Below are positions 1 to 64,000 of a stretch of 64,000 nucleotides of DNA, in pieces. A program made the position numbers and the translations under genes. The first letter of the stretch is position 1, and every line of letters begins with the position of its first letter. Origin of the DNA: Turnera subulata. Taxonomy: Eukaryota; Streptophyta; Magnoliopsida; Malpighiales; Passifloraceae. The stretch is from the NCBI GenBank assembly GCA_028386065.3, contig JAKUCV010006610.1:150704-214703 (forward strand). The letters run 5' to 3'. The notes under the pieces were generated by a model, which saw nothing but the letters and a program-made list of their open reading frames with translations, was not told where the DNA came from and ran no database searches.

Positions 1-1154
1 CATGCGATGATTGGAATTGTATACCTGCTTGTTCTCACATGCCTAATTTCTATATGAAAAATTGTTATGAAAAACTACTTTGGTGATAATGTATGATTAT
101 GGGCCGCAGGCCCGGATTAAACAGGGACACATACCATTCACACTTCCCTGAAAGACATAATGTACTTCAACAGAAATGTAAAGTGTAATTAAGAATAAAA
201 TGCTAAATTCTACTGTGGCGTCGGTTGGTAGCCCCGAGGGAGGGTGGGTACCCTCGGGTCACATTATGCTGTTTAGCATGCCCAGGGGATGTAGGTGCAC
301 CCCTGGAAGACTTGCACCGGTTAGGTGTGTCTGAGTGCACCCTCAGGTAGCTAGCGGCCACCCGAGATTTATCAGTGGTTTTTGGCCTCAGAATCTACCC
401 CTTCTGAGGTTCGACATTTGGGTTTCACACCCTGATCTGATCAGATGCGCTACCGAGACTTGACTCACAGTAGAGGGCCCATAATGATAAAGATAATAAT
501 TATAATAATTAAAATATCACATCAAATCTAAACACTAAGAACAATAATACATTAAGATGATTATGTGTTGGTGTGTGATTCTGATTTGCTTGTATGCTGT
601 ACTTGTGCTCGTGAGCTACTCACCCTACGAGCATGACTTCACTTTCATGTATACTTAAACTTTTAATGTTCACTGAGTAGGCGACTCACATAATCGCCAC
701 CGTTGTTTTTTCAGACTTTAGTTAGCGTGCAGACTCACTTATACCTTCGACTCGGAGATCAGACGCAGTCACTTCAGCAGGTAGTTGTGCATCATCTCTC
801 GGTGGGATCCATAGGGCCATATGCATGACGTTTTCTATCTTGAGTATTATTATTATTTTCATCTTCCGCTGCATGTGAAATAACTCGAGATGTCATAAAT
901 ATTTTATCTCTATATCGGCAGTTGGCCGGAGTTGATTTTGTGATATTATGTCGGCGTGATGCCGTGATGGCTTACTACTTGTTAAGCCGGTTGATCTCAT
1001 TTACTTTTATGACATCTCGCTGTTAATACATTTTCATGGAAAATGTTTGTATGCCGAAGCATCGGTTTTTGTACCCCGGGTTTCAAGAGTATTTTGGTAA
1101 CTCTTTTTCATTTAATCATTTTATTTTTATTTAATTGGGGTACGGGTTTCCACA
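1..1154 (+). repeat. Partial 5' LTR
   Basis: It matches 5753-6908 of the 3' LTR and ends in the same tttccaca. From about position 280 to 1154 there are only about seven mismatches. The first about 280 bases are clearly more diverged, with many substitutions and small indels. The 5' part of this LTR lies before the window. Confidence 0.9.
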
Positions 1155-1170
1155 GTTGGTAGCGGAGCGG
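1155..1170 (+). other. Primer-binding-like site
   Basis: Directly after the LTR end the sequence reads gttggtagcggagc. This resembles the common plant tggtatcagagc primer site for initiator Met tRNA but differs at several bases. The Copia element at 43047 has the same tggtagcggagc after its 5' LTR, so it may be a true variant site; the tRNA is not identified. Confidence 0.6.
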
Positions 1171-1551
1171 GCTTCAGATCTTTGGGATTTCAAAGTGATT
1201 TTTCCCTGAGCATAAGTCTATTTCAGATTTATAATTTTCTAAAAAAAAAACATTTTTTCGACTTGTTTGCATTCATATAGGCATTATTATGGATCCACCG
1301 CAAGACATGTACAATGCTGAAGGATATGGTGAATTTTAATAAGAGATGAAGTTGACAATGTTTGCTACGGGGAGCATTCGTAAAAGGGGAAAATTTTTGC
1401 CATAAATAAGAGGAAATGCAGATATTATTAATACTGGTAATACTGATATTACAAGGGGAAATGTTGCATTGACTTTGATATTTCATATTTTATAAAAAAG
1501 GAAATATTACAACGATTCTGATATTTTATTAAAATAGCAAAAAAAAAACAT

Positions 1552-2235
1552 TTAACGATTTGGGACGACGTTGACACGGAAGCTTGTGGGATCGTTGTTG
1601 ATGTTGACCGTGAATCTGTCGCTCCACGAGAGCCACATGCCGCCTCTGTCGCGCTGGCCAGGAATCTCGAACCGGTTAGCTTGAGGGAATCGGAGTGGGA
1701 TGAGACCGTGATCGTCCCGGGGTTGCCACTGCGTCTCCGTCAGAAGAACCATATTCGGTTTGTACTGGTTCTTCAAGTCCCTCAGCGTACGTGTGAACTC
1801 TTGAGCACGCCTTGCAACTCCCCTGCAATTCCACACCAGCAGCCGTACCTTTGGCCAAGTTGGAGGTAGGCGCGTCATTCTGGGTATGCTTTGGGCCGTC
1901 ATCGCAAGCTGGTAGTATGCACCTTGCTCCACAGTCTGGCAAGTGGACTCCAGGTTGAACTCCTGAAGCCTGTCGGAGATGAAGAACATCACAGAGTTTG
2001 CCGATCCGTAGTAGGATGTCCTCAGAGTGCCGCGATCCTCCAGGTAGATCACCTCTTCCATTGGAGTGACAAAGAACCGCGATGAGTAGAGCTCGTCGAC
2101 GAATACCAGTCGGGGCATCCTGCCGAGCTCATTTGGTAGTTCTTCGGCACGTTCATTGACCATACTATAGGCCAGTCGGTTCCTTCTGCCAAGGTTGGCA
2201 CCTTCAACAAAGAAAACTGATGATGGGGCAGGCAT
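1552..2235 (-). CDS. Antisense retroelement-borne gene, 227 aa, with C-terminal LINE-endonuclease-like fragment
   Basis: This is an intact 227-residue frame that starts with ATG at 2235 and lies antisense to the LTR element carrying it. Residues 1 to about 130 match no family I know; they include VFFVEGANLGRRNRLAYSMV and LVFVDELYSSRFFVTPMEE. Residues from about 130 (VRLLVWNCRG, then VLLTET, then GGMWLSW) look like the first strands of the exonuclease-endonuclease-phosphatase domain that opens LINE ORF2. The later catalytic motifs (GDFN, SDH) are absent, so nuclease activity is unlikely. A full version of that domain is visible in the LINE at 61189. A copy of exactly equal length lies at 19507-20190, 72% identical, with the same C-terminus (FRVNVVPNR). 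Function is unknown. Antisense extra frames are known in some plant LTR elements, but I cannot tell whether this family is described. Confidence 0.75.
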   Translation of the reverse strand: MPAPSSVFFVEGANLGRRNRLAYSMVNERAEELPNELGRMPRLVFVDELYSSRFFVTPMEEVIYLEDRGTLRTSYYGSANSVMFFISDRLQEFNLESTCQTVEQGAYYQLAMTAQSIPRMTRLPPTWPKVRLLVWNCRGVARRAQEFTRTLRDLKNQYKPNMVLLTETQWQPRDDHGLIPLRFPQANRFEIPGQRDRGGMWLSWSDRFTVNINNDPTSFRVNVVPNR

Positions 2236-2343
2236 TGTGTTTGGGCGAGTAGGTGTGTCGTTTTTCCTGAGTTTGAGGTTTCTTTGTCTGGGCGTGAGGT
2301 TGCTTTAAAACGCTTTGGATAACTTAGTCCTCATTCTACCGTC

Positions 2344-2350
2344 TTTTATA
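2344..2350 (-). promoter_or_regulatory. TATA-like box for the 227-aa antisense gene
   Basis: The minus strand reads ggTATAAAAgacgg about 110 bases upstream of the ATG at 2235. That fits a core promoter with a leader of about 80 bases. No transcript evidence is available. Confidence 0.45.
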
Positions 2351-3072
2351 ACCTTAGGAGGAGCGTGTTTATTACGTTCGAATTTCAAGTGTCTGCGTTT
2401 TGAAATTTTACCGTTGCCTCATTTATTGCATCGACACGCTATGTGTTTGTTGTTCGGGCAATAAATGCCAGAGGTTATCAGTCCTTTTCTACCTTAAAAT
2501 TTTCAATTTCCCGGGCTACTTCAATTTGGTTTCTTTAAGACTTGTTCCTACATCTTTGTCACATGCACTCGTGATCGTTGTGGCTAGACCGTGTGGACCA
2601 CACCTCGAGTAGAGTGCGTATGCGACAAGCTTACAGCTGTTCGGACAGCGCGGAGAGGTGTGAGACGAGACAGACGTTTTTGGCTCATACAGACAATTGT
2701 GGACAAGTGGGTAACGTGTCTTTCGAGGGACACAGGACGCTCCGTGATCATCGCCTTGCCAGTTAACGGGTATCTTTTTCACGAGGCTATCAGACATCAC
2801 CGTTAACTGTGTACGTCACGTTTTCGGGATCGAGGATGTTCACGATCGATCCAGGGCGCCGAATATGGAAACTTGCTTTGTTAAAATCTTTTAATGTTTT
2901 GACTTTATTAAACGGGTCTTGCTTCATTTATCATTTTCTTATGGTTGATTGCGTACCTTTATTGCTGGTTTTAATCTGTTTAACACGAGATTTCGCAATA
3001 ATAAAGTTTCGATTTAAGAAGAAAGCTCATTTTATTGATTTCATAAACATCTTACAACAAAGGAAAAGCACT

Positions 3073-3471
3073 CTACGGAGTTACATGATGTTTCAGATCG
3101 GTTACAAGTTTCTGTATATTCGCGACCTGAGAAGAGAGTCCCATATAGGCCAGTTCAATTTGCATCACTGCAGTGTGGACCTTCTTCAGTGAAGTGTCCA
3201 GTTGCTTCATTATCTGCAGAGGTGTGCTGGACTCAGCTGTTGCCTTGCCTTTCCTATCTTTTGCATCTTTGTTACCAGAAGGTCCTTCCTTGCTTACACG
3301 CTTCTTTCGCCGTCTTGGGGGAATCACCATATGCTCCTTTAGACCGATGATCTTGGTCTTGAACCGCTTCTTAGGAGGTTCCTCATCGGAGCTTGTCGGG
3401 AAAGCCCTACCACCGATGTAACTGTTATCCTCTGAGTCAGAGGTAGTACGGGATCTTAGTCGTGAGTCCAT
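3073..3471 (-). CDS. Second antisense gene, 132 aa, basic and acidic, coiled-coil-like C-terminus
   Basis: This intact 132-residue frame starts with ATG at 3471 and lies antisense to the LTR element. The first 35 residues are rich in Ser, Asp and Glu. Residues about 33-75 are strongly basic (PPKKRFKTK, PPRRRKKR), like a nuclear-localisation or nucleic-acid-binding stretch. The last 50 residues have spaced hydrophobic positions (IMKQLDTSLKKVHTAVMQIE) that could form a coiled coil. I recognise no family, and no second copy occurs in the window. A TATA-like box sits 34 bases upstream. Chance is possible for a frame of this size, but the biased composition, in-frame ATG and promoter spacing favour a real gene. 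Confidence 0.5.
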   Translation of the reverse strand: MDSRLRSRTTSDSEDNSYIGGRAFPTSSDEEPPKKRFKTKIIGLKEHMVIPPRRRKKRVSKEGPSGNKDAKDRKGKATAESSTPLQIMKQLDTSLKKVHTAVMQIELAYMGLSSQVANIQKLVTDLKHHVTP

Positions 3472-3504
3472 AGTTGTGAGTGAGTTCTCAACTCAGAGGT
3501 ACGG

Positions 3505-3512
3505 TTTTTATA
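3505..3512 (-). promoter_or_regulatory. TATA-like box for the 132-aa antisense gene
   Basis: The minus strand reads tcTATAAAAAccg with its end 34 bases upstream of the ATG at 3471. Transcription would start only a few bases before the ATG, giving a very short leader. Confidence 0.45.
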
Positions 3513-3646
3513 GACAGGAGAAACACCGCTTAAGGGTATAAGCGACATCTCGCAATGAGTTCGGACACCTGGTGGAGAATACCAGAAACTTATCGTGGTA
3601 GGACCTATGGACTTGATGATTGAATTTCGAGGACGAAATTCTTTTT

Positions 3647-3660
3647 AAGGTGGGTAGAAC
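3647..3660 (+). other. Polypurine-tract-like sequence before the 3' LTR
   Basis: The purine-rich aaggtgggtagaa lies immediately before the TG of the 3' LTR, where plus-strand DNA synthesis of an LTR element is primed. Confidence 0.65.
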
Positions 3661-6600
3661 TGTAACGCCCCGGATCTCTCATAAGTTGATTTTCGGCATT
3701 TTTGGAAAGTTATTCCGATTTTACCCTTGAGGTATTTTCGAGTTTTAGTCGAGGAAATAGATTATCTTTCCTTGGAAATGTCAATTTCCAGTTAGAATTC
3801 CTCATGCTTCGGGTTTCGTTGTTATCGGAATGTGTTTCGGGGTGAAACGGGGGTTTCGTTGTGTCTTCGATCGAAACTACGTCGTTTTGATGATTTAAAA
3901 AAAAAAAAAAAATTGACCAGGCGGGGGTTGACCGCGCCTAAGCGGACGACGAGTCGTCCACTAGGGCGGCCAACCCTAGCCGATCCCTTCTTCTTCTTTT
4001 CTCCACCTTTCCTTTCTTTTTACTTCTTTTCTTCTCCAACCTTCACTTTTCTTTTCTTCCCGTTACCATTCCACCCAGCCGCCGCCGCCCCAACGTTCTT
4101 GTCTTCCACTATCTCCCCTCCTTTTTCTTCTCCTCCCCATTCGGCCTGCAACCCTCACGATTTCTCTTCCTCTCTTCTCTTTTTACTCCTTCCCGTCCTC
4201 TCTGCCCCTCTCACAAAAAAAACTGCCGCCGCCACCTTGCATCCTCTCTTCTACTTCCGTGTCGCCGTCGCTGAGACACGAAGCCGCCGCCGCCACCACG
4301 AGTCGCAGAGGAGGCCGAGACGAGGGCCGATTTCATGCGCGACGGCGAGTGCTGCGTGTGGACATGAGTCGCCACCGCCGTTCCTCGAGTTGTTGGGTAA
4401 GTACCGCCGTCCCTCTATCCTCTTGTGTTCTTCCTTCGTTTGGATGTTGTGTGTGTGTACTAATCCGATTTGGGTTGTCTCCTTGGTGGTGGTCATTGGC
4501 TGTTGTTGGTGTGTGTGGTAATGCCGGTGTGTCTGTCTTATGGCGGCGCGTTGTCTGTGTTGGGGGTTGATCTTCCGGGCAGTGAGTTACGTTTCTGGAC
4601 GGGCTTGAGATTGATACTGTTCTTTGGTTTCGGGCAGAATCAAATTTAGGGACAAGGAGGATTCGTGTTTTTTTTCGAGTAAGGATTCTTTTCTCCAATC
4701 CTTTTTCTTGAATCGATTTGGGGTCAGGGGGTGTTGTTTTGATTAATTGTATGTTGTGGGGTTGAATATGGTTTCAATGTTGTTTGATTCTTGGCAGAAT
4801 TGTTGTGGTTGTTGTCTTGGTTATTGTGGAGTTTTTCCGGCGAGTTGATCGGAATCCGGCGAGGCTCGAAACTTTTCCGGCGAGTTGATCGGAATCCGGC
4901 GAGGCTCGAAACTTTTCCGGCGAGGGCTCGGGTTCTGCCCAACAGTCTATATTTCTCGTTTTTACGAGTGTTAGACGGTAATTGTCTATGATTATTCTCG
5001 GTTATGTTATGTACTTAATTTTGGAATTTATTTTACGAAATACATTTATTTATATTTGTACATTTAGTGAATTACGATTTACCGAGAGCGGAGAGTTGGG
5101 GTGTGTGGCCGGGAGAACCTACCGACACGAATAGACTTTAGGCCGATTAATCTTGGGCTCGGAAACGACTTTAGGACGGTTTTAGGAAAAACCGAGCCCA
5201 AGCCCAATAACCCCGATTTGAAGCTTAAGATATTTAATTGGACTTAAAGAACGAACTTAGGACTTAATCACGGAAATTAAACTCACGGATGTTAAGAACG
5301 GGCTCGAAGCCCAATTTCATAATCGGTAAAATATGGACTTAAAAGAGGTGGGGCCCATGGCCCGGAATTTGTGATTTAAGACTTAGTGGGCTTTAGGCCC
5401 GAGAATTGTTAATTTACTTAAACCGATGAACCGTAGATCCTTAATTGTTGGAGTTATGGATGTGAAAATAACCTTTTGGGCTTAGGCCCGGAAATCTTAC
5501 AATTTGTTAGTTAGGGACGGAAGATACTCGATTAGAGAATACCATTGGCATACATATACGTTTTATTTCCAAAATTGGTTTGGTGATTATATTATGTGCC
5601 GGTATTCAGGCACGGGAGATATCTCGGAAGCTGTAGACTCGGATCGGGGAGAAGTCATAACCTACATTTTGAGGTGACATTACAAGTCTTTTTATATATG
5701 TTTTGTGAATGCATGTTGGTGTGGTTTGTTTGTTTACTTGCCTTGTTTGCTACATGCGATAATTGGAATTGTATGCTTGATTGACTTACATGTCTAAATT
5801 CTACATGAGAAACTGTTATATACTACGTAATACACTCTTGGTGATAATATGTGGTTATGGGCCGAAGGCCCGGATGATACAGGGACACATACACACTTCC
5901 CTGAAAGACATAATGTACTTCAAATGGAAATATAAAGGTTTAATTAAGAATAAAATACTAAATTCTACTGTGGTGTCGGTTGGTAGCCCCGAGGAGGGTT
6001 GGGTACCTCGGGTCACATTATGCTGTTTAGCATGCCCAGGGGATGTAGGTGCACCCCTGGAAGACTTGCACCGGTTAGGTGTGTCTGAGTGCACCCTCAG
6101 GTAGCTAGCGGCCACTCGAGATTTATCAGTGGTTTTTGGCCTCAGAATCTACCCCTTCTGAGGTTCGACATTTGGGTTTCACACCCTGATCTGATCAGAT
6201 GTGCTACCGAGACTTGACTCACAGTAGAGGGCCCATAATGATAAAGATAATAATTATAATAATTAAAATATCACATCAAATCTAAACACTAAGAACAATA
6301 ATACATTAAGATGATTATGTGTTGGTGTGTGATTCTGATTTGCTTGTATGCTGTACTTGTGCTCGTGAGCTACTCACCCTACGAGCATGACTTCACTTTC
6401 ATGTATACTTAGACTTTTAATGTTCACTGAGTAGGCGACTCACATAATCGCCACCGTTGTTTTTTCAGACTTTAGTTAGCGTGCAGACTCACTTATACCT
6501 TCGACTCGGAGATCAGACGCAGTCACTTCAGCAGGTAGTTGTGCATCATCTCTCGGTGGGATCCATAGGGCCATATGCATGATGTTTTCTATCTTGAGTA

Positions 6601-6908
6601 TTATTATTATTTTCATCTTCCGCTGCATGTGAAATAACTCGAGATGTCATAAATATTTTATCTCTATATCGGCAGTTGGCCGGAGTTGATTTTGTGATAT
6701 TATGTCGGCGTGATGCCGTGATGGCTTACTACTTGTTAAGCCGGTTGATCTCATTTACTTTTATGACATCTCGCTGTTAATACATTTTCATGGAAAATAT
6801 TTGTATGCTGAAGCATCGGTTTTTGTACCCCGGGTTTCAAGAGTATTTTGGTAACTCTTTTTCATTTAATCATTTTATTTTTATTTAATTGGGGTACGGG
6901 TTTCCACA
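3661..6908 (+). repeat. 3' LTR, 3248 bp
   Basis: It begins tgtaacgccccgg and ends tttccaca. The first part holds a pyrimidine-rich stretch (about 3980-4210) and GC-rich codon-like sequence to about 4400 whose frames are probably fortuitous. It contains a 40-bp tandem repeat at 4833 and repeated ggcccatggcccgg-type motifs at 5150-5500. No host gene is visible in it. Confidence 0.85.
4833..4922 (+). repeat. 40-bp tandem repeat inside the LTR, about 2.3 copies
   Basis: Units at 4833-4872 and 4873-4912 are identical. A third partial unit starts at 4913 (ttttccggcgag). Confidence 0.9.
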
Positions 6909-8660
6909 TATTTTGCTTACGGTTAATTAAAATATGTTTTTAATTAAATTTTCCGAGTGGGCTATTAAGAAGGCCCATTGTGCTTATTTCCAATTTTATA
7001 TAATTTATGTTCTACTTGGGCTAATATTAATAAAAGGCCCAGATACATATATTTTATTATCACGAGCGACTAAAGGGCTGGAATATCGGCTCAAATGCTC
7101 GGTTTCAATTTTAATTTTAAATTAAGTATGATTAGTATATCGGTTGGAAACATATAACGAGCTAATCTTCAATTAATTGGAAAGGCTGATCTTATATTTT
7201 TTAGGAAATTATGGAGATAATAAAAATAAATAGGGCATTAGACAAGCCGTATAATAATAAAACCGGCATCATGCATGATCATCCTTGTTTGTGCATTGTA
7301 AGTGATTTTTGTTGTTATAAATATAGGGATATCGAGGCTTAATCAGATATCACTTCCCTGGAGTATCAGGTGAGGATATAAACTTATAAACTTCGGTATG
7401 CTGCCCGTGATACCCCGGTTGTTTGTTTGATTGTTATTTATATGTTATCATGTCGTGCCTGTCATGTTATTACTGGCTATTGTTGTGATTATCGTTATAT
7501 GCTTGATTACTACTGTGGACTAGCTGTTGAGCTTTGTGATGTTGATGTGAATATTGTGATGTCCATACGAGATACGAGATATTTGAGTTAATAGTGACAG
7601 TGACCCGATATTGTGACATTGTGATTGAATTCCCAGAGGAGCTGTGAGGCTGAAAGCCTGCTCGGGAAAGTGAGAATGATGGGTTACTGTTGGACAGTGG
7701 AGTTAGAAATAATAATAAATAGTGGAATAACAACTAGACATCTAGGTTGTCACGTGACAGGTATTGGTACGGCCAGATGGTAGTCGCCTTGTGATTTGTG
7801 ATTTGATAGGGAGGACTGCGGGACTCCCGGCTGAGGACTGTGGGACTCAGTTGATTTGTTATAGGAAGGACTGCGGGACTTCCGCCGAGGACTTCGGGAC
7901 TCGGTTATTGTGATACTTTGTGATTTGAGATATTTATGGATTAACGGGGAGTACCCTGGGTTTAGCTAACCTGGCTACCAGGCACGACCAATACTTATTA
8001 CGTGACAGGGCCCTAATAATAAAATTGGTAAGTCTATCGGCAATAGTCAGTGAGTTTATAATACTAGCTTAACCGTGAGAGGTCTGATGTATAGCGAGTT
8101 CGGGTAAGTTGTTGATACCGATGCTATGATTGTGCTTGCTGTACTTCTATTATTTCTGTGTTGGCTTGGGTGTATTTGCGATTGCTTGTATACTGCGGTT
8201 TATCTGTTTATCGGTGAGACAGTGGTTGGTCTCACCCCTCACACAGTCCTTGCAGGTTAGGTTAGGTTTGCATACCGGCGGCTGTGACGTTACCTCGGAC
8301 AGGACTCGGATCCAATACTTGCATTAAGTCTTGCATAAGGTGATAATCTAATGCTTCAGCTGTGCTGATGTTGATATCCTCGTGTCGAGAGACAGGATTG
8401 TGACTTTGACTATTTATTAATTTTATTATTATGTGTTCATACTTTTATGATATGATGGCCACGTGGTGGCACTGTTTCGCTGTAGTTTCTGTTTGTTGGG
8501 TAAATACGGGTCGGGTCGTTTCAGGATCTCTCATATTCTGGTGTTGATTCGGTTCATTTATGTGTCCCTCCATGTAGAAGTCTCTCCTCGTCCATACTCC
8601 ACAGGCACTAGCGTACAGTTCTCGCCCTTATCGACCCCGGGTGTCACAACCTAAATTAGT
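6909..8660. repeat. LTR-like remnant flanking the first element
   Basis: There is no coding sequence. The stretch has LTR-like traits: paired gactgcgggactcccg / gacttcgggactcgg motifs at 7806-7905, a gggct...ggccca hairpin motif near 6958, and a gaccccgggtgtcacaa end near 8632-8649. It may be an old LTR into which the first element inserted. Its borders are uncertain. Confidence 0.4.
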
Positions 8661-9087
8661 GATTTACGTGGGAATTCCAGCATGGATCTCACGGGCTAAC
8701 CAATTAAGTACTAGGTAACAACCAATATTTATCACATAACAAGGCCCGAAAAGGACATGAATTGAGGGGGGGCCAAATAATAGACGCTAAAAGGATCAGT
8801 ACGACCTGAACATGTGGATATCGAATAGGTGTGTGTGAAATGAAGAATTATATTATGGACCCTGATTAAGGTTTATTTTTTATTTTTAGTTAATCTGTGG
8901 AGGGTTTTCATTTTTTTGTTTTAAAATTTATTTATTTTCTTAATTTATCCTATATTATTGAGTAAATATATGTAAATAATATACCTAATAATAATGAAAG
9001 TTTTTTTTTGAACAGTAATAATAATGAAAGTTAAGACAAAATTTACAAGTGATATACCTTAGTGAGGGCCCACAATAAAATTTCTCG
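8661..9087. other. AT-rich intergenic stretch with one short insertion scar
   Basis: I see no gene. A 15-bp direct repeat (8986-9000 and 9016-9030) brackets a 15-base T-rich insert. Confidence 0.7.
8986..9030 (-). repeat. Short oligo-A insertion with perfect 15-bp target-site duplication
   Basis: The sequence taataataatgaaag occurs at 8986-9000 and again at 9016-9030. Between them lies tttttttttgaacag, which on the minus strand reads ctgttc followed by nine A. The LINE tail at 42711 also reads gttc then oligo-A. This looks like an extremely 5'-truncated retroposition. Confidence 0.65.
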
Positions 9088-9147
9088 GTGGGAAATACTT
9101 TCCATCTCGGCCTCCGGAAAGAAACAGAGAGAGTGTTTTTCCATTTG

Positions 9148-9166
9148 TATATATATTATATATTAT
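9148..9166 (+). promoter_or_regulatory. TATA region of the At2g23090-like gene
   Basis: A TATATATATTATATATT run lies about 150 bases upstream of the ATG at 9306. A telo-box-like ttagggttt, common in plant housekeeping leaders, occurs near 9218. Confidence 0.5.
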
Positions 9167-9305
9167 CTGCCCCCAATCATAATAATAGCGTGTTTAGGCT
9201 GCTGCTCCTCCAGAAATTAGGGTTTCCCGGAAGGGCTCTCCCCAAATTCGCGTGGCTTTTTTTTTTTGTCGATCAACCAACCCCCACCCCCAACACCCTC
9301 ACACA

Positions 9306-10188
9306 ATGGGAGGAGGCAACGCCCAGAAGTCCAAGATGGCTCGCGAGCGCAACTTGGAGAAGGCAAAAGCTGCCAACAAAGGTTCCCCCCCCCTTCTTTT
9401 TCTTCGTTTTGTTTGTTCGTTCGTTCGTTTGTTTTCTCATTCTGTTGTTGCTTTTTTTGTTGGGCTTATTTGTCAGGGAGTTGGAGAAACACAATCCGTT
9501 CGATTTTTTCATTCTATTAACCAATTTTGCTCTTTTACCCTTTGCAGGAAGCCAGCTTGATGCAAACAAGAAAGCCATGACTATCCAGGTCTTTTCTATG
9601 CCTCTTGTCTTCCCTTCCTGAAATTTTTCTGCGTTAATCGCTCTTTGAATTATGCTTAACCGTGTATTTCTTCAATTTGCAAATTCAGATGTTTTGGGTT
9701 TTTTCAATTCCTGTTATTTTTCAGTATTTTTTCTTCTTTTGATAGAATTTGATCGAGGGAAGTTTGAAACTTCCTTATGTTTGTGTTCATTCCTTTCAAC
9801 AAATCACCTAATAATGTAGCGATTATGGCATCATTATCTCTCAATTATAAGCTGATTAATGATGTTTTTTCCCCGGATATATCAAACTCTTCATTGTTTT
9901 TTTCTTCCCCTATAAATAATATTCGTTTTGCAGACAATTGGCATTGTTTTGTAGTAGAAAATTTTGTGTCCACTGTGGTTGTTGTTGAATTCATCAGTTA
10001 TGCTTTGTATGTGATTGACATGTTGGTTGAATATCTGAAATGTGAATGCTGGTTGATTTTGGATGCAGTGCAAGGTTTGCATGCAGACTTTCATTTGCAC
10101 GACTTCGGAGGTGAAGTGCAGGGAACATGCTGAGGCGAAGCACCCTAAATCTGATCTCTTCACCTGCTTCCCCCACCTCAAAAAGTGA
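9306..10188 (+). CDS. Small zinc-binding protein, At2g23090-like (DUF1909 / 4F5-like family)
   Basis: Three exons are read as 9306-9381, 9548-9588 and 10069-10188, all with GT-AG introns, giving 78 residues. The product starts MGGGNAQKSKMARERNLEKA, a basic helix typical of this family. It continues with Q-CKVC, MQTFICTT, and a REHAEAKHP...CFPHLKK tail. The Cys pair (CKVC) and His pair (H-x4-H) fit a C2H2-like zinc site. Known relatives are about 75-80 residues, so the length is complete. Family function is poorly defined; the N-terminus resembles small EDRK-rich factors. The start is the only ATG giving the conserved MGGG. The gene looks intact. A possible poly(A) signal (aataaa) lies near 10480. 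Confidence 0.9.
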
Positions 10189-11756
10189 TCCCAATCCGAG
10201 TAAATGTCTTGTAGAAACTGTGAATCAATGTTTACCTCGTATATTTAGCAGTTACATCTGTTCTGCTTGCACGTGAGTTTCAGAGACTGCTTCACCTAAT
10301 GTCTCCTTGTTATAATGAAACCATGCATCTTCTAAGTATCTCTTTATGGAATGGATGGATGTTTTGTTTAATTCTTTGGTGATGGTGTGCATCAAGTTTT
10401 ATCCAGTGAACTTAAAAATTAACGAGTACATAAACTTGTTGAATCTTGTCTTGCACTCTGTTACTGTAATTGACTGACAATAAATTGCCATTCCGGCTCT
10501 AGGTCCTCTAGCTCTAGCATCATGTGGCATCGATAAAAGCACTGGCATAATGCCATTCTGTTACGGTGCGCCAAGATGCGAGGCAGTCCATTGTGGTTGT
10601 TTTTATATATACTGATTTGACATTGGTCAGTGTGGCATTACTCATTAGGTTAATATACTCGAGTCAATCTTGCCAATCTCGAATTTCTGGGTATTTTATT
10701 TCTCCTGCACGAGGAAAGAGAGCCATCTCAATTTTAGAGTACCCACATAGCCACAGATGGAAAATAGAGGACTGCCCTCAAATTCTAAGCGTGATTAAAT
10801 TTTTAAATCCCGCTATAAAATTCTCCTGTTTTGAAAAGACTTTTGGAACCAAAAGAATTGGAACCGCAAGTTCAAGGCAGAGTACGGAACAAGTCATGAG
10901 TAACACGAGACTAAGACAAGATAAAAAGCCTGCAAATGACAATACGCAAGTAGTTTGATGGATGTAAATTCCTCACTTTAAAGTGTCCTTTTACCAGGAT
11001 GATCCACTTCAACGACGGTAATTGGATTCCAGTTTCGTATCAGAAGCTGCGTTAGTTTCTCTCTCGAACTCTGTGGAACTATCTCTATCTGGCAAATGCT
11101 ACGATTTGTTGTTTGTTCTAGCTCTACTTGGTTGTGGCAATTTGTATATTTTATTTGCAATGTGCATGTTTGGTGTCCCGATCGCGACAATTACATTTAC
11201 GATAGTTTGGCATTTGCTCAAGTTATACCATCTGAATGAGTTGTTTCTTTTCTAAACTGGACAAAAAGGAGAGCCAAAAATCCAGCTTGTCTTCCACCTA
11301 TACCAAGTTTGAATCTATAAATCATCAACATAAAAAGTGGGGATTAATCAACTCGAGCACGTTTTCTTTGGAATAAATTTTAGTCAAGAAGTCTAAGAAT
11401 CAATCTTTAAATCAAAGTATTCGGCTAAGTAGCAACATATAGGGTGCCTCACAGTATATAAGTATATATTGTCCTGCAAAAAGGATCTCCGCCTGCAGCA
11501 CCAATTAACAGAGCTCCTTCAACAGAGCAGCCAGAATAAAATTGACCAGAAAATCAAATCATAGCAACGCAATAGGATATATTCAATACGACAATGCATA
11601 ACTTGAAAAACATTCAATAAATATCCATACACAAAGTGCCCATAAAATAGATGGCAGCACAATGTTCTTTAAGGTAGACAAGCAGAAGCACAATAAGCGT
11701 CTCATATGGTAACTGCTCCTCATATGCTGAAATACGCCATGGAACATAGTAGCCTG
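10189..11756. other. Intergenic region between two convergent genes
   Basis: It holds the 3' UTR of the small zinc-protein gene (to about 10500) and, on the minus strand, that of the CK2 gene (from 11756 downward). A 130-codon frame at 10566-10958 has no recognisable features and is not called. Confidence 0.6.
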
Positions 11757-15994
<4,238 letters not shown>

Positions 15995-16884
15995 GTGCCA
16001 CTAATTGAAAATTTTTACCCCACCCCCCACAAAAAAAAAAAAAAAATAGAGTAAATAAATATAGACTTCTTAATTATTTCTCCGGATTCTTAAAAAGGAA
16101 AAATAAATGGAAAAAGAAGGAAAAATTTTTTAAAAAAAAGGAAAAGAAAAGGCAGAGTGACACGATCTAGGAGGGAAAAAGCTTGCCTGCCGCTGGTGGT
16201 TTCTCTCGTGCGGTGATTCTTTGCTTTTGGGGGTGCATTCTTTGCTCTACTGTCTTTGTTTTTTTTCTTTTGCCAGCTCTTCCTTTGATTTGGTTTGTTA
16301 GAATTAGAAATATCTTTGTTCGAGGTGATTGGATTGGACGATACCCATTGGACGTATTTTAAAAATTTTATGTCAAATATGTGTGACGTTTGATGGTACC
16401 ATATATATTTATTTTTGACTTTACTGAAATCAACTAGACTATGGAACTTGTTTATTTGAAATATGAGTTTTTAGTAGGGTGATGAATAATTTTAGATTAA
16501 GAAAAAAAAACTTCCTTCACATATGAAATTTTTTCCCAAAATTCAAATAATTCAAGAAAATAAGTAACATATTCCATTATTATCATTTCAGTTAATACTC
16601 TGGGATCATTTAATATTTTTTTTGAGGAATTAATATTTTTTTAATTAATTAAACATATATCTATATATCTATACTGTATATAAAAATACAAACTCTTAAA
16701 TAAGATCTTAAGGACGGATTCAGGAGCAAACAGGAGCCACGCCTCTCTAAAATCCAATTATTTATATTTATAGTGGTAGTTCTAGTGTTTTACTAGACCT
16801 AAAATGTAAAACGAGTGGAAGGATGTTAGTGTGGTTTCTGTTCTTTATTATTATTCGTCAAAAGAAAAGTATGGTTTCTATTCT
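15995..16884. other. CK2 upstream region and AT-rich spacer
   Basis: No gene is seen. The CK2 promoter should lie in the first few hundred bases. A short repeat (16600-16680) recurs at 28345-28440. Two probable short insertion scars sit at 16610-16640 and 16832-16885. Confidence 0.6.
16610..16640 (-). repeat. Short T-rich insertion between ttaatattttt direct repeats
   Basis: The 11-mer ttaatattttt occurs at 16610-16620 and 16630-16640 around tttgaggaa. A related locus at 28356-28400 shows the same structure, so the insertion predates duplication of this repeat. Confidence 0.45.
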
Positions 16885-16885
16885 T
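16832..16885 (+). repeat. A-rich insertion with 14-bp target-site duplication
   Basis: The sequences tggtttctgttctt (16832-16845) and tggtttctattctt (16872-16885) differ at one base. They bracket a 26-base insert ending in A-rich cgtcaaaagaaaagta. The Copia element at 16885 later inserted in the second copy. Confidence 0.5.
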
Positions 16886-17084
16886 GTTATAAAATAGTGA
16901 AAAATGTGAATGTAATTCTCTACCTACCTCTCATCTGTATTCCCTATATATTGTGTATATCCCAACATAGAAAAGATATGCAGATAACGAACTGCTCTTC
17001 CCAGCTCTTCTTCCTCTCCTTTTTGTCTTCTCCTTCTCTATTTTTCAGTCATTAATCTTCATCTTCAACAAATTATATACAACA
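16885..17084 (+). repeat. 5' LTR of the Copia element
   Basis: It begins tgttataaaatag and ends atatacaaca, with the same length as the 3' copy. The following cgttattagcacgataac resembles the leader sequence seen after 5' LTRs of some plant Copia elements. Confidence 0.9.
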
Positions 17085-17199
17085 CGTTATTAGCACGATA
17101 ACGCTCTACCCAAGAAAACAAAATCAAGCTGAAAAACCAGAGAAAATCAAAGAAAGAAGACAGAAAAAAATACCCAGTACCCGTCACCTTCTTTGCCTC

Positions 17200-17640
17200 T
17201 GGCACTGTTCATCCATAAGGGTTTCCGGTCGTTGCTCGCCTCACCGCCGCCACCAGCAGCCTCCCTGTGCCGTCGCCGACTGAACGACACCCCTTCCTCC
17301 CATTTTCGCTGCACGACGCGCCGGTAGGAGGCCAAGACCCGACGAGGATCCGTCGGATCCGCCCCGACCCGTCTCCTTCCTCTCCTCGTTTGCAGCACCT
17401 ACGGCTGCCGCCTCGCCGTCTATGCCGCGCGCCTGTGTCGAGCGCCTGCCGCGCTGCCTTCCACGCAACCCAGCTCATCGGTGCAGACCGTCGCTTGTGG
17501 AGACGACCCGACCGCACGAGCCGCCGCCGTCGCCCTCGATTTGCAGCCTTCTCAAAGCACAGCCGCGTCGCCTCATCCTCGTGCCGCCCGTGCTCGCTGC
17601 CTCGCCCGCTCGCGCACGGGTCGGGATGACCCGTTTTTGG
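17200..17640. other. GC-rich block in the Copia leader
   Basis: Base composition is much higher in GC than all surrounding sequence. Frames are open on both strands, but none shows a recognisable domain. It could be a captured host exon fragment or a leader; I call no gene. Confidence 0.5.
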
Positions 17641-17672
17641 AGTTGCTGGGCTGGACGTGGGATGAGCCTTGG

Positions 17673-17745
17673 CTTGGCCGCTTGGGCCTGAGACCTGCGC
17701 TTGGGCGCTTGGGCCTAAGACCTGGGTTTGGGCACTTGGACCTGG
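17673..17745 (+). repeat. 27-bp tandem repeat, about 2.7 copies
   Basis: Units at 17673-17699 and 17700-17726, plus a partial at 17727-17745, follow the pattern cttggcgcttgggcctaaga. Confidence 0.8.
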
Positions 17746-18160
17746 TCATCCCTTGGGTCTGGACTTGGCTAGCACTATTCACAGGCCCAGTCTTTTAAAT
17801 AAAAAAAAGGAATAATAAATAAATATATATATAATTCTGGAAATAGAATTGGAATAATATTTTGGTAATTATTTTTTTTGGAAAAGGGGTATCATTAAAG
17901 TATTAATATCAAAGTAATAATCGGGTATAATTATGGTATAATATTGACACCTAATAATAAAAAAAAATTGTGAATGATGACGATTATGGTGAATTAACCT
18001 GAGACATAACCGAGTCGGTTTAATTTACGGTAAAGCATATCATTCGCATATCAATTTATGTGCATCTTATCTGAACATGTTATATTATTTTCATGAAACC
18101 AAGGTAATCATTTCTAAATTTTTTCAATCCGCATTTGTTTATTTGTTTAGTACTCAATAT

Positions 18161-18270
18161 TGGCCGGCAAAGCCGCCTTGCTTCATTTATTGGCTGGCAA
18201 AGCCGCCTTATCTCTTTGTTGGCCGGCAAAGCCGCCTTGTTTCATTTGTTGGCCGGCTAAGCCGCCTTTA
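18161..18270 (+). repeat. About 30-bp tandem repeat with hairpin core, four copies
   Basis: Copies start at 18161, 18191, 18220 and 18250 with tggccggcaaagccgcctt. Each contains cggc-aaa-gccg, a short self-complementary core. The spacers between units are pyrimidine-rich. Confidence 0.85.
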
Positions 18271-18320
18271 TTGAGTAAGCATATATTATATAGTATCTAT
18301 TATTATTATACTTATTTTTA

Positions 18321-18462
18321 TGATTGGGCTATTAAAGGGCCCATTATATTTATTTTCTTGCTTTAATTTACGTTCTGATTGGGCTATTAAAAGGCCCACT
18401 GTATTTATATTCCTTGTTTTTAATTTTCTTTATATTTTGCTTGGGCTCATACAAGGCCCATC
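18321..18462 (+). repeat. Three spaced gggct/ggccca hairpin motifs
   Basis: The motif tgggctattaaagggccca or a close variant occurs at 18325, 18379 and 18441, spaced 54-62 bp. Each can pair with itself. A similar motif lies at 6958 in the LTR-like remnant. Confidence 0.6.
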
Positions 18463-19506
18463 AGTTTTAATTTTCAGTCATTTATATTGGGGTAATTAAC
18501 AAAAGGCCCCTGTTTATTTATTTTAATTAAGTCTTTTATTTCTGTTATTTGATTTTGGGCCCTCAAAATTTCGGGAAGAAATTTATCATGGGCATTAAAT
18601 AGTTTGGAACACTAAATGAAAGAGTCCAGAAGACTCAAAAATACACCAAAGACCGAACGTCTTACTGTCAAAAGGTCCTGTCGATCTTTATATGACTATC
18701 AGATGTGGGACATTGAATGACCACAAGAAGATGGTTATTCTCACGAAATTTAAATACATACATACGCATCTGAAGAAATGTGTGTCCCTGCAGGACAAAA
18801 TGTAATATCAATGAAACCATATCTGGTCGAAATAATGACCAGGAAATTATGATATTATTCTTGCTCACCCTGGAGGTGCAAGTTAATTGCTTTAATTTTA
18901 AATGTTTAATTTTTAGCCTTATTATTTCTGTTATATTTACATTATGTTTATTCGTATTACTTTATGTTTATTCTTATTACTGTTTATTTCTTGTTATATG
19001 CACATTAAATTCTCGTTTCCTCGAATAATGACCCCGACATTTGTCCTGTAGACAATGCGATGATATATTTTGTACTTAATACACGGAAATTACTTATATG
19101 AAAATTTATTAACCCACTCCAGAAGAGCATGGGTCTTAATGCAACAGCATTCAAGGGGAGAGGAACACTGTATGTGAATACTGTTGCATACCTATACTGT
19201 GAAGAACACAAGTGTAACTATGATCTAGAAGATCATATACTTACGCTCTGGAAGAGCATAAACTCATGACGAGTACAAAATATTCTTGTTTACAGTAATT
19301 AAAGAAATTGTTACGGATCCATTAAATCGACTCTGCTCTATTCCCTGAAGCGAATAAGACAATATTAATAATTTGTCCCTATGGCTGTTGATGAGATTAT
19401 AATGGCAAAGGGGGAAAACATGCATATTATTATTGCATATGGGATTCATTACAAGGAGAACATTCACATAGAGGAATTGTTCTCATACATAAGTTGAAAT
19501 AATTAT

Positions 19507-20190
19507 TTATCGATTGGGTACAACATTGACCCTAAAACTCTGGGCTTCGTTATTGATGTTGGCCCTAACACTATCGTTCCAGGAGAACCACATATCACCC
19601 ATGTTGTTTTCTCCAGGTAGCTCAAACCGATTTGCTGGAGGAAAACAGAGTGGTATTACTCCATGATTCTCTGCTGGTTGCCACAAGGTTTTAGTAATCA
19701 AAACCATATTGGGCTTGTACTGATTCTTCAGATCCCTTCAGGTACGCACAAAATCTTGGGATCGCCTGGCCACTCCCCTGCAATTCCATAATAACAGTCG
19801 TACCTTGGGCCATGTAGGCGGTAACCCAAAAACCCTCGGGATACTCCGAGCCATCATAGAAACCTGATAATAGCTGCTCTGATTCAGAATTTGACAAGTA
19901 GGCTCTAGCTGGAATTCCTGCATTCTATCAGATATGAAAAACATAATAGAGTTAGCCGAACCATAAAAAGAAGCCCTTAGATTGCTTTGGTCCTCTAGAA
20001 AGAAAGTCTCTTCCATAGGAGTCACAAAGAACCTAGATGAGTAAAGCTCGTCAACAAAAACTAAACGAGGAATTCTTGCAAGTTCACTCAGCAGTTCCTC
20101 CTGTTGCTCATTCACCATGCTATAGGCTAGTCTATTCCTCCTTCCTAGATTGGCACCCTCAACAAAGAAAACGGTATAGAGGGAAGGCAT
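19507..20190 (-). pseudogene. Second copy of the 227-aa antisense gene, one in-frame stop
   Basis: The frame runs from ATG at 20190 to a stop at 19507 with the same length as the gene at 1552-2235. A single TGA at 19738-19740 interrupts it, replacing the Leu of LRDLKNQYKPN. There is no net frameshift. I count 164 of 227 identical residues with the first copy. The blocks VFFVEGANLGRRNRLAYSMV and LVFVDELYSSRFFVTPMEE are identical in protein while their DNA differs only at synonymous sites. The endonuclease-like C-terminal third is less conserved, and the TET glutamate is Lys here, which argues against nuclease activity. It lies antisense in a Copia element, unlike the first copy. Confidence 0.8.
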
Positions 20191-20245
20191 GTTTTATCTT
20201 GTTAATATTTTTCTGTATGTTTCCATCACATATCTCCCTCCCCCT

Positions 20246-20252
20246 TCTTATA
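20246..20252 (-). promoter_or_regulatory. TATA-like box for the second antisense gene copy
   Basis: The minus strand reads ggcTATAAGAagg, 56 bases upstream of the ATG at 20190. The position is similar in kind to the TATAAAA box of the first copy, though closer. Confidence 0.35.
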
Positions 20253-20439
20253 GCCTGAGCTTAGATAGCTAGGTGACAGTTTTCAAATGTGGACCCTTTC
20301 ACTTATCTCCGAAAAGATCCTGAAGATTTTTCAGTTTTCACAAAACTCCAAAGTTATTTTTGGAAAAGTTTGCACAATAATTTCGATCTTTTCGACATGA
20401 GTGGCAGATATAAGCCTAATATTGGCACATATATTGCAG

Positions 20440-20680
20440 CCTGAAGCTAGCAATTTAAGTTATTAAACTTACTATATCCAGCCAGAAGCTGAAATGCTCT
20501 AGCCTGAAGCTAGCAATTTTAAGTGTTTAAATACACAAGTTTATACAGCCTGAAGCTGAGACCGACTAGAAGTTAACTGATAGATATTTAATTTATAGCT
20601 AGTATGCATCAGCCATAAGCTGATAAATAATTTTTCTAAGTTATTCAGCCTGTAGCTGGCACCGACTTGAAGTTGGTACA
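20440..20680 (+). repeat. Dispersed cagcctgaagctg repeats in the Copia interior
   Basis: At least six imperfect copies of cagcctgaagctg occur in 240 bases, several followed by gcaatttaagt or accgac. They are spaced irregularly, 40-70 bp apart. No coding role is visible. Confidence 0.6.
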
Positions 20681-21289
20681 TGGACATATTGTTTGGCATG
20701 ACCGGTTGGGCTATCCCGGGTAAATAATGATGCACAAAATTTATTTGGTCATTCATTGAAAAGCCAGAAGTTTTTATAATCAATGAATTTCCATGTGTTT
20801 GTTTGCTGCGAAATTAATAATATGGCCTTCCTAAGATGAGATTGGCCTAGACCAGCAAGTTTGAGAATGATTCAGGGACATGAACGCGGACTGATAAATC
20901 CGTTGTGTTAACCATCTAGGTAATTTTTTACGATGCATCGACTAGATGGTCTATTGTGTAATGCGAGTTGGCATTGTGCGTACTAATTTAATAATTAAGC
21001 CACTTGCAGGCATATGTCCCTACTTATGTTACTAGACTATATGTGTAGATAATGTTGGTATATTTCTTCAATAGAGAACTATATATCATTAGAAATAAAC
21101 CCAAACAGATTTAGGGGAACATTGACAATTGATTGCAGGACCATTGATGAAATATTATTACTTGAGAAATTGGTATTTTATATGCAGCAACACTTGAGTG
21201 CATCAAGCCAACATGATAAGAACACCCCACTTAATTGATTAATGGTCACATACTTAGTATTTCCCATCTTCGGACCATCGGTTATTCAG

Positions 21290-22990
21290 TATATAATGCT
21301 CCACCACAGGATTGTGAAATGGTCCCTTAAAGAAGATTGGGAATCTATGTTGAGTATGTATCTCCATAAATTACAAAAGTGATTGAAACCTATGACAGGA
21401 GATTGGAGATTTATTTATAGTAAGATTTGCTTATTGATGTTTTACTCAACATCAGGGGGAGAGAATAAGCAACTGGATCAAGAAATAAGAGATTATTGAA
21501 ATGATTATTGATCATCGAATAAATTAGTATGAACCTGAAGTTCAAAAGATGATTCATTTGCAGGAAAATTGATATACAATTGCCAGACACATTTAAATTA
21601 AGTGTGACCATATACCAGCTGCAAATGCTCCTGTTTTAGATTGATATTCCTGAAGAACAATATAAGTATGCAAATGAATCTATAGATTATACTCGGTTCC
21701 AAAAGAAAAGAAATTCTCGATAGAGAAAAAGGAGCAAAATGATAAGATGACCCCATTAAGGAAATAAGGCCTCCAGTAGAGGTTTGAATTAAAAGTCCTC
21801 AAGAAGAAGAAAATCCTCCAGAAGAGGTTTTCTGACACAAATTAATAAAATTTCAGAAGTAACTCAGGTACCTGAAATAAATGAGCATGATGAGATCTCA
21901 ATTACAGTGTCAGAAATAAGTTGGAACTCACGTGAAAATAACCGTCGACAGAATACTTGTTTTATTTATAATATAGCGCTAAATAAAATGAGGATCATGA
22001 ACCTACATTTGGCGAATGTAGGCGTAGTATGATTGGCCAAAATAGAGAAACATGATTAAAGGCTGTGTTAGACTCGCATGAAGTGAGAAATTTCCGGGCC
22101 TGTAGTCCGTACACCAGAAGGTGTAAAATTCAATTGGTCATAAAAGGGTATTTGTGCGGAAAGAAATAAATAATGAGATATAAAGCACGGTTTATGGCAC
22201 AAAGTTTTACCCAAACGACCAGGTATTCATTATGAGGAGATATGCTCCCCTGTGGTGGATGCGATTATTTGGTAAGTCTGGCAATATATTAGAAATGTAT
22301 CTAAACGGATACAGTTACAGCCTATTATTATGGATCCATAAGTCATGATATATACATGAAGAAATGTATATACCAGGTATTCATTATGAGGAGATATGCT
22401 CCCCTGTGGTGGATGCGATTATTTGGTAAGTCTGGCAATATATTAGAAATGTATCTAAACGGATACAGTTACAGCCTATTATTATGGATCCATAAGTCAT
22501 GATATATACATGAAGATCCCTGAAGGATCCAAGTTACCTGAAACAACTAATTTCCGGGAAATTAGAAAATAGAACTGAATTGATCTTTACATAATTTAAA
22601 TCATTTTGAGTATGGATAAACTTATGATTGGAACTCCCGAAGAAGCTTCCAAATACCGTGCTATTAGATTGGTCCTGGAGTACCCTGGTTGAAGTGCAAT
22701 ATGTATTGCTAAGAAAATAAAGCCTGAAGCTTTTGACTTAAGCCTATTGACAAGATATGAATTTGCTCTTATCTTCGGGGTATAAAAAATATGGTGTCAT
22801 GTTAATACTGTAAGCCCGAAGAAAGAAGAGTTGGTTCTTGCAGATGCCGATCCCCCACTAGATCCACAAAAGGCACAGCCGGACATCTGCCACAACTTTA
22901 CACATGAAATTGTTGCATCATTGGGACTACAAAAAGCAAGAGGGCAAGACAGATGCTCCAACAACAAAATTATGAAGATAATGCTACCTA
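21290..22990 (+). pseudogene. Broken Copia pol remnants (integrase end, reverse transcriptase, RNase H)
   Basis: Fragments translate in different frames. About 21340-21370 reads YVEYVSP, from the integrase/reverse transcriptase linker. About 22195-22260 reads ARFMAQSF...PGIHYEEICSPVVDAI. A stretch before 22380 and again before 22530 reads DTVTAYYYGSISHDIYMK. About 22840-22900 reads LADADPPLDPQKAQ, from RNase H. Many stops and frameshifts make it non-functional. The motifs suggest an Ivana/Oryco-type Copia lineage, by inference. Confidence 0.7.
22218..22516 (+). repeat. 154-bp tandem duplication in the Copia pol remnant
   Basis: The 145 bases from 22218 recur without a mismatch from 22372, giving a period of 154. 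The lack of divergence means the duplication is younger than most decay in the element, or an assembly artefact. Confidence 0.9.
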
Positions 22991-23242
22991 CACTGCCTAG
23001 TTAAAGTAGTGATGTATCAAAAGTGATCGGACAAAGCACACGTCACCTGAAGTTGCCAAGGATGGTTTGCATACAACAACATCATGATATCAAGAGAGGC
23101 TAAAATGAGGGGGAGTAGAATACGTACTGCACTCTTTTTCCCTTCACCAAGTTTTTATCCCACTGAGTTTTTCTTGGTAAGATTTTTAACGAGGCAGTAA
23201 TACAAAAGCGTATTCTACAGTACAATGACATTCAAGGGGGAG

Positions 23243-23442
23243 TGTTATAAAATAGTGAAAAATATGAATGTCATTCTCTATCTACCTCTCATCTGTATTC
23301 CCTATATATTGTGTATATTCCAACATAGAAAAGATATGCAGATAACGAGTTGCTCTTCTCAGCTCTTCTTCCTCTCCTTTTTGTCTTCTCCTTCTCTATT
23401 TTTCAGTCATTAATCTTCATCTTCAACAAATTATATACAACA
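23243..23442 (+). repeat. 3' LTR of the Copia element
   Basis: It has the same 200-bp extent as 16885-17084, starts tgttataaaatag and ends acaaca. It is preceded by the purine tract ttcaagggggag. Confidence 0.9.
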
Positions 23443-24240
23443 GTTCTTATTTTATAAGGCTTTTTTTTCTATCTATACTCGGGTGACCTCTCGTGTTTGT
23501 GGCGGACCTGAACATGGTTCATTCGATTTGGGTTCTTATTCATTCTGTCTTGGAATATGGTTGGGCTTCTGATTATTCTACATGAACTATCAGGCCCAAG
23601 GCTGAATTCTTAAAATTTTAATTGGATTCCTCTTGGAAGGACTGGATATCTCACAAAAAACCGAAGGAATTCCACTATATATTTTTATACATCGAGATTA
23701 TTTATTTTGTGGGGAGGAAACATGGTCTTTAGACGAGAAAAGTTGGAGCAGGAAAATATTTTTGCTTGAGTAAGGCCAGCCAACCTTCCTTTCGGGCTAC
23801 TTAACAAGCCCAACATGGACTATCCACAATTTCATTGGAAAACGCAAAAGTTGGGAGAACTGATTAAGGAGGAAAGCATTTGGATTGTATTACCTTTAGC
23901 ACGGGGAGGAAAGAAAATAAAGTGGATGAAAGTGAAGAGAAAGAATGAGAGTTGGGATGGAAAATAGTTTGTTTCCTTTATTTGGAAAGTTAAAAAAGAG
24001 AAAAAAATAACATAATTTTTTATTATTTTCATTTTTCAGTTGCCAACAATGAATGATTGCTACCTTTTGATATGGTTTAGATTTTACATTTGTTGAGGCT
24101 AAAAGACTCGTAAAAGTCTCTTACATTTTTCACCAAAAAAAACTTTTGATTTCACAATGTTGTTACTGTATTTGGTTGATCCTAGAGAACAGTAACGAGA
24201 AATTTTTCTTCCAAAAATAAGTCTTCATATATCATCTATT
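23443..24240. other. Intergenic, no gene seen
   Basis: The stretch is AT-rich with homopolymer runs and only very short open frames. Nothing recognisable was found. Confidence 0.6.
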
Positions 24241-25320
24241 TGTAGGCTCAGAAGTGCCTAAGAGGGGGATGAATTAGGCTTAAAAACTTTTTCGGACAGA
24301 GAGATTTGGTTTCTGCGCTACCAAATCTTTGCCGAGAGATTTAGTTTTTGTGATACCAAATCTTTCGAGTACTTAGAGAGTGTATAGAGTAAAGAGAGAG
24401 AGAAAGAGAATGAACACAGATGATTTAGAGTAGTTTCCCCTCACCAGGTACTCCACTATCTAAAGGTTCCTTCATTTAGGATTTCAAACACTCACTATAC
24501 TTAGGATTTTGCGGGATCAACCTTAACCTTTACAAACAAAAGCTTTTCTAGGCTAAGCTCGAACCTTTACAAGCTTTTCACAAGCTAAGCTCTAACCTAC
24601 ACAAGCTTTTCACAGGCTAAGCTTGAACCTTCCCTCAGATTTAATCCTAGACTTGAGTACCCAACAAAACTAGACCAAGCCTTGCTTACAAATTACCCCT
24701 TGAAACAGATTCGCACTGTAAGCAGAAAAACCAAATTAAATACCAAATCTTTTAGCTCAAGTATACACTCAGATTTTGCACAATAGATGGGATAGTCTTC
24801 CAGAGGTATAAACGTCCGTCTTTATAGAATCTGAGTGTGGGGGGTAAGCTCCTGCAACGGCTCCTTGTACTCCAGTTGACTTTAGTTCAATAAAAGCTTC
24901 AGTTTGGTGCCGTTATGCATGTTAACTCCTTGGTTGCAAAGTATAACCAAATCTGGAAAGTTTGGACCACCTTCTGGAGTTGAGTGGGAGTTAGGTGGGA
25001 ACATCTTCTGCACTTTCATAAAGTCTTCCCTCTTACTTGTTCACCAATTCAAACGGCTGGAAGTGGGATTTAAATGCTTGCAGGACCACACGCAACTTGC
25101 ACAAAAAGTTGAAAGTGACAGCTTCGCAGATATGGTATTGATAAAAACCGTATGTCGTGTATCCAAGATATGGTATCGATAAAAACCATACGTCATGTAT
25201 CCAAGATATGGTATCGGCAGAAACTATAATTTTTCTGCAGGCGAAAATCAACACAAGCAAAGCTAGCAATACACTTGTAATTTGTTAGTCATCAAAACCA
25301 AATGATTAACATGGTTAATC
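24241..25320. repeat. Repeat-rich stretch, probable transposon-derived non-coding DNA
   Basis: It opens with ggctcagaagtgcctaagag, a type of sequence I associate with dispersed plant repeats. Internal imperfect tandem copies include gagagatttrgttt...accaaatctt (24299-24370) and acaagcttttcacaggctaagct (24535-24625). A 38-bp repeat follows at 25128. No gene is seen. Confidence 0.45.
25128..25220 (+). repeat. 38-bp tandem repeat, about 2.4 copies
   Basis: Units start at 25128, 25166 and 25204 with agatatggtatygataaaaa and differ at a few bases. Confidence 0.85.
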
Positions 25321-27299
25321 ATAGTTAAGCATTAGGAGGTGATTAATCCTAATTTTTTGTCAGCACTATTAAACGATAAATCTTGAAGTATTTATAAATA
25401 TATTTATACTAATAAAAATATATTTTACATGAAAAATAAATATAATTTAGCATGTAATTAATTGCTTATATCAATACAAAAAAATTATATGCATTTACTA
25501 ATAAGTTATGAATTATAAATAATTATTTATATTATTATTATAATTTTATTTGATTTGCAGAAAATTAAATTATTACATCTAAAGATTTTTAAACTAATAT
25601 ATATCTAACACTAAAATTTAATTAAAAGTAATAAAACAATATAAAAAAATATTTAATTTTAATGGATTAATATGAAAAATTTAGAAAGATAGTGTGGCTA
25701 TTTGAAGATCTTGGAAAGTCAGGGATGACCATAGCCCCTCCATAGAGAACGAGAACAAAAGAATTAACATTTTTTTAGGTTTTTGTTCACTAACCCCATC
25801 CAAAACAAAGTAGTTAAAGAGAATGGGAAAGAAAAGGAAAGAGTGGTTTTTTTTGAAGAATCATTATTCTAAACCTTATCTTAGTTTTTTTTTACTCTTG
25901 GTGTTTATAATAACTAATTAAAAATATTAATTAGCATATAATAGTAGCACTAGAAAAAACTAGTTATAGCAAAGTACTTCTTACAAAACTAAAGCAACAG
26001 CTAAAGCTAGTTCCAGCAAAACTTACACTCATGACTCATCGTTAGGTATGGTACTCAGTATAATAATGATGGTGGAGATGACATCCATTATTGGCTGGTC
26101 AATAATTCCTATGGTACATGTACAAGCTAGGGCATTTATGGGTATGGAAAAATCCTCAGGCTGATTAGTTAGAAAGATATGAACAAATCTTTCGCACCTA
26201 AAAATTAGAAAATGTAAGGACATGAAGTAAAAAAGAAAAATTCTTCGTGGATTGGTATTCTACACCTTATAAAATCCTATATTTGGTAGGTCGAGTTTCT
26301 TGTAATCTAAAAATTGATCAAACTCATCATAGTAATAAATCCTAATTAACCAAAGAAGATAGCTTAAAAATCAGTTTGAGTTCCACATGTGGTGGTGGTG
26401 GTGTGAGTAACCCAACATACACAGAAAAAAAATGAATGAATAAGATGATTTAAGAAATAAATCATCAATACGAATTAATCACCAATACTAATTGAAACAT
26501 CTAAAAATTGTAACTAAACATACCAATAAGGCGACCTAATCATGAATAACTCAGAACCAAAAAAAACTAAGGTCATAATTTATTTGTCTTCATAAATCAA
26601 TCATGTATATTTTTTTTCTACACTAAATCATGTATGTTTTGCTTTCAATTGAAATAGGTTATCAATTCAGCCACTATAAGATTTGCCCTAATTGATTTGT
26701 TGTCAATTGAATCAGGAGTTAATTATGAGGAGACAAAGCAAGAGATTAACAGAGGTTTTAAGAAAAAAAAGTAACAAAGGACACAATAAAGCAAGGATTA
26801 CTAGGAATAGGAAAAAGTCAAGTGGGTGTAAGAACCGGCTCCCTACCCTTAAAATTTCCAGATCTGGGGTGGGGTATCTCCTCCGCACACACTGACGTCA
26901 GATCTAATTAAGCAGAGAAGAAGAATTGGAAGATGAGATCTATGGCTTACTAATGATTGGAAGATGAGATGTATTGAGATTTGAGGAAGATGAGATTTGA
27001 TGTATGGATTGGGAGTGACCGAGTGGAGAAGAGAGAGAGAGAGAGAGAAGAGGGGAAGCGGCGAGGGTTTCAGATTAGGGTTGAGAAATAAGGGGGTGTG
27101 GAAAAATTATATATTTATACTAGGGTAAAACATCGGCTAGGTTGTAGTAACGGGTTCGGTTAGAATGTGTGAAAACTGTCCAACCGTTGCCGATCCCCCC
27201 TCCCCGAGTATCAAATAGGCGGTTAATGTTCATCGGTTAACGCGGTTGGTAGTGGGGTTAGTTGATTTTTAGGTCGGTTCAAGTCGGGTACGGGTCGGG
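25321..27299. other. AT-rich intergenic region
   Basis: No gene is supported. The first 400 bases are extremely AT-rich. Around 26900-27300 the sequence has a GA microsatellite (27032-27050) and cggttcggtt-like low-complexity DNA. One probable insertion scar lies at 26599-26640. Confidence 0.5.
26599..26640 (-). repeat. Short oligo-A insertion with 15-bp target-site duplication (one mismatch)
   Basis: aatcatgtatatttt (26599-26613) and aatcatgtatgtttt (26626-26640) bracket ttttctacacta. On the minus strand the insert reads tagtgtag followed by A. Confidence 0.45.
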
Positions 27300-27960
27300 C
27301 CGCCGGTTTGATCGGTTTTTAACACCTCTAGTGAAGGATGCCCAGAAGGTTGAAGGATTCTGGTTAGACCAACAGGAAGCTCACCGGGAAGCCCAGAAGA
27401 GAGCAGCCACAATGGTCCTTATAAGTAGAAGAAAATGACCTTTGTGACTTCGGTTCGTGCACCAGCAGTTGGATGAGGCCAGTACTCGTCAGCATCATAT
27501 GGACATGGTTGGAATAACAACCCCAAAGCTTCGTCCGAAGGATGGACCGAAACCGGAGGAACTACCTTTGGTGATAATCATCCCAGAGTTCCCCTATCCA
27601 TGATTAGATGTTACGAGTATAACGAGTTGGGACACTACCGCTATGCAAGCCCGAAGCTAGGAAGGGCCGTGAATCCGACACATGATCTAGAGATGGTAGT
27701 TTTTATCCTGGCGTTGATGATTTGGCGCCACTACCTGCTCGGAGAGAAGTGTCGAATCTTCACGGATCGCAAAAGCCTCAAGTACATCATGACTCAGGAC
27801 GAGCTTACGACATTGGGTTGAGCTACTGAATGATTATAATTGTACTATCAAGTACCACTCTGGAGAGTAATGTGGTAGTCGATGCTTTGAGCTGAAGATG
27901 GGGCGCTAATGATTGGGAATCGACTATATGTATCTAAAGTCGGTGACTAAAGTAGACAAA
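27300..27960 (+). pseudogene. Rearranged Ty3/Gypsy fragment, gag zinc knuckle joined to RNase H
   Basis: In one frame (27600-27821) a gag zinc-knuckle remnant (IRCYEYNELGHYRYASPK, one Cys lost) is followed directly by Ty3-type RNase H: THDLEMVVFILALMIWRHYL and GEKCRIFTDRKSLKYI. Protease and most reverse transcriptase are missing between them. The RNase H side continues out of frame to about 27890 (ELLNDYNCTIKYHSGE). No LTRs are seen nearby. Confidence 0.7.
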
Positions 27961-28690
27961 GTAGATCAATCTTACTGTTATATTGAAGGAGCATTGTAAT
28001 TAATTTTTTCCTAATAAGAGATTGCACTAAATATGATGTGCTTATATTAAAATTGTAATAAGAGATTACATGTTATTCATTATTATATGATAAATCATCT
28101 CAATAAAATAAGAAATAAGAGTAATATTAATTTATTATTATTATTTTGATAAGTGCCAATTCTTATTGTGAATACTTAATAGTAGTATTTTGGTATATTC
28201 GGTCATTGTAGTATGACAGATCATCGCAATCTAATAAAAAAAATTAATTTATTAATATTAATACTATGTAGTGTTGTTTCTATATATTTTTATTTTTGTA
28301 GTTTCGCTGAATTCGTGTCCATTATTGTCATCTGGGGTTAATGCTCACGGGTCGTTTAATATTTTCTTAATTTTTTTTTGAGGGATTAATATTTTCTAAA
28401 TTAATTAAACATATATCTCTACAAAAAGTAAACGAGATGTTTGAATGAGGCAGATATTTTCAGCTTTTTCTTTCTTTCTTGTCTTGGTCCCCAGTAACTA
28501 AAGGATAAACTAAAAAAATGGGATACTACGGAAAAAATTGAAAAAGGGACGAAAAAAAAGTGATGGAGATCCCACAGAAACGGACGACATGCCGGTCATA
28601 TGTCTTCTTCCAGTCCACCACACCATGAAAATGAAAATATCTCGAGTTGCAGATTAATGTCGTTGAGTTTGCCACTCTCTTCTTCCTAGT
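27961..28690. other. AT-rich spacer upstream of RNC1
   Basis: No gene is seen. It contains a repeat (28345-28440) shared with 16600-16680, including the same T-rich insertion. Confidence 0.55.
28356..28400 (-). repeat. T-rich insertion between ttaatattttct direct repeats
   Basis: ttaatattttcttaa at 28356-28370 and ttaatattttctaaa at 28386-28400 bracket tttttttttgaggga. It is the counterpart of 16610-16640. Confidence 0.5.
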
Positions 28691-28814
28691 TGGTTCCAAC
28701 CTTATCCGTCTCTTCTGCCTCTAAAACCCCCAACCATTCAAAAACCCTTGCTTTGCTTCAATCAAAACCCCAATTTAATGGACATCAACTGATACTCATC
28801 CCCCCCTTTCTGTC

Positions 28815-31800
28815 ATGGAACTCTACACTCCTTTCACCCACCTCCCCAGAGTATCAGACATCTCCTTCCTATCCCCCTTCTCTCCTCAACTCCCCCTCAA
28901 CCTCCGCCACAAAACCCGCCTAAAACCCCGCCGCATTCTCGCCGTCGCCGTAGACCCACAACGCCTCCAGCTCCCCGATGCTGCTATAGACGACCCACAA
29001 GAAGAAGACCGGCTCCCGGCGAACAGCCCCCAGAGACTCCTCAAAGAGCTCCAAGAACGCAGGAAATTCACCTCCCCGAAGAAACGACTGCCCCCCAAAA
29101 GATTCATCCTCAGGCCCCCTCTGGACGACAAGAAGCTCGCCGCCAGGTTCCTCAACAGCCCCCAACTGTCGCTGAAGCAGTTCCCTTTACTGAGCTCCTG
29201 CCTCCCCTCTGCGAGGCTGAACAATGCCGACAAGACCTGGATGGAAGAGTACTTGCTGGAGGCAAAGCAGGCTCTTGGGTACCGGCTGGAACCCAGCGAG
29301 GGGCTCGGGGATGATAACCCGGCCAAACAGTTCGATACTTTGCTGTACTTGGCGTTCCAGCACCCGAGCTGCGAGAGGACCATGACCAGGCACGTCAAGT
29401 CGGGGCATTCGAGGCTGTGGTTCTTGGGGCAGTATGTGCTGGAGCTGGCCCTTGCCGAGCTCTTCTTGCAGAGGTATCCCAGGGAGTCCCCCGGGCCGAT
29501 GAGGGAGAGAGTCTTCGCCTTGATTGGGAAGAGGTTCATGCCTAAGTGGATTAAGGCTGCCAGCCTCGACAACTTGGTCTTTCCCTACGATGATATGTTT
29601 AAGTTGCTTAGGAAGGAACGCGAACCCCCTGTCAAGTGAGTTTGATTTGTGTGTTTTAGTTGATGTTTGCGTGCCCCGTTATACATTTTGAAAGAATATC
29701 GCTTTGCTGAGCCGGGATTGTTTGAAAATTTTCAGACTTTGCCTTAGTAGACAACCCCCAATATCACTTTTCTAGGTTCATTTTATTTCACTCCTAAACG
29801 TTGTTATAGGGAGCTTAATTTAATTTCGGATCGTACAAATTGTTTCCGTTGTTCTTTTTAATGAGTTTCTTGGTATTAGGATGAAGCTCGTATGAGTTGC
29901 CATGACCGTTCTCTCTCTGTGTCATTTTACTCCCATGTCTCTCCATCTCCATGGAACAGAACTTTGATTCCATCAAATAACAGTAAGGTTGGAAGAATGT
30001 CAGGATAGGTAGAGCACCTGCATTTTATGAGCTGTTAGGAAGTTGGTTTTAGAAGCTGAGTTGTCTAAGCACCTCAAAGGATCAGGAATTTCCGTTTGAA
30101 GGTACAATCTACTGGGATCTGTAGGAAGCTTGTGCTTGTGAAGACACCACTAATCAGTAGGGTCTTGGGCTGTTTGATTTGCGAAATGGTGTTTGTGATT
30201 TTTTCTTCCCCTTTCATTTGTACATGTGATGCTAAACATGAGAGACTGAGACTAAATTTAACATAGAAAAAGAGATTATATTTCCAAATCTGTAGTTGGC
30301 TTTGGTTGAGTAACTTGATAACTAAAGCTTCCCTTTATAGCATCTCCGTGCTTATTTTAATTCATAGGGCTTGCCTTACCACCTTGTGCTAGAAGTGCAT
30401 TGGTATTGGCTCGGTGGGCCTTCAGAATTTATAATTGGTTGACAATGTATTTGTTCCTAATATTTTAACTTTATTGGGCAGGTCAGTGTTCTGGGCTTTG
30501 TTTGGAGCGATATATTTGTGTTTTGGCATGCCCGAGGTATATCGTGTTCTTTTTGAGGTATTTGGAATGGACCCCGAGGCTGAGGATTGCCAACCCAGAA
30601 TGAGAAGACAACTTGAAGATGTAGATTATGTATCTGTTGAATTTGAAGACAGAAAACTTAGTTGGCAAGATGTTGCTTCTTATAAGGCAAGCCTTTTTCA
30701 TTAACAACTTATTTATTTGGAAGTGCAGAAGGAAAATAGAAATATCTATAGATCCTGGTACCATGTTGTAAATTAGGATGTGATACTGTTTTTGGTGTAA
30801 TTGGTCTTTATGTTCATGATTAGCATATCCAATTGCTGACTATGAAGCCTACATAGACTGAAAGTTTTGAGTATGAAAAGGAAACAGAAGTTACTTTTCC
30901 GATTGATATGATCTCGTGCATGATGAGAAATTCAAGTGGAAGAACATGAAATCATTTTAACAAGGATGGAGCTGGTTTAATTCCTGTCAGTTTGAGAGGG
31001 AAGCTCTAAGACTGATGACTGTATCTTTCTGCAGCCTCCAGAAGATGCTCTCTTTGCACATCCAAGACTTTTCAGAGCTTGTGTCCCTCCAGGCATGCAT
31101 CGTTTCCGAGGAAATATATGGGATTATGATAGCAGACCCGTGGTTATGAAAACGTTAGGTTATCCTTTAGCATTGACTGACAGAATCCCTGAGATTACCG
31201 AGGCCAGGAATATTGAACTTGGACTTGGTTTACAGGTATCTTCTTTGAGACTTCTTTGATATATGCTTCACTACATGTTTGGATTAGAATTGTCTGTGTA
31301 CAATCAAGTTTTCATCTATTACCTTAAGGTATTGCGATGATATATACGAGCAGTCCGTTTAGTGCAGTATCTTAAAATGTTGAATCCTTGGATATTGGAA
31401 TGGTTCAGGCAAAGAAGTTCCGAAGAATTCAGTGTACTACCCAATTGGTCTTATTTTTCATTTCTGCTGCCTGGGGAAATGGTTGAGAAAAATAATTACA
31501 AAGGAATTCAGCATACTTCTCTGACCAACTGTTCATTCATGTGTGAAATATTCCTGATGGCATAAATTTCTCCTCAAAGGATTGTGAGTAACTGGGTTTT
31601 TTTTAATTGTGTGTGAGCATCTTCAGTCTGGTGTTTGCTGAATTTTTCTAAGATGTTGTATTTTCTTATCATCTCATGCATTTAGTTGTCAAATTATTAC
31701 TATGTGACCATGTGTTGCTGATGACCTTTCATTTCTTCTGTCAATTTGATTACAGCTTTGTTTCTTGCATCCATCAAAATATAAATTTGAACATCCTCGA

Positions 31801-32358
31801 TTTTGCTACGAGCGATTGGAGTATGTTGGCCAAAAGATTCAGGTACTTGTTTCTTTTCTTTCTTTATTGCTTTTTACTGCAAGTATACATTTCCAGCAGT
31901 TTCTCAATGAAGTCCTCAACTTTAAATCAAAATTTCTCTTTGTTACAACTGTGAATTTAAAGTTGATGAGGGAAGTGATCAAATCAAATATGTACTGTTA
32001 ACAAGACCAAGTTCAGAAATTCAATTTAATTTTCCTGTAGGATCTTGTAATGGCCGAGAGGTTACTGATGAAGCATCTAGATGCTCCTGGAAAGTGGCTG
32101 CAGGAGAGGCATCGCCGACTTCTTTTGAACAAATTCTGTGGGAGGTATTTGAGAGAAAAGTATCTCCATAAACACATCATCTACTCTGAGAAGGTTGTAG
32201 AAGGATACGAGCACAATCGAAGATTAAGGAATCCAACTACAACTGCTGTTCAACAAGCCCTTCACGGGCTTTCATATACTGTATATGGCAAACCTGATGT
32301 GAGACGCCTCATGTTTGAGGTTTTTGATTTTGAGAAACTCCAGCCAAAAGCTGTGTGA
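28815..32358 (+). CDS. RNC1: Chloroplast RNase III-domain splicing factor RNC1
   Basis: Five exons: 28815-29635, 30482-30686, 31035-31235, 31756-31842 and 32041-32358, giving 543 residues. RNC1 in maize is a chloroplast protein with two RNase III-like domains that lost catalysis and help splice group II introns. The N-terminus to about residue 60 is rich in Ser, Pro and Arg and poor in acids, like a chloroplast transit peptide. The first domain covers DTLLYLAFQHPSCE to HSRLWFLGQYVLELALAELFLQRYP. The second covers LCFLHPSKYKFEHPRFCYERLEYVGQ to the C-terminus. The catalytic ERLEFLGD-type motif is altered (ERLEYVGQKIQD), as expected for the family. Intron 2 has a GC donor. Identification rests on overall motif pattern and length. 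Confidence 0.9.
30681..30692 (+). other. Non-canonical GC-AG splice donor of RNC1 intron 2
   Basis: Exon 2 must end at TATAAG to keep the frame into CCTCCAGAAGATGC at 31035. The intron then starts gcaagcc, matching the AAG/GCAAG form of rare GC-AG introns. No in-frame GT lies near. Confidence 0.8.
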
Positions 32359-33234
32359 AGATCTTACAGAAAGTAACACCAAAATAAATTCCTTCAACAT
32401 CAACTTCTCCACATGGAATATGCGTAATCTATTCATTTTTCACTCTCCTGTTTCCTCTTCAGAAGGCTGATGTATCATAGTAATTAACAAAAGCTCTACT
32501 ACGTATGCCTTAACAGTGCTCGCTGCAAAATCTGTACCCTTGTTTGTGTGAACCAGAAAAGGAGCTTTCCATTCTTCAAAGGCACGGACTCTGGAGTAGA
32601 CCTCTGGTGTAGCATGAGCTAAGATCACATAGATTAAAGAGGCTCTTTGCCAAATCTCCCGGCCGAAATTGTGGAGACTGCTTTTTAACAAACAGGTCAG
32701 CACCCTGGCTTTCACCAATCCTCTACATGCGGGCTCCCGGAGCCCAGGGCTGAGGTGCTGCAGCTTTTAGTGTAACTGTCACAGCGTCACTACATGCGCT
32801 GCCTCCAGAGTCCAGACCTTCACATTTCAATTCTTAATTGCTGCACTTTTATAACCAATTGGTACCTTGTATTCCCCTCTCTAGTAAGTATAACATTGTG
32901 TTAGGGTAGAGTTTAATCCTTTCATTCTCTTAATCAACAGTCTAAATAAAATTGGATTTAAAACCGTCACCATATATTTTGTGCACCAATATCCACTTGA
33001 GCTGAAACTGTTTGGAGCATGTATTTAAATAGAAAACATTTGGTTTTAAGATTGTCTAACGAGAAAGTAATGAATTTAAAGATAGGGTTATGCTACACAT
33101 AAATAACTCAATGCCCAGAAACAGCGTTCATGTTAGCGTTCATTGTACGACAACATGAAACCACTTGGTGTTGGTTATGTTATTCAATTTCTTTCGGCCC
33201 TCCAGCTCCTGCCTCACACTCTACGTGCAAATTC
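32359..33234. other. RNC1 3' UTR and spacer
   Basis: The first few hundred bases should be the RNC1 3' UTR (aaataaa at 32381). A 92-codon minus-strand frame at 32440-32718 has no recognisable features. Nothing else is seen. Confidence 0.6.
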
Positions 33235-35711
33235 CATTATTCACTTCTTTTTTTTTTTTTGTCGAAACAATATACGTGAGCTCAATACATGATTAGAAGT
33301 CGTTCGCTCAAGACGATTTCTATCTTATACAAGAAAACATGATGAACTAAATGGAACAATACAGGACGAGAGATCAAAATCCCGAATCATACAAAACACT
33401 GGAAACAGTACAATGGCTGAGGTGAAACTGATACAGGTAACAAACAGACTCGGGGGGGTAGATCGGTCAGTGAGGTTGGGGAGGCACCGTCCGCCGATCC
33501 ACGTCCATACTGGAGCTGGACGCACCAGGAGAGAAGATCATGCTGTGGCACTTTTCTCCCAGAACCACAGCTGTGTGATTCAGGGATTTACGAGGTCGGG
33601 GGTGGTTTGGTTGAAATTAGAGGAGACGACTGGGTAACTGGCTGAGGTAGTAGCTGGAGATGGACTAAGTCCAGTGGAAGGCCGGGAAAGATCAGGAGTA
33701 GACGGGTGGGATTGGGCATTGGATACATCTCTAAGGGTTTGTCTTTTGGGACTATCCTTTGTGAGTCTGGAAATTTTCACTAGTTGAGCTTTTTTTGTGG
33801 ATTGCTTTTGGATGCGGTTGAGATTTTTGCTTTTGGATTTCTTAATAGAGCCCTCCCCGAGGAAGTCTTGAAGAGTAGGTAAGGCAGGATGTTGATCAGG
33901 AGAGGGTTGGCTCTCAATGGAATGTGGTGGTAGTGGGGGAGGATCCGGAACTGAAGACATCACTGGCAGGACATTTTGTAAGGTTGGTGTAGATAGGGGG
34001 GGTGCACTAGGGCTGGGGAGGATGGCCGGAATTCGATCATCAGGCCGAGCATTACTCAGGAGGTGAAATTTGTTGGATGGATGGACAGGGTTGTGGGGCA
34101 ATGGGGGAACCTGATTGCTCGTGATTTGGTGTCTGAGTGGACGCCTCGAGAATCTTGGCGCATTCATCCATTCACCCCGTCCGTCACCGGACGTGGCAAC
34201 CGGCCTTCCGGATGCCATCAAACCTGTAGCTGATGGCGCTATTGTCTCATGCTGTGAATGCGGAGCATCCGGGCAAACTAACACATTATGATCAAGTTTC
34301 CCACACATATAACATATATCGGGCAAGCCTTCATAGCTTACCTTTAAGGGTTCACCTTCCAAGTGTACTGTCCCCGGCAATGGCTTTGTCAAATCAAGGC
34401 AAACAACAATTCTAGCAAATTTTGCTCTACTGGGATTAGAGGAGTTACCGTCAAGTCTGATTGTCCTGCCCACCATGTTGCCGAGTTGTCAGAGAATTCT
34501 GGAGTGGTAGCGGTTGGTGGGGAAGTCGGGAAATTGGATCCACGTCACTATCGAGTCAATCTTGCTGGCGGACGCGCGGAAGTTGGGTGTCCAGGGTTGG
34601 ACACTAAGCACACTGCGGTATATGAGCCAGGGTTCGTCTGTCAAGGCATGAAGGTAATCCTTTTCTTCCTAGAAACGCACCACATAGAAGTTATTTTCCA
34701 GGTCTACGATTTTGAACGGTCCATTTGGTTTCCAAAGAGTCTGTAAATTAGTGTGCAGCGCTTTGAAACCAATTGGGCGTCCGAACAATTTGACTATCAC
34801 AGCATTTTCCCATGGCTTATCCAAGCGAGCTTTGAAAGGATCGGATAGTTCTAGATTTGCCACTCCGTTTGTATGAGAAACAAACAGATCGCCCTCCTCG
34901 AATTCGGCTTCGCCTTCTACTTCCCCAAGATACGCTTGGTATAGAGGATTGGCCTCAGCAAGGAGTGAATCTCGGTAAGAAGGGCGTTCGGTCTCCATGA
35001 TAACATCGGTATCCACATCACCAGACGGATGGTCGGCCAAATGGGGTGACGGGGCCGTGCTGGTGGGTTCCAGGACTGCTGGCTTGGATGGGGAAGGTGG
35101 CATCACCATTCGTGTCGATGGAGCTCGAGCTTCACCGTACAAGGCGGCGGTGGTGGCAGGGGAGGGACTGGCTGCTGCATCGTCGGTCGCCGGTGGTGGC
35201 AGGGAGTGCAGCTCCGCAGTCACGCGAGCGGGACCGTCGCCGTTGGACGGGGCTGCTGGTGGAGAGCTGGTGGCGGTCGATGGTGGGCTTGCTGTCGCCG
35301 TCGGACTCCAAGTCCTCCGGTGGCACACCCATGGCCACGACGGCCGGCGCGCCGGTGGCAGAAGGCGGCACGCGCGCTGGGGGCGCGGTGCGTGGGCTCT
35401 CCGTCGTCTTCAAGTTGGATCTACTGCTGTGAGGCCGTGGTCTCTGTTTAGGTTGGGTGGATGGATCCGGCTTCGTGGCTGCACACGGGGAAGGCTCTAG
35501 TTCCTCATGCCATGGGTGGCCTCGCCGGTGAAGATGGCTTAATCGGGAAATGGTAGTCGGGTTACTGTAGCACGCGCAGAGTTCTTGATTAAGTTGGCTT
35601 GTGTATAAAAATTTTCTACACCCTCAGTTTTGTTCTAAAGAATAGGATCTTAGTACTTTCCAGTTTCGACAAAAAGGAACTTAGGACTTCGTTTTCATTA
35701 TTCACTTCTTT
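33235..35711 (-). mobile_element. ORF1-only LINE-like element A with 16-bp target-site duplication
   Basis: cattattcacttcttt occurs at 33235-33250 and 35696-35711 and brackets 33251-35695. On the minus strand the element has a GC-rich 5' region, an ORF1 with DUF4283-like and CCHC zinc-knuckle parts, about 320 bases of 3' UTR, and an oligo-A tail (T run at 33248-33260). There is no endonuclease or reverse transcriptase ORF2. The same ORF1-3' UTR junction occurs in element B at 50901-52896. Confidence 0.85.
33580..35328 (-). pseudogene. LINE ORF1 (DUF4283 plus CCHC knuckle), element A
   Basis: The conserved part starts near ETERPSYRDS (about 34990) and runs to 33580. LINE ORF1 proteins bind the element RNA. 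Visible parts are WENAVIVKLFGRPIGFKAL (DUF4283-like), CYMCGKLDHNVLVC (CCHC knuckle), and a Ser/Pro-rich basic tail. Two in-frame stops break it: TAG at 34669-34671 (VVRF*EEKDY, Trp in element B) and TGA at 34489-34491 (Arg in B). A one-base deletion near 33600 changes the C-terminus. The N-terminus above 35000 is GC-rich and its frame is uncertain. Confidence 0.75.
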
Positions 35712-38606
35712 CATTGGGAAGAAAGAATCTAAGACAAAAAAGAAAAGCGCTTTCTCAGGCAACCCTCGATGATTGAGCAACCTTTTTCCTTTTCGTGAGG
35801 AACAACCAAGCATTCATTTATTATTTCTACAACACTTGCCTCTATGAGTTTGAGAAATTACCAGTCCGTGGTATCATGTTCCTGTTATACTCGCTACCAT
35901 CGCTTCGTGTTCTCAAGAGCGCTTTATGGTTCATATTATGAGCAAATTGAAATTAGATGTTGATGTGATTCAGGAATAGAACAAATAGAATGCGTCGCTG
36001 AACCAAGAGTAAAAAAACAACCTAATATTACAAGTTCTCTCTTCTTTTTTTTCCTGTCGGTAATAAAAGGGCTTGATGTACTTTTTGATAAAAAAAAAGC
36101 TTAATGTACTTGGCAACATATCAAGTCATTTCCCACACAGCCTACAACAAGTAAATTATAATCCATGTGACGTGGGGTCAAATTCCTTGATATGATCTAG
36201 CATAATACCTTTCCATGAGCAGGTTTCGGTATTTTTGTGGCTGAAATATCAGGGATGAATTCATGGAGCCCAATTATAATTGGAGACAGATTCTGGCATG
36301 AGTTGATAGGTCCTAGATATGTAAGCTTTTCTTTAATATATTTGGTTTAGAGGGGGGGACTGCTTCCTAGTAGGAATCTTTTTTTATCAAAAATTCAAAA
36401 GGCAGCAAGGAAAATTATTGTTGTTTGTGCAGTGAACCTTTTAGCTAGTGGACTGGATATCACACGCAGCTGGGAGAACATTTACTCAAAGGGAAGATTA
36501 TGGCCCCCAAAACACGTGTTATCTAGGACAATGTGTATCCCTTTGCAACCCTACCAATCCGTAGAGAATAAACCCAGTTCTACTTTGAACAAAATCAAAT
36601 CTGGATCTTATCTGTTGGAAGTTTCTACCTGCTTTTTTGCCATCAGGGCGTTCTTCAAGTTGCTTACTTTCTACTCTTGTGCATGCTGCTTGCTCTATAT
36701 GCTGCTATGTATTGTCAAGGACCCCGTGAGGCTATTACTGCAAATTGGTTGGCCAAATTGGGTTGAAATTCGAAAAGGGTGATATAATTGTTTAATTGTT
36801 ATTGAAGTTTATTTGAGTTCTTGTAAGATATTGTAAATATGTATTTGAGTTTATATATAAATTAATTGTGACCTGCCATGACTGATTAGGGTTGCATGGG
36901 AAACAAAAAAAAAAATTAAATACTAATGACAGTTTGGCCGAGCTCAAAACTATTTTTAAAAATCGAATTAGTTGAGGCCATTTATATTTTACTTTCTGAT
37001 CTGTTATTTTCACATAGTGACTTGTGTTGTCCCTCCGTGTGCTTCTGTTCTGTCAGTTATGGCCATAAGAGTTGGTCGACATTCTTGATCTACCATCATT
37101 TTAGGCAAAAACTGGAGAAAAGTTGGTATATATCGTTGCAGTGCAAGTTGTATTGTGGGTAGTGAATGCTATGGTTACCAGTTGTGGAGTAAATAGGTGG
37201 AAAACTAGGGACATCTGGGTAGATATGTGACAATGAAGTCTCAGGACGCTCCTTGATTGACCATGAAAAGAGAACCTAACAACAAAGAAGGCCATCCTCA
37301 TCTAGCCAGACATTGATTGCTTCATATATATACATATGTACTACTAGATTTCCATGGAGTAACAGCATTGCTTTTGCCAGGGGAGAAGCCAATTATAGGA
37401 AGGTTAGTTAGCTGGGTAGGCACCGCCAAAAGGCCTTCAATACAGGTCCAATTTGGCTCTATTACTACTGGGGCCAATTGGAGTACAAATTATTATGGCA
37501 ATAGCAAGGATATGCGTAAATCATTCCAATGATTATTTTTTGTTCCTATGAACAATCAACATAATCAATTAATTCGTGATGTGAAAGGACTTCCTCAAGG
37601 AAGTTGTGTCAATGTTTATTGGCATTAAATTGAGGAACATAATTTATTGCTTTTGGTACATCTCCTAGCCTAATCCTTTTCTGCAATGTAATTACTAGAA
37701 CGATCGATCCACGGCAGTTTGGGCACGAGAGCTGTTACATGTGGGACAAAATTGTTCAACGATGATTCAAGTGATTTACAGCAAGTTTAGTTAAATGATA
37801 ATCTGACATATACTTCATAGCAAGAACGAGTGAAATCTTTGCATGTTCCAGAACCGCAAGATTTGACGAGTAACCTTGCTAATAGTTTTACTGCAATGTA
37901 ACCCTGCAAGATTGTTTAGGATAGTTAATTTTATTAATCTTCATATTCTCCTCGTCCATAGTTATCTCTGTTTTTCTCTGGCATTCTTCAGTTTTGTGGT
38001 CGGCCTAGGAATTAGTTTAGATAAAATACTTGAAAATAATGATGGATACTTGTGTGGGTGGGAAGACTCTACATGAAGAAAATACAACATTAGCCGCCAA
38101 ACAACATGCAGCCATCTCATCCCTATCACCTGCCTCCTTAAACATACACCACATACCATATTATGTACATCCTCCTACTTGGATTAACTCCAGTTTACTC
38201 TTTTTTACTGTCTATACCTGAAGTGCCAATTCTTTCCTCTAATACGTTTCCTCATCCTAAATCAAATCTTATCAATTAGAAGAGCCAATAGGGGTACTTC
38301 AGCCTGTTATTTGTGAGGCTTAAAATGAGTATATATATGTATTCTGTAGTTGAACATGATTGTTCTGCTCATTTATTGCTTCATTACCAAGTAGCCCCAT
38401 CTTCTTATTGAAACTTGAAAAATGTCATAAAGAAACAAAAAGAGTACTTGTACCAGAGATTGATATGCACACTGGGGTCTTGCTTCACCACAACCTCATG
38501 CACTAACTGTGTCTAGTGAGAGAGTCTAGTCCATCATTATTCTTGGGTCTAATCATTCAGCACATGATGGAGACATGATCATGATAAAGGTCCTTGTAAC
38601 TCTGCC
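35712..38606. other. Intergenic region, no gene recognised
   Basis: Open frames such as 36432-36782 and 37317-37532 have no recognisable domain. One probable insertion scar lies at 36071-36111. The leader of the BTB/NPH3 gene should begin near the end. Confidence 0.5.
36071..36111 (+). repeat. Short oligo-A insertion with 13-bp target-site duplication (one mismatch)
   Basis: gcttgatgtactt (36071-36083) and gcttaatgtactt (36099-36111) bracket tttgat followed by nine A. Confidence 0.5.
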
Positions 38607-41226
38607 ATGGTGGAACTTGATCAGGAGGAAAGTGCATCCCCCGCTGCTGCCAACATGCTATCTAAGAAGAAAGAGCTTCTGTCCACTGCCATGAAGAGGA
38701 CCAGTGAATGGTTTGATTCTTATCCATTTTGGTTGGCGCTTTTCTAGTCATATATGGAGGAGTTTTTGTCTTCTTTTACTCTTTCCAGTTTCCATTTTCG
38801 CATAATGAAAAATGACTCCATGAAATGTTTGCAGGATTTTCTCCCAGGAAATCCCCAGTGATGTTAATGTGCAGGCTGGTGGAGTTTCCTTCTCTCTTCA
38901 TAAGGTAGGAATCATCCTTAGCTCCTCTTCCTCATTTCAAAGCATCATTACAAATGAAAAAAAAAAAGAACAGCTGGAAAGAAAAGATAGTGATTCAAGT
39001 CTCTAACAAGCATAAGTACCTGTCACTACTACCAAATTCAAATTGATTCTGTTCCCTTACTGGCACTGCAGTTTCCCCTAGTCTCCAAGTGTGGATATGT
39101 AAGAAAACTGGTATCAGACTCCAACGATGCTGATTATTCTGAAATTAAAATCCCTGATATCCCTGGTGGTGCTGAAGCATTTGAACTTGCAGCAAAGTTC
39201 TGCTATGGGATCAATTTTGAAATAGGTACAGAGAACATTGCCATGCTTCGATGCGTGGCAGAGTACTTAGAGATGACCGAGGACTATGCAGTTGGAAACC
39301 TTGTGTCAAGAACTGAGGCCTATCTGAATGAAGTGGCACTTAAGAGCCTTGCTGGGTCAGTTTCCGTTTTGCATCAGTCAGAAAATCTTCTTCCGTTGGC
39401 AGAGGAAATAAAACTTGTGAGCCGATGCATTGACGCAATTGCATTGATAGCCTGCAAAGAAAGTCAATTTTCTATGTCAGGTAGGTCTGATATTAGCAAT
39501 AATGTAGGTTTACTCTCTACCCCTATCTTGCAACCAAAGCTTGTGGTTGATTGGTGGGCTGAAGATTTATCAGTCTTGAGAATTGACATCTTCCAAAGGG
39601 TTTTGATGGCAATGATGGCAAGAGGATATAAACAGTATGCTCTTGGCCCAGTGTTGATGCTTTATGCACAGAAGTCCCTGCGAGGTTTGGTGAGACCTAT
39701 ATCTGAAGCTTGGTTTAGTACACTTATTGGGTTGTGCTTATCAGTATCTGAACTTTCTGATTGCTGCAGGAAATTTTTGGAAAAGGGCGGAAGAAGATAG
39801 AGGCTCGACAAGAACATGAGAAGAGGGTTGTTCTAGAAACAATAGTAGGCCTTCTTCCCAGGGAGAGGAATGCATTATCAGTAAGCTTCCTTTCTATGTT
39901 GCTTCGAGCTGCCATATATCTCGAGACCACAGTGGCTTGCCGGCTTGATTTAGAAAAAAGGATGGCGCTGCAGTTAGGACAAGCAGTCCTAGATGATCTC
40001 TTGATTCCTTCATATTCATTTACAGGGGACACATTGTTTGATGTAGATACTGTTCAGCGGATAATGATGAACTACATTGAATATGAAGTGGAAGGGAACA
40101 GAATGGGCTATGCTGCTGCTGATGAGTATGTTTCTCCTCCGCCAAGTGATATGGAACGAGTTGGGAAGCTCGTGGAGAACTACCTTGCCGAAATAGCCTC
40201 TGATCGCAACCTATCTGTTTCGAAATTTATTAGTCTTGCCGAAATTATTCCTGAGCAATCAAGACCAACAGAAGATGGGATGTATAGAGCCATAGATATC
40301 TACCTCAAGGTGCAATATGATTCTTGTCATTCTCTGCATCTGCTCTAAACATATTCATCATTAATAAAATAATTCATATAATGAGGTTAGCTGTGTTGGG
40401 CATTTTTATCATACTACAATTCTTAGGGAACAGGCATGCATGCTCTGGATTAGCCTTACCTTATGCCTTACTTGGCCTTACTATGCTCCTTTTCTTATTT
40501 ACAACTAAAACTTTTTACACCTGGTAGGTGATATATACTGTGGTATTGCTCATTCTTTCATTTATGTTTAAGTTTCAACTGCAACTGTATGCTTGACAAT
40601 TTCTTATCAGAAAAATGGGACAAATTAAAAATAGGAGATGTGGGCTAAAACAACCAAAGTAACTCCTGAAATTTACTTTGATCCAATATTTTTCACTATA
40701 GGCTCATCCTGCATTGAGTGACATGGAGAGGAAGAAAGTCTGCAGTTTGATGGACTGTCAGAAACTATCAAGGGAGGCCTGTGCTCATGCCGCTCAGAAT
40801 GATCGGCTTCCAGTTCAAACAGTGGTTCAGGTGCTCTACTACGAGCAACAGCGCCTTCGAGATGTTATGAATGGGAACCTCACGGGTGGAGATTCCCCAG
40901 CTCTTCCTCCCAAAATGAGCATTTATTCAACTGATATTCGTCCTGTTTCCGATGAGCTCTCTGTCTTAAAAAGAGAGAACGAAGACTTGAAACTAGAGCT
41001 AGTCAAAATGAAAATGAAAATGAAGGAAATGGAGAGGGGTGGTATTGTATCATCTGTGAACAGTCCATCTGCTGATAAACCTCCTTTGCCAAGAAAATCA
41101 TTTATCAACTCAGTGTCCAAAAGGCTTGGTCGCCTCTATCCATTTGCACAAAGGGATGGAACCACACCCTCTAATGCTAAAGGTCGAACAAAACCCAACA
41201 AAAATAGGAGGCATTCCATATCTTGA
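38607..41226 (+). CDS. BTB/POZ-NPH3 family protein, SR1IP1-like
   Basis: Five exons: 38607-38710, 38835-38904, 39072-39689, 39770-40309 and 40702-41226, giving 618 residues. NPH3-family proteins are plant substrate adaptors for CUL3 ubiquitin ligases or plasma-membrane signalling scaffolds. The BTB domain covers about residues 40-135 (SDVNVQAGGVSFSLHKFPLV...EAFELAAKFCYGINF). The NPH3 domain covers about 220-485 (DWWAEDLSVLRIDIFQRVL; YRAIDIYLKAHP). A C-terminal coiled coil follows (VLKRENEDLKLELVKMKMKM), then a basic tail. The stretch KKKELLSTAMKRTSEW at the N-terminus is most like Arabidopsis SR1IP1 (At5g67385), a calcium/calmodulin-linked defence regulator. A second possible start lies at 38655 (MLSKKK). 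The gene is intact with clean introns. Confidence 0.93.
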
Positions 41227-42296
41227 GACCCGGATTTGTATTAGCACCATGTACCACTTCTTCGGATGGTTTATAGTGTCGGTGATTGTGGCTTTCTGCG
41301 TCAGGATTGAGAAAAATGCTTCTTGTTTTCAATATTTCTTTCTTCTTTTTCTTGCCTCTCTGTGTGTCAATTTGGTGTAAATAGTATATTTGTCATTATT
41401 AAATTATGTGATTCAAAGTCTGATGAATGCTGGTGTACATTTTAATATCAAATGCTGAAAATTGTGCAGATTTATTGTTCTGAAGGCTATTAACAGTTCC
41501 TTTGTTCTACAGAATGAAAAGCTATAGGTTTTTCTGACTGTAAGATGAATGCTGTAGTCCATCAGGAATTTGGTGTTTCTCAGTAGCGATGACATGGGGA
41601 GGAAAACACTATAAAAAAAAAAAAGGAAAGAAAAGAAAACAACATTTCCATCGAAGAAAAAGGAAAAAAACTCCATATCTTTTTCAACAACGAGCTATGG
41701 AACAATTTCAAAACCCAAATAACTAAATGCTGAGACCTGCATAAGCCCCAGTCGCAGCTTACATTTCTCTAAGCATTATGTGTTGTGGTCATTCTATGTT
41801 TTGGGAAATGCTTCAACGGGAATGGGAAGTATATATCAGCGTTTGTCGAGGGAAGAACCCTCTGATTTCTTCGCAACTAGCCTAATCTTTTTCAACAGGA
41901 AGTTTGTGAAATGAGGCTGCCTTGGTTGATTAAACCACCTTTCTGTCTGGGTTGATAAATATTTTTGTGTTTCTGTAATTTGGGACCTAATGCACAAGTA
42001 GGAGTTGTTTTTTTTTGATGCTTTGTTATAGGAAATTTTTTGTGAGCTAATTCTATTGTCACAAGTGCATCAGGTCCCGAGATTACAGAGCACTTTTATC
42101 AGCTAAAAGGGTGACGCTTAGCCGATGAAATGCAGTTCTTACTGCAAGTCACTAGCAGGCAATGGAGACTGTATTTGCATTATTGAGGGATTTTAGGTGT
42201 AGAGATTTTCTAGATTTAAAGGGTAGCTCAAGGGACAGGATAGCACGAGGTAAGCTGGCTATGTTATGTCTGGGGCAAATTATAAGGCAGTACTAA
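41227..42296. other. 3' UTR of the BTB gene and spacer
   Basis: No gene is seen. The 3' UTR probably extends to about 41400 (attaaa near 41398). Confidence 0.6.
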
Positions 42297-43001
42297 AATA
42301 TTGACTCGTTCAGATTCAAAGCAAATTGGAATTCTCGTGAGGAATCTGTACCCGGTGAAGCTAGGTATGTAGGGATTAATCATATAGGGCAAGTTTTTTG
42401 GGTTTTGACAAAGTTCTGTTTGAGTGTGACTCTGCTCAGGTTGTCCAGGCTTTTAATGACTCAAGTGGGGCGATCCAGGACTGGAGGATTGATGCCTATA
42501 TCTCTAGTGCAAAGGAGTTTTTCTCAAATTTTCAACAAGCGAGGGTGCATCATATTAGTAGGGATAGGAATGGTCTTGCTGACTTCTTGGCAAAGCATGC
42601 AAGATCAGTTGGGGCTTTGGGGGTTACTCTTGAGAGTTTACCCGAGGAGTTTCATAGGCTTGTACAACAAGAAGCTCTGACTTAATATCTAATAAAATGT
42701 TGGTTGTTCAAAAAAAAAAAAAAAACATATAGGGCTTACCATCAAGAATGACAATCTGGTGTTCGTCTGGTGGCAGACAAACGAACCCTCCTTTATTTGT
42801 CCCTGGTGGGGTAAGCAGGTAACAAGTGCTGGGCAGAGTATGAAGAACATTTTAAAGAACATGAAATCCTCGGTCACACACATTGATCCAAGGAATCTTG
42901 ATATGAATTTGAGAGATATTCAGCCTGCTCTGATCCACAATGACTGTTATCTCCTAGGTAATGAAGCGGAAAGAGAAATATGTGATAGAAATCCTGTATA
43001 A
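42297..43001 (+). pseudogene. Unidentified reading frame split by a LINE insertion
   Basis: The frame 42297-42380 (FKANWNSREESVPGEARYVG) continues after the insert at 42736-43001 (NDNLVFVWWQTNEPSFICPW to a stop). When the LINE piece and one copy of the duplicated target are ignored, reading frame is kept across the site, for about 115-120 codons in all. Composition looks protein-like (Trp, Cys, His rich). I do not recognise the family. It is either an exon of a lost host gene or part of another element. The gag-protease Copia lies 45 bp downstream. Confidence 0.4.
42381..42735 (+). mobile_element. 5'-truncated LINE with RNase H-like end and target-site duplication
   Basis: catatagggc at 42381-42390 and 42726-42735 brackets a 335-bp insert ending in an A15 tail. 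The insert encodes about 95 residues (GFDKVLFECDSAQVVQAFND...VHHISRDRNGLADFLAKHA), the RNase H-like domain at the end of plant L1-type ORF2, with its stop at 42683-42685. The tail is preceded by ttggttgttc. Confidence 0.9.
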
Positions 43002-43046
43002 CAATTAGTCCTCTGTTCTGTTGACTTCAAAATATTTTGTGTTACA

Positions 43047-43332
43047 TGTTAAGAAAAATGACATTGTTGGTTCCTGTTGACTTGTTCATATTTAGTTACT
43101 AGTAGTTCCAATAATCATGCATTGTCACAACCAAATCTGTTTAGGTTTCATAGTTGTTACATTGCAGATTTTTAGCTATTTTTCTCTTTTAAGTTGTAAC
43201 TAGCTACACCTACATAGGTAAGTGGTTATCTTTTTTTTCTATATAAGTTCATGGTCCAGTGATGAATAAGATATACCAAAATAGGAGTTTTCCTATCTCT
43301 TTTTAACCTTTGTTTCTCTGTAAGTTCCAACA
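43047..43332 (+). repeat. 5' LTR of the gag-protease Copia
   Basis: It begins tgttaagaaaaatg and ends gttccaaca. A TATA-like tctatataagttc lies near 43239. Confidence 0.9.
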
Positions 43333-43439
43333 GTGGTAGCGGAGCCACAGTAGTTCTTACAGGACCAAAGTTTTTTAAAACCCAAAACACCACACCAGAA
43401 ACACATTTCCTTTAAACACTTTTCCAATCAACACAGTCA

Positions 43440-45083
43440 ATGGCATCCAGTAGCCAATCTTTATCTCCACCCATCATCCTCACTGGTGAAAACTATCATG
43501 TTTGGTCAGTGAAGATGCAAGCCTTTTTTGAAGCCTATGACCTTTGGGAAACCATTACAGAAAACAGACTAATACCACCATTACCGCCAAATCCCACATT
43601 AGCTCAAATAAAGACTCTCAGTGAGGACAAGGCGAAAAAATCAAAGGCGAAGTCTCTTATTCAGAATGCTGTATCAGACACTGTTTTTTACAAGATCATG
43701 GCTTGTAGCACAACAAAAGAGGCTTGGGACAGACTTAAAGAAGAATACCGAGGCAGCGATAGGACACGTCAAATGCAAGTGCTCAACCTGAAAAGAGAAT
43801 TCGAGTCACTGAATATGCGAGATGATGAAACTATAGGCAAGTATGCTGACCGAATCTCTTTGATTGTTAATAATATAAGACTGCTTGGTGAAGATTTTCC
43901 AGATAAGAGAGTAGTGGAGAAAGTTCTGGTGACCCTTCCGGAGAGATTTGAATCCAAAATTTCTTCTCTTGAAGAGTCCAAAGATTTGAACAACATTTCT
44001 CTAGGTGAGCTGATGAGTGCCCTCCAAGCACAAGAGCAACGAAGAACAATGAGGCAAGAGAGGTTCACTGAAAGAGCCTTGTATGTACAAAAACAATTCT
44101 CTGGTAAGGGAAAGCAACTAAACAATAACAATGGAGGTTCAAAGAAGACTTTTCCTCCTTGTAATCATTGCAAAAAAACAACACATCTAGAAAAATATTG
44201 TTAGTGGAGAGCTGATGCTATATGTGGTAATTGTAAACAAAAGGGACACATTGCCAAAGTCTGCAAATCAAGAAATTTTCAAGCACAAGTGGCACAAGGT
44301 GATGACTTGCAGGAGGAGCAACTTTTTGTTGTTTCTTGTCTTTCTACTAATAACCCCTTTAATGCTTGGCTTATTGATAGTGGATGCACAAATCACCTGT
44401 GCAATGATGCTGCCATGTTCAAGTGCCTTGATGATTCCTTCAAATCCCAAGTGAAAGTAGGAAATGGAGAGCTTTTAGAAGTCAAAGGCAAAGGTTCTGT
44501 GGTTGTTTCAACAGCATCAGGTACCAAAGTTATTCCTGATGTTTTATATGCACCAAATATTAGCCAAAATCTGTTGAGTATTGGACAAATGCTTGAAAAG
44601 AATTACTCATTGGTTTTTAAGGATCGCGAATGTACTATTTTTGATCCTTCTGGAGTAGAATTGTTCACTGTCAAAATGAACAAGAGAGTATTTGCTTTAG
44701 AGTGGGAAAAAGTGAATGAACAGGCCTATGTCAGCACCTCACAGATGGTTACAAATCTTGATCATATTGATCGGGAAGATGAAACATTTTTTGATGCTCA
44801 AGTTGGTGAGATCTTTCAACAAGATGAGTCGGAAAAATCACCAATTCAAGCAAATGAAGCAAGGACAGATAATAAAAAATTGAAGCTCATCCACACTGGT
44901 GTATGTAGCCCAACCAAAGCACAAGCTTCAAGTGATTCACAGCCAAGGCTGCAAGTTCCACTCCTTGAAAATATTTTTTCTAAGTTGCTGAGTAAGAACA
45001 AGATTGAAGCTCCAGGAGGAGTGTTTGTCACCAACATGCCAAGGAGGAGTGTTAAGAAAAATGGCATTGTTGGTTCCTGTTGA
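43440..45083 (+). pseudogene. Copia gag-protease frame with one in-frame stop
   Basis: It starts with ATG at 43440. Gag (UBN2 type) covers about residues 10-210 (ILTGENYHVWSVKMQAFFEA; EAWDRLKEEYRG). Two zinc knuckles follow: CNHCKKTTHLEKYC and CGNCKQKGHIAKVC. A TAG at 44202-44204 lies between them, where a Trp codon is expected. The frame continues through the aspartic protease (WLIDSGCTNHLC) and a tail without a recognisable domain, ending inside the 3' LTR. If the stop is read through, one protein of about 547 residues results. Confidence 0.8.
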
Positions 45084-45335
45084 CTTGTTCATGTTTAGTT
45101 ACTAGTAGTTCCAATAATCATGCATTGTCACAGTCAAATCTGTTTAGATTTCATATTTGTTACATTGTAGATTTTTAGCTATTTTTCTCTTTTAAGTTGT
45201 AACTAGCTACACCTACATAGGTAAGTGGTTATCTTTTTTTTCTATATAAGTTCATGGTCCAATGATGAATAAGATATACCAAAATAGGAGTTTTCCTATC
45301 TCTTTTTAACCTTTGTTTCTCTGTAAGTTCCAACA
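45050..45335 (+). repeat. 3' LTR of the gag-protease Copia
   Basis: It matches 43047-43332 over its full length with about nine substitutions. Confidence 0.9.
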
Positions 45336-46114
45336 GTTTCTTTGTTACATAGGTTTTTCAATAGCGTAGGTTAGATGCAGCAACATTTAATTGGTAATGG
45401 CTGATGTGTTCGGAAATCATAACAAATTCATATAAGTAGTACTTTTACAAGGATCATTACAAATGATGATCTGATATACTACCTAAACCCTTAATCTTCA
45501 TTTTTAAGAAGTAACATCCACAAGGTTTTCTTTTCTCCATTAAAGATCGATTCCACGATGCAATTATTCCGCTCAGACAAGAATGGCAGAGTTGAGCATT
45601 AAGAAATCGGTGGTACATTTCGGTTTCAATCAACTTCACTGGTGAATGTGTATGTGGGACTCATGCTTTCGTAGATGGGGCATAAAGAAGATATTGCTTT
45701 TTTCTTTTTCTTAGATAGGCATAATCCTGTCTGTTACACAATCTAAGCATTGTCCAGGGCAGGGACAACCATGACGATCATTTGACCCACTGGAAAATAG
45801 GGAGGGAGAGAAAGCTGATGAATGCAAAATCAGTTGACATTAATGTCTCAATGACTTGACATAAAATTCTTCTCACAAAGATAAGATGTGGGGATTCAAG
45901 CAAGACTGTTCCAATTGTGCCAAGTTCAACATTGTCCTAAAAAATACTAAAAAAGATAGAAGGGCTGAAACAAGTCATCTTTATACAAGATACCTATTAA
46001 TTATGCTAGAAATTAATTAAGCATGGAAAATTCATACAAACATCATCGATATAATTAAGTCGATAGGAATCAGTCTAAAAATCTTACCCATATCGACCTA
46101 TTAACACATTTTTT
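45336..46114. other. Spacer, including the 3' UTR of the minus-strand gene
   Basis: No gene is seen. The 3' UTR of the 46.1-kb gene should occupy the upper end. Confidence 0.6.
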
Positions 46115-46882
46115 TCAAGTGGTGTTCAGGCTCAAAACTTGGAAAAGCCACGGAGGCTGTTTCAATCTCTCCTGTCTGAATTGCTCATCAACAACAATGC
46201 TGTTTTTACTTGCATTCTGGTACCCTAAGGTCATGTCAGAAACCTGGACAAGTCCAAAGTTGTGGCCGGTTAGTTCTTCTCTTCTTTTACTTGTCTTCTG
46301 ATGATGATGGTGGTTCAAGGAACTGGTCCTGTTTATCTGGCTGGATCCTGTGGAAGATGAAGAGAAGCTTGGTCCTGAATCAGAAGTCAAGGGTGTCTCG
46401 GCTTTCTTCCTCTGGTTATATTTTGTTGGCCCCAGTGTTAGCTCAATCTCATTCTCATCTATAAGTTCTCTATCTGCATTTGATTCTGCAACATTCTCTT
46501 CACCACCTGGCCTCTCCAAGTCAAGTTTCACTAATGACCTCTGGTTTAGGCCGCGAGCTTGATTACTCTGATTAAAGCTAAAACCATTGTTCGAGCTCCC
46601 TAATTCTTGACTTCGGCCGTTGGTTCTGTTGCTTGCTATGTTTCGCATCATTATCTTCTGGATGCGATACAGACGATGGAGTTCATAGACCTGTCAACAT
46701 CAATTATTCACTTCCTTAAGGTGTTTTCTATGCTAGAAGAGTGTGGATAATTAAAAGACATATAATCATCATCTGTGGATAGAGATTGTTGTAAGAAGTA
46801 CCTGCTCTTTGAATGTTTCTTCGTGTTTGAGGATGGCCATTCTCATGTATTCCTTGTCGTAGGGCTTAAGATAGTTCTCCAT
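46115..46882 (-). CDS. Conserved plant protein with YLKPYDKEYMRM / VYELHRLYRIQK N-terminus
   Basis: Two coding exons on the minus strand (46802-46882 and 46115-46690) give 218 residues. The N-terminus MENYLKPYDKEYMRMAILKH followed by EETFKEQVYELHRLYRIQKI is a strongly conserved signature of plant proteins related to the DUF863 group. The rest is low-complexity: Asn-rich, then ENEIELTLGPTKY, then SDSGPSFSSSSTGSS and a His run, ending PPWLFQVLSLNTT. The ELTLG stretch resembles an EAR-like LxLxL motif, which could recruit corepressors; this is inference. Function is unknown. Possible 5' UTR exons lie upstream (near 47000-47060 and 48020-48075), and a TATA-like tatata at 48425-48430 fits a promoter. 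Confidence 0.85.
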
Positions 46883-48429
46883 CCGAGTTAGTTTTGCTTG
46901 TGTGTTAGACTTTGCCAAGTTGTATGACCAATCCCAAGAATGGTATTGGATCTATCAATGCCGGTTCCTTCCTTTTCCAAGAGATTTTTATGCTCTTAAA
47001 TGCACCTGGCTTACATCTCAAGTTGGATGATAAATCTCCTTTTGAACTCTAGCACCTGTAATAATAGACGCAAAATGGGACAACTTAAGAGCAGGAATCT
47101 CTGATTAAAGAATAGAATGCTTAGTTGCGAAGAAGTGATAAGATGAGTGCATTAGTTTCACAAGCAGACACAATAAATGCATGCTAGCATTAACTCCTTT
47201 TAGTATAATTTGTCTGTTTGTTGAACTTATTTTTCTTCCATCCATTCACTCTCTTTGGGCCACACCAACCACATAATTCAGATACAAAAATATCTCCCAA
47301 CATGATTAATCGTACAACCTGTTGTGATTTACATGATTTTTTATCCATCTTATCTCTTCCATTTGCACATTCTAAGGAACGTCAATAATTTCTGGATTGC
47401 ATATGCACTTCCAAAAGAAAAAAAGAACAAGATATTATTAGACTTAGTGGATTCATATTCATACTTTGACCATAAAAAAAAGGAGGATCTAACTTATGCT
47501 TTCCTACGTTTAGATTAAAGGGGGTAGCATCCTTTAGTGTGAAAGAAGTTAACGTGTGGAATTTCAGTTTGATAAGACCATGAGATAGTGCTCCACTTCA
47601 ATATATCTATCATGTGTCATCTACAATTGATCTTCTTGGATCCATGTATAGATGATGGTAATCTCTAATAAGAGGAAACATATATATTACGTAGACCATA
47701 CAGTTTGTGTGTTTTGAACATTTGAGAATATAGAATTATTCTCATAGATGCATGAAAAAGACCCAAATACCAGATCCAACGCTAAATTACAAGCACACAT
47801 CTAACCCGCATACATGTGATATTGGCTAGTTAAATATATAGAGAAATAATAACCAAAAGGTCAAAACTTTATATCACACCAAAGATGCATCATGAAGTGG
47901 AAGGAAATGTAACAAACTTTTCTGCAACCAAACTCGTCTTTTCTAATATTCCCTAGCCTAGACTTCATGCAGAGAAAAGGTGACAAGAAAAGTTAAAGAT
48001 CAATGATCTTCTGACCTGTAAGAGTTTCAGCTGCAAGAAGATCTCAAAGCTAAGTTTATGTGTCCTGAAGGAGGAGAGGAGAGCAAATATGGAAAGAAAA
48101 AAAGAACTACTCTTTCCAGGAAAAAGCCAACAGCAGTACTAGTTTCTGCTACACCAAATTCTCTCTCAGCTAGTTACAGCTCAGTTTGATACTACAAGAA
48201 GAGGCCTTGCCTTGATGCCTTCACATTCTCCATCAGTATATACTGCAGAAGATGGGAATAAAATAAGGGCAGAGGAAGAATTTAAGATTCTTTTTTCACA
48301 GACACAGAAACCAAAGTGGTTGTTGCATATGGGGTTTGAGGCATGCCAAACAAATCCCAGTGCCTCAGCCAATGTCCTTCAAGTTTTGTGAAAGAGATGC
48401 CTCAGACAGGTCCAGCAGTGCTTGTATAT
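46883..48429 (-). other. Probable 5' leader with intron(s) of the preceding gene
   Basis: On the minus strand, acctgtaagag-type splice signals near 48017 (exon end ttacag/gtcag) suggest a non-coding leader exon around 48018-48100. Otherwise the stretch is AT-rich without frames of note. Confidence 0.35.
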
Positions 48430-48479
48430 AAGAATTGGATAGAAATTATCAAAAAAAAAAAAAAAAGAATTGGATAGAA
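48430..48479 (+). repeat. Oligo-A insertion with perfect 14-bp target-site duplication
   Basis: agaattggatagaa at 48431-48444 and 48466-48479 brackets only attatc plus about 15 A. The same attatc-A tail occurs at 56249. Confidence 0.7.
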
Positions 48480-50900
48480 TAGTACTCACATATAAATATT
48501 TTACTCTTCCCTTTATTATACTAATTGTTAAAGGATCACAAGGACCTTATATTGCACCAGACAATCATCAAAAAAACAGGTTAGCCTGCTTAGATGAATC
48601 ACATGCAACCAAGGTTTAACAGTTGTTAATTTTGATATAAGTTATCCACACATACATGCATTATATTTTTATAATAATATTAACAATAATGCAACACAAT
48701 TTGCATTAAGAATATAGTACAGCACCTTAATTGAGGTGGCATCTCCTGGCCCGCCGACAAATAGATCTGCACCGTACTTTACGTGGGTATCTATACAAAC
48801 AGTTGACGAGTCCCAAGGTTCAAGGGTGCAGATAGATACTTGGATTAACACATTGCGTCATAACTTCAACAGTTCTGATATACTAGTATATATATTGAAT
48901 TAGAATTTCCAAGGACCTCAATATTTTTTAATCTGTACAATGAAGGAGTATACATTGGTGGGCTAGCAAGTAGCAACACCCACAAAGGAAGGCCCAACAC
49001 AATGATTGTAGCTGTTTAAATGGCCATGTGGATGAGAGGTGTCAGGAAAATCGAAGGGAAAATATATAGATTCTATTGACCCAATTAAACGGTCTAGATT
49101 ACTTGTTAATGCAATTTAGTTATTAAGGTACCCGATCTAGGAAAAAAAAAATATGGTACGCAATAAATGTACTTGCATCACATCGATGGATATAGATAGA
49201 TCTCCTTTTGTTTTGGGGGGGAGGGGGAGAATGAGCTGGAGCTATTTGTCATTGTTATGTTTGTGACCAGTATGTATATAGGAATGGATCTGATCACGCA
49301 ATAATGAGACAAATTAGACTGCAAAGTAAAACCAAAAAATTATTTCCATTGTCTGCTCGTGCTTATCAAGAAATATGATCACTTCCACATGCATTGCTCT
49401 ATAGTACTACTATCCTAACCTAACCATGGTAGTACTATAGTATATTAATGAATTATTTAGGTGTATATGTGAAGACTGGGAAATAATGCATCACTAGAAT
49501 TTAGGAGAAAGTAAAAGAAACGAGAGAGAGAAAGAGGGGGGAGGGCGAGAGTGACATGAAAGCACGCGTTGCCGGTGAGGGAAGGTGCAGCCGCATGGGG
49601 GCATGGGTCCATTGGGGTTGCTGTAAAAAGGCTGAGCCATGGGGGGTGCTGGTTGTGGGATAGGGTTTGTTTTTTGGTCCCACCCCAAACCCAAACCCAA
49701 AAAAAAAATAGAAAGAAAAAGAAAAGAAATGGGCAATCATCCATTTGAGACTGCAGCCAAAGAGAAGAAGAGATGTGTAAGGAATAGTCAAAGTTTCTGT
49801 CCTTTGGGAGAGGACAGGATCAGTGAGAGCTGAGGCCTGAGAGGGAGTACTACACTACTACTGCACAGGGTGTTTTTCTTTATTATTTCATTTATTTTTC
49901 TACATTAATTTTCTCGAGGAAAAAAAAAAAGGGAAAAGCCTATATGCGCTACTCATGAGTCATGAGCAAGTGTTTGAGGATTTCAAAGCAGAAATCAATG
50001 TCCACTGAGGAATCTTGTTCCTGCCATGTCGGTGTACTACGCTCCAATACTACTAGTTCTCCAGAGATGATCCCTTTTGTTCTGGGCATGCCTTGATGCA
50101 TCAAAATTTGGGTCATAAGTACTCCTATACTACTAACTAACTCAATATTCCTAGCTAGTACTATAGTCTATAGTTGTATGTCGTGTTGGATGAGTTACAT
50201 TTTAATCGATTGTTTTTGAACAACTATATCCTCCCTGCCAAAAGGCAAACTCCTCCCCCACCAACGTACATTTTTCTTTTATTTCTCAGTGGGCGTGTTC
50301 ACAACTCTTTTTTTTTTCTCTAAAGTGGGCGTTCACTACTTTAAACGTATCAATTGTGGATTGGATATTATTATCAAGGGGAAGGATATCAATTCCATTT
50401 CAAAGTAACTAGAGGGACTATAAGTTTACAATTAGATATTGTTGTATTTATCGTACGGGATTGATGATAATTCATTGGAATGAAATCAAAATCTTTTTTA
50501 TTAATTAGATGGACCTTTAGTTAAGTAGCAGGGTTAATTAGGAATCAAGAAAATCGCATGCATGCAGGGGTATGCTAAGAGACTCATGCGGTATTTGATT
50601 GGTTAGTTTTGCTCATAACATAAGAATTGGGGTCTTAGAATTGTCAGAAATTGGGAAGAGAATGGCTTGCTGGTTCTGCTTTGAATTTTTCCGTGGGGTT
50701 GCATTTCCAGAATGCTCCATCTATAGGAGAGAAGTGGGTGAAAGTGACGGTCACTCACTCGCTGGTGGTGAAAGTCAACATTTACTTTTAATCATGTAAG
50801 ATGTTGCTTGCTGTGTGGGATTCAAGTTTTAATACTGATAGGGTCCTCCTCCCTCAGTACTATACCTGCTTTAATTTTCTGAGGTAAGTAAAAGCGAGAT
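48480..50900. other. Intergenic region, no gene recognised
   Basis: It contains a GA-rich stretch and accccaaacccaaaccc low-complexity sequence at 49500-49710 and an insertion scar at 50288-50340. The open frames in 49457-49791 come from this biased composition. Confidence 0.5.
50288..50340 (-). repeat. T-rich insertion between imperfect direct repeats
   Basis: agtgggcgtgttcacaact (50288-50306) and agtgggcgttcactact (50324-50340) bracket ctttttttttttctctaa. The repeats differ by small indels. Confidence 0.4.
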
Positions 50901-52896
50901 AGACTGTCTTTTTTTTTTGGTCGAAACCGGGAAGTATATTAATCAAAATATACGTGAGCTCAATACATGTTTAGAAGTCGGTAGCTCAAGTCGACTCCTA
51001 TCTTATACAAGAAACATGACGGAACTAAATGTGCGATACATGACAAAAGGACAAATCCTGAGACATACGAACCCCTGAGATGACACTAATACTGGAAATA
51101 TACAAGCTCGGGGAGGAAGACCGGTCAATGAGGTTGGGGAGGCACCATCCGCCGATCCACGTCCATATTAGAGCTGGACGCACCGCGAGAGAAGATCATG
51201 CTGTGTCACTCGTCCCCCAGGACCACAGCTGTGTGGTTTTGAGACTTCCGAGGTCGAGAGGTAGATGGGTTGAAATTGGAGGAGACGACTGGGTAATTGG
51301 CTGAGGTAGTAGCCGGAGACGGACTATGGCTAGTGAGATTCCGGGGAAGATCATGGGTAGACGAGTGGGGTTGGGCATTGGAGACATCTCTAAGGGTTTG
51401 TCTTTGGTGACTATCCTTTGTGAGTTTGGAAATTTTAACTGGTTGAGGTTTTTTCGTGGATTGTTTCTGGAGGCGACTGTGAAGTTTGCTTTTGGATTTC
51501 TTAATAGACCCTTCCCCGAGGAAGTCATGGAGAGTAGGTAAGGCAGGAGGTTGATCGGGAGAGGGGTGGCTCTCAGTGGAGTGTGGAGGTAGTGGGGTGG
51601 GATCCGGGACTTGAGTCACTACTGGCAGGGCATTGTGAAGATTTGGTGAAGATAAGGGAGGTACCATAGGGCTGGGAAGAGTGGCCGGTGCACAATCAAC
51701 AGGTTGAGCATCACTCAGAAGATGAAACCGGTTGGATGGGTGGGCAGATTTGTGGGGCAATGTGGGACCCTGCATGCTCGTAAGCTGACTGCGGGGAGGA
51801 CGCCTCGAGAATCGTGGCGCATTCATCCATTCTCCCCGTCCTTCGCCGGACGTGACAACCTGCCTCCCCGATGTCAAAGAACCTGAAGGTGACGGCACTG
51901 TTGCTTCGTTCTGTGAATGCGGAGCATCCGGGCAAGCTAACACATTATGATCAAGTTTCCCACACACATAACAGATATCGGGTAAGCCTTCATAGCTAAC
52001 CTTTAAGGGTTCGCCTTCGAGGTGTACTATACCCAGCAATGGCTTTGACAAATCAAGACAAACAGCGATTCTAGCAAATTTTGCTCTACTGGGGTTAGAG
52101 GAGTTACCGTCAAGTCTGATTGTCCTCCCCACCATGTTGCCGAGTTGACGGAGAATCCTGGAATGGTAGCGGTTGGTGGGAAAATCGGGGAACTGGATCC
52201 ATGTCACGATCGAATCAATCTTGCCGGTGGACGCACGGAAATTGGGTGTCCAGGGTTGGACACTGAGCACACTGCGGTAGATGAACCAGGGTCCGTCGGT
52301 CAAAGCATGAATGTAATCCTTGCCTTCCCAGAATCGCACCACATAGAAATTATTTTCCAAGTCGACGATTTTGAACGGCCCAGTCAGTTTCCAAAGAGTT
52401 TGCAAATTAGTGTGCAACGCTTTGAAACCAATAGGACGTCCGAACAGTTTGACTATTACAGCATTTTCCCATGGCTTATCCAGGCGAGCTTTGAATGGAT
52501 CAGATAATTCGAGATTAGCCACTCCGTTTGTATGCGAGACAAACAAATCACCATCCTCAAATTCAGCTTCGCCTTCAACTTCCCAAGGATCCGCTTGGTA
52601 TAGGGGATTGGCCCCAGTAAGGAGTGAATCCCGGTAAGAGGGGCGCTCGGCCTCCACCATGTACTCGTCTGAACCTGACCGGGGCATTGATTCTGGGGAA
52701 GCCTGATTCAGGTCGACCAGAGTGGTTGGACCAGAGGTATGACCAGCCTTCTCCCCCAGTGGTATGACCAGGTTGGTTGGGCCAGGAGCATGACTGGTTT
52801 GGTTCCCAAGGGACTTTGTGCTGGCCGGCGTCTGTGGATGGACAGACCCGGTCGGGTCGGGCAACTCGTCTGCAGCCGGCAAAGAGACTGTCTTTT
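50901..52896 (-). mobile_element. ORF1-only LINE-like element B with 12-bp target-site duplication
   Basis: agactgtctttt at 50901-50912 and 52885-52896 brackets the element. It has an open ORF1, about 290 bases of 3' UTR, the L1-like end ttaatatacttcccggtttc and an oligo-A tail. No ORF2 is present. The ORF1 tail and 3' UTR align with element A through the same junction (cacagcatgatcttctctc). It is 5'-truncated relative to A. Confidence 0.88.
51206..52884 (-). CDS. LINE ORF1, intact (DUF4283-like plus CCHC knuckle), element B
   Basis: The frame is open from the element's 5' end to a stop at 51206, about 560 codons. The first ATG inside the element is at 52687 (MPRSGSDEYMVEAERPSYRD), which would give 493 residues; the frame also stays open upstream into flanking DNA. 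Order of parts: DUF4283-like region (WENAVIVKLFGRPIGFKALH; NNFYVVRFWEGKDYIHAL), an RNA-binding-like central part (LDLSKPLLGIVHLEGEPLKV), CCHC knuckle (CYVCGKLDHNVLAC), then a long Ser/Pro/Lys-rich tail. ORF1 coats LINE RNA. It is the only uninterrupted non-LTR frame in the window, while the reverse transcriptase is missing. Confidence 0.85.
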
Positions 52897-53161
52897 GTCT
52901 ATGTTGAAGTCTTGTTTGGACCTTTATATCCAAGTAAACTTATCATATGTCTAACCAGATGTTTTGCTTACTATTATCATTTATTTATTTCAATCTTAAT
53001 GGATGCTATGGTTGTTTTGTTGGTAAGAGTTTTTTGCTTTTGTAAAGGTAGATTTGGCTTCACAATAAGGGTCCATTTTGGCTTATTCTATATATATGAG
53101 CAGAAAATATAAATGAAAGATGACAGAAAAAAAAGGGAAAACATGACAGGGAAAGAAGTAA

Positions 53162-53207
53162 TCCTTAGGAATATCTTTTTTTTAGAGTTCCTTAGGAATA
53201 TATTTTT
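53162..53207 (-). repeat. Short T-rich insertion with 19-bp direct repeat (one mismatch)
   Basis: tccttaggaatatcttttt (53162-53180) and tccttaggaatatattttt (53189-53207) bracket only tttagagt. Confidence 0.5.
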
Positions 53208-53572
53208 TATTCAAATAAAATTTTGATTAACTACTAATCAAAATATTTAGTGCTTGATAAAATCTTTCCAAGTCCATGGAGCGTGTACTACTCTTTTGCT
53301 AATCTTTTTTGAAACTTTTCCTCAGCCTCTCAATCTTTTCTCTTTCAGATTAGACAGTTTGGTATATTATAAGGATTGATGAGACGTTGAATTATTGTAG
53401 CATGGGCTTTTTTGGATGAGAAAATTATAGTAGTATAGTTTGTATATATATGGATATGATCGCTGGCGTGCTGCTATTATTATTATTGTATTTACTAGGC
53501 CTATATATAGATAATAGAATTGCGAAATCAAATTAATTCTTGAAACCAGGAGAAAGTTATTAGGAGAAGGCT

Positions 53573-53672
53573 AACATGCTTTTGTCTTCTTTTTTTTTTT
53601 TTTTTGAAGACCATAATATAACAATGCTTTTAATGAAATACTTTTTTTTTGAAAGCTTGAATGAAACACTTT
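53573..53672 (-). repeat. Two adjacent oligo-T insertions with direct repeats, one palindromic
   Basis: The first insert is gtcttc, then 16 T, then gaagac (53584-53611), a perfect inverted repeat around a T run, between aacatgctttt (53573) and aacaatgctttt (53620). The second lies between gcttttaatgaaatacttt (53626-53644) and gcttgaatgaaacacttt (53655-53672) and adds ttttttgaaa. Confidence 0.45.
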
Positions 53673-56234
53673 CTAGTTGCTTAGATGTGTGGCTCTAATT
53701 TGGTTACTTCTTATTGGTCTTCTTATTTAATTAGCATTTTGCGTAGTCTTCATTTAAATAAAATTCTCGGTAAGAACGTGGTTATGTCATGCTTATTTCT
53801 ATAATGAACACTTCCAACCTCCGAGAAGATCGAGTCACGGTCATTGTTTCTACTATACGAATTATTGGTCACTTTCGTGATCATGGATTGCATTATCATG
53901 CTGCTCTCTTTTTGTTCGAACTGTGAAAAGGATAAATGTAATGCTATAGATTACTAAAACCCAAAACCAATAATAATAATAATAATATGCTAAGAAAAAG
54001 AAGAAGAACTATTAATTAATGATACTGAATTATTCTTAATGCAACAGCACCAATAATGATGATTAACAGTGGAATCTCAGATCTACATAATATCTAAACT
54101 TTTTTTTTTCATTCATTCAACTCTGAAAGAGATTGATGTACTCTCGAGTTAGTGGAGAAACACGTGTCGCCCTCTCTCCTCATAAAAGCTTCCTGATAGG
54201 GCATTTTTTGGGGTTGAAATATAATAATACTGATAAACTGTACTTTGATAGTTCGTCATGATTCACGAGGCACTCCCTCCCTGTCAGGAAAATTAGTGAG
54301 CTAGATATGTTCCCCATTTCTGAAATCATGTGTTAAAAGACCAGTAAGTGATAAAGGGGCAAGGAAGCTGTGTGGAAATAGGGAAGAAAGTTAAATTAGT
54401 GGGCAAAAAGATCGATAGTGTTTCATATGTGCCTCTACCTCACTTGGCCTTGTTTAATACGTTAGTACTAATACACTACTAACATATTGCAACTAGTAAA
54501 CAAAATGCTTTACCTAACTTCTCAACTATAGTACAATCGGCCTCTTTTTTACACGATCATAGCTTAATTATTATAAAAATTGTCTGTGATAATGTCTTTA
54601 ATAAGGGCTTGTATGCGGTGGTTAATGGTTATACCCATTGAAAGAAAGTTTCTATTAAAAAATATCTTCCCCGGGATACAGTAGTTTCAGTACCGTAGTA
54701 GCTTTTTATAACTTATTATAAATTTGATTTTAAAATTTTAACGGAAAGGTGAAAGGGACAATTATTTTGTCGAAGGTGAAAGAGACAATTGCGATATAAC
54801 ATGGTAAGAATCTTTCATTTGGATCACTTATACTGAAGATAAAAACATATCTAGAAAGAAGAGAAACACGGCAATAACCTGATTACCATCGGTACTGAAG
54901 AGAAAAACACCTTGTTGGTTCCTTACTAATTTTTCGTGGTCATCTAATTCCTCGTTAATTTAATTATCAAGTGTGTGATGATATGCCAAGCAAACCCCGG
55001 TAATCTGTTCATTTGATTTGGTAAAGTTTTAAAAATGCTTGTCCATGATTTTGTACCCCAAAGAAAGATACTTTAAGCAGTCATTGTGTTTTCATTCAAT
55101 AACCGAGTCCACATGAATATCCTGTTGATGTAAGAAGAACATTAACTTTATGGCAAAAGTGTTGCCTTTTTCAATTTCTTCATCTCCTTTGGAAGAACTT
55201 GAAAACTTTCCCCAGCACGATCCCCATACCACCAACCAAGCAAAAATTAATTGTCCAAAGGAAAAGACATTGGAGCATTGTAAAAATCTAGAGATGCCCC
55301 ACCTCCATCACCATCCTCACCTGCTGATCATATCAATTTTTAAGAAAAAGTTTCTTTTATGAAAAAAATAAAAACACAGATTTTGACCTAAAAAAAATTG
55401 AGGGGAACAAGTCATCATTATGTGATTGCATCACAAAAGAATCGTACATACCATGTAGCAAGCAACTCCACCATGTCTTGTGGGCTCGATTGCTTATATT
55501 GCTTTCCACAGCCTCTTCCTACAGGCAGATTTTATTATTTTGGGATCAGTTGTCCCCATCAACCCCCCTCTGTCATGTTCTGCTTATGCCACATATATTT
55601 TTTTTTTCACAATAATAACTCATCCATTCTTTATGGTCATGTCTGCTTATACTTACAGTAAAGCAACAACGTTTTTAACAATTTTAAGATTCTATTTTGT
55701 GGGGGCCGTTGTTGGGGCATGTACAACAAGACTGACATCGCTAACACGTCGTGGAGTTTTGTCAAAGATGAATCTGATTCGGCCACTTGATGTTCTTGTC
55801 TAGGACTTGCGTGAACCATATCTATTTCGGAGAAGAATATTTGGGTGTTTATCTAAAAGTTTCCTTGTCCTTGATGAGGAGGATTTCAGCAACCTGGGAT
55901 GGATATTCTTTTGAGGCAATATTAGTTTGGGCTCCAGATTTTGCAAATGGAGATGCTACATATATTGAACGTTAATTCCACATTGAGCTGTTTTCTTTCA
56001 CCGGAGAGAAATTTTCGCCAAGAAAGTCTTTACTCTTTACTCTTTACTTTCCCTAGGAAAAAAAAGAAAAAAAAAAGAGAAAGAGAACAGCAGAAGCTAT
56101 CAAGCTGATACAGATAACTAGCCCAACAGCCACAGTGCATAGACATATTATAACAAAGACGAGCAAAAAAAAGCCCAAAGCTATTGAAAGATTCTAAAAA
56201 TTTTTTCCAGATTATTCCCTGATGACAAAACAAA

Positions 56235-56277
56235 AGCGAGAACTTTATATTATCAAAAAAAAAAAAGCGAACTTTAT
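56235..56277 (+). repeat. Oligo-A insertion with imperfect direct repeat
   Basis: agcgagaactttat (56235-56248) and agcgaactttat (56266-56277) bracket attatc plus oligo-A, the same insert as at 48445. Confidence 0.5.
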
Positions 56278-57338
56278 GGTTTGTGATTGTGAGACATTCA
56301 TCAAAGCACAGTTGGTTTTAGTCTCCTCCCCCAAATTCACAAACTATAAAGTTCCTATTTAGTATTTACATAACAAACTATAAAGTTCCTAAATCCTAGA
56401 TAGTAAGCCACTTAATTGGTTCTACTTTAGCCGGACCTTGAATTTGAGTAAATCCTCATTGGGAGACTCACCCATCATAATTTAGGTGTCGGGACAAAAC
56501 TCCGGAGACCGGATAGGAAAGGGAAAATTATTATTGAATCCTTTCAAATTATCTGTATAATTTTGGAATGACAGACACTTAAAAGTATATATTGATGTTG
56601 AAGAGAGTTATCTCAAGATGACGACTACAGCTTCCGTATAATAATTTATTTAGTCATATATACAAATGTTACAGTATAGTTTGTGCGATATCATATCATT
56701 GTTAAGACCATTCACGAAATTGAAATTCCACCAGGGCCAGGATGAGAGGAAACAGAAACAGTGAACAAGTAATTAAGGAACAGTGACCATTTTTTCCTTT
56801 CTTTGAATAATTTAGTTGTAGCCATTGGATATGAGTGGAGGGTATATACTTATTTGACATGCAGACATGATAGATATATATCCTGTTGCCCGGATCCATA
56901 TCAGCATATGTGATTATACTAGGATAATCGGTATTGTTGTTGTTGGTGATGGGGGGATTTTCAGGGGTGGCCTGGAGTCGAGTGTAATGAGAGTAGTTGG
57001 TCATGGTTGGAAAAAATACTTAAAATTCATCTGGGCTTTTATACTAGTACAAATCTGTTTCTGGGCTCTATTAGCGTGTCTACCCACGGGCCTAAAACCA
57101 TCTTGAATACCACACGGACTCTATAAATAGCATGCACCAAGTCCCATATGGGCCTGGGCTACCGCTATTCCCCCCACCTTAGTGTTTAATGGTTTTATAA
57201 ATTTCCCTTTTTCTCCTGTCTGCCAAGTTTTAGGTATAATCATTATTAGCTCGATTAAATAGGATTTTCCAAATTTTATGACTCTTTCCTTTTTTTTCCT
57301 GTTTGTCAAGCAATTGAAATTAGGGTTCGTGAATAACC

Positions 57339-57346
57339 TATAAATA
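57339..57346 (+). promoter_or_regulatory. TATA box of a possible small-protein gene
   Basis: ccTATAAATAaacc is followed after about 85 bases by a splice-donor-like ctacag/gtataac (57425/57426). A telo-box-like ttagggtt lies just upstream near 57320. This layout is typical of a plant promoter with a short leader exon and leader intron. Confidence 0.45.
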
Positions 57347-58436
57347 AACCTCTTTGCTCGTAGTATTATTGTTTGTATTGACTACAACTGCGACTATTTC
57401 TGGAGATCTTCCCTGCACACTACAGGTATAACTCTTCTTGGTTCTCATTTATATTTTGCAGTTGAATATTAATATCGTAACGTGCCACGTTCCTCTCTCC
57501 ATGAATATTGATTTTAACATGTTTCGTGTACATAATACACAACCTAATCCATCATATTATTTTGCTTAACTGGAATTGTCGTCCAATTCTTTTCTCTTTT
57601 CTCTGAATCACGTTATCGTTGTTATTATTATTAACTAATCACGCTATTATTATTATGGCTTCTAAATTCTGTTGCTTGTACTCGGATACCGGCAATGATT
57701 TTCCATCATATTATCGCCCAATAAGTGAGTTCTTTTAACAAATCTTGTTGCCCCTACATAGCATGTACTGTAGGTTAGTTTACTGTGTCTTTAGTTTATA
57801 ATAGCTTAGGGTAACTTACCTAACACAGCATGAGCCACAGTTGCATGCTAGCTACTACCGGGCAAGACAAAAAAACACCCAAGCTCCATGACTACGATGC
57901 CATTCCCTACATAAAACATCCTATATATATCATCAGGCAAGTATTCTTACACGAATGATAAAGAACAAGGTATACCACGCCAATGCTTTAAGCTATCAGC
58001 ACAAATAAGGACATCCGAGAGGGCCATACGGAAAGGAAAGGTTGCCTTGCTTTTAATCTATGAAATAGACCTCAGTAATATAACTTCAAACAGCTTTCCC
58101 CAATCAGTCTTTAGTATTAATGCCATGATTAATTAAGGACCATCCACAACAAGCATCCAATTTTGGGAGGAATAAAGCCAAACCATACACACGGTTTCAT
58201 GACCCTTTTTGGCGAGTTTGGAAATCCAGCATTATAACCATCTTTTACCGAAAAAAGCCCGCCCTTACTTCCACTCCAACTCCATGAATCCACCTGTTGC
58301 TAAGAATTAATCATGTATGCTTAATTATAATCTAGTAGCATGCACACATTATATATATTAGCCTGTCTAACAATTCTTTTTCTAATTTGTTTTACGTGCA
58401 GAGATATTTCAATAATCACCTTGGTTGAATAGGAGA

Positions 58437-58598
58437 ATGAATATGGGAGTGGTATTCCTAAAATGGTTCGGAATTGGGGCTGGAGGCGGGTTGATCATCA
58501 CCGCAGGAGTCATGGCTTATCGCTGGTGGACTTCACGCAGTGAACAAAGAGGAAGGGACCAAAACAGTATGGATGTCGACATTACCTCTGCTGTTTGA
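58437..58598 (+). CDS. Possible 53-aa single-pass membrane micropeptide
   Basis: The frame starts at ATG 58437, 36 bases after an acceptor-like ttttacgtgcag (ending 58401). A leader exon at about 57375-57425 and an intron of about 975 bp would connect it to the TATA box at 57339. The product has a hydrophobic stretch of about 20 residues (GVVFLKWFGIGAGGGLIITA, GVMAYRWW) and then a polar, mixed-charge tail (TSRSEQRGRDQNSMDVDITS). That predicts a single membrane helix, positive residues inside. I recognise no family. A second short frame (27 codons, MASKFCCLYSD) at 57656 lies in the putative intron. A chance frame cannot be excluded. Confidence 0.4.
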   Translation: MNMGVVFLKWFGIGAGGGLIITAGVMAYRWWTSRSEQRGRDQNSMDVDITSAV

Positions 58599-59299
58599 TA
58601 TAGAAATTTCTTGTACCAATATATCCTAATTACTATTAATTGGCTAGCCATGAAATTCTTGTGGAATTTAAGTGAATAATTCTTTTCGGTATAATTTCTT
58701 TCAAATTGCATGTTCCATCTTCTTAATTTCGAATATCATCCTTTTAAGTATCTTACACATATAATTTTTATATTGTTTGAGAATGTATTTTGCATGTATA
58801 TAATTGAGTACGCAGAAGAGGGTGTGGTACACACGTGATAAATTAAAACTTGTTCGGAAGGAATTTCTACTTCCTGTAAGTTAAAGGGATAGAAAAGAAT
58901 TATTAATTTATTTTTTTAAAAAATTCTAATATAAAAAATAATAGCTATATGTTCTAATAATATCTCACTACAAAGCCAACATTATTTGTGATGTATTGGC
59001 ATCTCCTTTGGATTGAGTTTCAAAGTGTCATGAGTTCAATCATGTACCAAAAAAAAACATATAAGAAGGCATGAGCTGGATTAATCTGGGTCCGTTGTTA
59101 TCTTTTAAAAGTGGATTGGCCAGAACACTTTTGCAAAAGAAAAAAAAAGAATTTTTTTGGGTACATTTTGTTAGGAGTTAAAGGATAATTTACTATTTTA
59201 TTGTACCAAATCCGAATAATATTTAATAGCATATAAAATAATGTCTAAATCAATGATTTCATCGGTTTTCGGTAACCTCTAATTTCTTTTCCTTGGCTC
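58599..59299. other. AT-rich spacer before the LINE
   Basis: No gene or clear repeat is seen. The exact LINE 5' end, near 59300, is uncertain because the 3' target-site duplication is outside the window. Confidence 0.6.
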
Positions 59300-59407
59300 T
59301 GAAGTTTTCGGTAAAGGGCGATTAGGGTTTCTACATGTGCGGTTTGCCGCCTGACGGCGGGGGCTCGCGCAACCGGGGCGCTCCCTGAAGATCCTGGGGG
59401 TGAGCGT

Positions 59408-61139
59408 ATGGAGCTGGGGAATCAGTCTGCTGAAACAGGGGCCTCCAGCCCCAAATCGTTTCGCGATGCCTTAAGCACCAAACCTGCGGCATCTGCGCTT
59501 GAGATTGATACGGAGCTTGAAGCATTGGAGGGCGATGTGGTATCCGAGATGACAGAGCGTGGCCCGGTTATACGGTTATCTGATCGATTTAGGGCTCGTA
59601 TTAATAAACAGTGGGAGGATATGGTCATCGTTAAGCTGTGGGGCCATACTCTTGGTTATCGCATGCTTTGTAATCGTCTGCAGCGTCTATGGAGCTTGAG
59701 AGGGGATTTTCGGGAGATAGACTTGGATCACAATTACTATTTGGTGAAGTTAACGGATCATCATGACTATCTGCATGTCATAACAGGAGGGCCATGGGTT
59801 ATATTGGATCACTATCTTACAGTGGAGTCCTGGCAACCGAACTTTGACCCATCCAAGCATAAAGTTAAATTTGTTGTGGCCATGGGTTCGTGTGCTTAGA
59901 TTGTCTACAGAACTTTATCAGCTGGACATCTTGAAGGAGATTTGTAATCGTATTGGCAGGATGATTAGGGTTGATTATTCGACCCAAAAGACTGAACGTG
60001 GCCGTTTTACGAAGGTGGCCGTGGAGTTGGATATTTCGACACCTTTGGAAACGGAGGCCTATGTGGATGGAATCTGGTACCCTATTGTGTATGAAAGCTT
60101 GCCGCAGGTGTGTTTTAATTGTGGCCGTGCTGGTCATCTGATGGTCAATTGCCCGGTTGTGGTGATCCCGACCTCAGCTGGACCTATGGCGGCATCGCAG
60201 CAGACTAAGTCAGCATCTGCTCCTGGTGTTTTTGCACCTGGTAGTGATGCCACGTGACCTGCCCCATCTGCTGCTGGAACTTCAAGCCCTAAGTATGGTG
60301 AGTGGATGTTAGTGCCCCCTAGGAATCGCCAGTACCAAAAGAGGGTATCTGCAAGCCCTCAGGATGGTCGTAAGGAGATGGGTAAAGGGAAGCAAACAGG
60401 ATCCCGCTTTGATGCGTTGAGTGTTGCATTGGATGAGGAAGATATAGGCCCTGAGCCTATTAAGCAAAAATTTGTCTCTGCATCGAACATGATTCCTCAG
60501 GGCTCTAAGGGCGCGTCTACTAGCAAGCAGAATCCTCAGGTTGGTGTGACTAGAAACACTAAGGGAAAGGGTGTGTTTCAGAGGATGTCTAAAGGAGCTG
60601 ATCAGGTTGGATCACCGGGTGTGAATGCGAAAACTAACGGGCTGTCGTCTAAGCGACCATGGGGTGATGCTGGGTATATCTTGACTGGTAAAAATATCGT
60701 GTAGGAGGCTCTGGATAAGCCTAAGAGACAGGCCAAACCAAAGAAAAATGCGTCGAAAGCGGATGAGCTGGTCCCGAATCTGGATAATATATGGGCTGGG
60801 GTGTTTACTAAGAAGGTGCCAATCCCGGTCAATTTTCAACCGAAATCAGGATCATCGAATCCGTTGCCGGTACCCCGCCCTCCTGTGGGACTGGAAGCGA
60901 CGAGTTCTATGGTTGATTCAGTCCCCTCGTCTCCCATGCAGGTGGCATTCGATGTGAGGGGGCAAGGACACTGTGATTCTTTGCCGACTATGTCTCTTCC
61001 GCAATCCAGCTTGAAGCCGCTGCGGCAAGATTCTGGGATGGGAGCTGATGGACCGGCCAATGGTGTTGAGGTGACAGATGTAACGGATGCAAGTGGTGAT
61101 CAGGTTATGTGTGATTCTGTCACACCTAGTGGTCTCTGA
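59408..61139 (+). pseudogene. LINE ORF1, broken
   Basis: It starts with ATG at 59408. DUF4283-like region: WEDMVIVKLWGHTLGYRML to DHHDYLHVITGGPWVI. A one-base insertion near 59880 shifts the frame. The following frame has a CCHC knuckle (CFNCGRAGHLMVNC), then TGA at 60255-60257 (probably from CGA) and TAG at 60702-60704, ending at 61139. The tail is Ser/Pro/Lys-rich as usual for ORF1. Confidence 0.85.
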
Positions 61140-61188
61140 ATTTATGGTTATATGCAGGGATGTCCCTTTTTTCCTCTAATTTTTTTTA

Positions 61189-64000
61189 ATGGATTTTAAT
61201 CAAAAAATATTAGCATGGAATTGCCAGGGGGCTGGAGGAGAACGCTTTCAGCGTGCATTTCGTGACTTGGTCTTTACTCACAGGCCGAGTTTGGTTATTT
61301 TACTTGAAACTAAGGTATTGTTTTCATTGGCTGTGGATACTATTCGTGGATGTGGCTTTGATCGGGCGGAAGTCATGGAAGTTCAGGGTAGGTCTGGTGG
61401 TATTTGGATATGTTGGAGACAAGCTCAAGTTACCATGTCAGTGTTACGGAGGCATATGCAATTTCTTCATACTCGAATTCAGTTCGGTGCTGCTGATCCG
61501 TGGTGCTTGACGGCTGTTTATGCGAGTCCAATGCCCTCTATTCGTCAAGAATTTTGGGATACTACACGATCTCTTGCTGGAGTAGTTAATGGACCGTGGT
61601 TTTTGATTGGTGACTTTAATACTTATTGTAACCAATCGGAGAAACAAGGGGGTGTGCCTGTCTCTATGACTATGTGTAATCGCTTCAATTCTTGGATAGA
61701 AGATTGCTCACTGTTGGATGTGGGTTTCATGGGTACCAAATTCACATGGGAGAGACGGGTTGGGGCCTCTCGGGAGCTCATAATGGAGCGTCTGGATAGA
61801 GGTTTAGCGAATCAAGCCTGGAGGGCTAGGTTCTCTGAGGCTGTTGTTCGGCATCTTCCTCGTACTAAATCGGATCACTCTCCTCTCTTGGTTCAGCTAT
61901 GTAAACTGATGATCTCCATTTGTCCTCGACCATTTCGGTTTCAGGCGGCCTGGCTCTTAGACCATAGATTTCAGGAAGTTGTTCAATCGGCATGGAGAGG
62001 GGAGTTATTGGTAACGGATGCTACACATCACCTTCAGACTCAGTTGATTAAATGGAACCGAGATGTTTTTGGGGATATTTTTCGACGTAAGAAGGTGCTG
62101 TTGGCTCGGATTGGTGGAATTCAAAAGGCCAAAGAGAGCAGGCGGGCGGGCCCTTTCTTGTATAGCCTAGAGAAGGCCTTAATTTTAGAGTTTAAAAATG
62201 TGCTTGCTCAGGAGGAATTTCTTTGGTTCCAGAAGTCCAGGTGTAAGTGGATCCAGAGTGGTGATAGAAATACGAGTTATTTTCATACTTCTACTGTTGT
62301 TCGCCGGTATAGAAATCGTATCACAGGACTTAACATCGGTGATCGCTGGGTGGAGGATCCGATAGCCTTATCTGATCATGCTATGGTGCACTTCAGGTCT
62401 TTGTTCAGTCGGGAGCATACTGCCATCAGGCCGCTGTCAGTTCGTGGGTTATTTCCACTAATTGCTGCGGAGAAGCTAGCTGGCCTAACACTGCTTGCAT
62501 GGGTAGAGGAGATCCATGGGGCGTTGAAGCAAATGGCTCTGTACAAGGCACCAGGGGTGGATGGCCTTCATGCGGTCTTTTTTCAGAGATTTTGGCCAGT
62601 AGTCAGGGCGTCTGTTTTTTCTTTTGTCCAGCAGGCCTTTGACAATGGTGTTGTCCCGACGGATGTTAATAAAACTTTGCTCTGCCTTATTCCCAAGGTG
62701 GAACATTCGGAGGAAATTACACAATTTTGACCGGTCAGTCTTTGTTCTGTTCCCTATAAAATTTTGACTAAAGTGCTTGCGAATAGATTAAAGCCTTTGC
62801 TTGACTCTTCGGTGCTTCCGAACCAAGCTAGCTTTGTGCTGGGGCGTCAGATTCATGATAACGTTATTATGGTCCAGGAAATTATTCACTCAATGAGGAT
62901 AAAGCGGGGTACCACTCAGTTCATGGCAATCAAACTGGACCTGGAGAAGGCTTATGATAGACTACATTGGGATTTTGTGGAGGATACGTTGAGGGATATT
63001 GGTCTGCCTCTGGTGTATGTGAAGATTATTATGGCGTGTCTTTCTTCTAGTCAGTTTCAGGTTCTATAAAATGGGGAGCTTACTCAGAGTTTTGTTCCTT
63101 CTCGAGGAGTTCGCCAGGGTGATCCGATTTCTCCCTATTTGTTTGTCTTATGTATCGAGCAGTTATCGCAGATGATTGGAAGTTTGGTGGCAAATGGTGC
63201 ATGGAAACCTATTAACCTATTAAGGTAAATGCCTCCCCCCCCCATTTCGCATATATTTTTTGCTGATGATCTAGTCTTTTTTTGCTGAAGCTTCCTTGGA
63301 ACAAGCAAATGTGGTGATGCAATGTCTTGACCTTTTTTGTGCTAGCTCTGGCCAAAAGGTTAATAAGGCGAAATCAAAGGTTTTTTTCTCTAAGAATGTT
63401 TCTGATTCATTAGCCCAGGCCATTGCTTCCCGACTTGAAATTGGCGCGACATCTGACCTTGGGAAGTATTTGGGTTTTCCCTTAGTTTATGGTCGAATTA
63501 CTGCGTCCAGTCATATCACTCAGAGGATAGAGCAAAAGCTGGCAGGATGGAAGATGAATAGTCTATCCTTTGCCGACCGTCTTGTCTTAGCACAATCTGC
63601 CATCCAGTCTATTCCTTACTACTCGATGCATGTGGTATCCTTACCTAAGGGTCTCTGCGATAGGGTGGATAAAGTTACAAGGGGCTTTTTATGGGGTGCT
63701 TCAGGTGCGGATCGGAAGCCATCATTAGTATCTTGGGATGTAGTTTGCCGACAGAAGAAGGATGGGGGGTTGGGACTTAGGAAAATGAGGCAAGCTAATG
63801 AAGCTTTTCTTACTAAGCTTGCTTGGTCCCTAATTACAAAACCAAACCTATTATGGGTGAAGCTTTTACGAGCTAAGTATTGGACGGGGGATAATCTCAT
63901 ACCCCAAGTCAAGCCTAAAACCAAGCTTCCCATGTCTGGCGTGGCATTTATGATGCTTGGCCGACAGTTTTAGCTGGGTTATCATGGGTGTTTGGAGATG
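61189..64000 (+). pseudogene. LINE ORF2 endonuclease-reverse transcriptase, broken, incomplete
   Basis: It starts with ATG at 61189. The endonuclease has its motifs: AWNCQG, LLETK, WFLIGDFNTY and KSDHSPLL. The reverse transcriptase follows from about 62530 ([76 protein letters not shown]). Breaks: TGA at 62728 (FRPVS Arg codon), TAA near 63067, frame changes in C and T runs near 63230 and 63280, and one near 63945. The zf-RVT and RNase H ends lie beyond the window. Confidence 0.9.

What the first reader, a model, noticed from the sequence alone, without database searches (positions are those of the whole stretch)
1552..20190. A selected 227-residue gene carried antisense by two unrelated LTR retroelements
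The frames 1552-2235 and 19507-20190 (both minus) have the same length, the same start and end motifs, and 72% identical residues. In the 22-codon block from VFFVEGAN and the 20-codon block ending VTPMEE I count 11 base differences each, all synonymous, and no amino-acid change. That is the mark of purifying selection on the protein, after the copies separated. One carrier has large LTRs and no gag-pol; the other is a Copia element with shattered pol. Each copy has its own TATA-like box. The gene thus seems to outlive its carriers' own genes. It may act for the element (for example in regulation or nucleic-acid handling) or hitchhike; the role is unknown.
Basis: partly seen in the sequence, partly recalled or inferred. 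Interest (0 to 1): 0.88.

Follow-up and report, generated by a model that had tools for sequence, protein, structure and literature searches.

The report
Antisense gene shared by retroelement parasites
A small protein gene, written backwards inside two unrelated families of jumping elements in a plant genome, has been kept in shape by natural selection even in elements that have lost their own genes, so it probably helps the elements rather than the plant, though how is not yet known.

Summary
Window 1552-2235(-) is an intact 227-codon frame. In the window's own assembly 150 places were scored for each type. Carrier 1 belongs to a gag-only, pol-less Gypsy family; carrier 2 to a non-autonomous Copia family with ruined gag/pol. 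Among 36 copies picked by neighbouring non-coding DNA, dN/dS is 0.12, falling from 0.25 (close pairs) to 0.10 (distant); it is 0.117 both in copies without gag and in copies with it. In the Copia type it falls from 0.38 to 0.08, and four whole elements show no indel in the frame but 3-14 per pair in the pol remnants. A TATA box upstream is kept in 29 of 30 and 22 of 23 copies. A second antisense frame (132 codons) also looks selected. Residues ~131-206 resemble, weakly, the first half of a LINE endonuclease. Best reading: an antisense accessory gene of LTR elements, probably a cis-preferring nuclear regulator. Selection is shown; expression and role are inferred.

The parts
1..1154 (+). Carrier 1: 3' part of left LTR (start lies outside the window)
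   Evidence: 95.5% identical to 5753-6908; K2P 0.034
1155..1172 (+). Carrier 1: primer binding site region
   Evidence: directly after LTR end CA; holds TGG, complement of a tRNA CCA end (recalled)
1262..1336 (+). Carrier 1: stump of the gag frame (about 25 residues, about 16 from the ATG)
   Evidence: tblastn with the gag frame of L035, E 1.9e-8
1552..2235 (-). Antisense accessory gene (ORF B), 227 codons, intact
1618..1845 (-). Part of ORF B (residues 131-206) resembling the first half of a LINE-type endonuclease domain
   Evidence: Pfam Exo_endo_phos E 0.011, below cut-off; BLASTP E 8e-9 for one comparison with the LINE ORF at 61189-62730; hhalign probability 77.5%; Foldseek best hits LINE-1 EN, best E 5.5e-3
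1525..1530 (-). AATAAA, possible polyadenylation signal of ORF B
   Evidence: starts at +22 after the stop; exact in 26 of 30 loci, window copy included
2345..2350 (-). TATAAA upstream of ORF B (at -115)
   Evidence: exact in 29 of 30 loci, window copy included
3073..3471 (-). Second antisense frame (ORF A), 132 codons, basic clusters, no confident family
   Evidence: full length in 21 of 30 loci, 18 without a stop; dN/dS 0.209 over 210 pairs
3507..3512 (-). TATAAA upstream of ORF A (at -41)
   Evidence: its conservation was not measured
3031..3036 (-). AATAAA after ORF A
   Evidence: its conservation was not measured
3661..6908 (+). Carrier 1: right LTR, 3248 bp, TG...CA
16885..17084 (+). Carrier 2 (Copia type): left LTR, 200 bp
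17085..17097 (+). Carrier 2: primer binding site CGTTATTAGCACG, complement of the anticodon arm of tRNA-Ile (tRNA sequence recalled)
   Evidence: passage on Bianca elements in PMC6317226
19507..20190 (-). Second copy of ORF B, same length, one TGA at codon 151 (19738-19740)
20248..20252 (-). TATAA upstream of the second copy (at -62)
   Evidence: exact in 22 of 23 other Copia-type copies
20438..20657 (+). Cluster of AGCCTGAAGCT-like motifs upstream of the second copy
   Evidence: 5 motifs with at most 1 mismatch here, 7 in the whole window; clusters also in L041-L043
20671..22560 (+). Ruined Copia integrase and reverse transcriptase remnant
   Evidence: weak RVT_2 match (E 0.026); weak gag_pre-integrs matches in L041 and L043; 39-52 stops per frame
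23243..23442 (+). Carrier 2: right LTR, 200 bp, preceded by a polypurine tract
   Evidence: flanks ATTCT / GTTCT (target-site repeat with 1 mismatch)

Best explanation
Shown: it is a protein gene that belongs to the elements, written antisense to their genomic RNA, held by purifying selection through many rounds of transposition in two unrelated LTR families (a gag-only Gypsy family with gag-less derivatives, and a non-autonomous Copia family). Likely but not shown: it is transcribed from its own TATA promoter. Inferred (about 0.4 for this step alone): the protein works in the nucleus as a nucleic-acid-binding regulator that favours the element encoding it or its close kin, for example by activating or un-silencing transcription, because it is kept by elements that must take gag and pol from others, and because a factor useful to both Gypsy and Copia should act at a step common to both.
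For: Coding constraint between the two copies. Within-family dN/dS 0.119 in copies chosen by non-coding DNA, falling from 0.251 to 0.104 with distance; Copia type 0.379 to 0.080, and 0.539 to 0.109 in residues 151-227, which were not used for choosing: the pattern expected if copies drift after insertion while source copies are selected. No indel in the frame in 6 of 6 pairs of Copia-type elements, against 3-14 per pair in the clearly homologous segments of 20191-23242. Many full-length places. Conserved TATA (both types) and AATAAA (Gypsy type). dN/dS 0.117 (45 pairs) in 10 gag-less copies and 0.117 (15 pairs) in 6 copies with gag, all chosen by non-coding DNA. Target-site repeats, primer sites and polypurine tracts show the Copia-type carriers to be whole LTR elements. 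Endonuclease-like half domain without the later part.
Against: No transcript, protein, methylation or transposition data. The window's own Copia copy is dead (TGA, E167K), and 11 of 24 Copia-type copies read are broken. If gag was lost several times, part of the constraint seen among gag-less copies may predate the loss; that was not tested. A trans-acting product, or selection on helper copies only, is not excluded. The endonuclease likeness is weak by Pfam (7 of 20 members, best E 0.0039), absent from the PDB sequence search, and the structure model is poor (mean pLDDT 38.8). ORF A's ratio does not fall with distance (0.230 to 0.205). The motif cluster was seen in the Copia type only and is untested. 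Only one genome was searched.
Confidence: 0.55

Rival explanations
1. Two independent captures of a host gene family. Selection acted on the host genes, and the elements carry dead passengers.
For: Purifying selection between two copies alone cannot tell this apart; captures by plant LTR elements are described (PMC7264820, PMC13317346; passages). A host parent gene was not separately sought.
Against: Copies within each family are themselves under selection. Both copies end at the same codon, in mid-domain. The gene is in hundreds of places, whereas transduced genes are in one or a few copies (statement in PMC7264820).
Confidence: 0.04
2. Accessory factor for replication or integration acting in trans (nuclear import, RNA or cDNA binding), helping whichever elements are present.
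For: A review proposes such roles for antisense frames (PMC7264820, parts 1 and 2 of 3 read). ORF A has basic clusters like nuclear signals (my reading).
Against: If it worked freely in trans, gag-less and pol-less copies should lose it as they lost gag and pol; among copies chosen by non-coding DNA, 10 of 11 gag-less ones have most of the frame and 7 are intact.
Confidence: 0.25
3. The antisense RNA, not the protein, matters (double-stranded RNA or interference); the frame is a by-product.
For: Antisense transcripts of plant LTR elements may act through double-stranded RNA (PMC7264820).
Against: Constraint is on codon positions 1 and 2, not 3, with no indels among four elements: the protein is selected.
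Confidence: 0.03
4. The Copia copy is a nested piece of the Gypsy element or a later insertion.
For: At default settings homology stops at the frame ends, as for a moved cassette.
Against: Third positions near saturation against LTR divergence of 0.03-0.04; same place in four Copia-type elements; clean split of the two types.
Confidence: 0.02

Closest known systems
Antisense additional ORFs of plant LTR retrotransposons (maize Grande gene23, rice RIRE2, Silene Retand ORF4, Phaseolus PvRetro13)
   Same: Antisense to the genomic RNA, inside the LTRs, in many copies of a family, conserved, own upstream promoter (stated for Grande in PMC7264820)
   Different: Here the same gene is in a Gypsy and a Copia family, in elements without a working pol; half endonuclease-like, no TRP28 or SMC match in Pfam; in the Copia type it lies upstream of the integrase remnant, not between pol and the 3' LTR
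ORF3 genes shared between different retroelements of bdelloid rotifers (PMC5408684; abstract and passages)
   Same: One gene type found in unrelated retroelement lineages
   Different: Those are third frames (GDSL, DEDDy and others) of animal elements beside gag and pol; here antisense, in a plant, in pol-less elements
VANC anti-silencing proteins of Arabidopsis VANDAL elements (PMC5735166; passages)
   Same: Working model only: element-encoded protein with same-orientation motif clusters in non-coding parts of its element
   Different: VANDALs are DNA transposons (recalled); no sequence link tested; binding and demethylation untested here
LINE-type endonuclease/exonuclease/phosphatase domain
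   Same: Residues 131-204 align with the start of a LINE-like endonuclease in the same window; N136 kept in 20 of 20 and E167 in at least 90% of 20 aligned copies
   Different: Covers only positions 2-87 of the 225-position profile, so the later catalytic part is missing; about 128 residues of unknown origin in front
TR-GAG and LARD elements
   Same: Non-autonomous LTR elements with gag only, or with neither gag nor pol (names from search listings and from recall)
   Different: As I recall these names, they imply no conserved antisense genes

Membership tests
Antisense additional ORF of plant LTR retrotransposons | Lies between the LTRs, antisense to gag-pol or genomic RNA | tested here: met
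Antisense additional ORF of plant LTR retrotransposons | Present in most copies of the family and conserved like other element proteins | tested here: met
   Of 39 non-coding hits other than the window copy, 35 give most of the frame, 22 of them intact; of the other 4, one is all N, two end at contig ends, one lacks 135 bases of the frame in the stretch fetched. dN/dS 0.119, against 0.205 for gag in 3 loci. Only the best 40 of 3245 candidates were scored
[quoted passage not shown]
   Gypsy type: no pol found, frame between gag and 3' LTR; Copia type: upstream of the integrase remnant. The survey PMC6317226 also counts 5' reverse frames
Antisense additional ORF of plant LTR retrotransposons | Transcribed from its own promoter, nuclear protein (Grande gene23) | not testable with these tools
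   TATA conserved in 29 of 30 and 22 of 23; no expression data
Extra ORF as counted in survey PMC6317226 | Length of at least 250 codons | tested here: not met
   227 codons; cut-off read
Exo_endo_phos (PF03372) endonuclease | Full domain, score above gathering cut-off | tested here: not met
   16 bits against 24.5; profile positions 2-87 of 225
Bianca lineage of Copia (carrier 2) | PBS complementary to half tRNA-Ile | tested here: met
   CGTTATTAGCACG or CGTTATCAGCAC in 4 of 4 elements; tRNA sequence recalled; Bianca statement read
Bianca lineage of Copia (carrier 2) | Reverse transcriptase phylogeny | not testable with these tools
   RT too decayed
Gypsy element without pol (carrier 1) | Retrotrans_gag match, no pol in the internal region | tested here: met
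   PF03732 at E 1.1e-13 to 2.2e-13 in 4 of 4 gag frames. In L035 gag ends about 300 bp from ORF B, and the rest up to the 3' LTR matches the window's ORF A region. Frames of 180 or more codons in the internal regions of L035 and L040 are gag, the antisense frames and, in L040, a 186-codon frame overlapping the end of gag
VANC-like anti-silencing factor | Binds motif clusters in its own element and removes methylation | not tested
   motif cluster seen; no binding or methylation data
Transduced host gene | Present in one or few element copies, with a host parent | tested here: not met
   hundreds of places; a host parent was not separately sought

The most novel reading that the evidence does not exclude
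A portable selfish accessory gene: a short antisense-coded protein, built from half a LINE endonuclease fold plus a new N-terminal domain, that passed between Gypsy and Copia elements long ago and now survives as almost the only protein gene of many carriers of both kinds, by acting on its own carrier (activating or un-silencing it) while gag and pol come from other elements.
Probability: 0.3. Interest if true: 0.85.

Novelty: new variant of a known kind. Interest (0 to 1): 0.68.

Why it matters
What antisense genes of plant LTR elements do is stated as unknown in the papers read here. This family is an unusually clean test case: the gene is under selection in copies that have lost gag and in which no working pol was seen, so its benefit is separable from them, and it is shared by two superfamilies, so it should act at a common step. 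At 227 codons it would also fall below the 250-codon cut-off of the large survey read.

Tried and rejected
Led nowhere: search of 5.8 billion proteins with ORF B and ORF A (none), viral and prokaryote contigs (none), PDB by sequence (two hits, E 0.86 and 1.7; none), whole-frame Pfam scan of both internal regions (none). RNA folding of the ORF B leader gave no structure beyond shuffles. The AlphaFold model is too poor to read beyond the endonuclease-like half. iqtree2 codon runs printed no omega and are not used.

Rejected: chance frame, nested insertion, host capture, RNA-only role. A first pass over Copia-type copies used a wrong offset and dropped 14 of 24; it was redone by alignment and its numbers are not used. 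(dN/dS 0.052, 435 pairs of 30 loci, window copy among them) used copies chosen by protein similarity and is biased low, as are 0.053 and 0.057 for gag-less and gag-bearing loci; the samples were drawn by non-coding DNA to remove that bias. In one search the script counted 24 gag-less loci of 30; one (L009) is unclear because its leader hit is the end of the 3' LTR, leaving 23, of which 20 have no internal stop (L023 has TTG for ATG).

Dropped rows: and the bins leave out L052, L054 and L057 (indels); with all 24 copies the ratios are 0.140 (whole) and 0.340 (residues 151-227); of 39 hits besides the window copy, L075 is all N, L094 and L097 end at contig ends, L078 lacks 135 bases; L098 (407 N) was kept; gag state read for 19 of 39; 11 gag-less, 6 with gag, 2 unclear (one of these shows the last 43 residues of gag). 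ORF A ratio from the 21 of 30 loci where it is full length, 3 of them with a stop. In one search the leader and 17801-18560 are barely alignable, so their indel counts (8-24) are not leaned on; the 260-bp gag remnant has 6-7 against the window copy and 1-2 among the other three.

Full report
What was checked. The two frames exist as described, with one correction: window 1552-2235(-) is open over 227 codons, while 19507-20190(-), of equal length, has a TGA at codon 151. They agree in 165 of 228 codons; positions 1, 2 and 3 agree in 181, 199 and 96 of 228; 92 codons differ silently and 63 by residue. A pairwise codon model gives omega 0.054 and rejects omega = 1 by 2dlnL 199.4; both parts show it (0.036 for residues 1-128, 0.063 for the rest). 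None of 500 shuffles of the 2.5-kb internal region gave a frame of 227 codons. Homology at default settings is the frame plus 10 bp; a sensitive setting reaches 147 bp into the 3' flank, but that flank alone is marginal (20 of 500 and 11 of 500 shuffles as good) and the 5' flank shows nothing.

Age. The LTR pairs differ by K2P 0.034 (carrier 1) and 0.040 (carrier 2), while third positions of the two genes are near saturation (96 of 228 alike). The genes parted long before either element landed. In a simulation from the intact copy, 38% of runs have one or more stops at 0.02 changes per site, half the Copia LTR distance, so a single stop is what decay after insertion could bring.

Carrier 1. 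It has LTRs of 3248 bp and a 2.5-kb internal region with two antisense frames, ORF B and ORF A. The host assembly (518.7 Mb, 7125 contigs) was searched. For P0001 the first look had 8196 candidates; 150 were scored, all at 95-100% identity over 226-227 of 227 residues, the window copy among them; by my count 13 of 150 have an internal stop. In longer stretches (10 fetched), L035, L037 and L040 have a 446-codon open sense frame (437 codons from its first ATG in L035) and L032 one of 361, matching Retrotrans_gag at about 1e-13, with weak zinc-knuckle matches, between the primer site and ORF B. In L035 gag ends about 300 bp from ORF B and the rest matches the window element, which leaves no room for pol. 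So carrier 1 belongs to a gag-only Gypsy family. Of the 30 best loci, 23 (window copy included) join the leader to ORF B with only 21-38 residues of the gag frame left, 5 show 200 or more gag residues, L016 shows 97 and L009 is unclear. In the sample chosen by non-coding DNA, 11 of 19 examined are gag-less, 6 have gag and 2 are unclear. The window copy is of the gag-less kind.

Carrier 2. It has 200-bp LTRs, a primer site CGTTATTAGCACG, a polypurine tract and flanks ATTCT / GTTCT. Weak matches to RVT_2 (E 0.026) and, in sister elements L043 and L041, gag_pre-integrs (E 0.018 and 0.043) place it in Copia. A half tRNA-Ile primer site is reported for the Bianca lineage (PMC6317226, passage; tRNA sequence recalled). 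For this type 6891 candidates were found and 150 scored, 90-100% identical over residues 1-150, the part searched, window copy among them; by my count 28 have a stop there. L041, L042 and L043 are whole sister elements with the frame intact at the same place. L042 has a perfect 5-bp target-site repeat AGACA, L041 GATAT if its LTR ends two bases further on (read by eye), and L043 and the window element repeats with one mismatch.

Selection within families. Copies were drawn in three ways. (a) By protein similarity (biased low): carrier-1 type, dN 0.0107, dS 0.205, ratio 0.052 over 435 pairs. (b) By residues 1-150 of the Copia type: ratio 0.096 over 210 pairs of 21 copies without indels, 0.132 for residues 151-227, which were not used for choosing; with all 24 copies 0.140 and 0.340, the latter raised by three copies with indels. 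(c) By neighbouring non-coding DNA (window 2300-3060; best 40 of 3245 candidates scored), unbiased for the protein: 36 copies including the window's, 630 pairs, ratio 0.119, falling from 0.251 at dS below 0.08 to 0.101-0.104 at dS of 0.20 or more; 23 of 36 intact. In this sample the ratio is 0.117 among 10 gag-less copies (45 pairs, 7 intact) and 0.117 among 6 with gag (15 pairs, 5 intact). In the Copia type the ratio falls from 0.379 to 0.080 with distance, and from 0.539 to 0.109 in residues 151-227. This decline is what a gene selected in active source copies and drifting in dead insertions should show. Gag in three loci gives 0.205 and ORF A 0.209, the latter without a decline (0.230 to 0.205).

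Contrast with the rest of the element. Among four Copia-type elements the frame has no indel in 6 of 6 pairs; the clearly homologous segments of 20191-23242 (400-790 bp each) have 3-14 per pair, 18821-19506 has 6-20, and the 260-bp gag remnant 1-7. Pol-remnant stretches have 30-53 stops per frame. TATA boxes on the antisense strand are exact in 29 of 30 carrier-1 loci (-115; window copy included) and 22 of 23 Copia-type copies (-62; window copy not included); AATAAA at +22 is exact in 26 of 30 carrier-1 loci. In the Copia type the TATAA is among the best kept short windows of the 150 bp upstream (0.965 against a 95th percentile of 0.906 for 6-base windows); in carrier 1 it is well kept but not exceptional (0.967 against a 75th percentile of 0.956). 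The tree of 51 copies splits the two types cleanly (support 1.0).

The protein. Residues 134-214 match positions 2-87 of Exo_endo_phos, below its cut-off; 7 of 20 members match at E up to 0.1. BLASTP to a LINE-like ORF in the same window gives E 8e-9 over 75 columns (a single comparison), hhalign 77.5% probability. Foldseek with a poor model (mean pLDDT 38.8) ranks LINE-1 endonuclease first (E 5.5e-3), none at 0.001; the alignment given to the model included the start of that LINE ORF, so this is not independent. N136 is kept in 20 of 20 aligned copies and E167 in at least 90%. The later part of the domain is missing, so it is unlikely to cut by itself (inference). The first 128 residues resemble nothing found.

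Mechanism. Steps shown: element-borne, selected, antisense, conserved promoter-like signals, kept in gag-less and pol-less carriers, shared by two superfamilies. Steps inferred: expression, nuclear site, binding of nucleic acid, benefit to its own carrier. Selection in gag-less copies argues for cis preference: a freely diffusing helper should be lost as gag was. Sharing by Gypsy and Copia argues for a step common to both, such as transcription or silencing. In the Copia type, AGCCTGAAGCT-like motifs in one orientation lie about 250-470 bp above the gene in 4 of 4 elements, which recalls the same-orientation target motifs of VANC proteins (PMC5735166, passages). This is a lead, not a test.

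Literature. Antisense frames are known in Grande, RIRE2, Retand and PvRetro13, of unknown role (PMC7264820, parts 1 and 2 of 3 read; PMC11963269, passages). Gene sharing between retroelement classes is known in bdelloid rotifers (PMC5408684, passages). The plant survey used a 250-codon cut-off (PMC6317226, passages). My answered searches, judged by titles and starts of abstracts, listed no paper on an antisense gene shared by plant Gypsy and Copia elements or with an endonuclease-like half; the library lacks most subscription journals.

Limits. One genome only; only the best hits are scored; no expression data; no search for a helper with pol or for a host parent gene.

Noticed in passing
window 3073-3471 (-): Second antisense frame (ORF A, 132 codons) in carrier 1, with TATA at -41, AATAAA at +37 and basic clusters; dN/dS 0.209 among 21 copies; 15 of 500 shuffles of 2236-3660 reach its length.
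   Followed up: partly
window 20438-20657; L041 5428-5546; L042 5385-5603; L043 5063-5181: Cluster of AGCCTGAAGCT-like motifs, all in one orientation, upstream of the antisense gene in four Copia-type elements.
   Followed up: partly
window 16885-17800 and the matching parts of L041-L043: LTRs and leaders of the four Copia-type elements differ by 0.3-0.6 while the parts from 20191 to 23242 differ by 0.05-0.2: LTR or leader exchange or very fast turnover.
   Followed up: no
window 61189-62730 (+): 513-codon LINE-like ORF with a full-length endonuclease domain match, used here as yardstick.
   Followed up: partly
window 33269-34997 and 50947-52656: Two stretches 84% identical, with zinc-knuckle matches in both and DUF4283 in one; look like LINE first-ORF relatives.
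   Followed up: no
window 43047-45337: Stretch bounded by 288-bp repeats 97% alike (43047-43334 and 45050-45337) with Copia-type gag and Pol_BBD frames.
   Followed up: no
window 22218-22516: Exact 145-bp direct repeat, copies 154 bp apart, within the RT remnant of the Copia carrier.
   Followed up: no
window 28815-29639 (+): 274-codon frame with a weak Ribonuclease III match, overlapped by a 228-codon minus frame 28886-29572.
   Followed up: no
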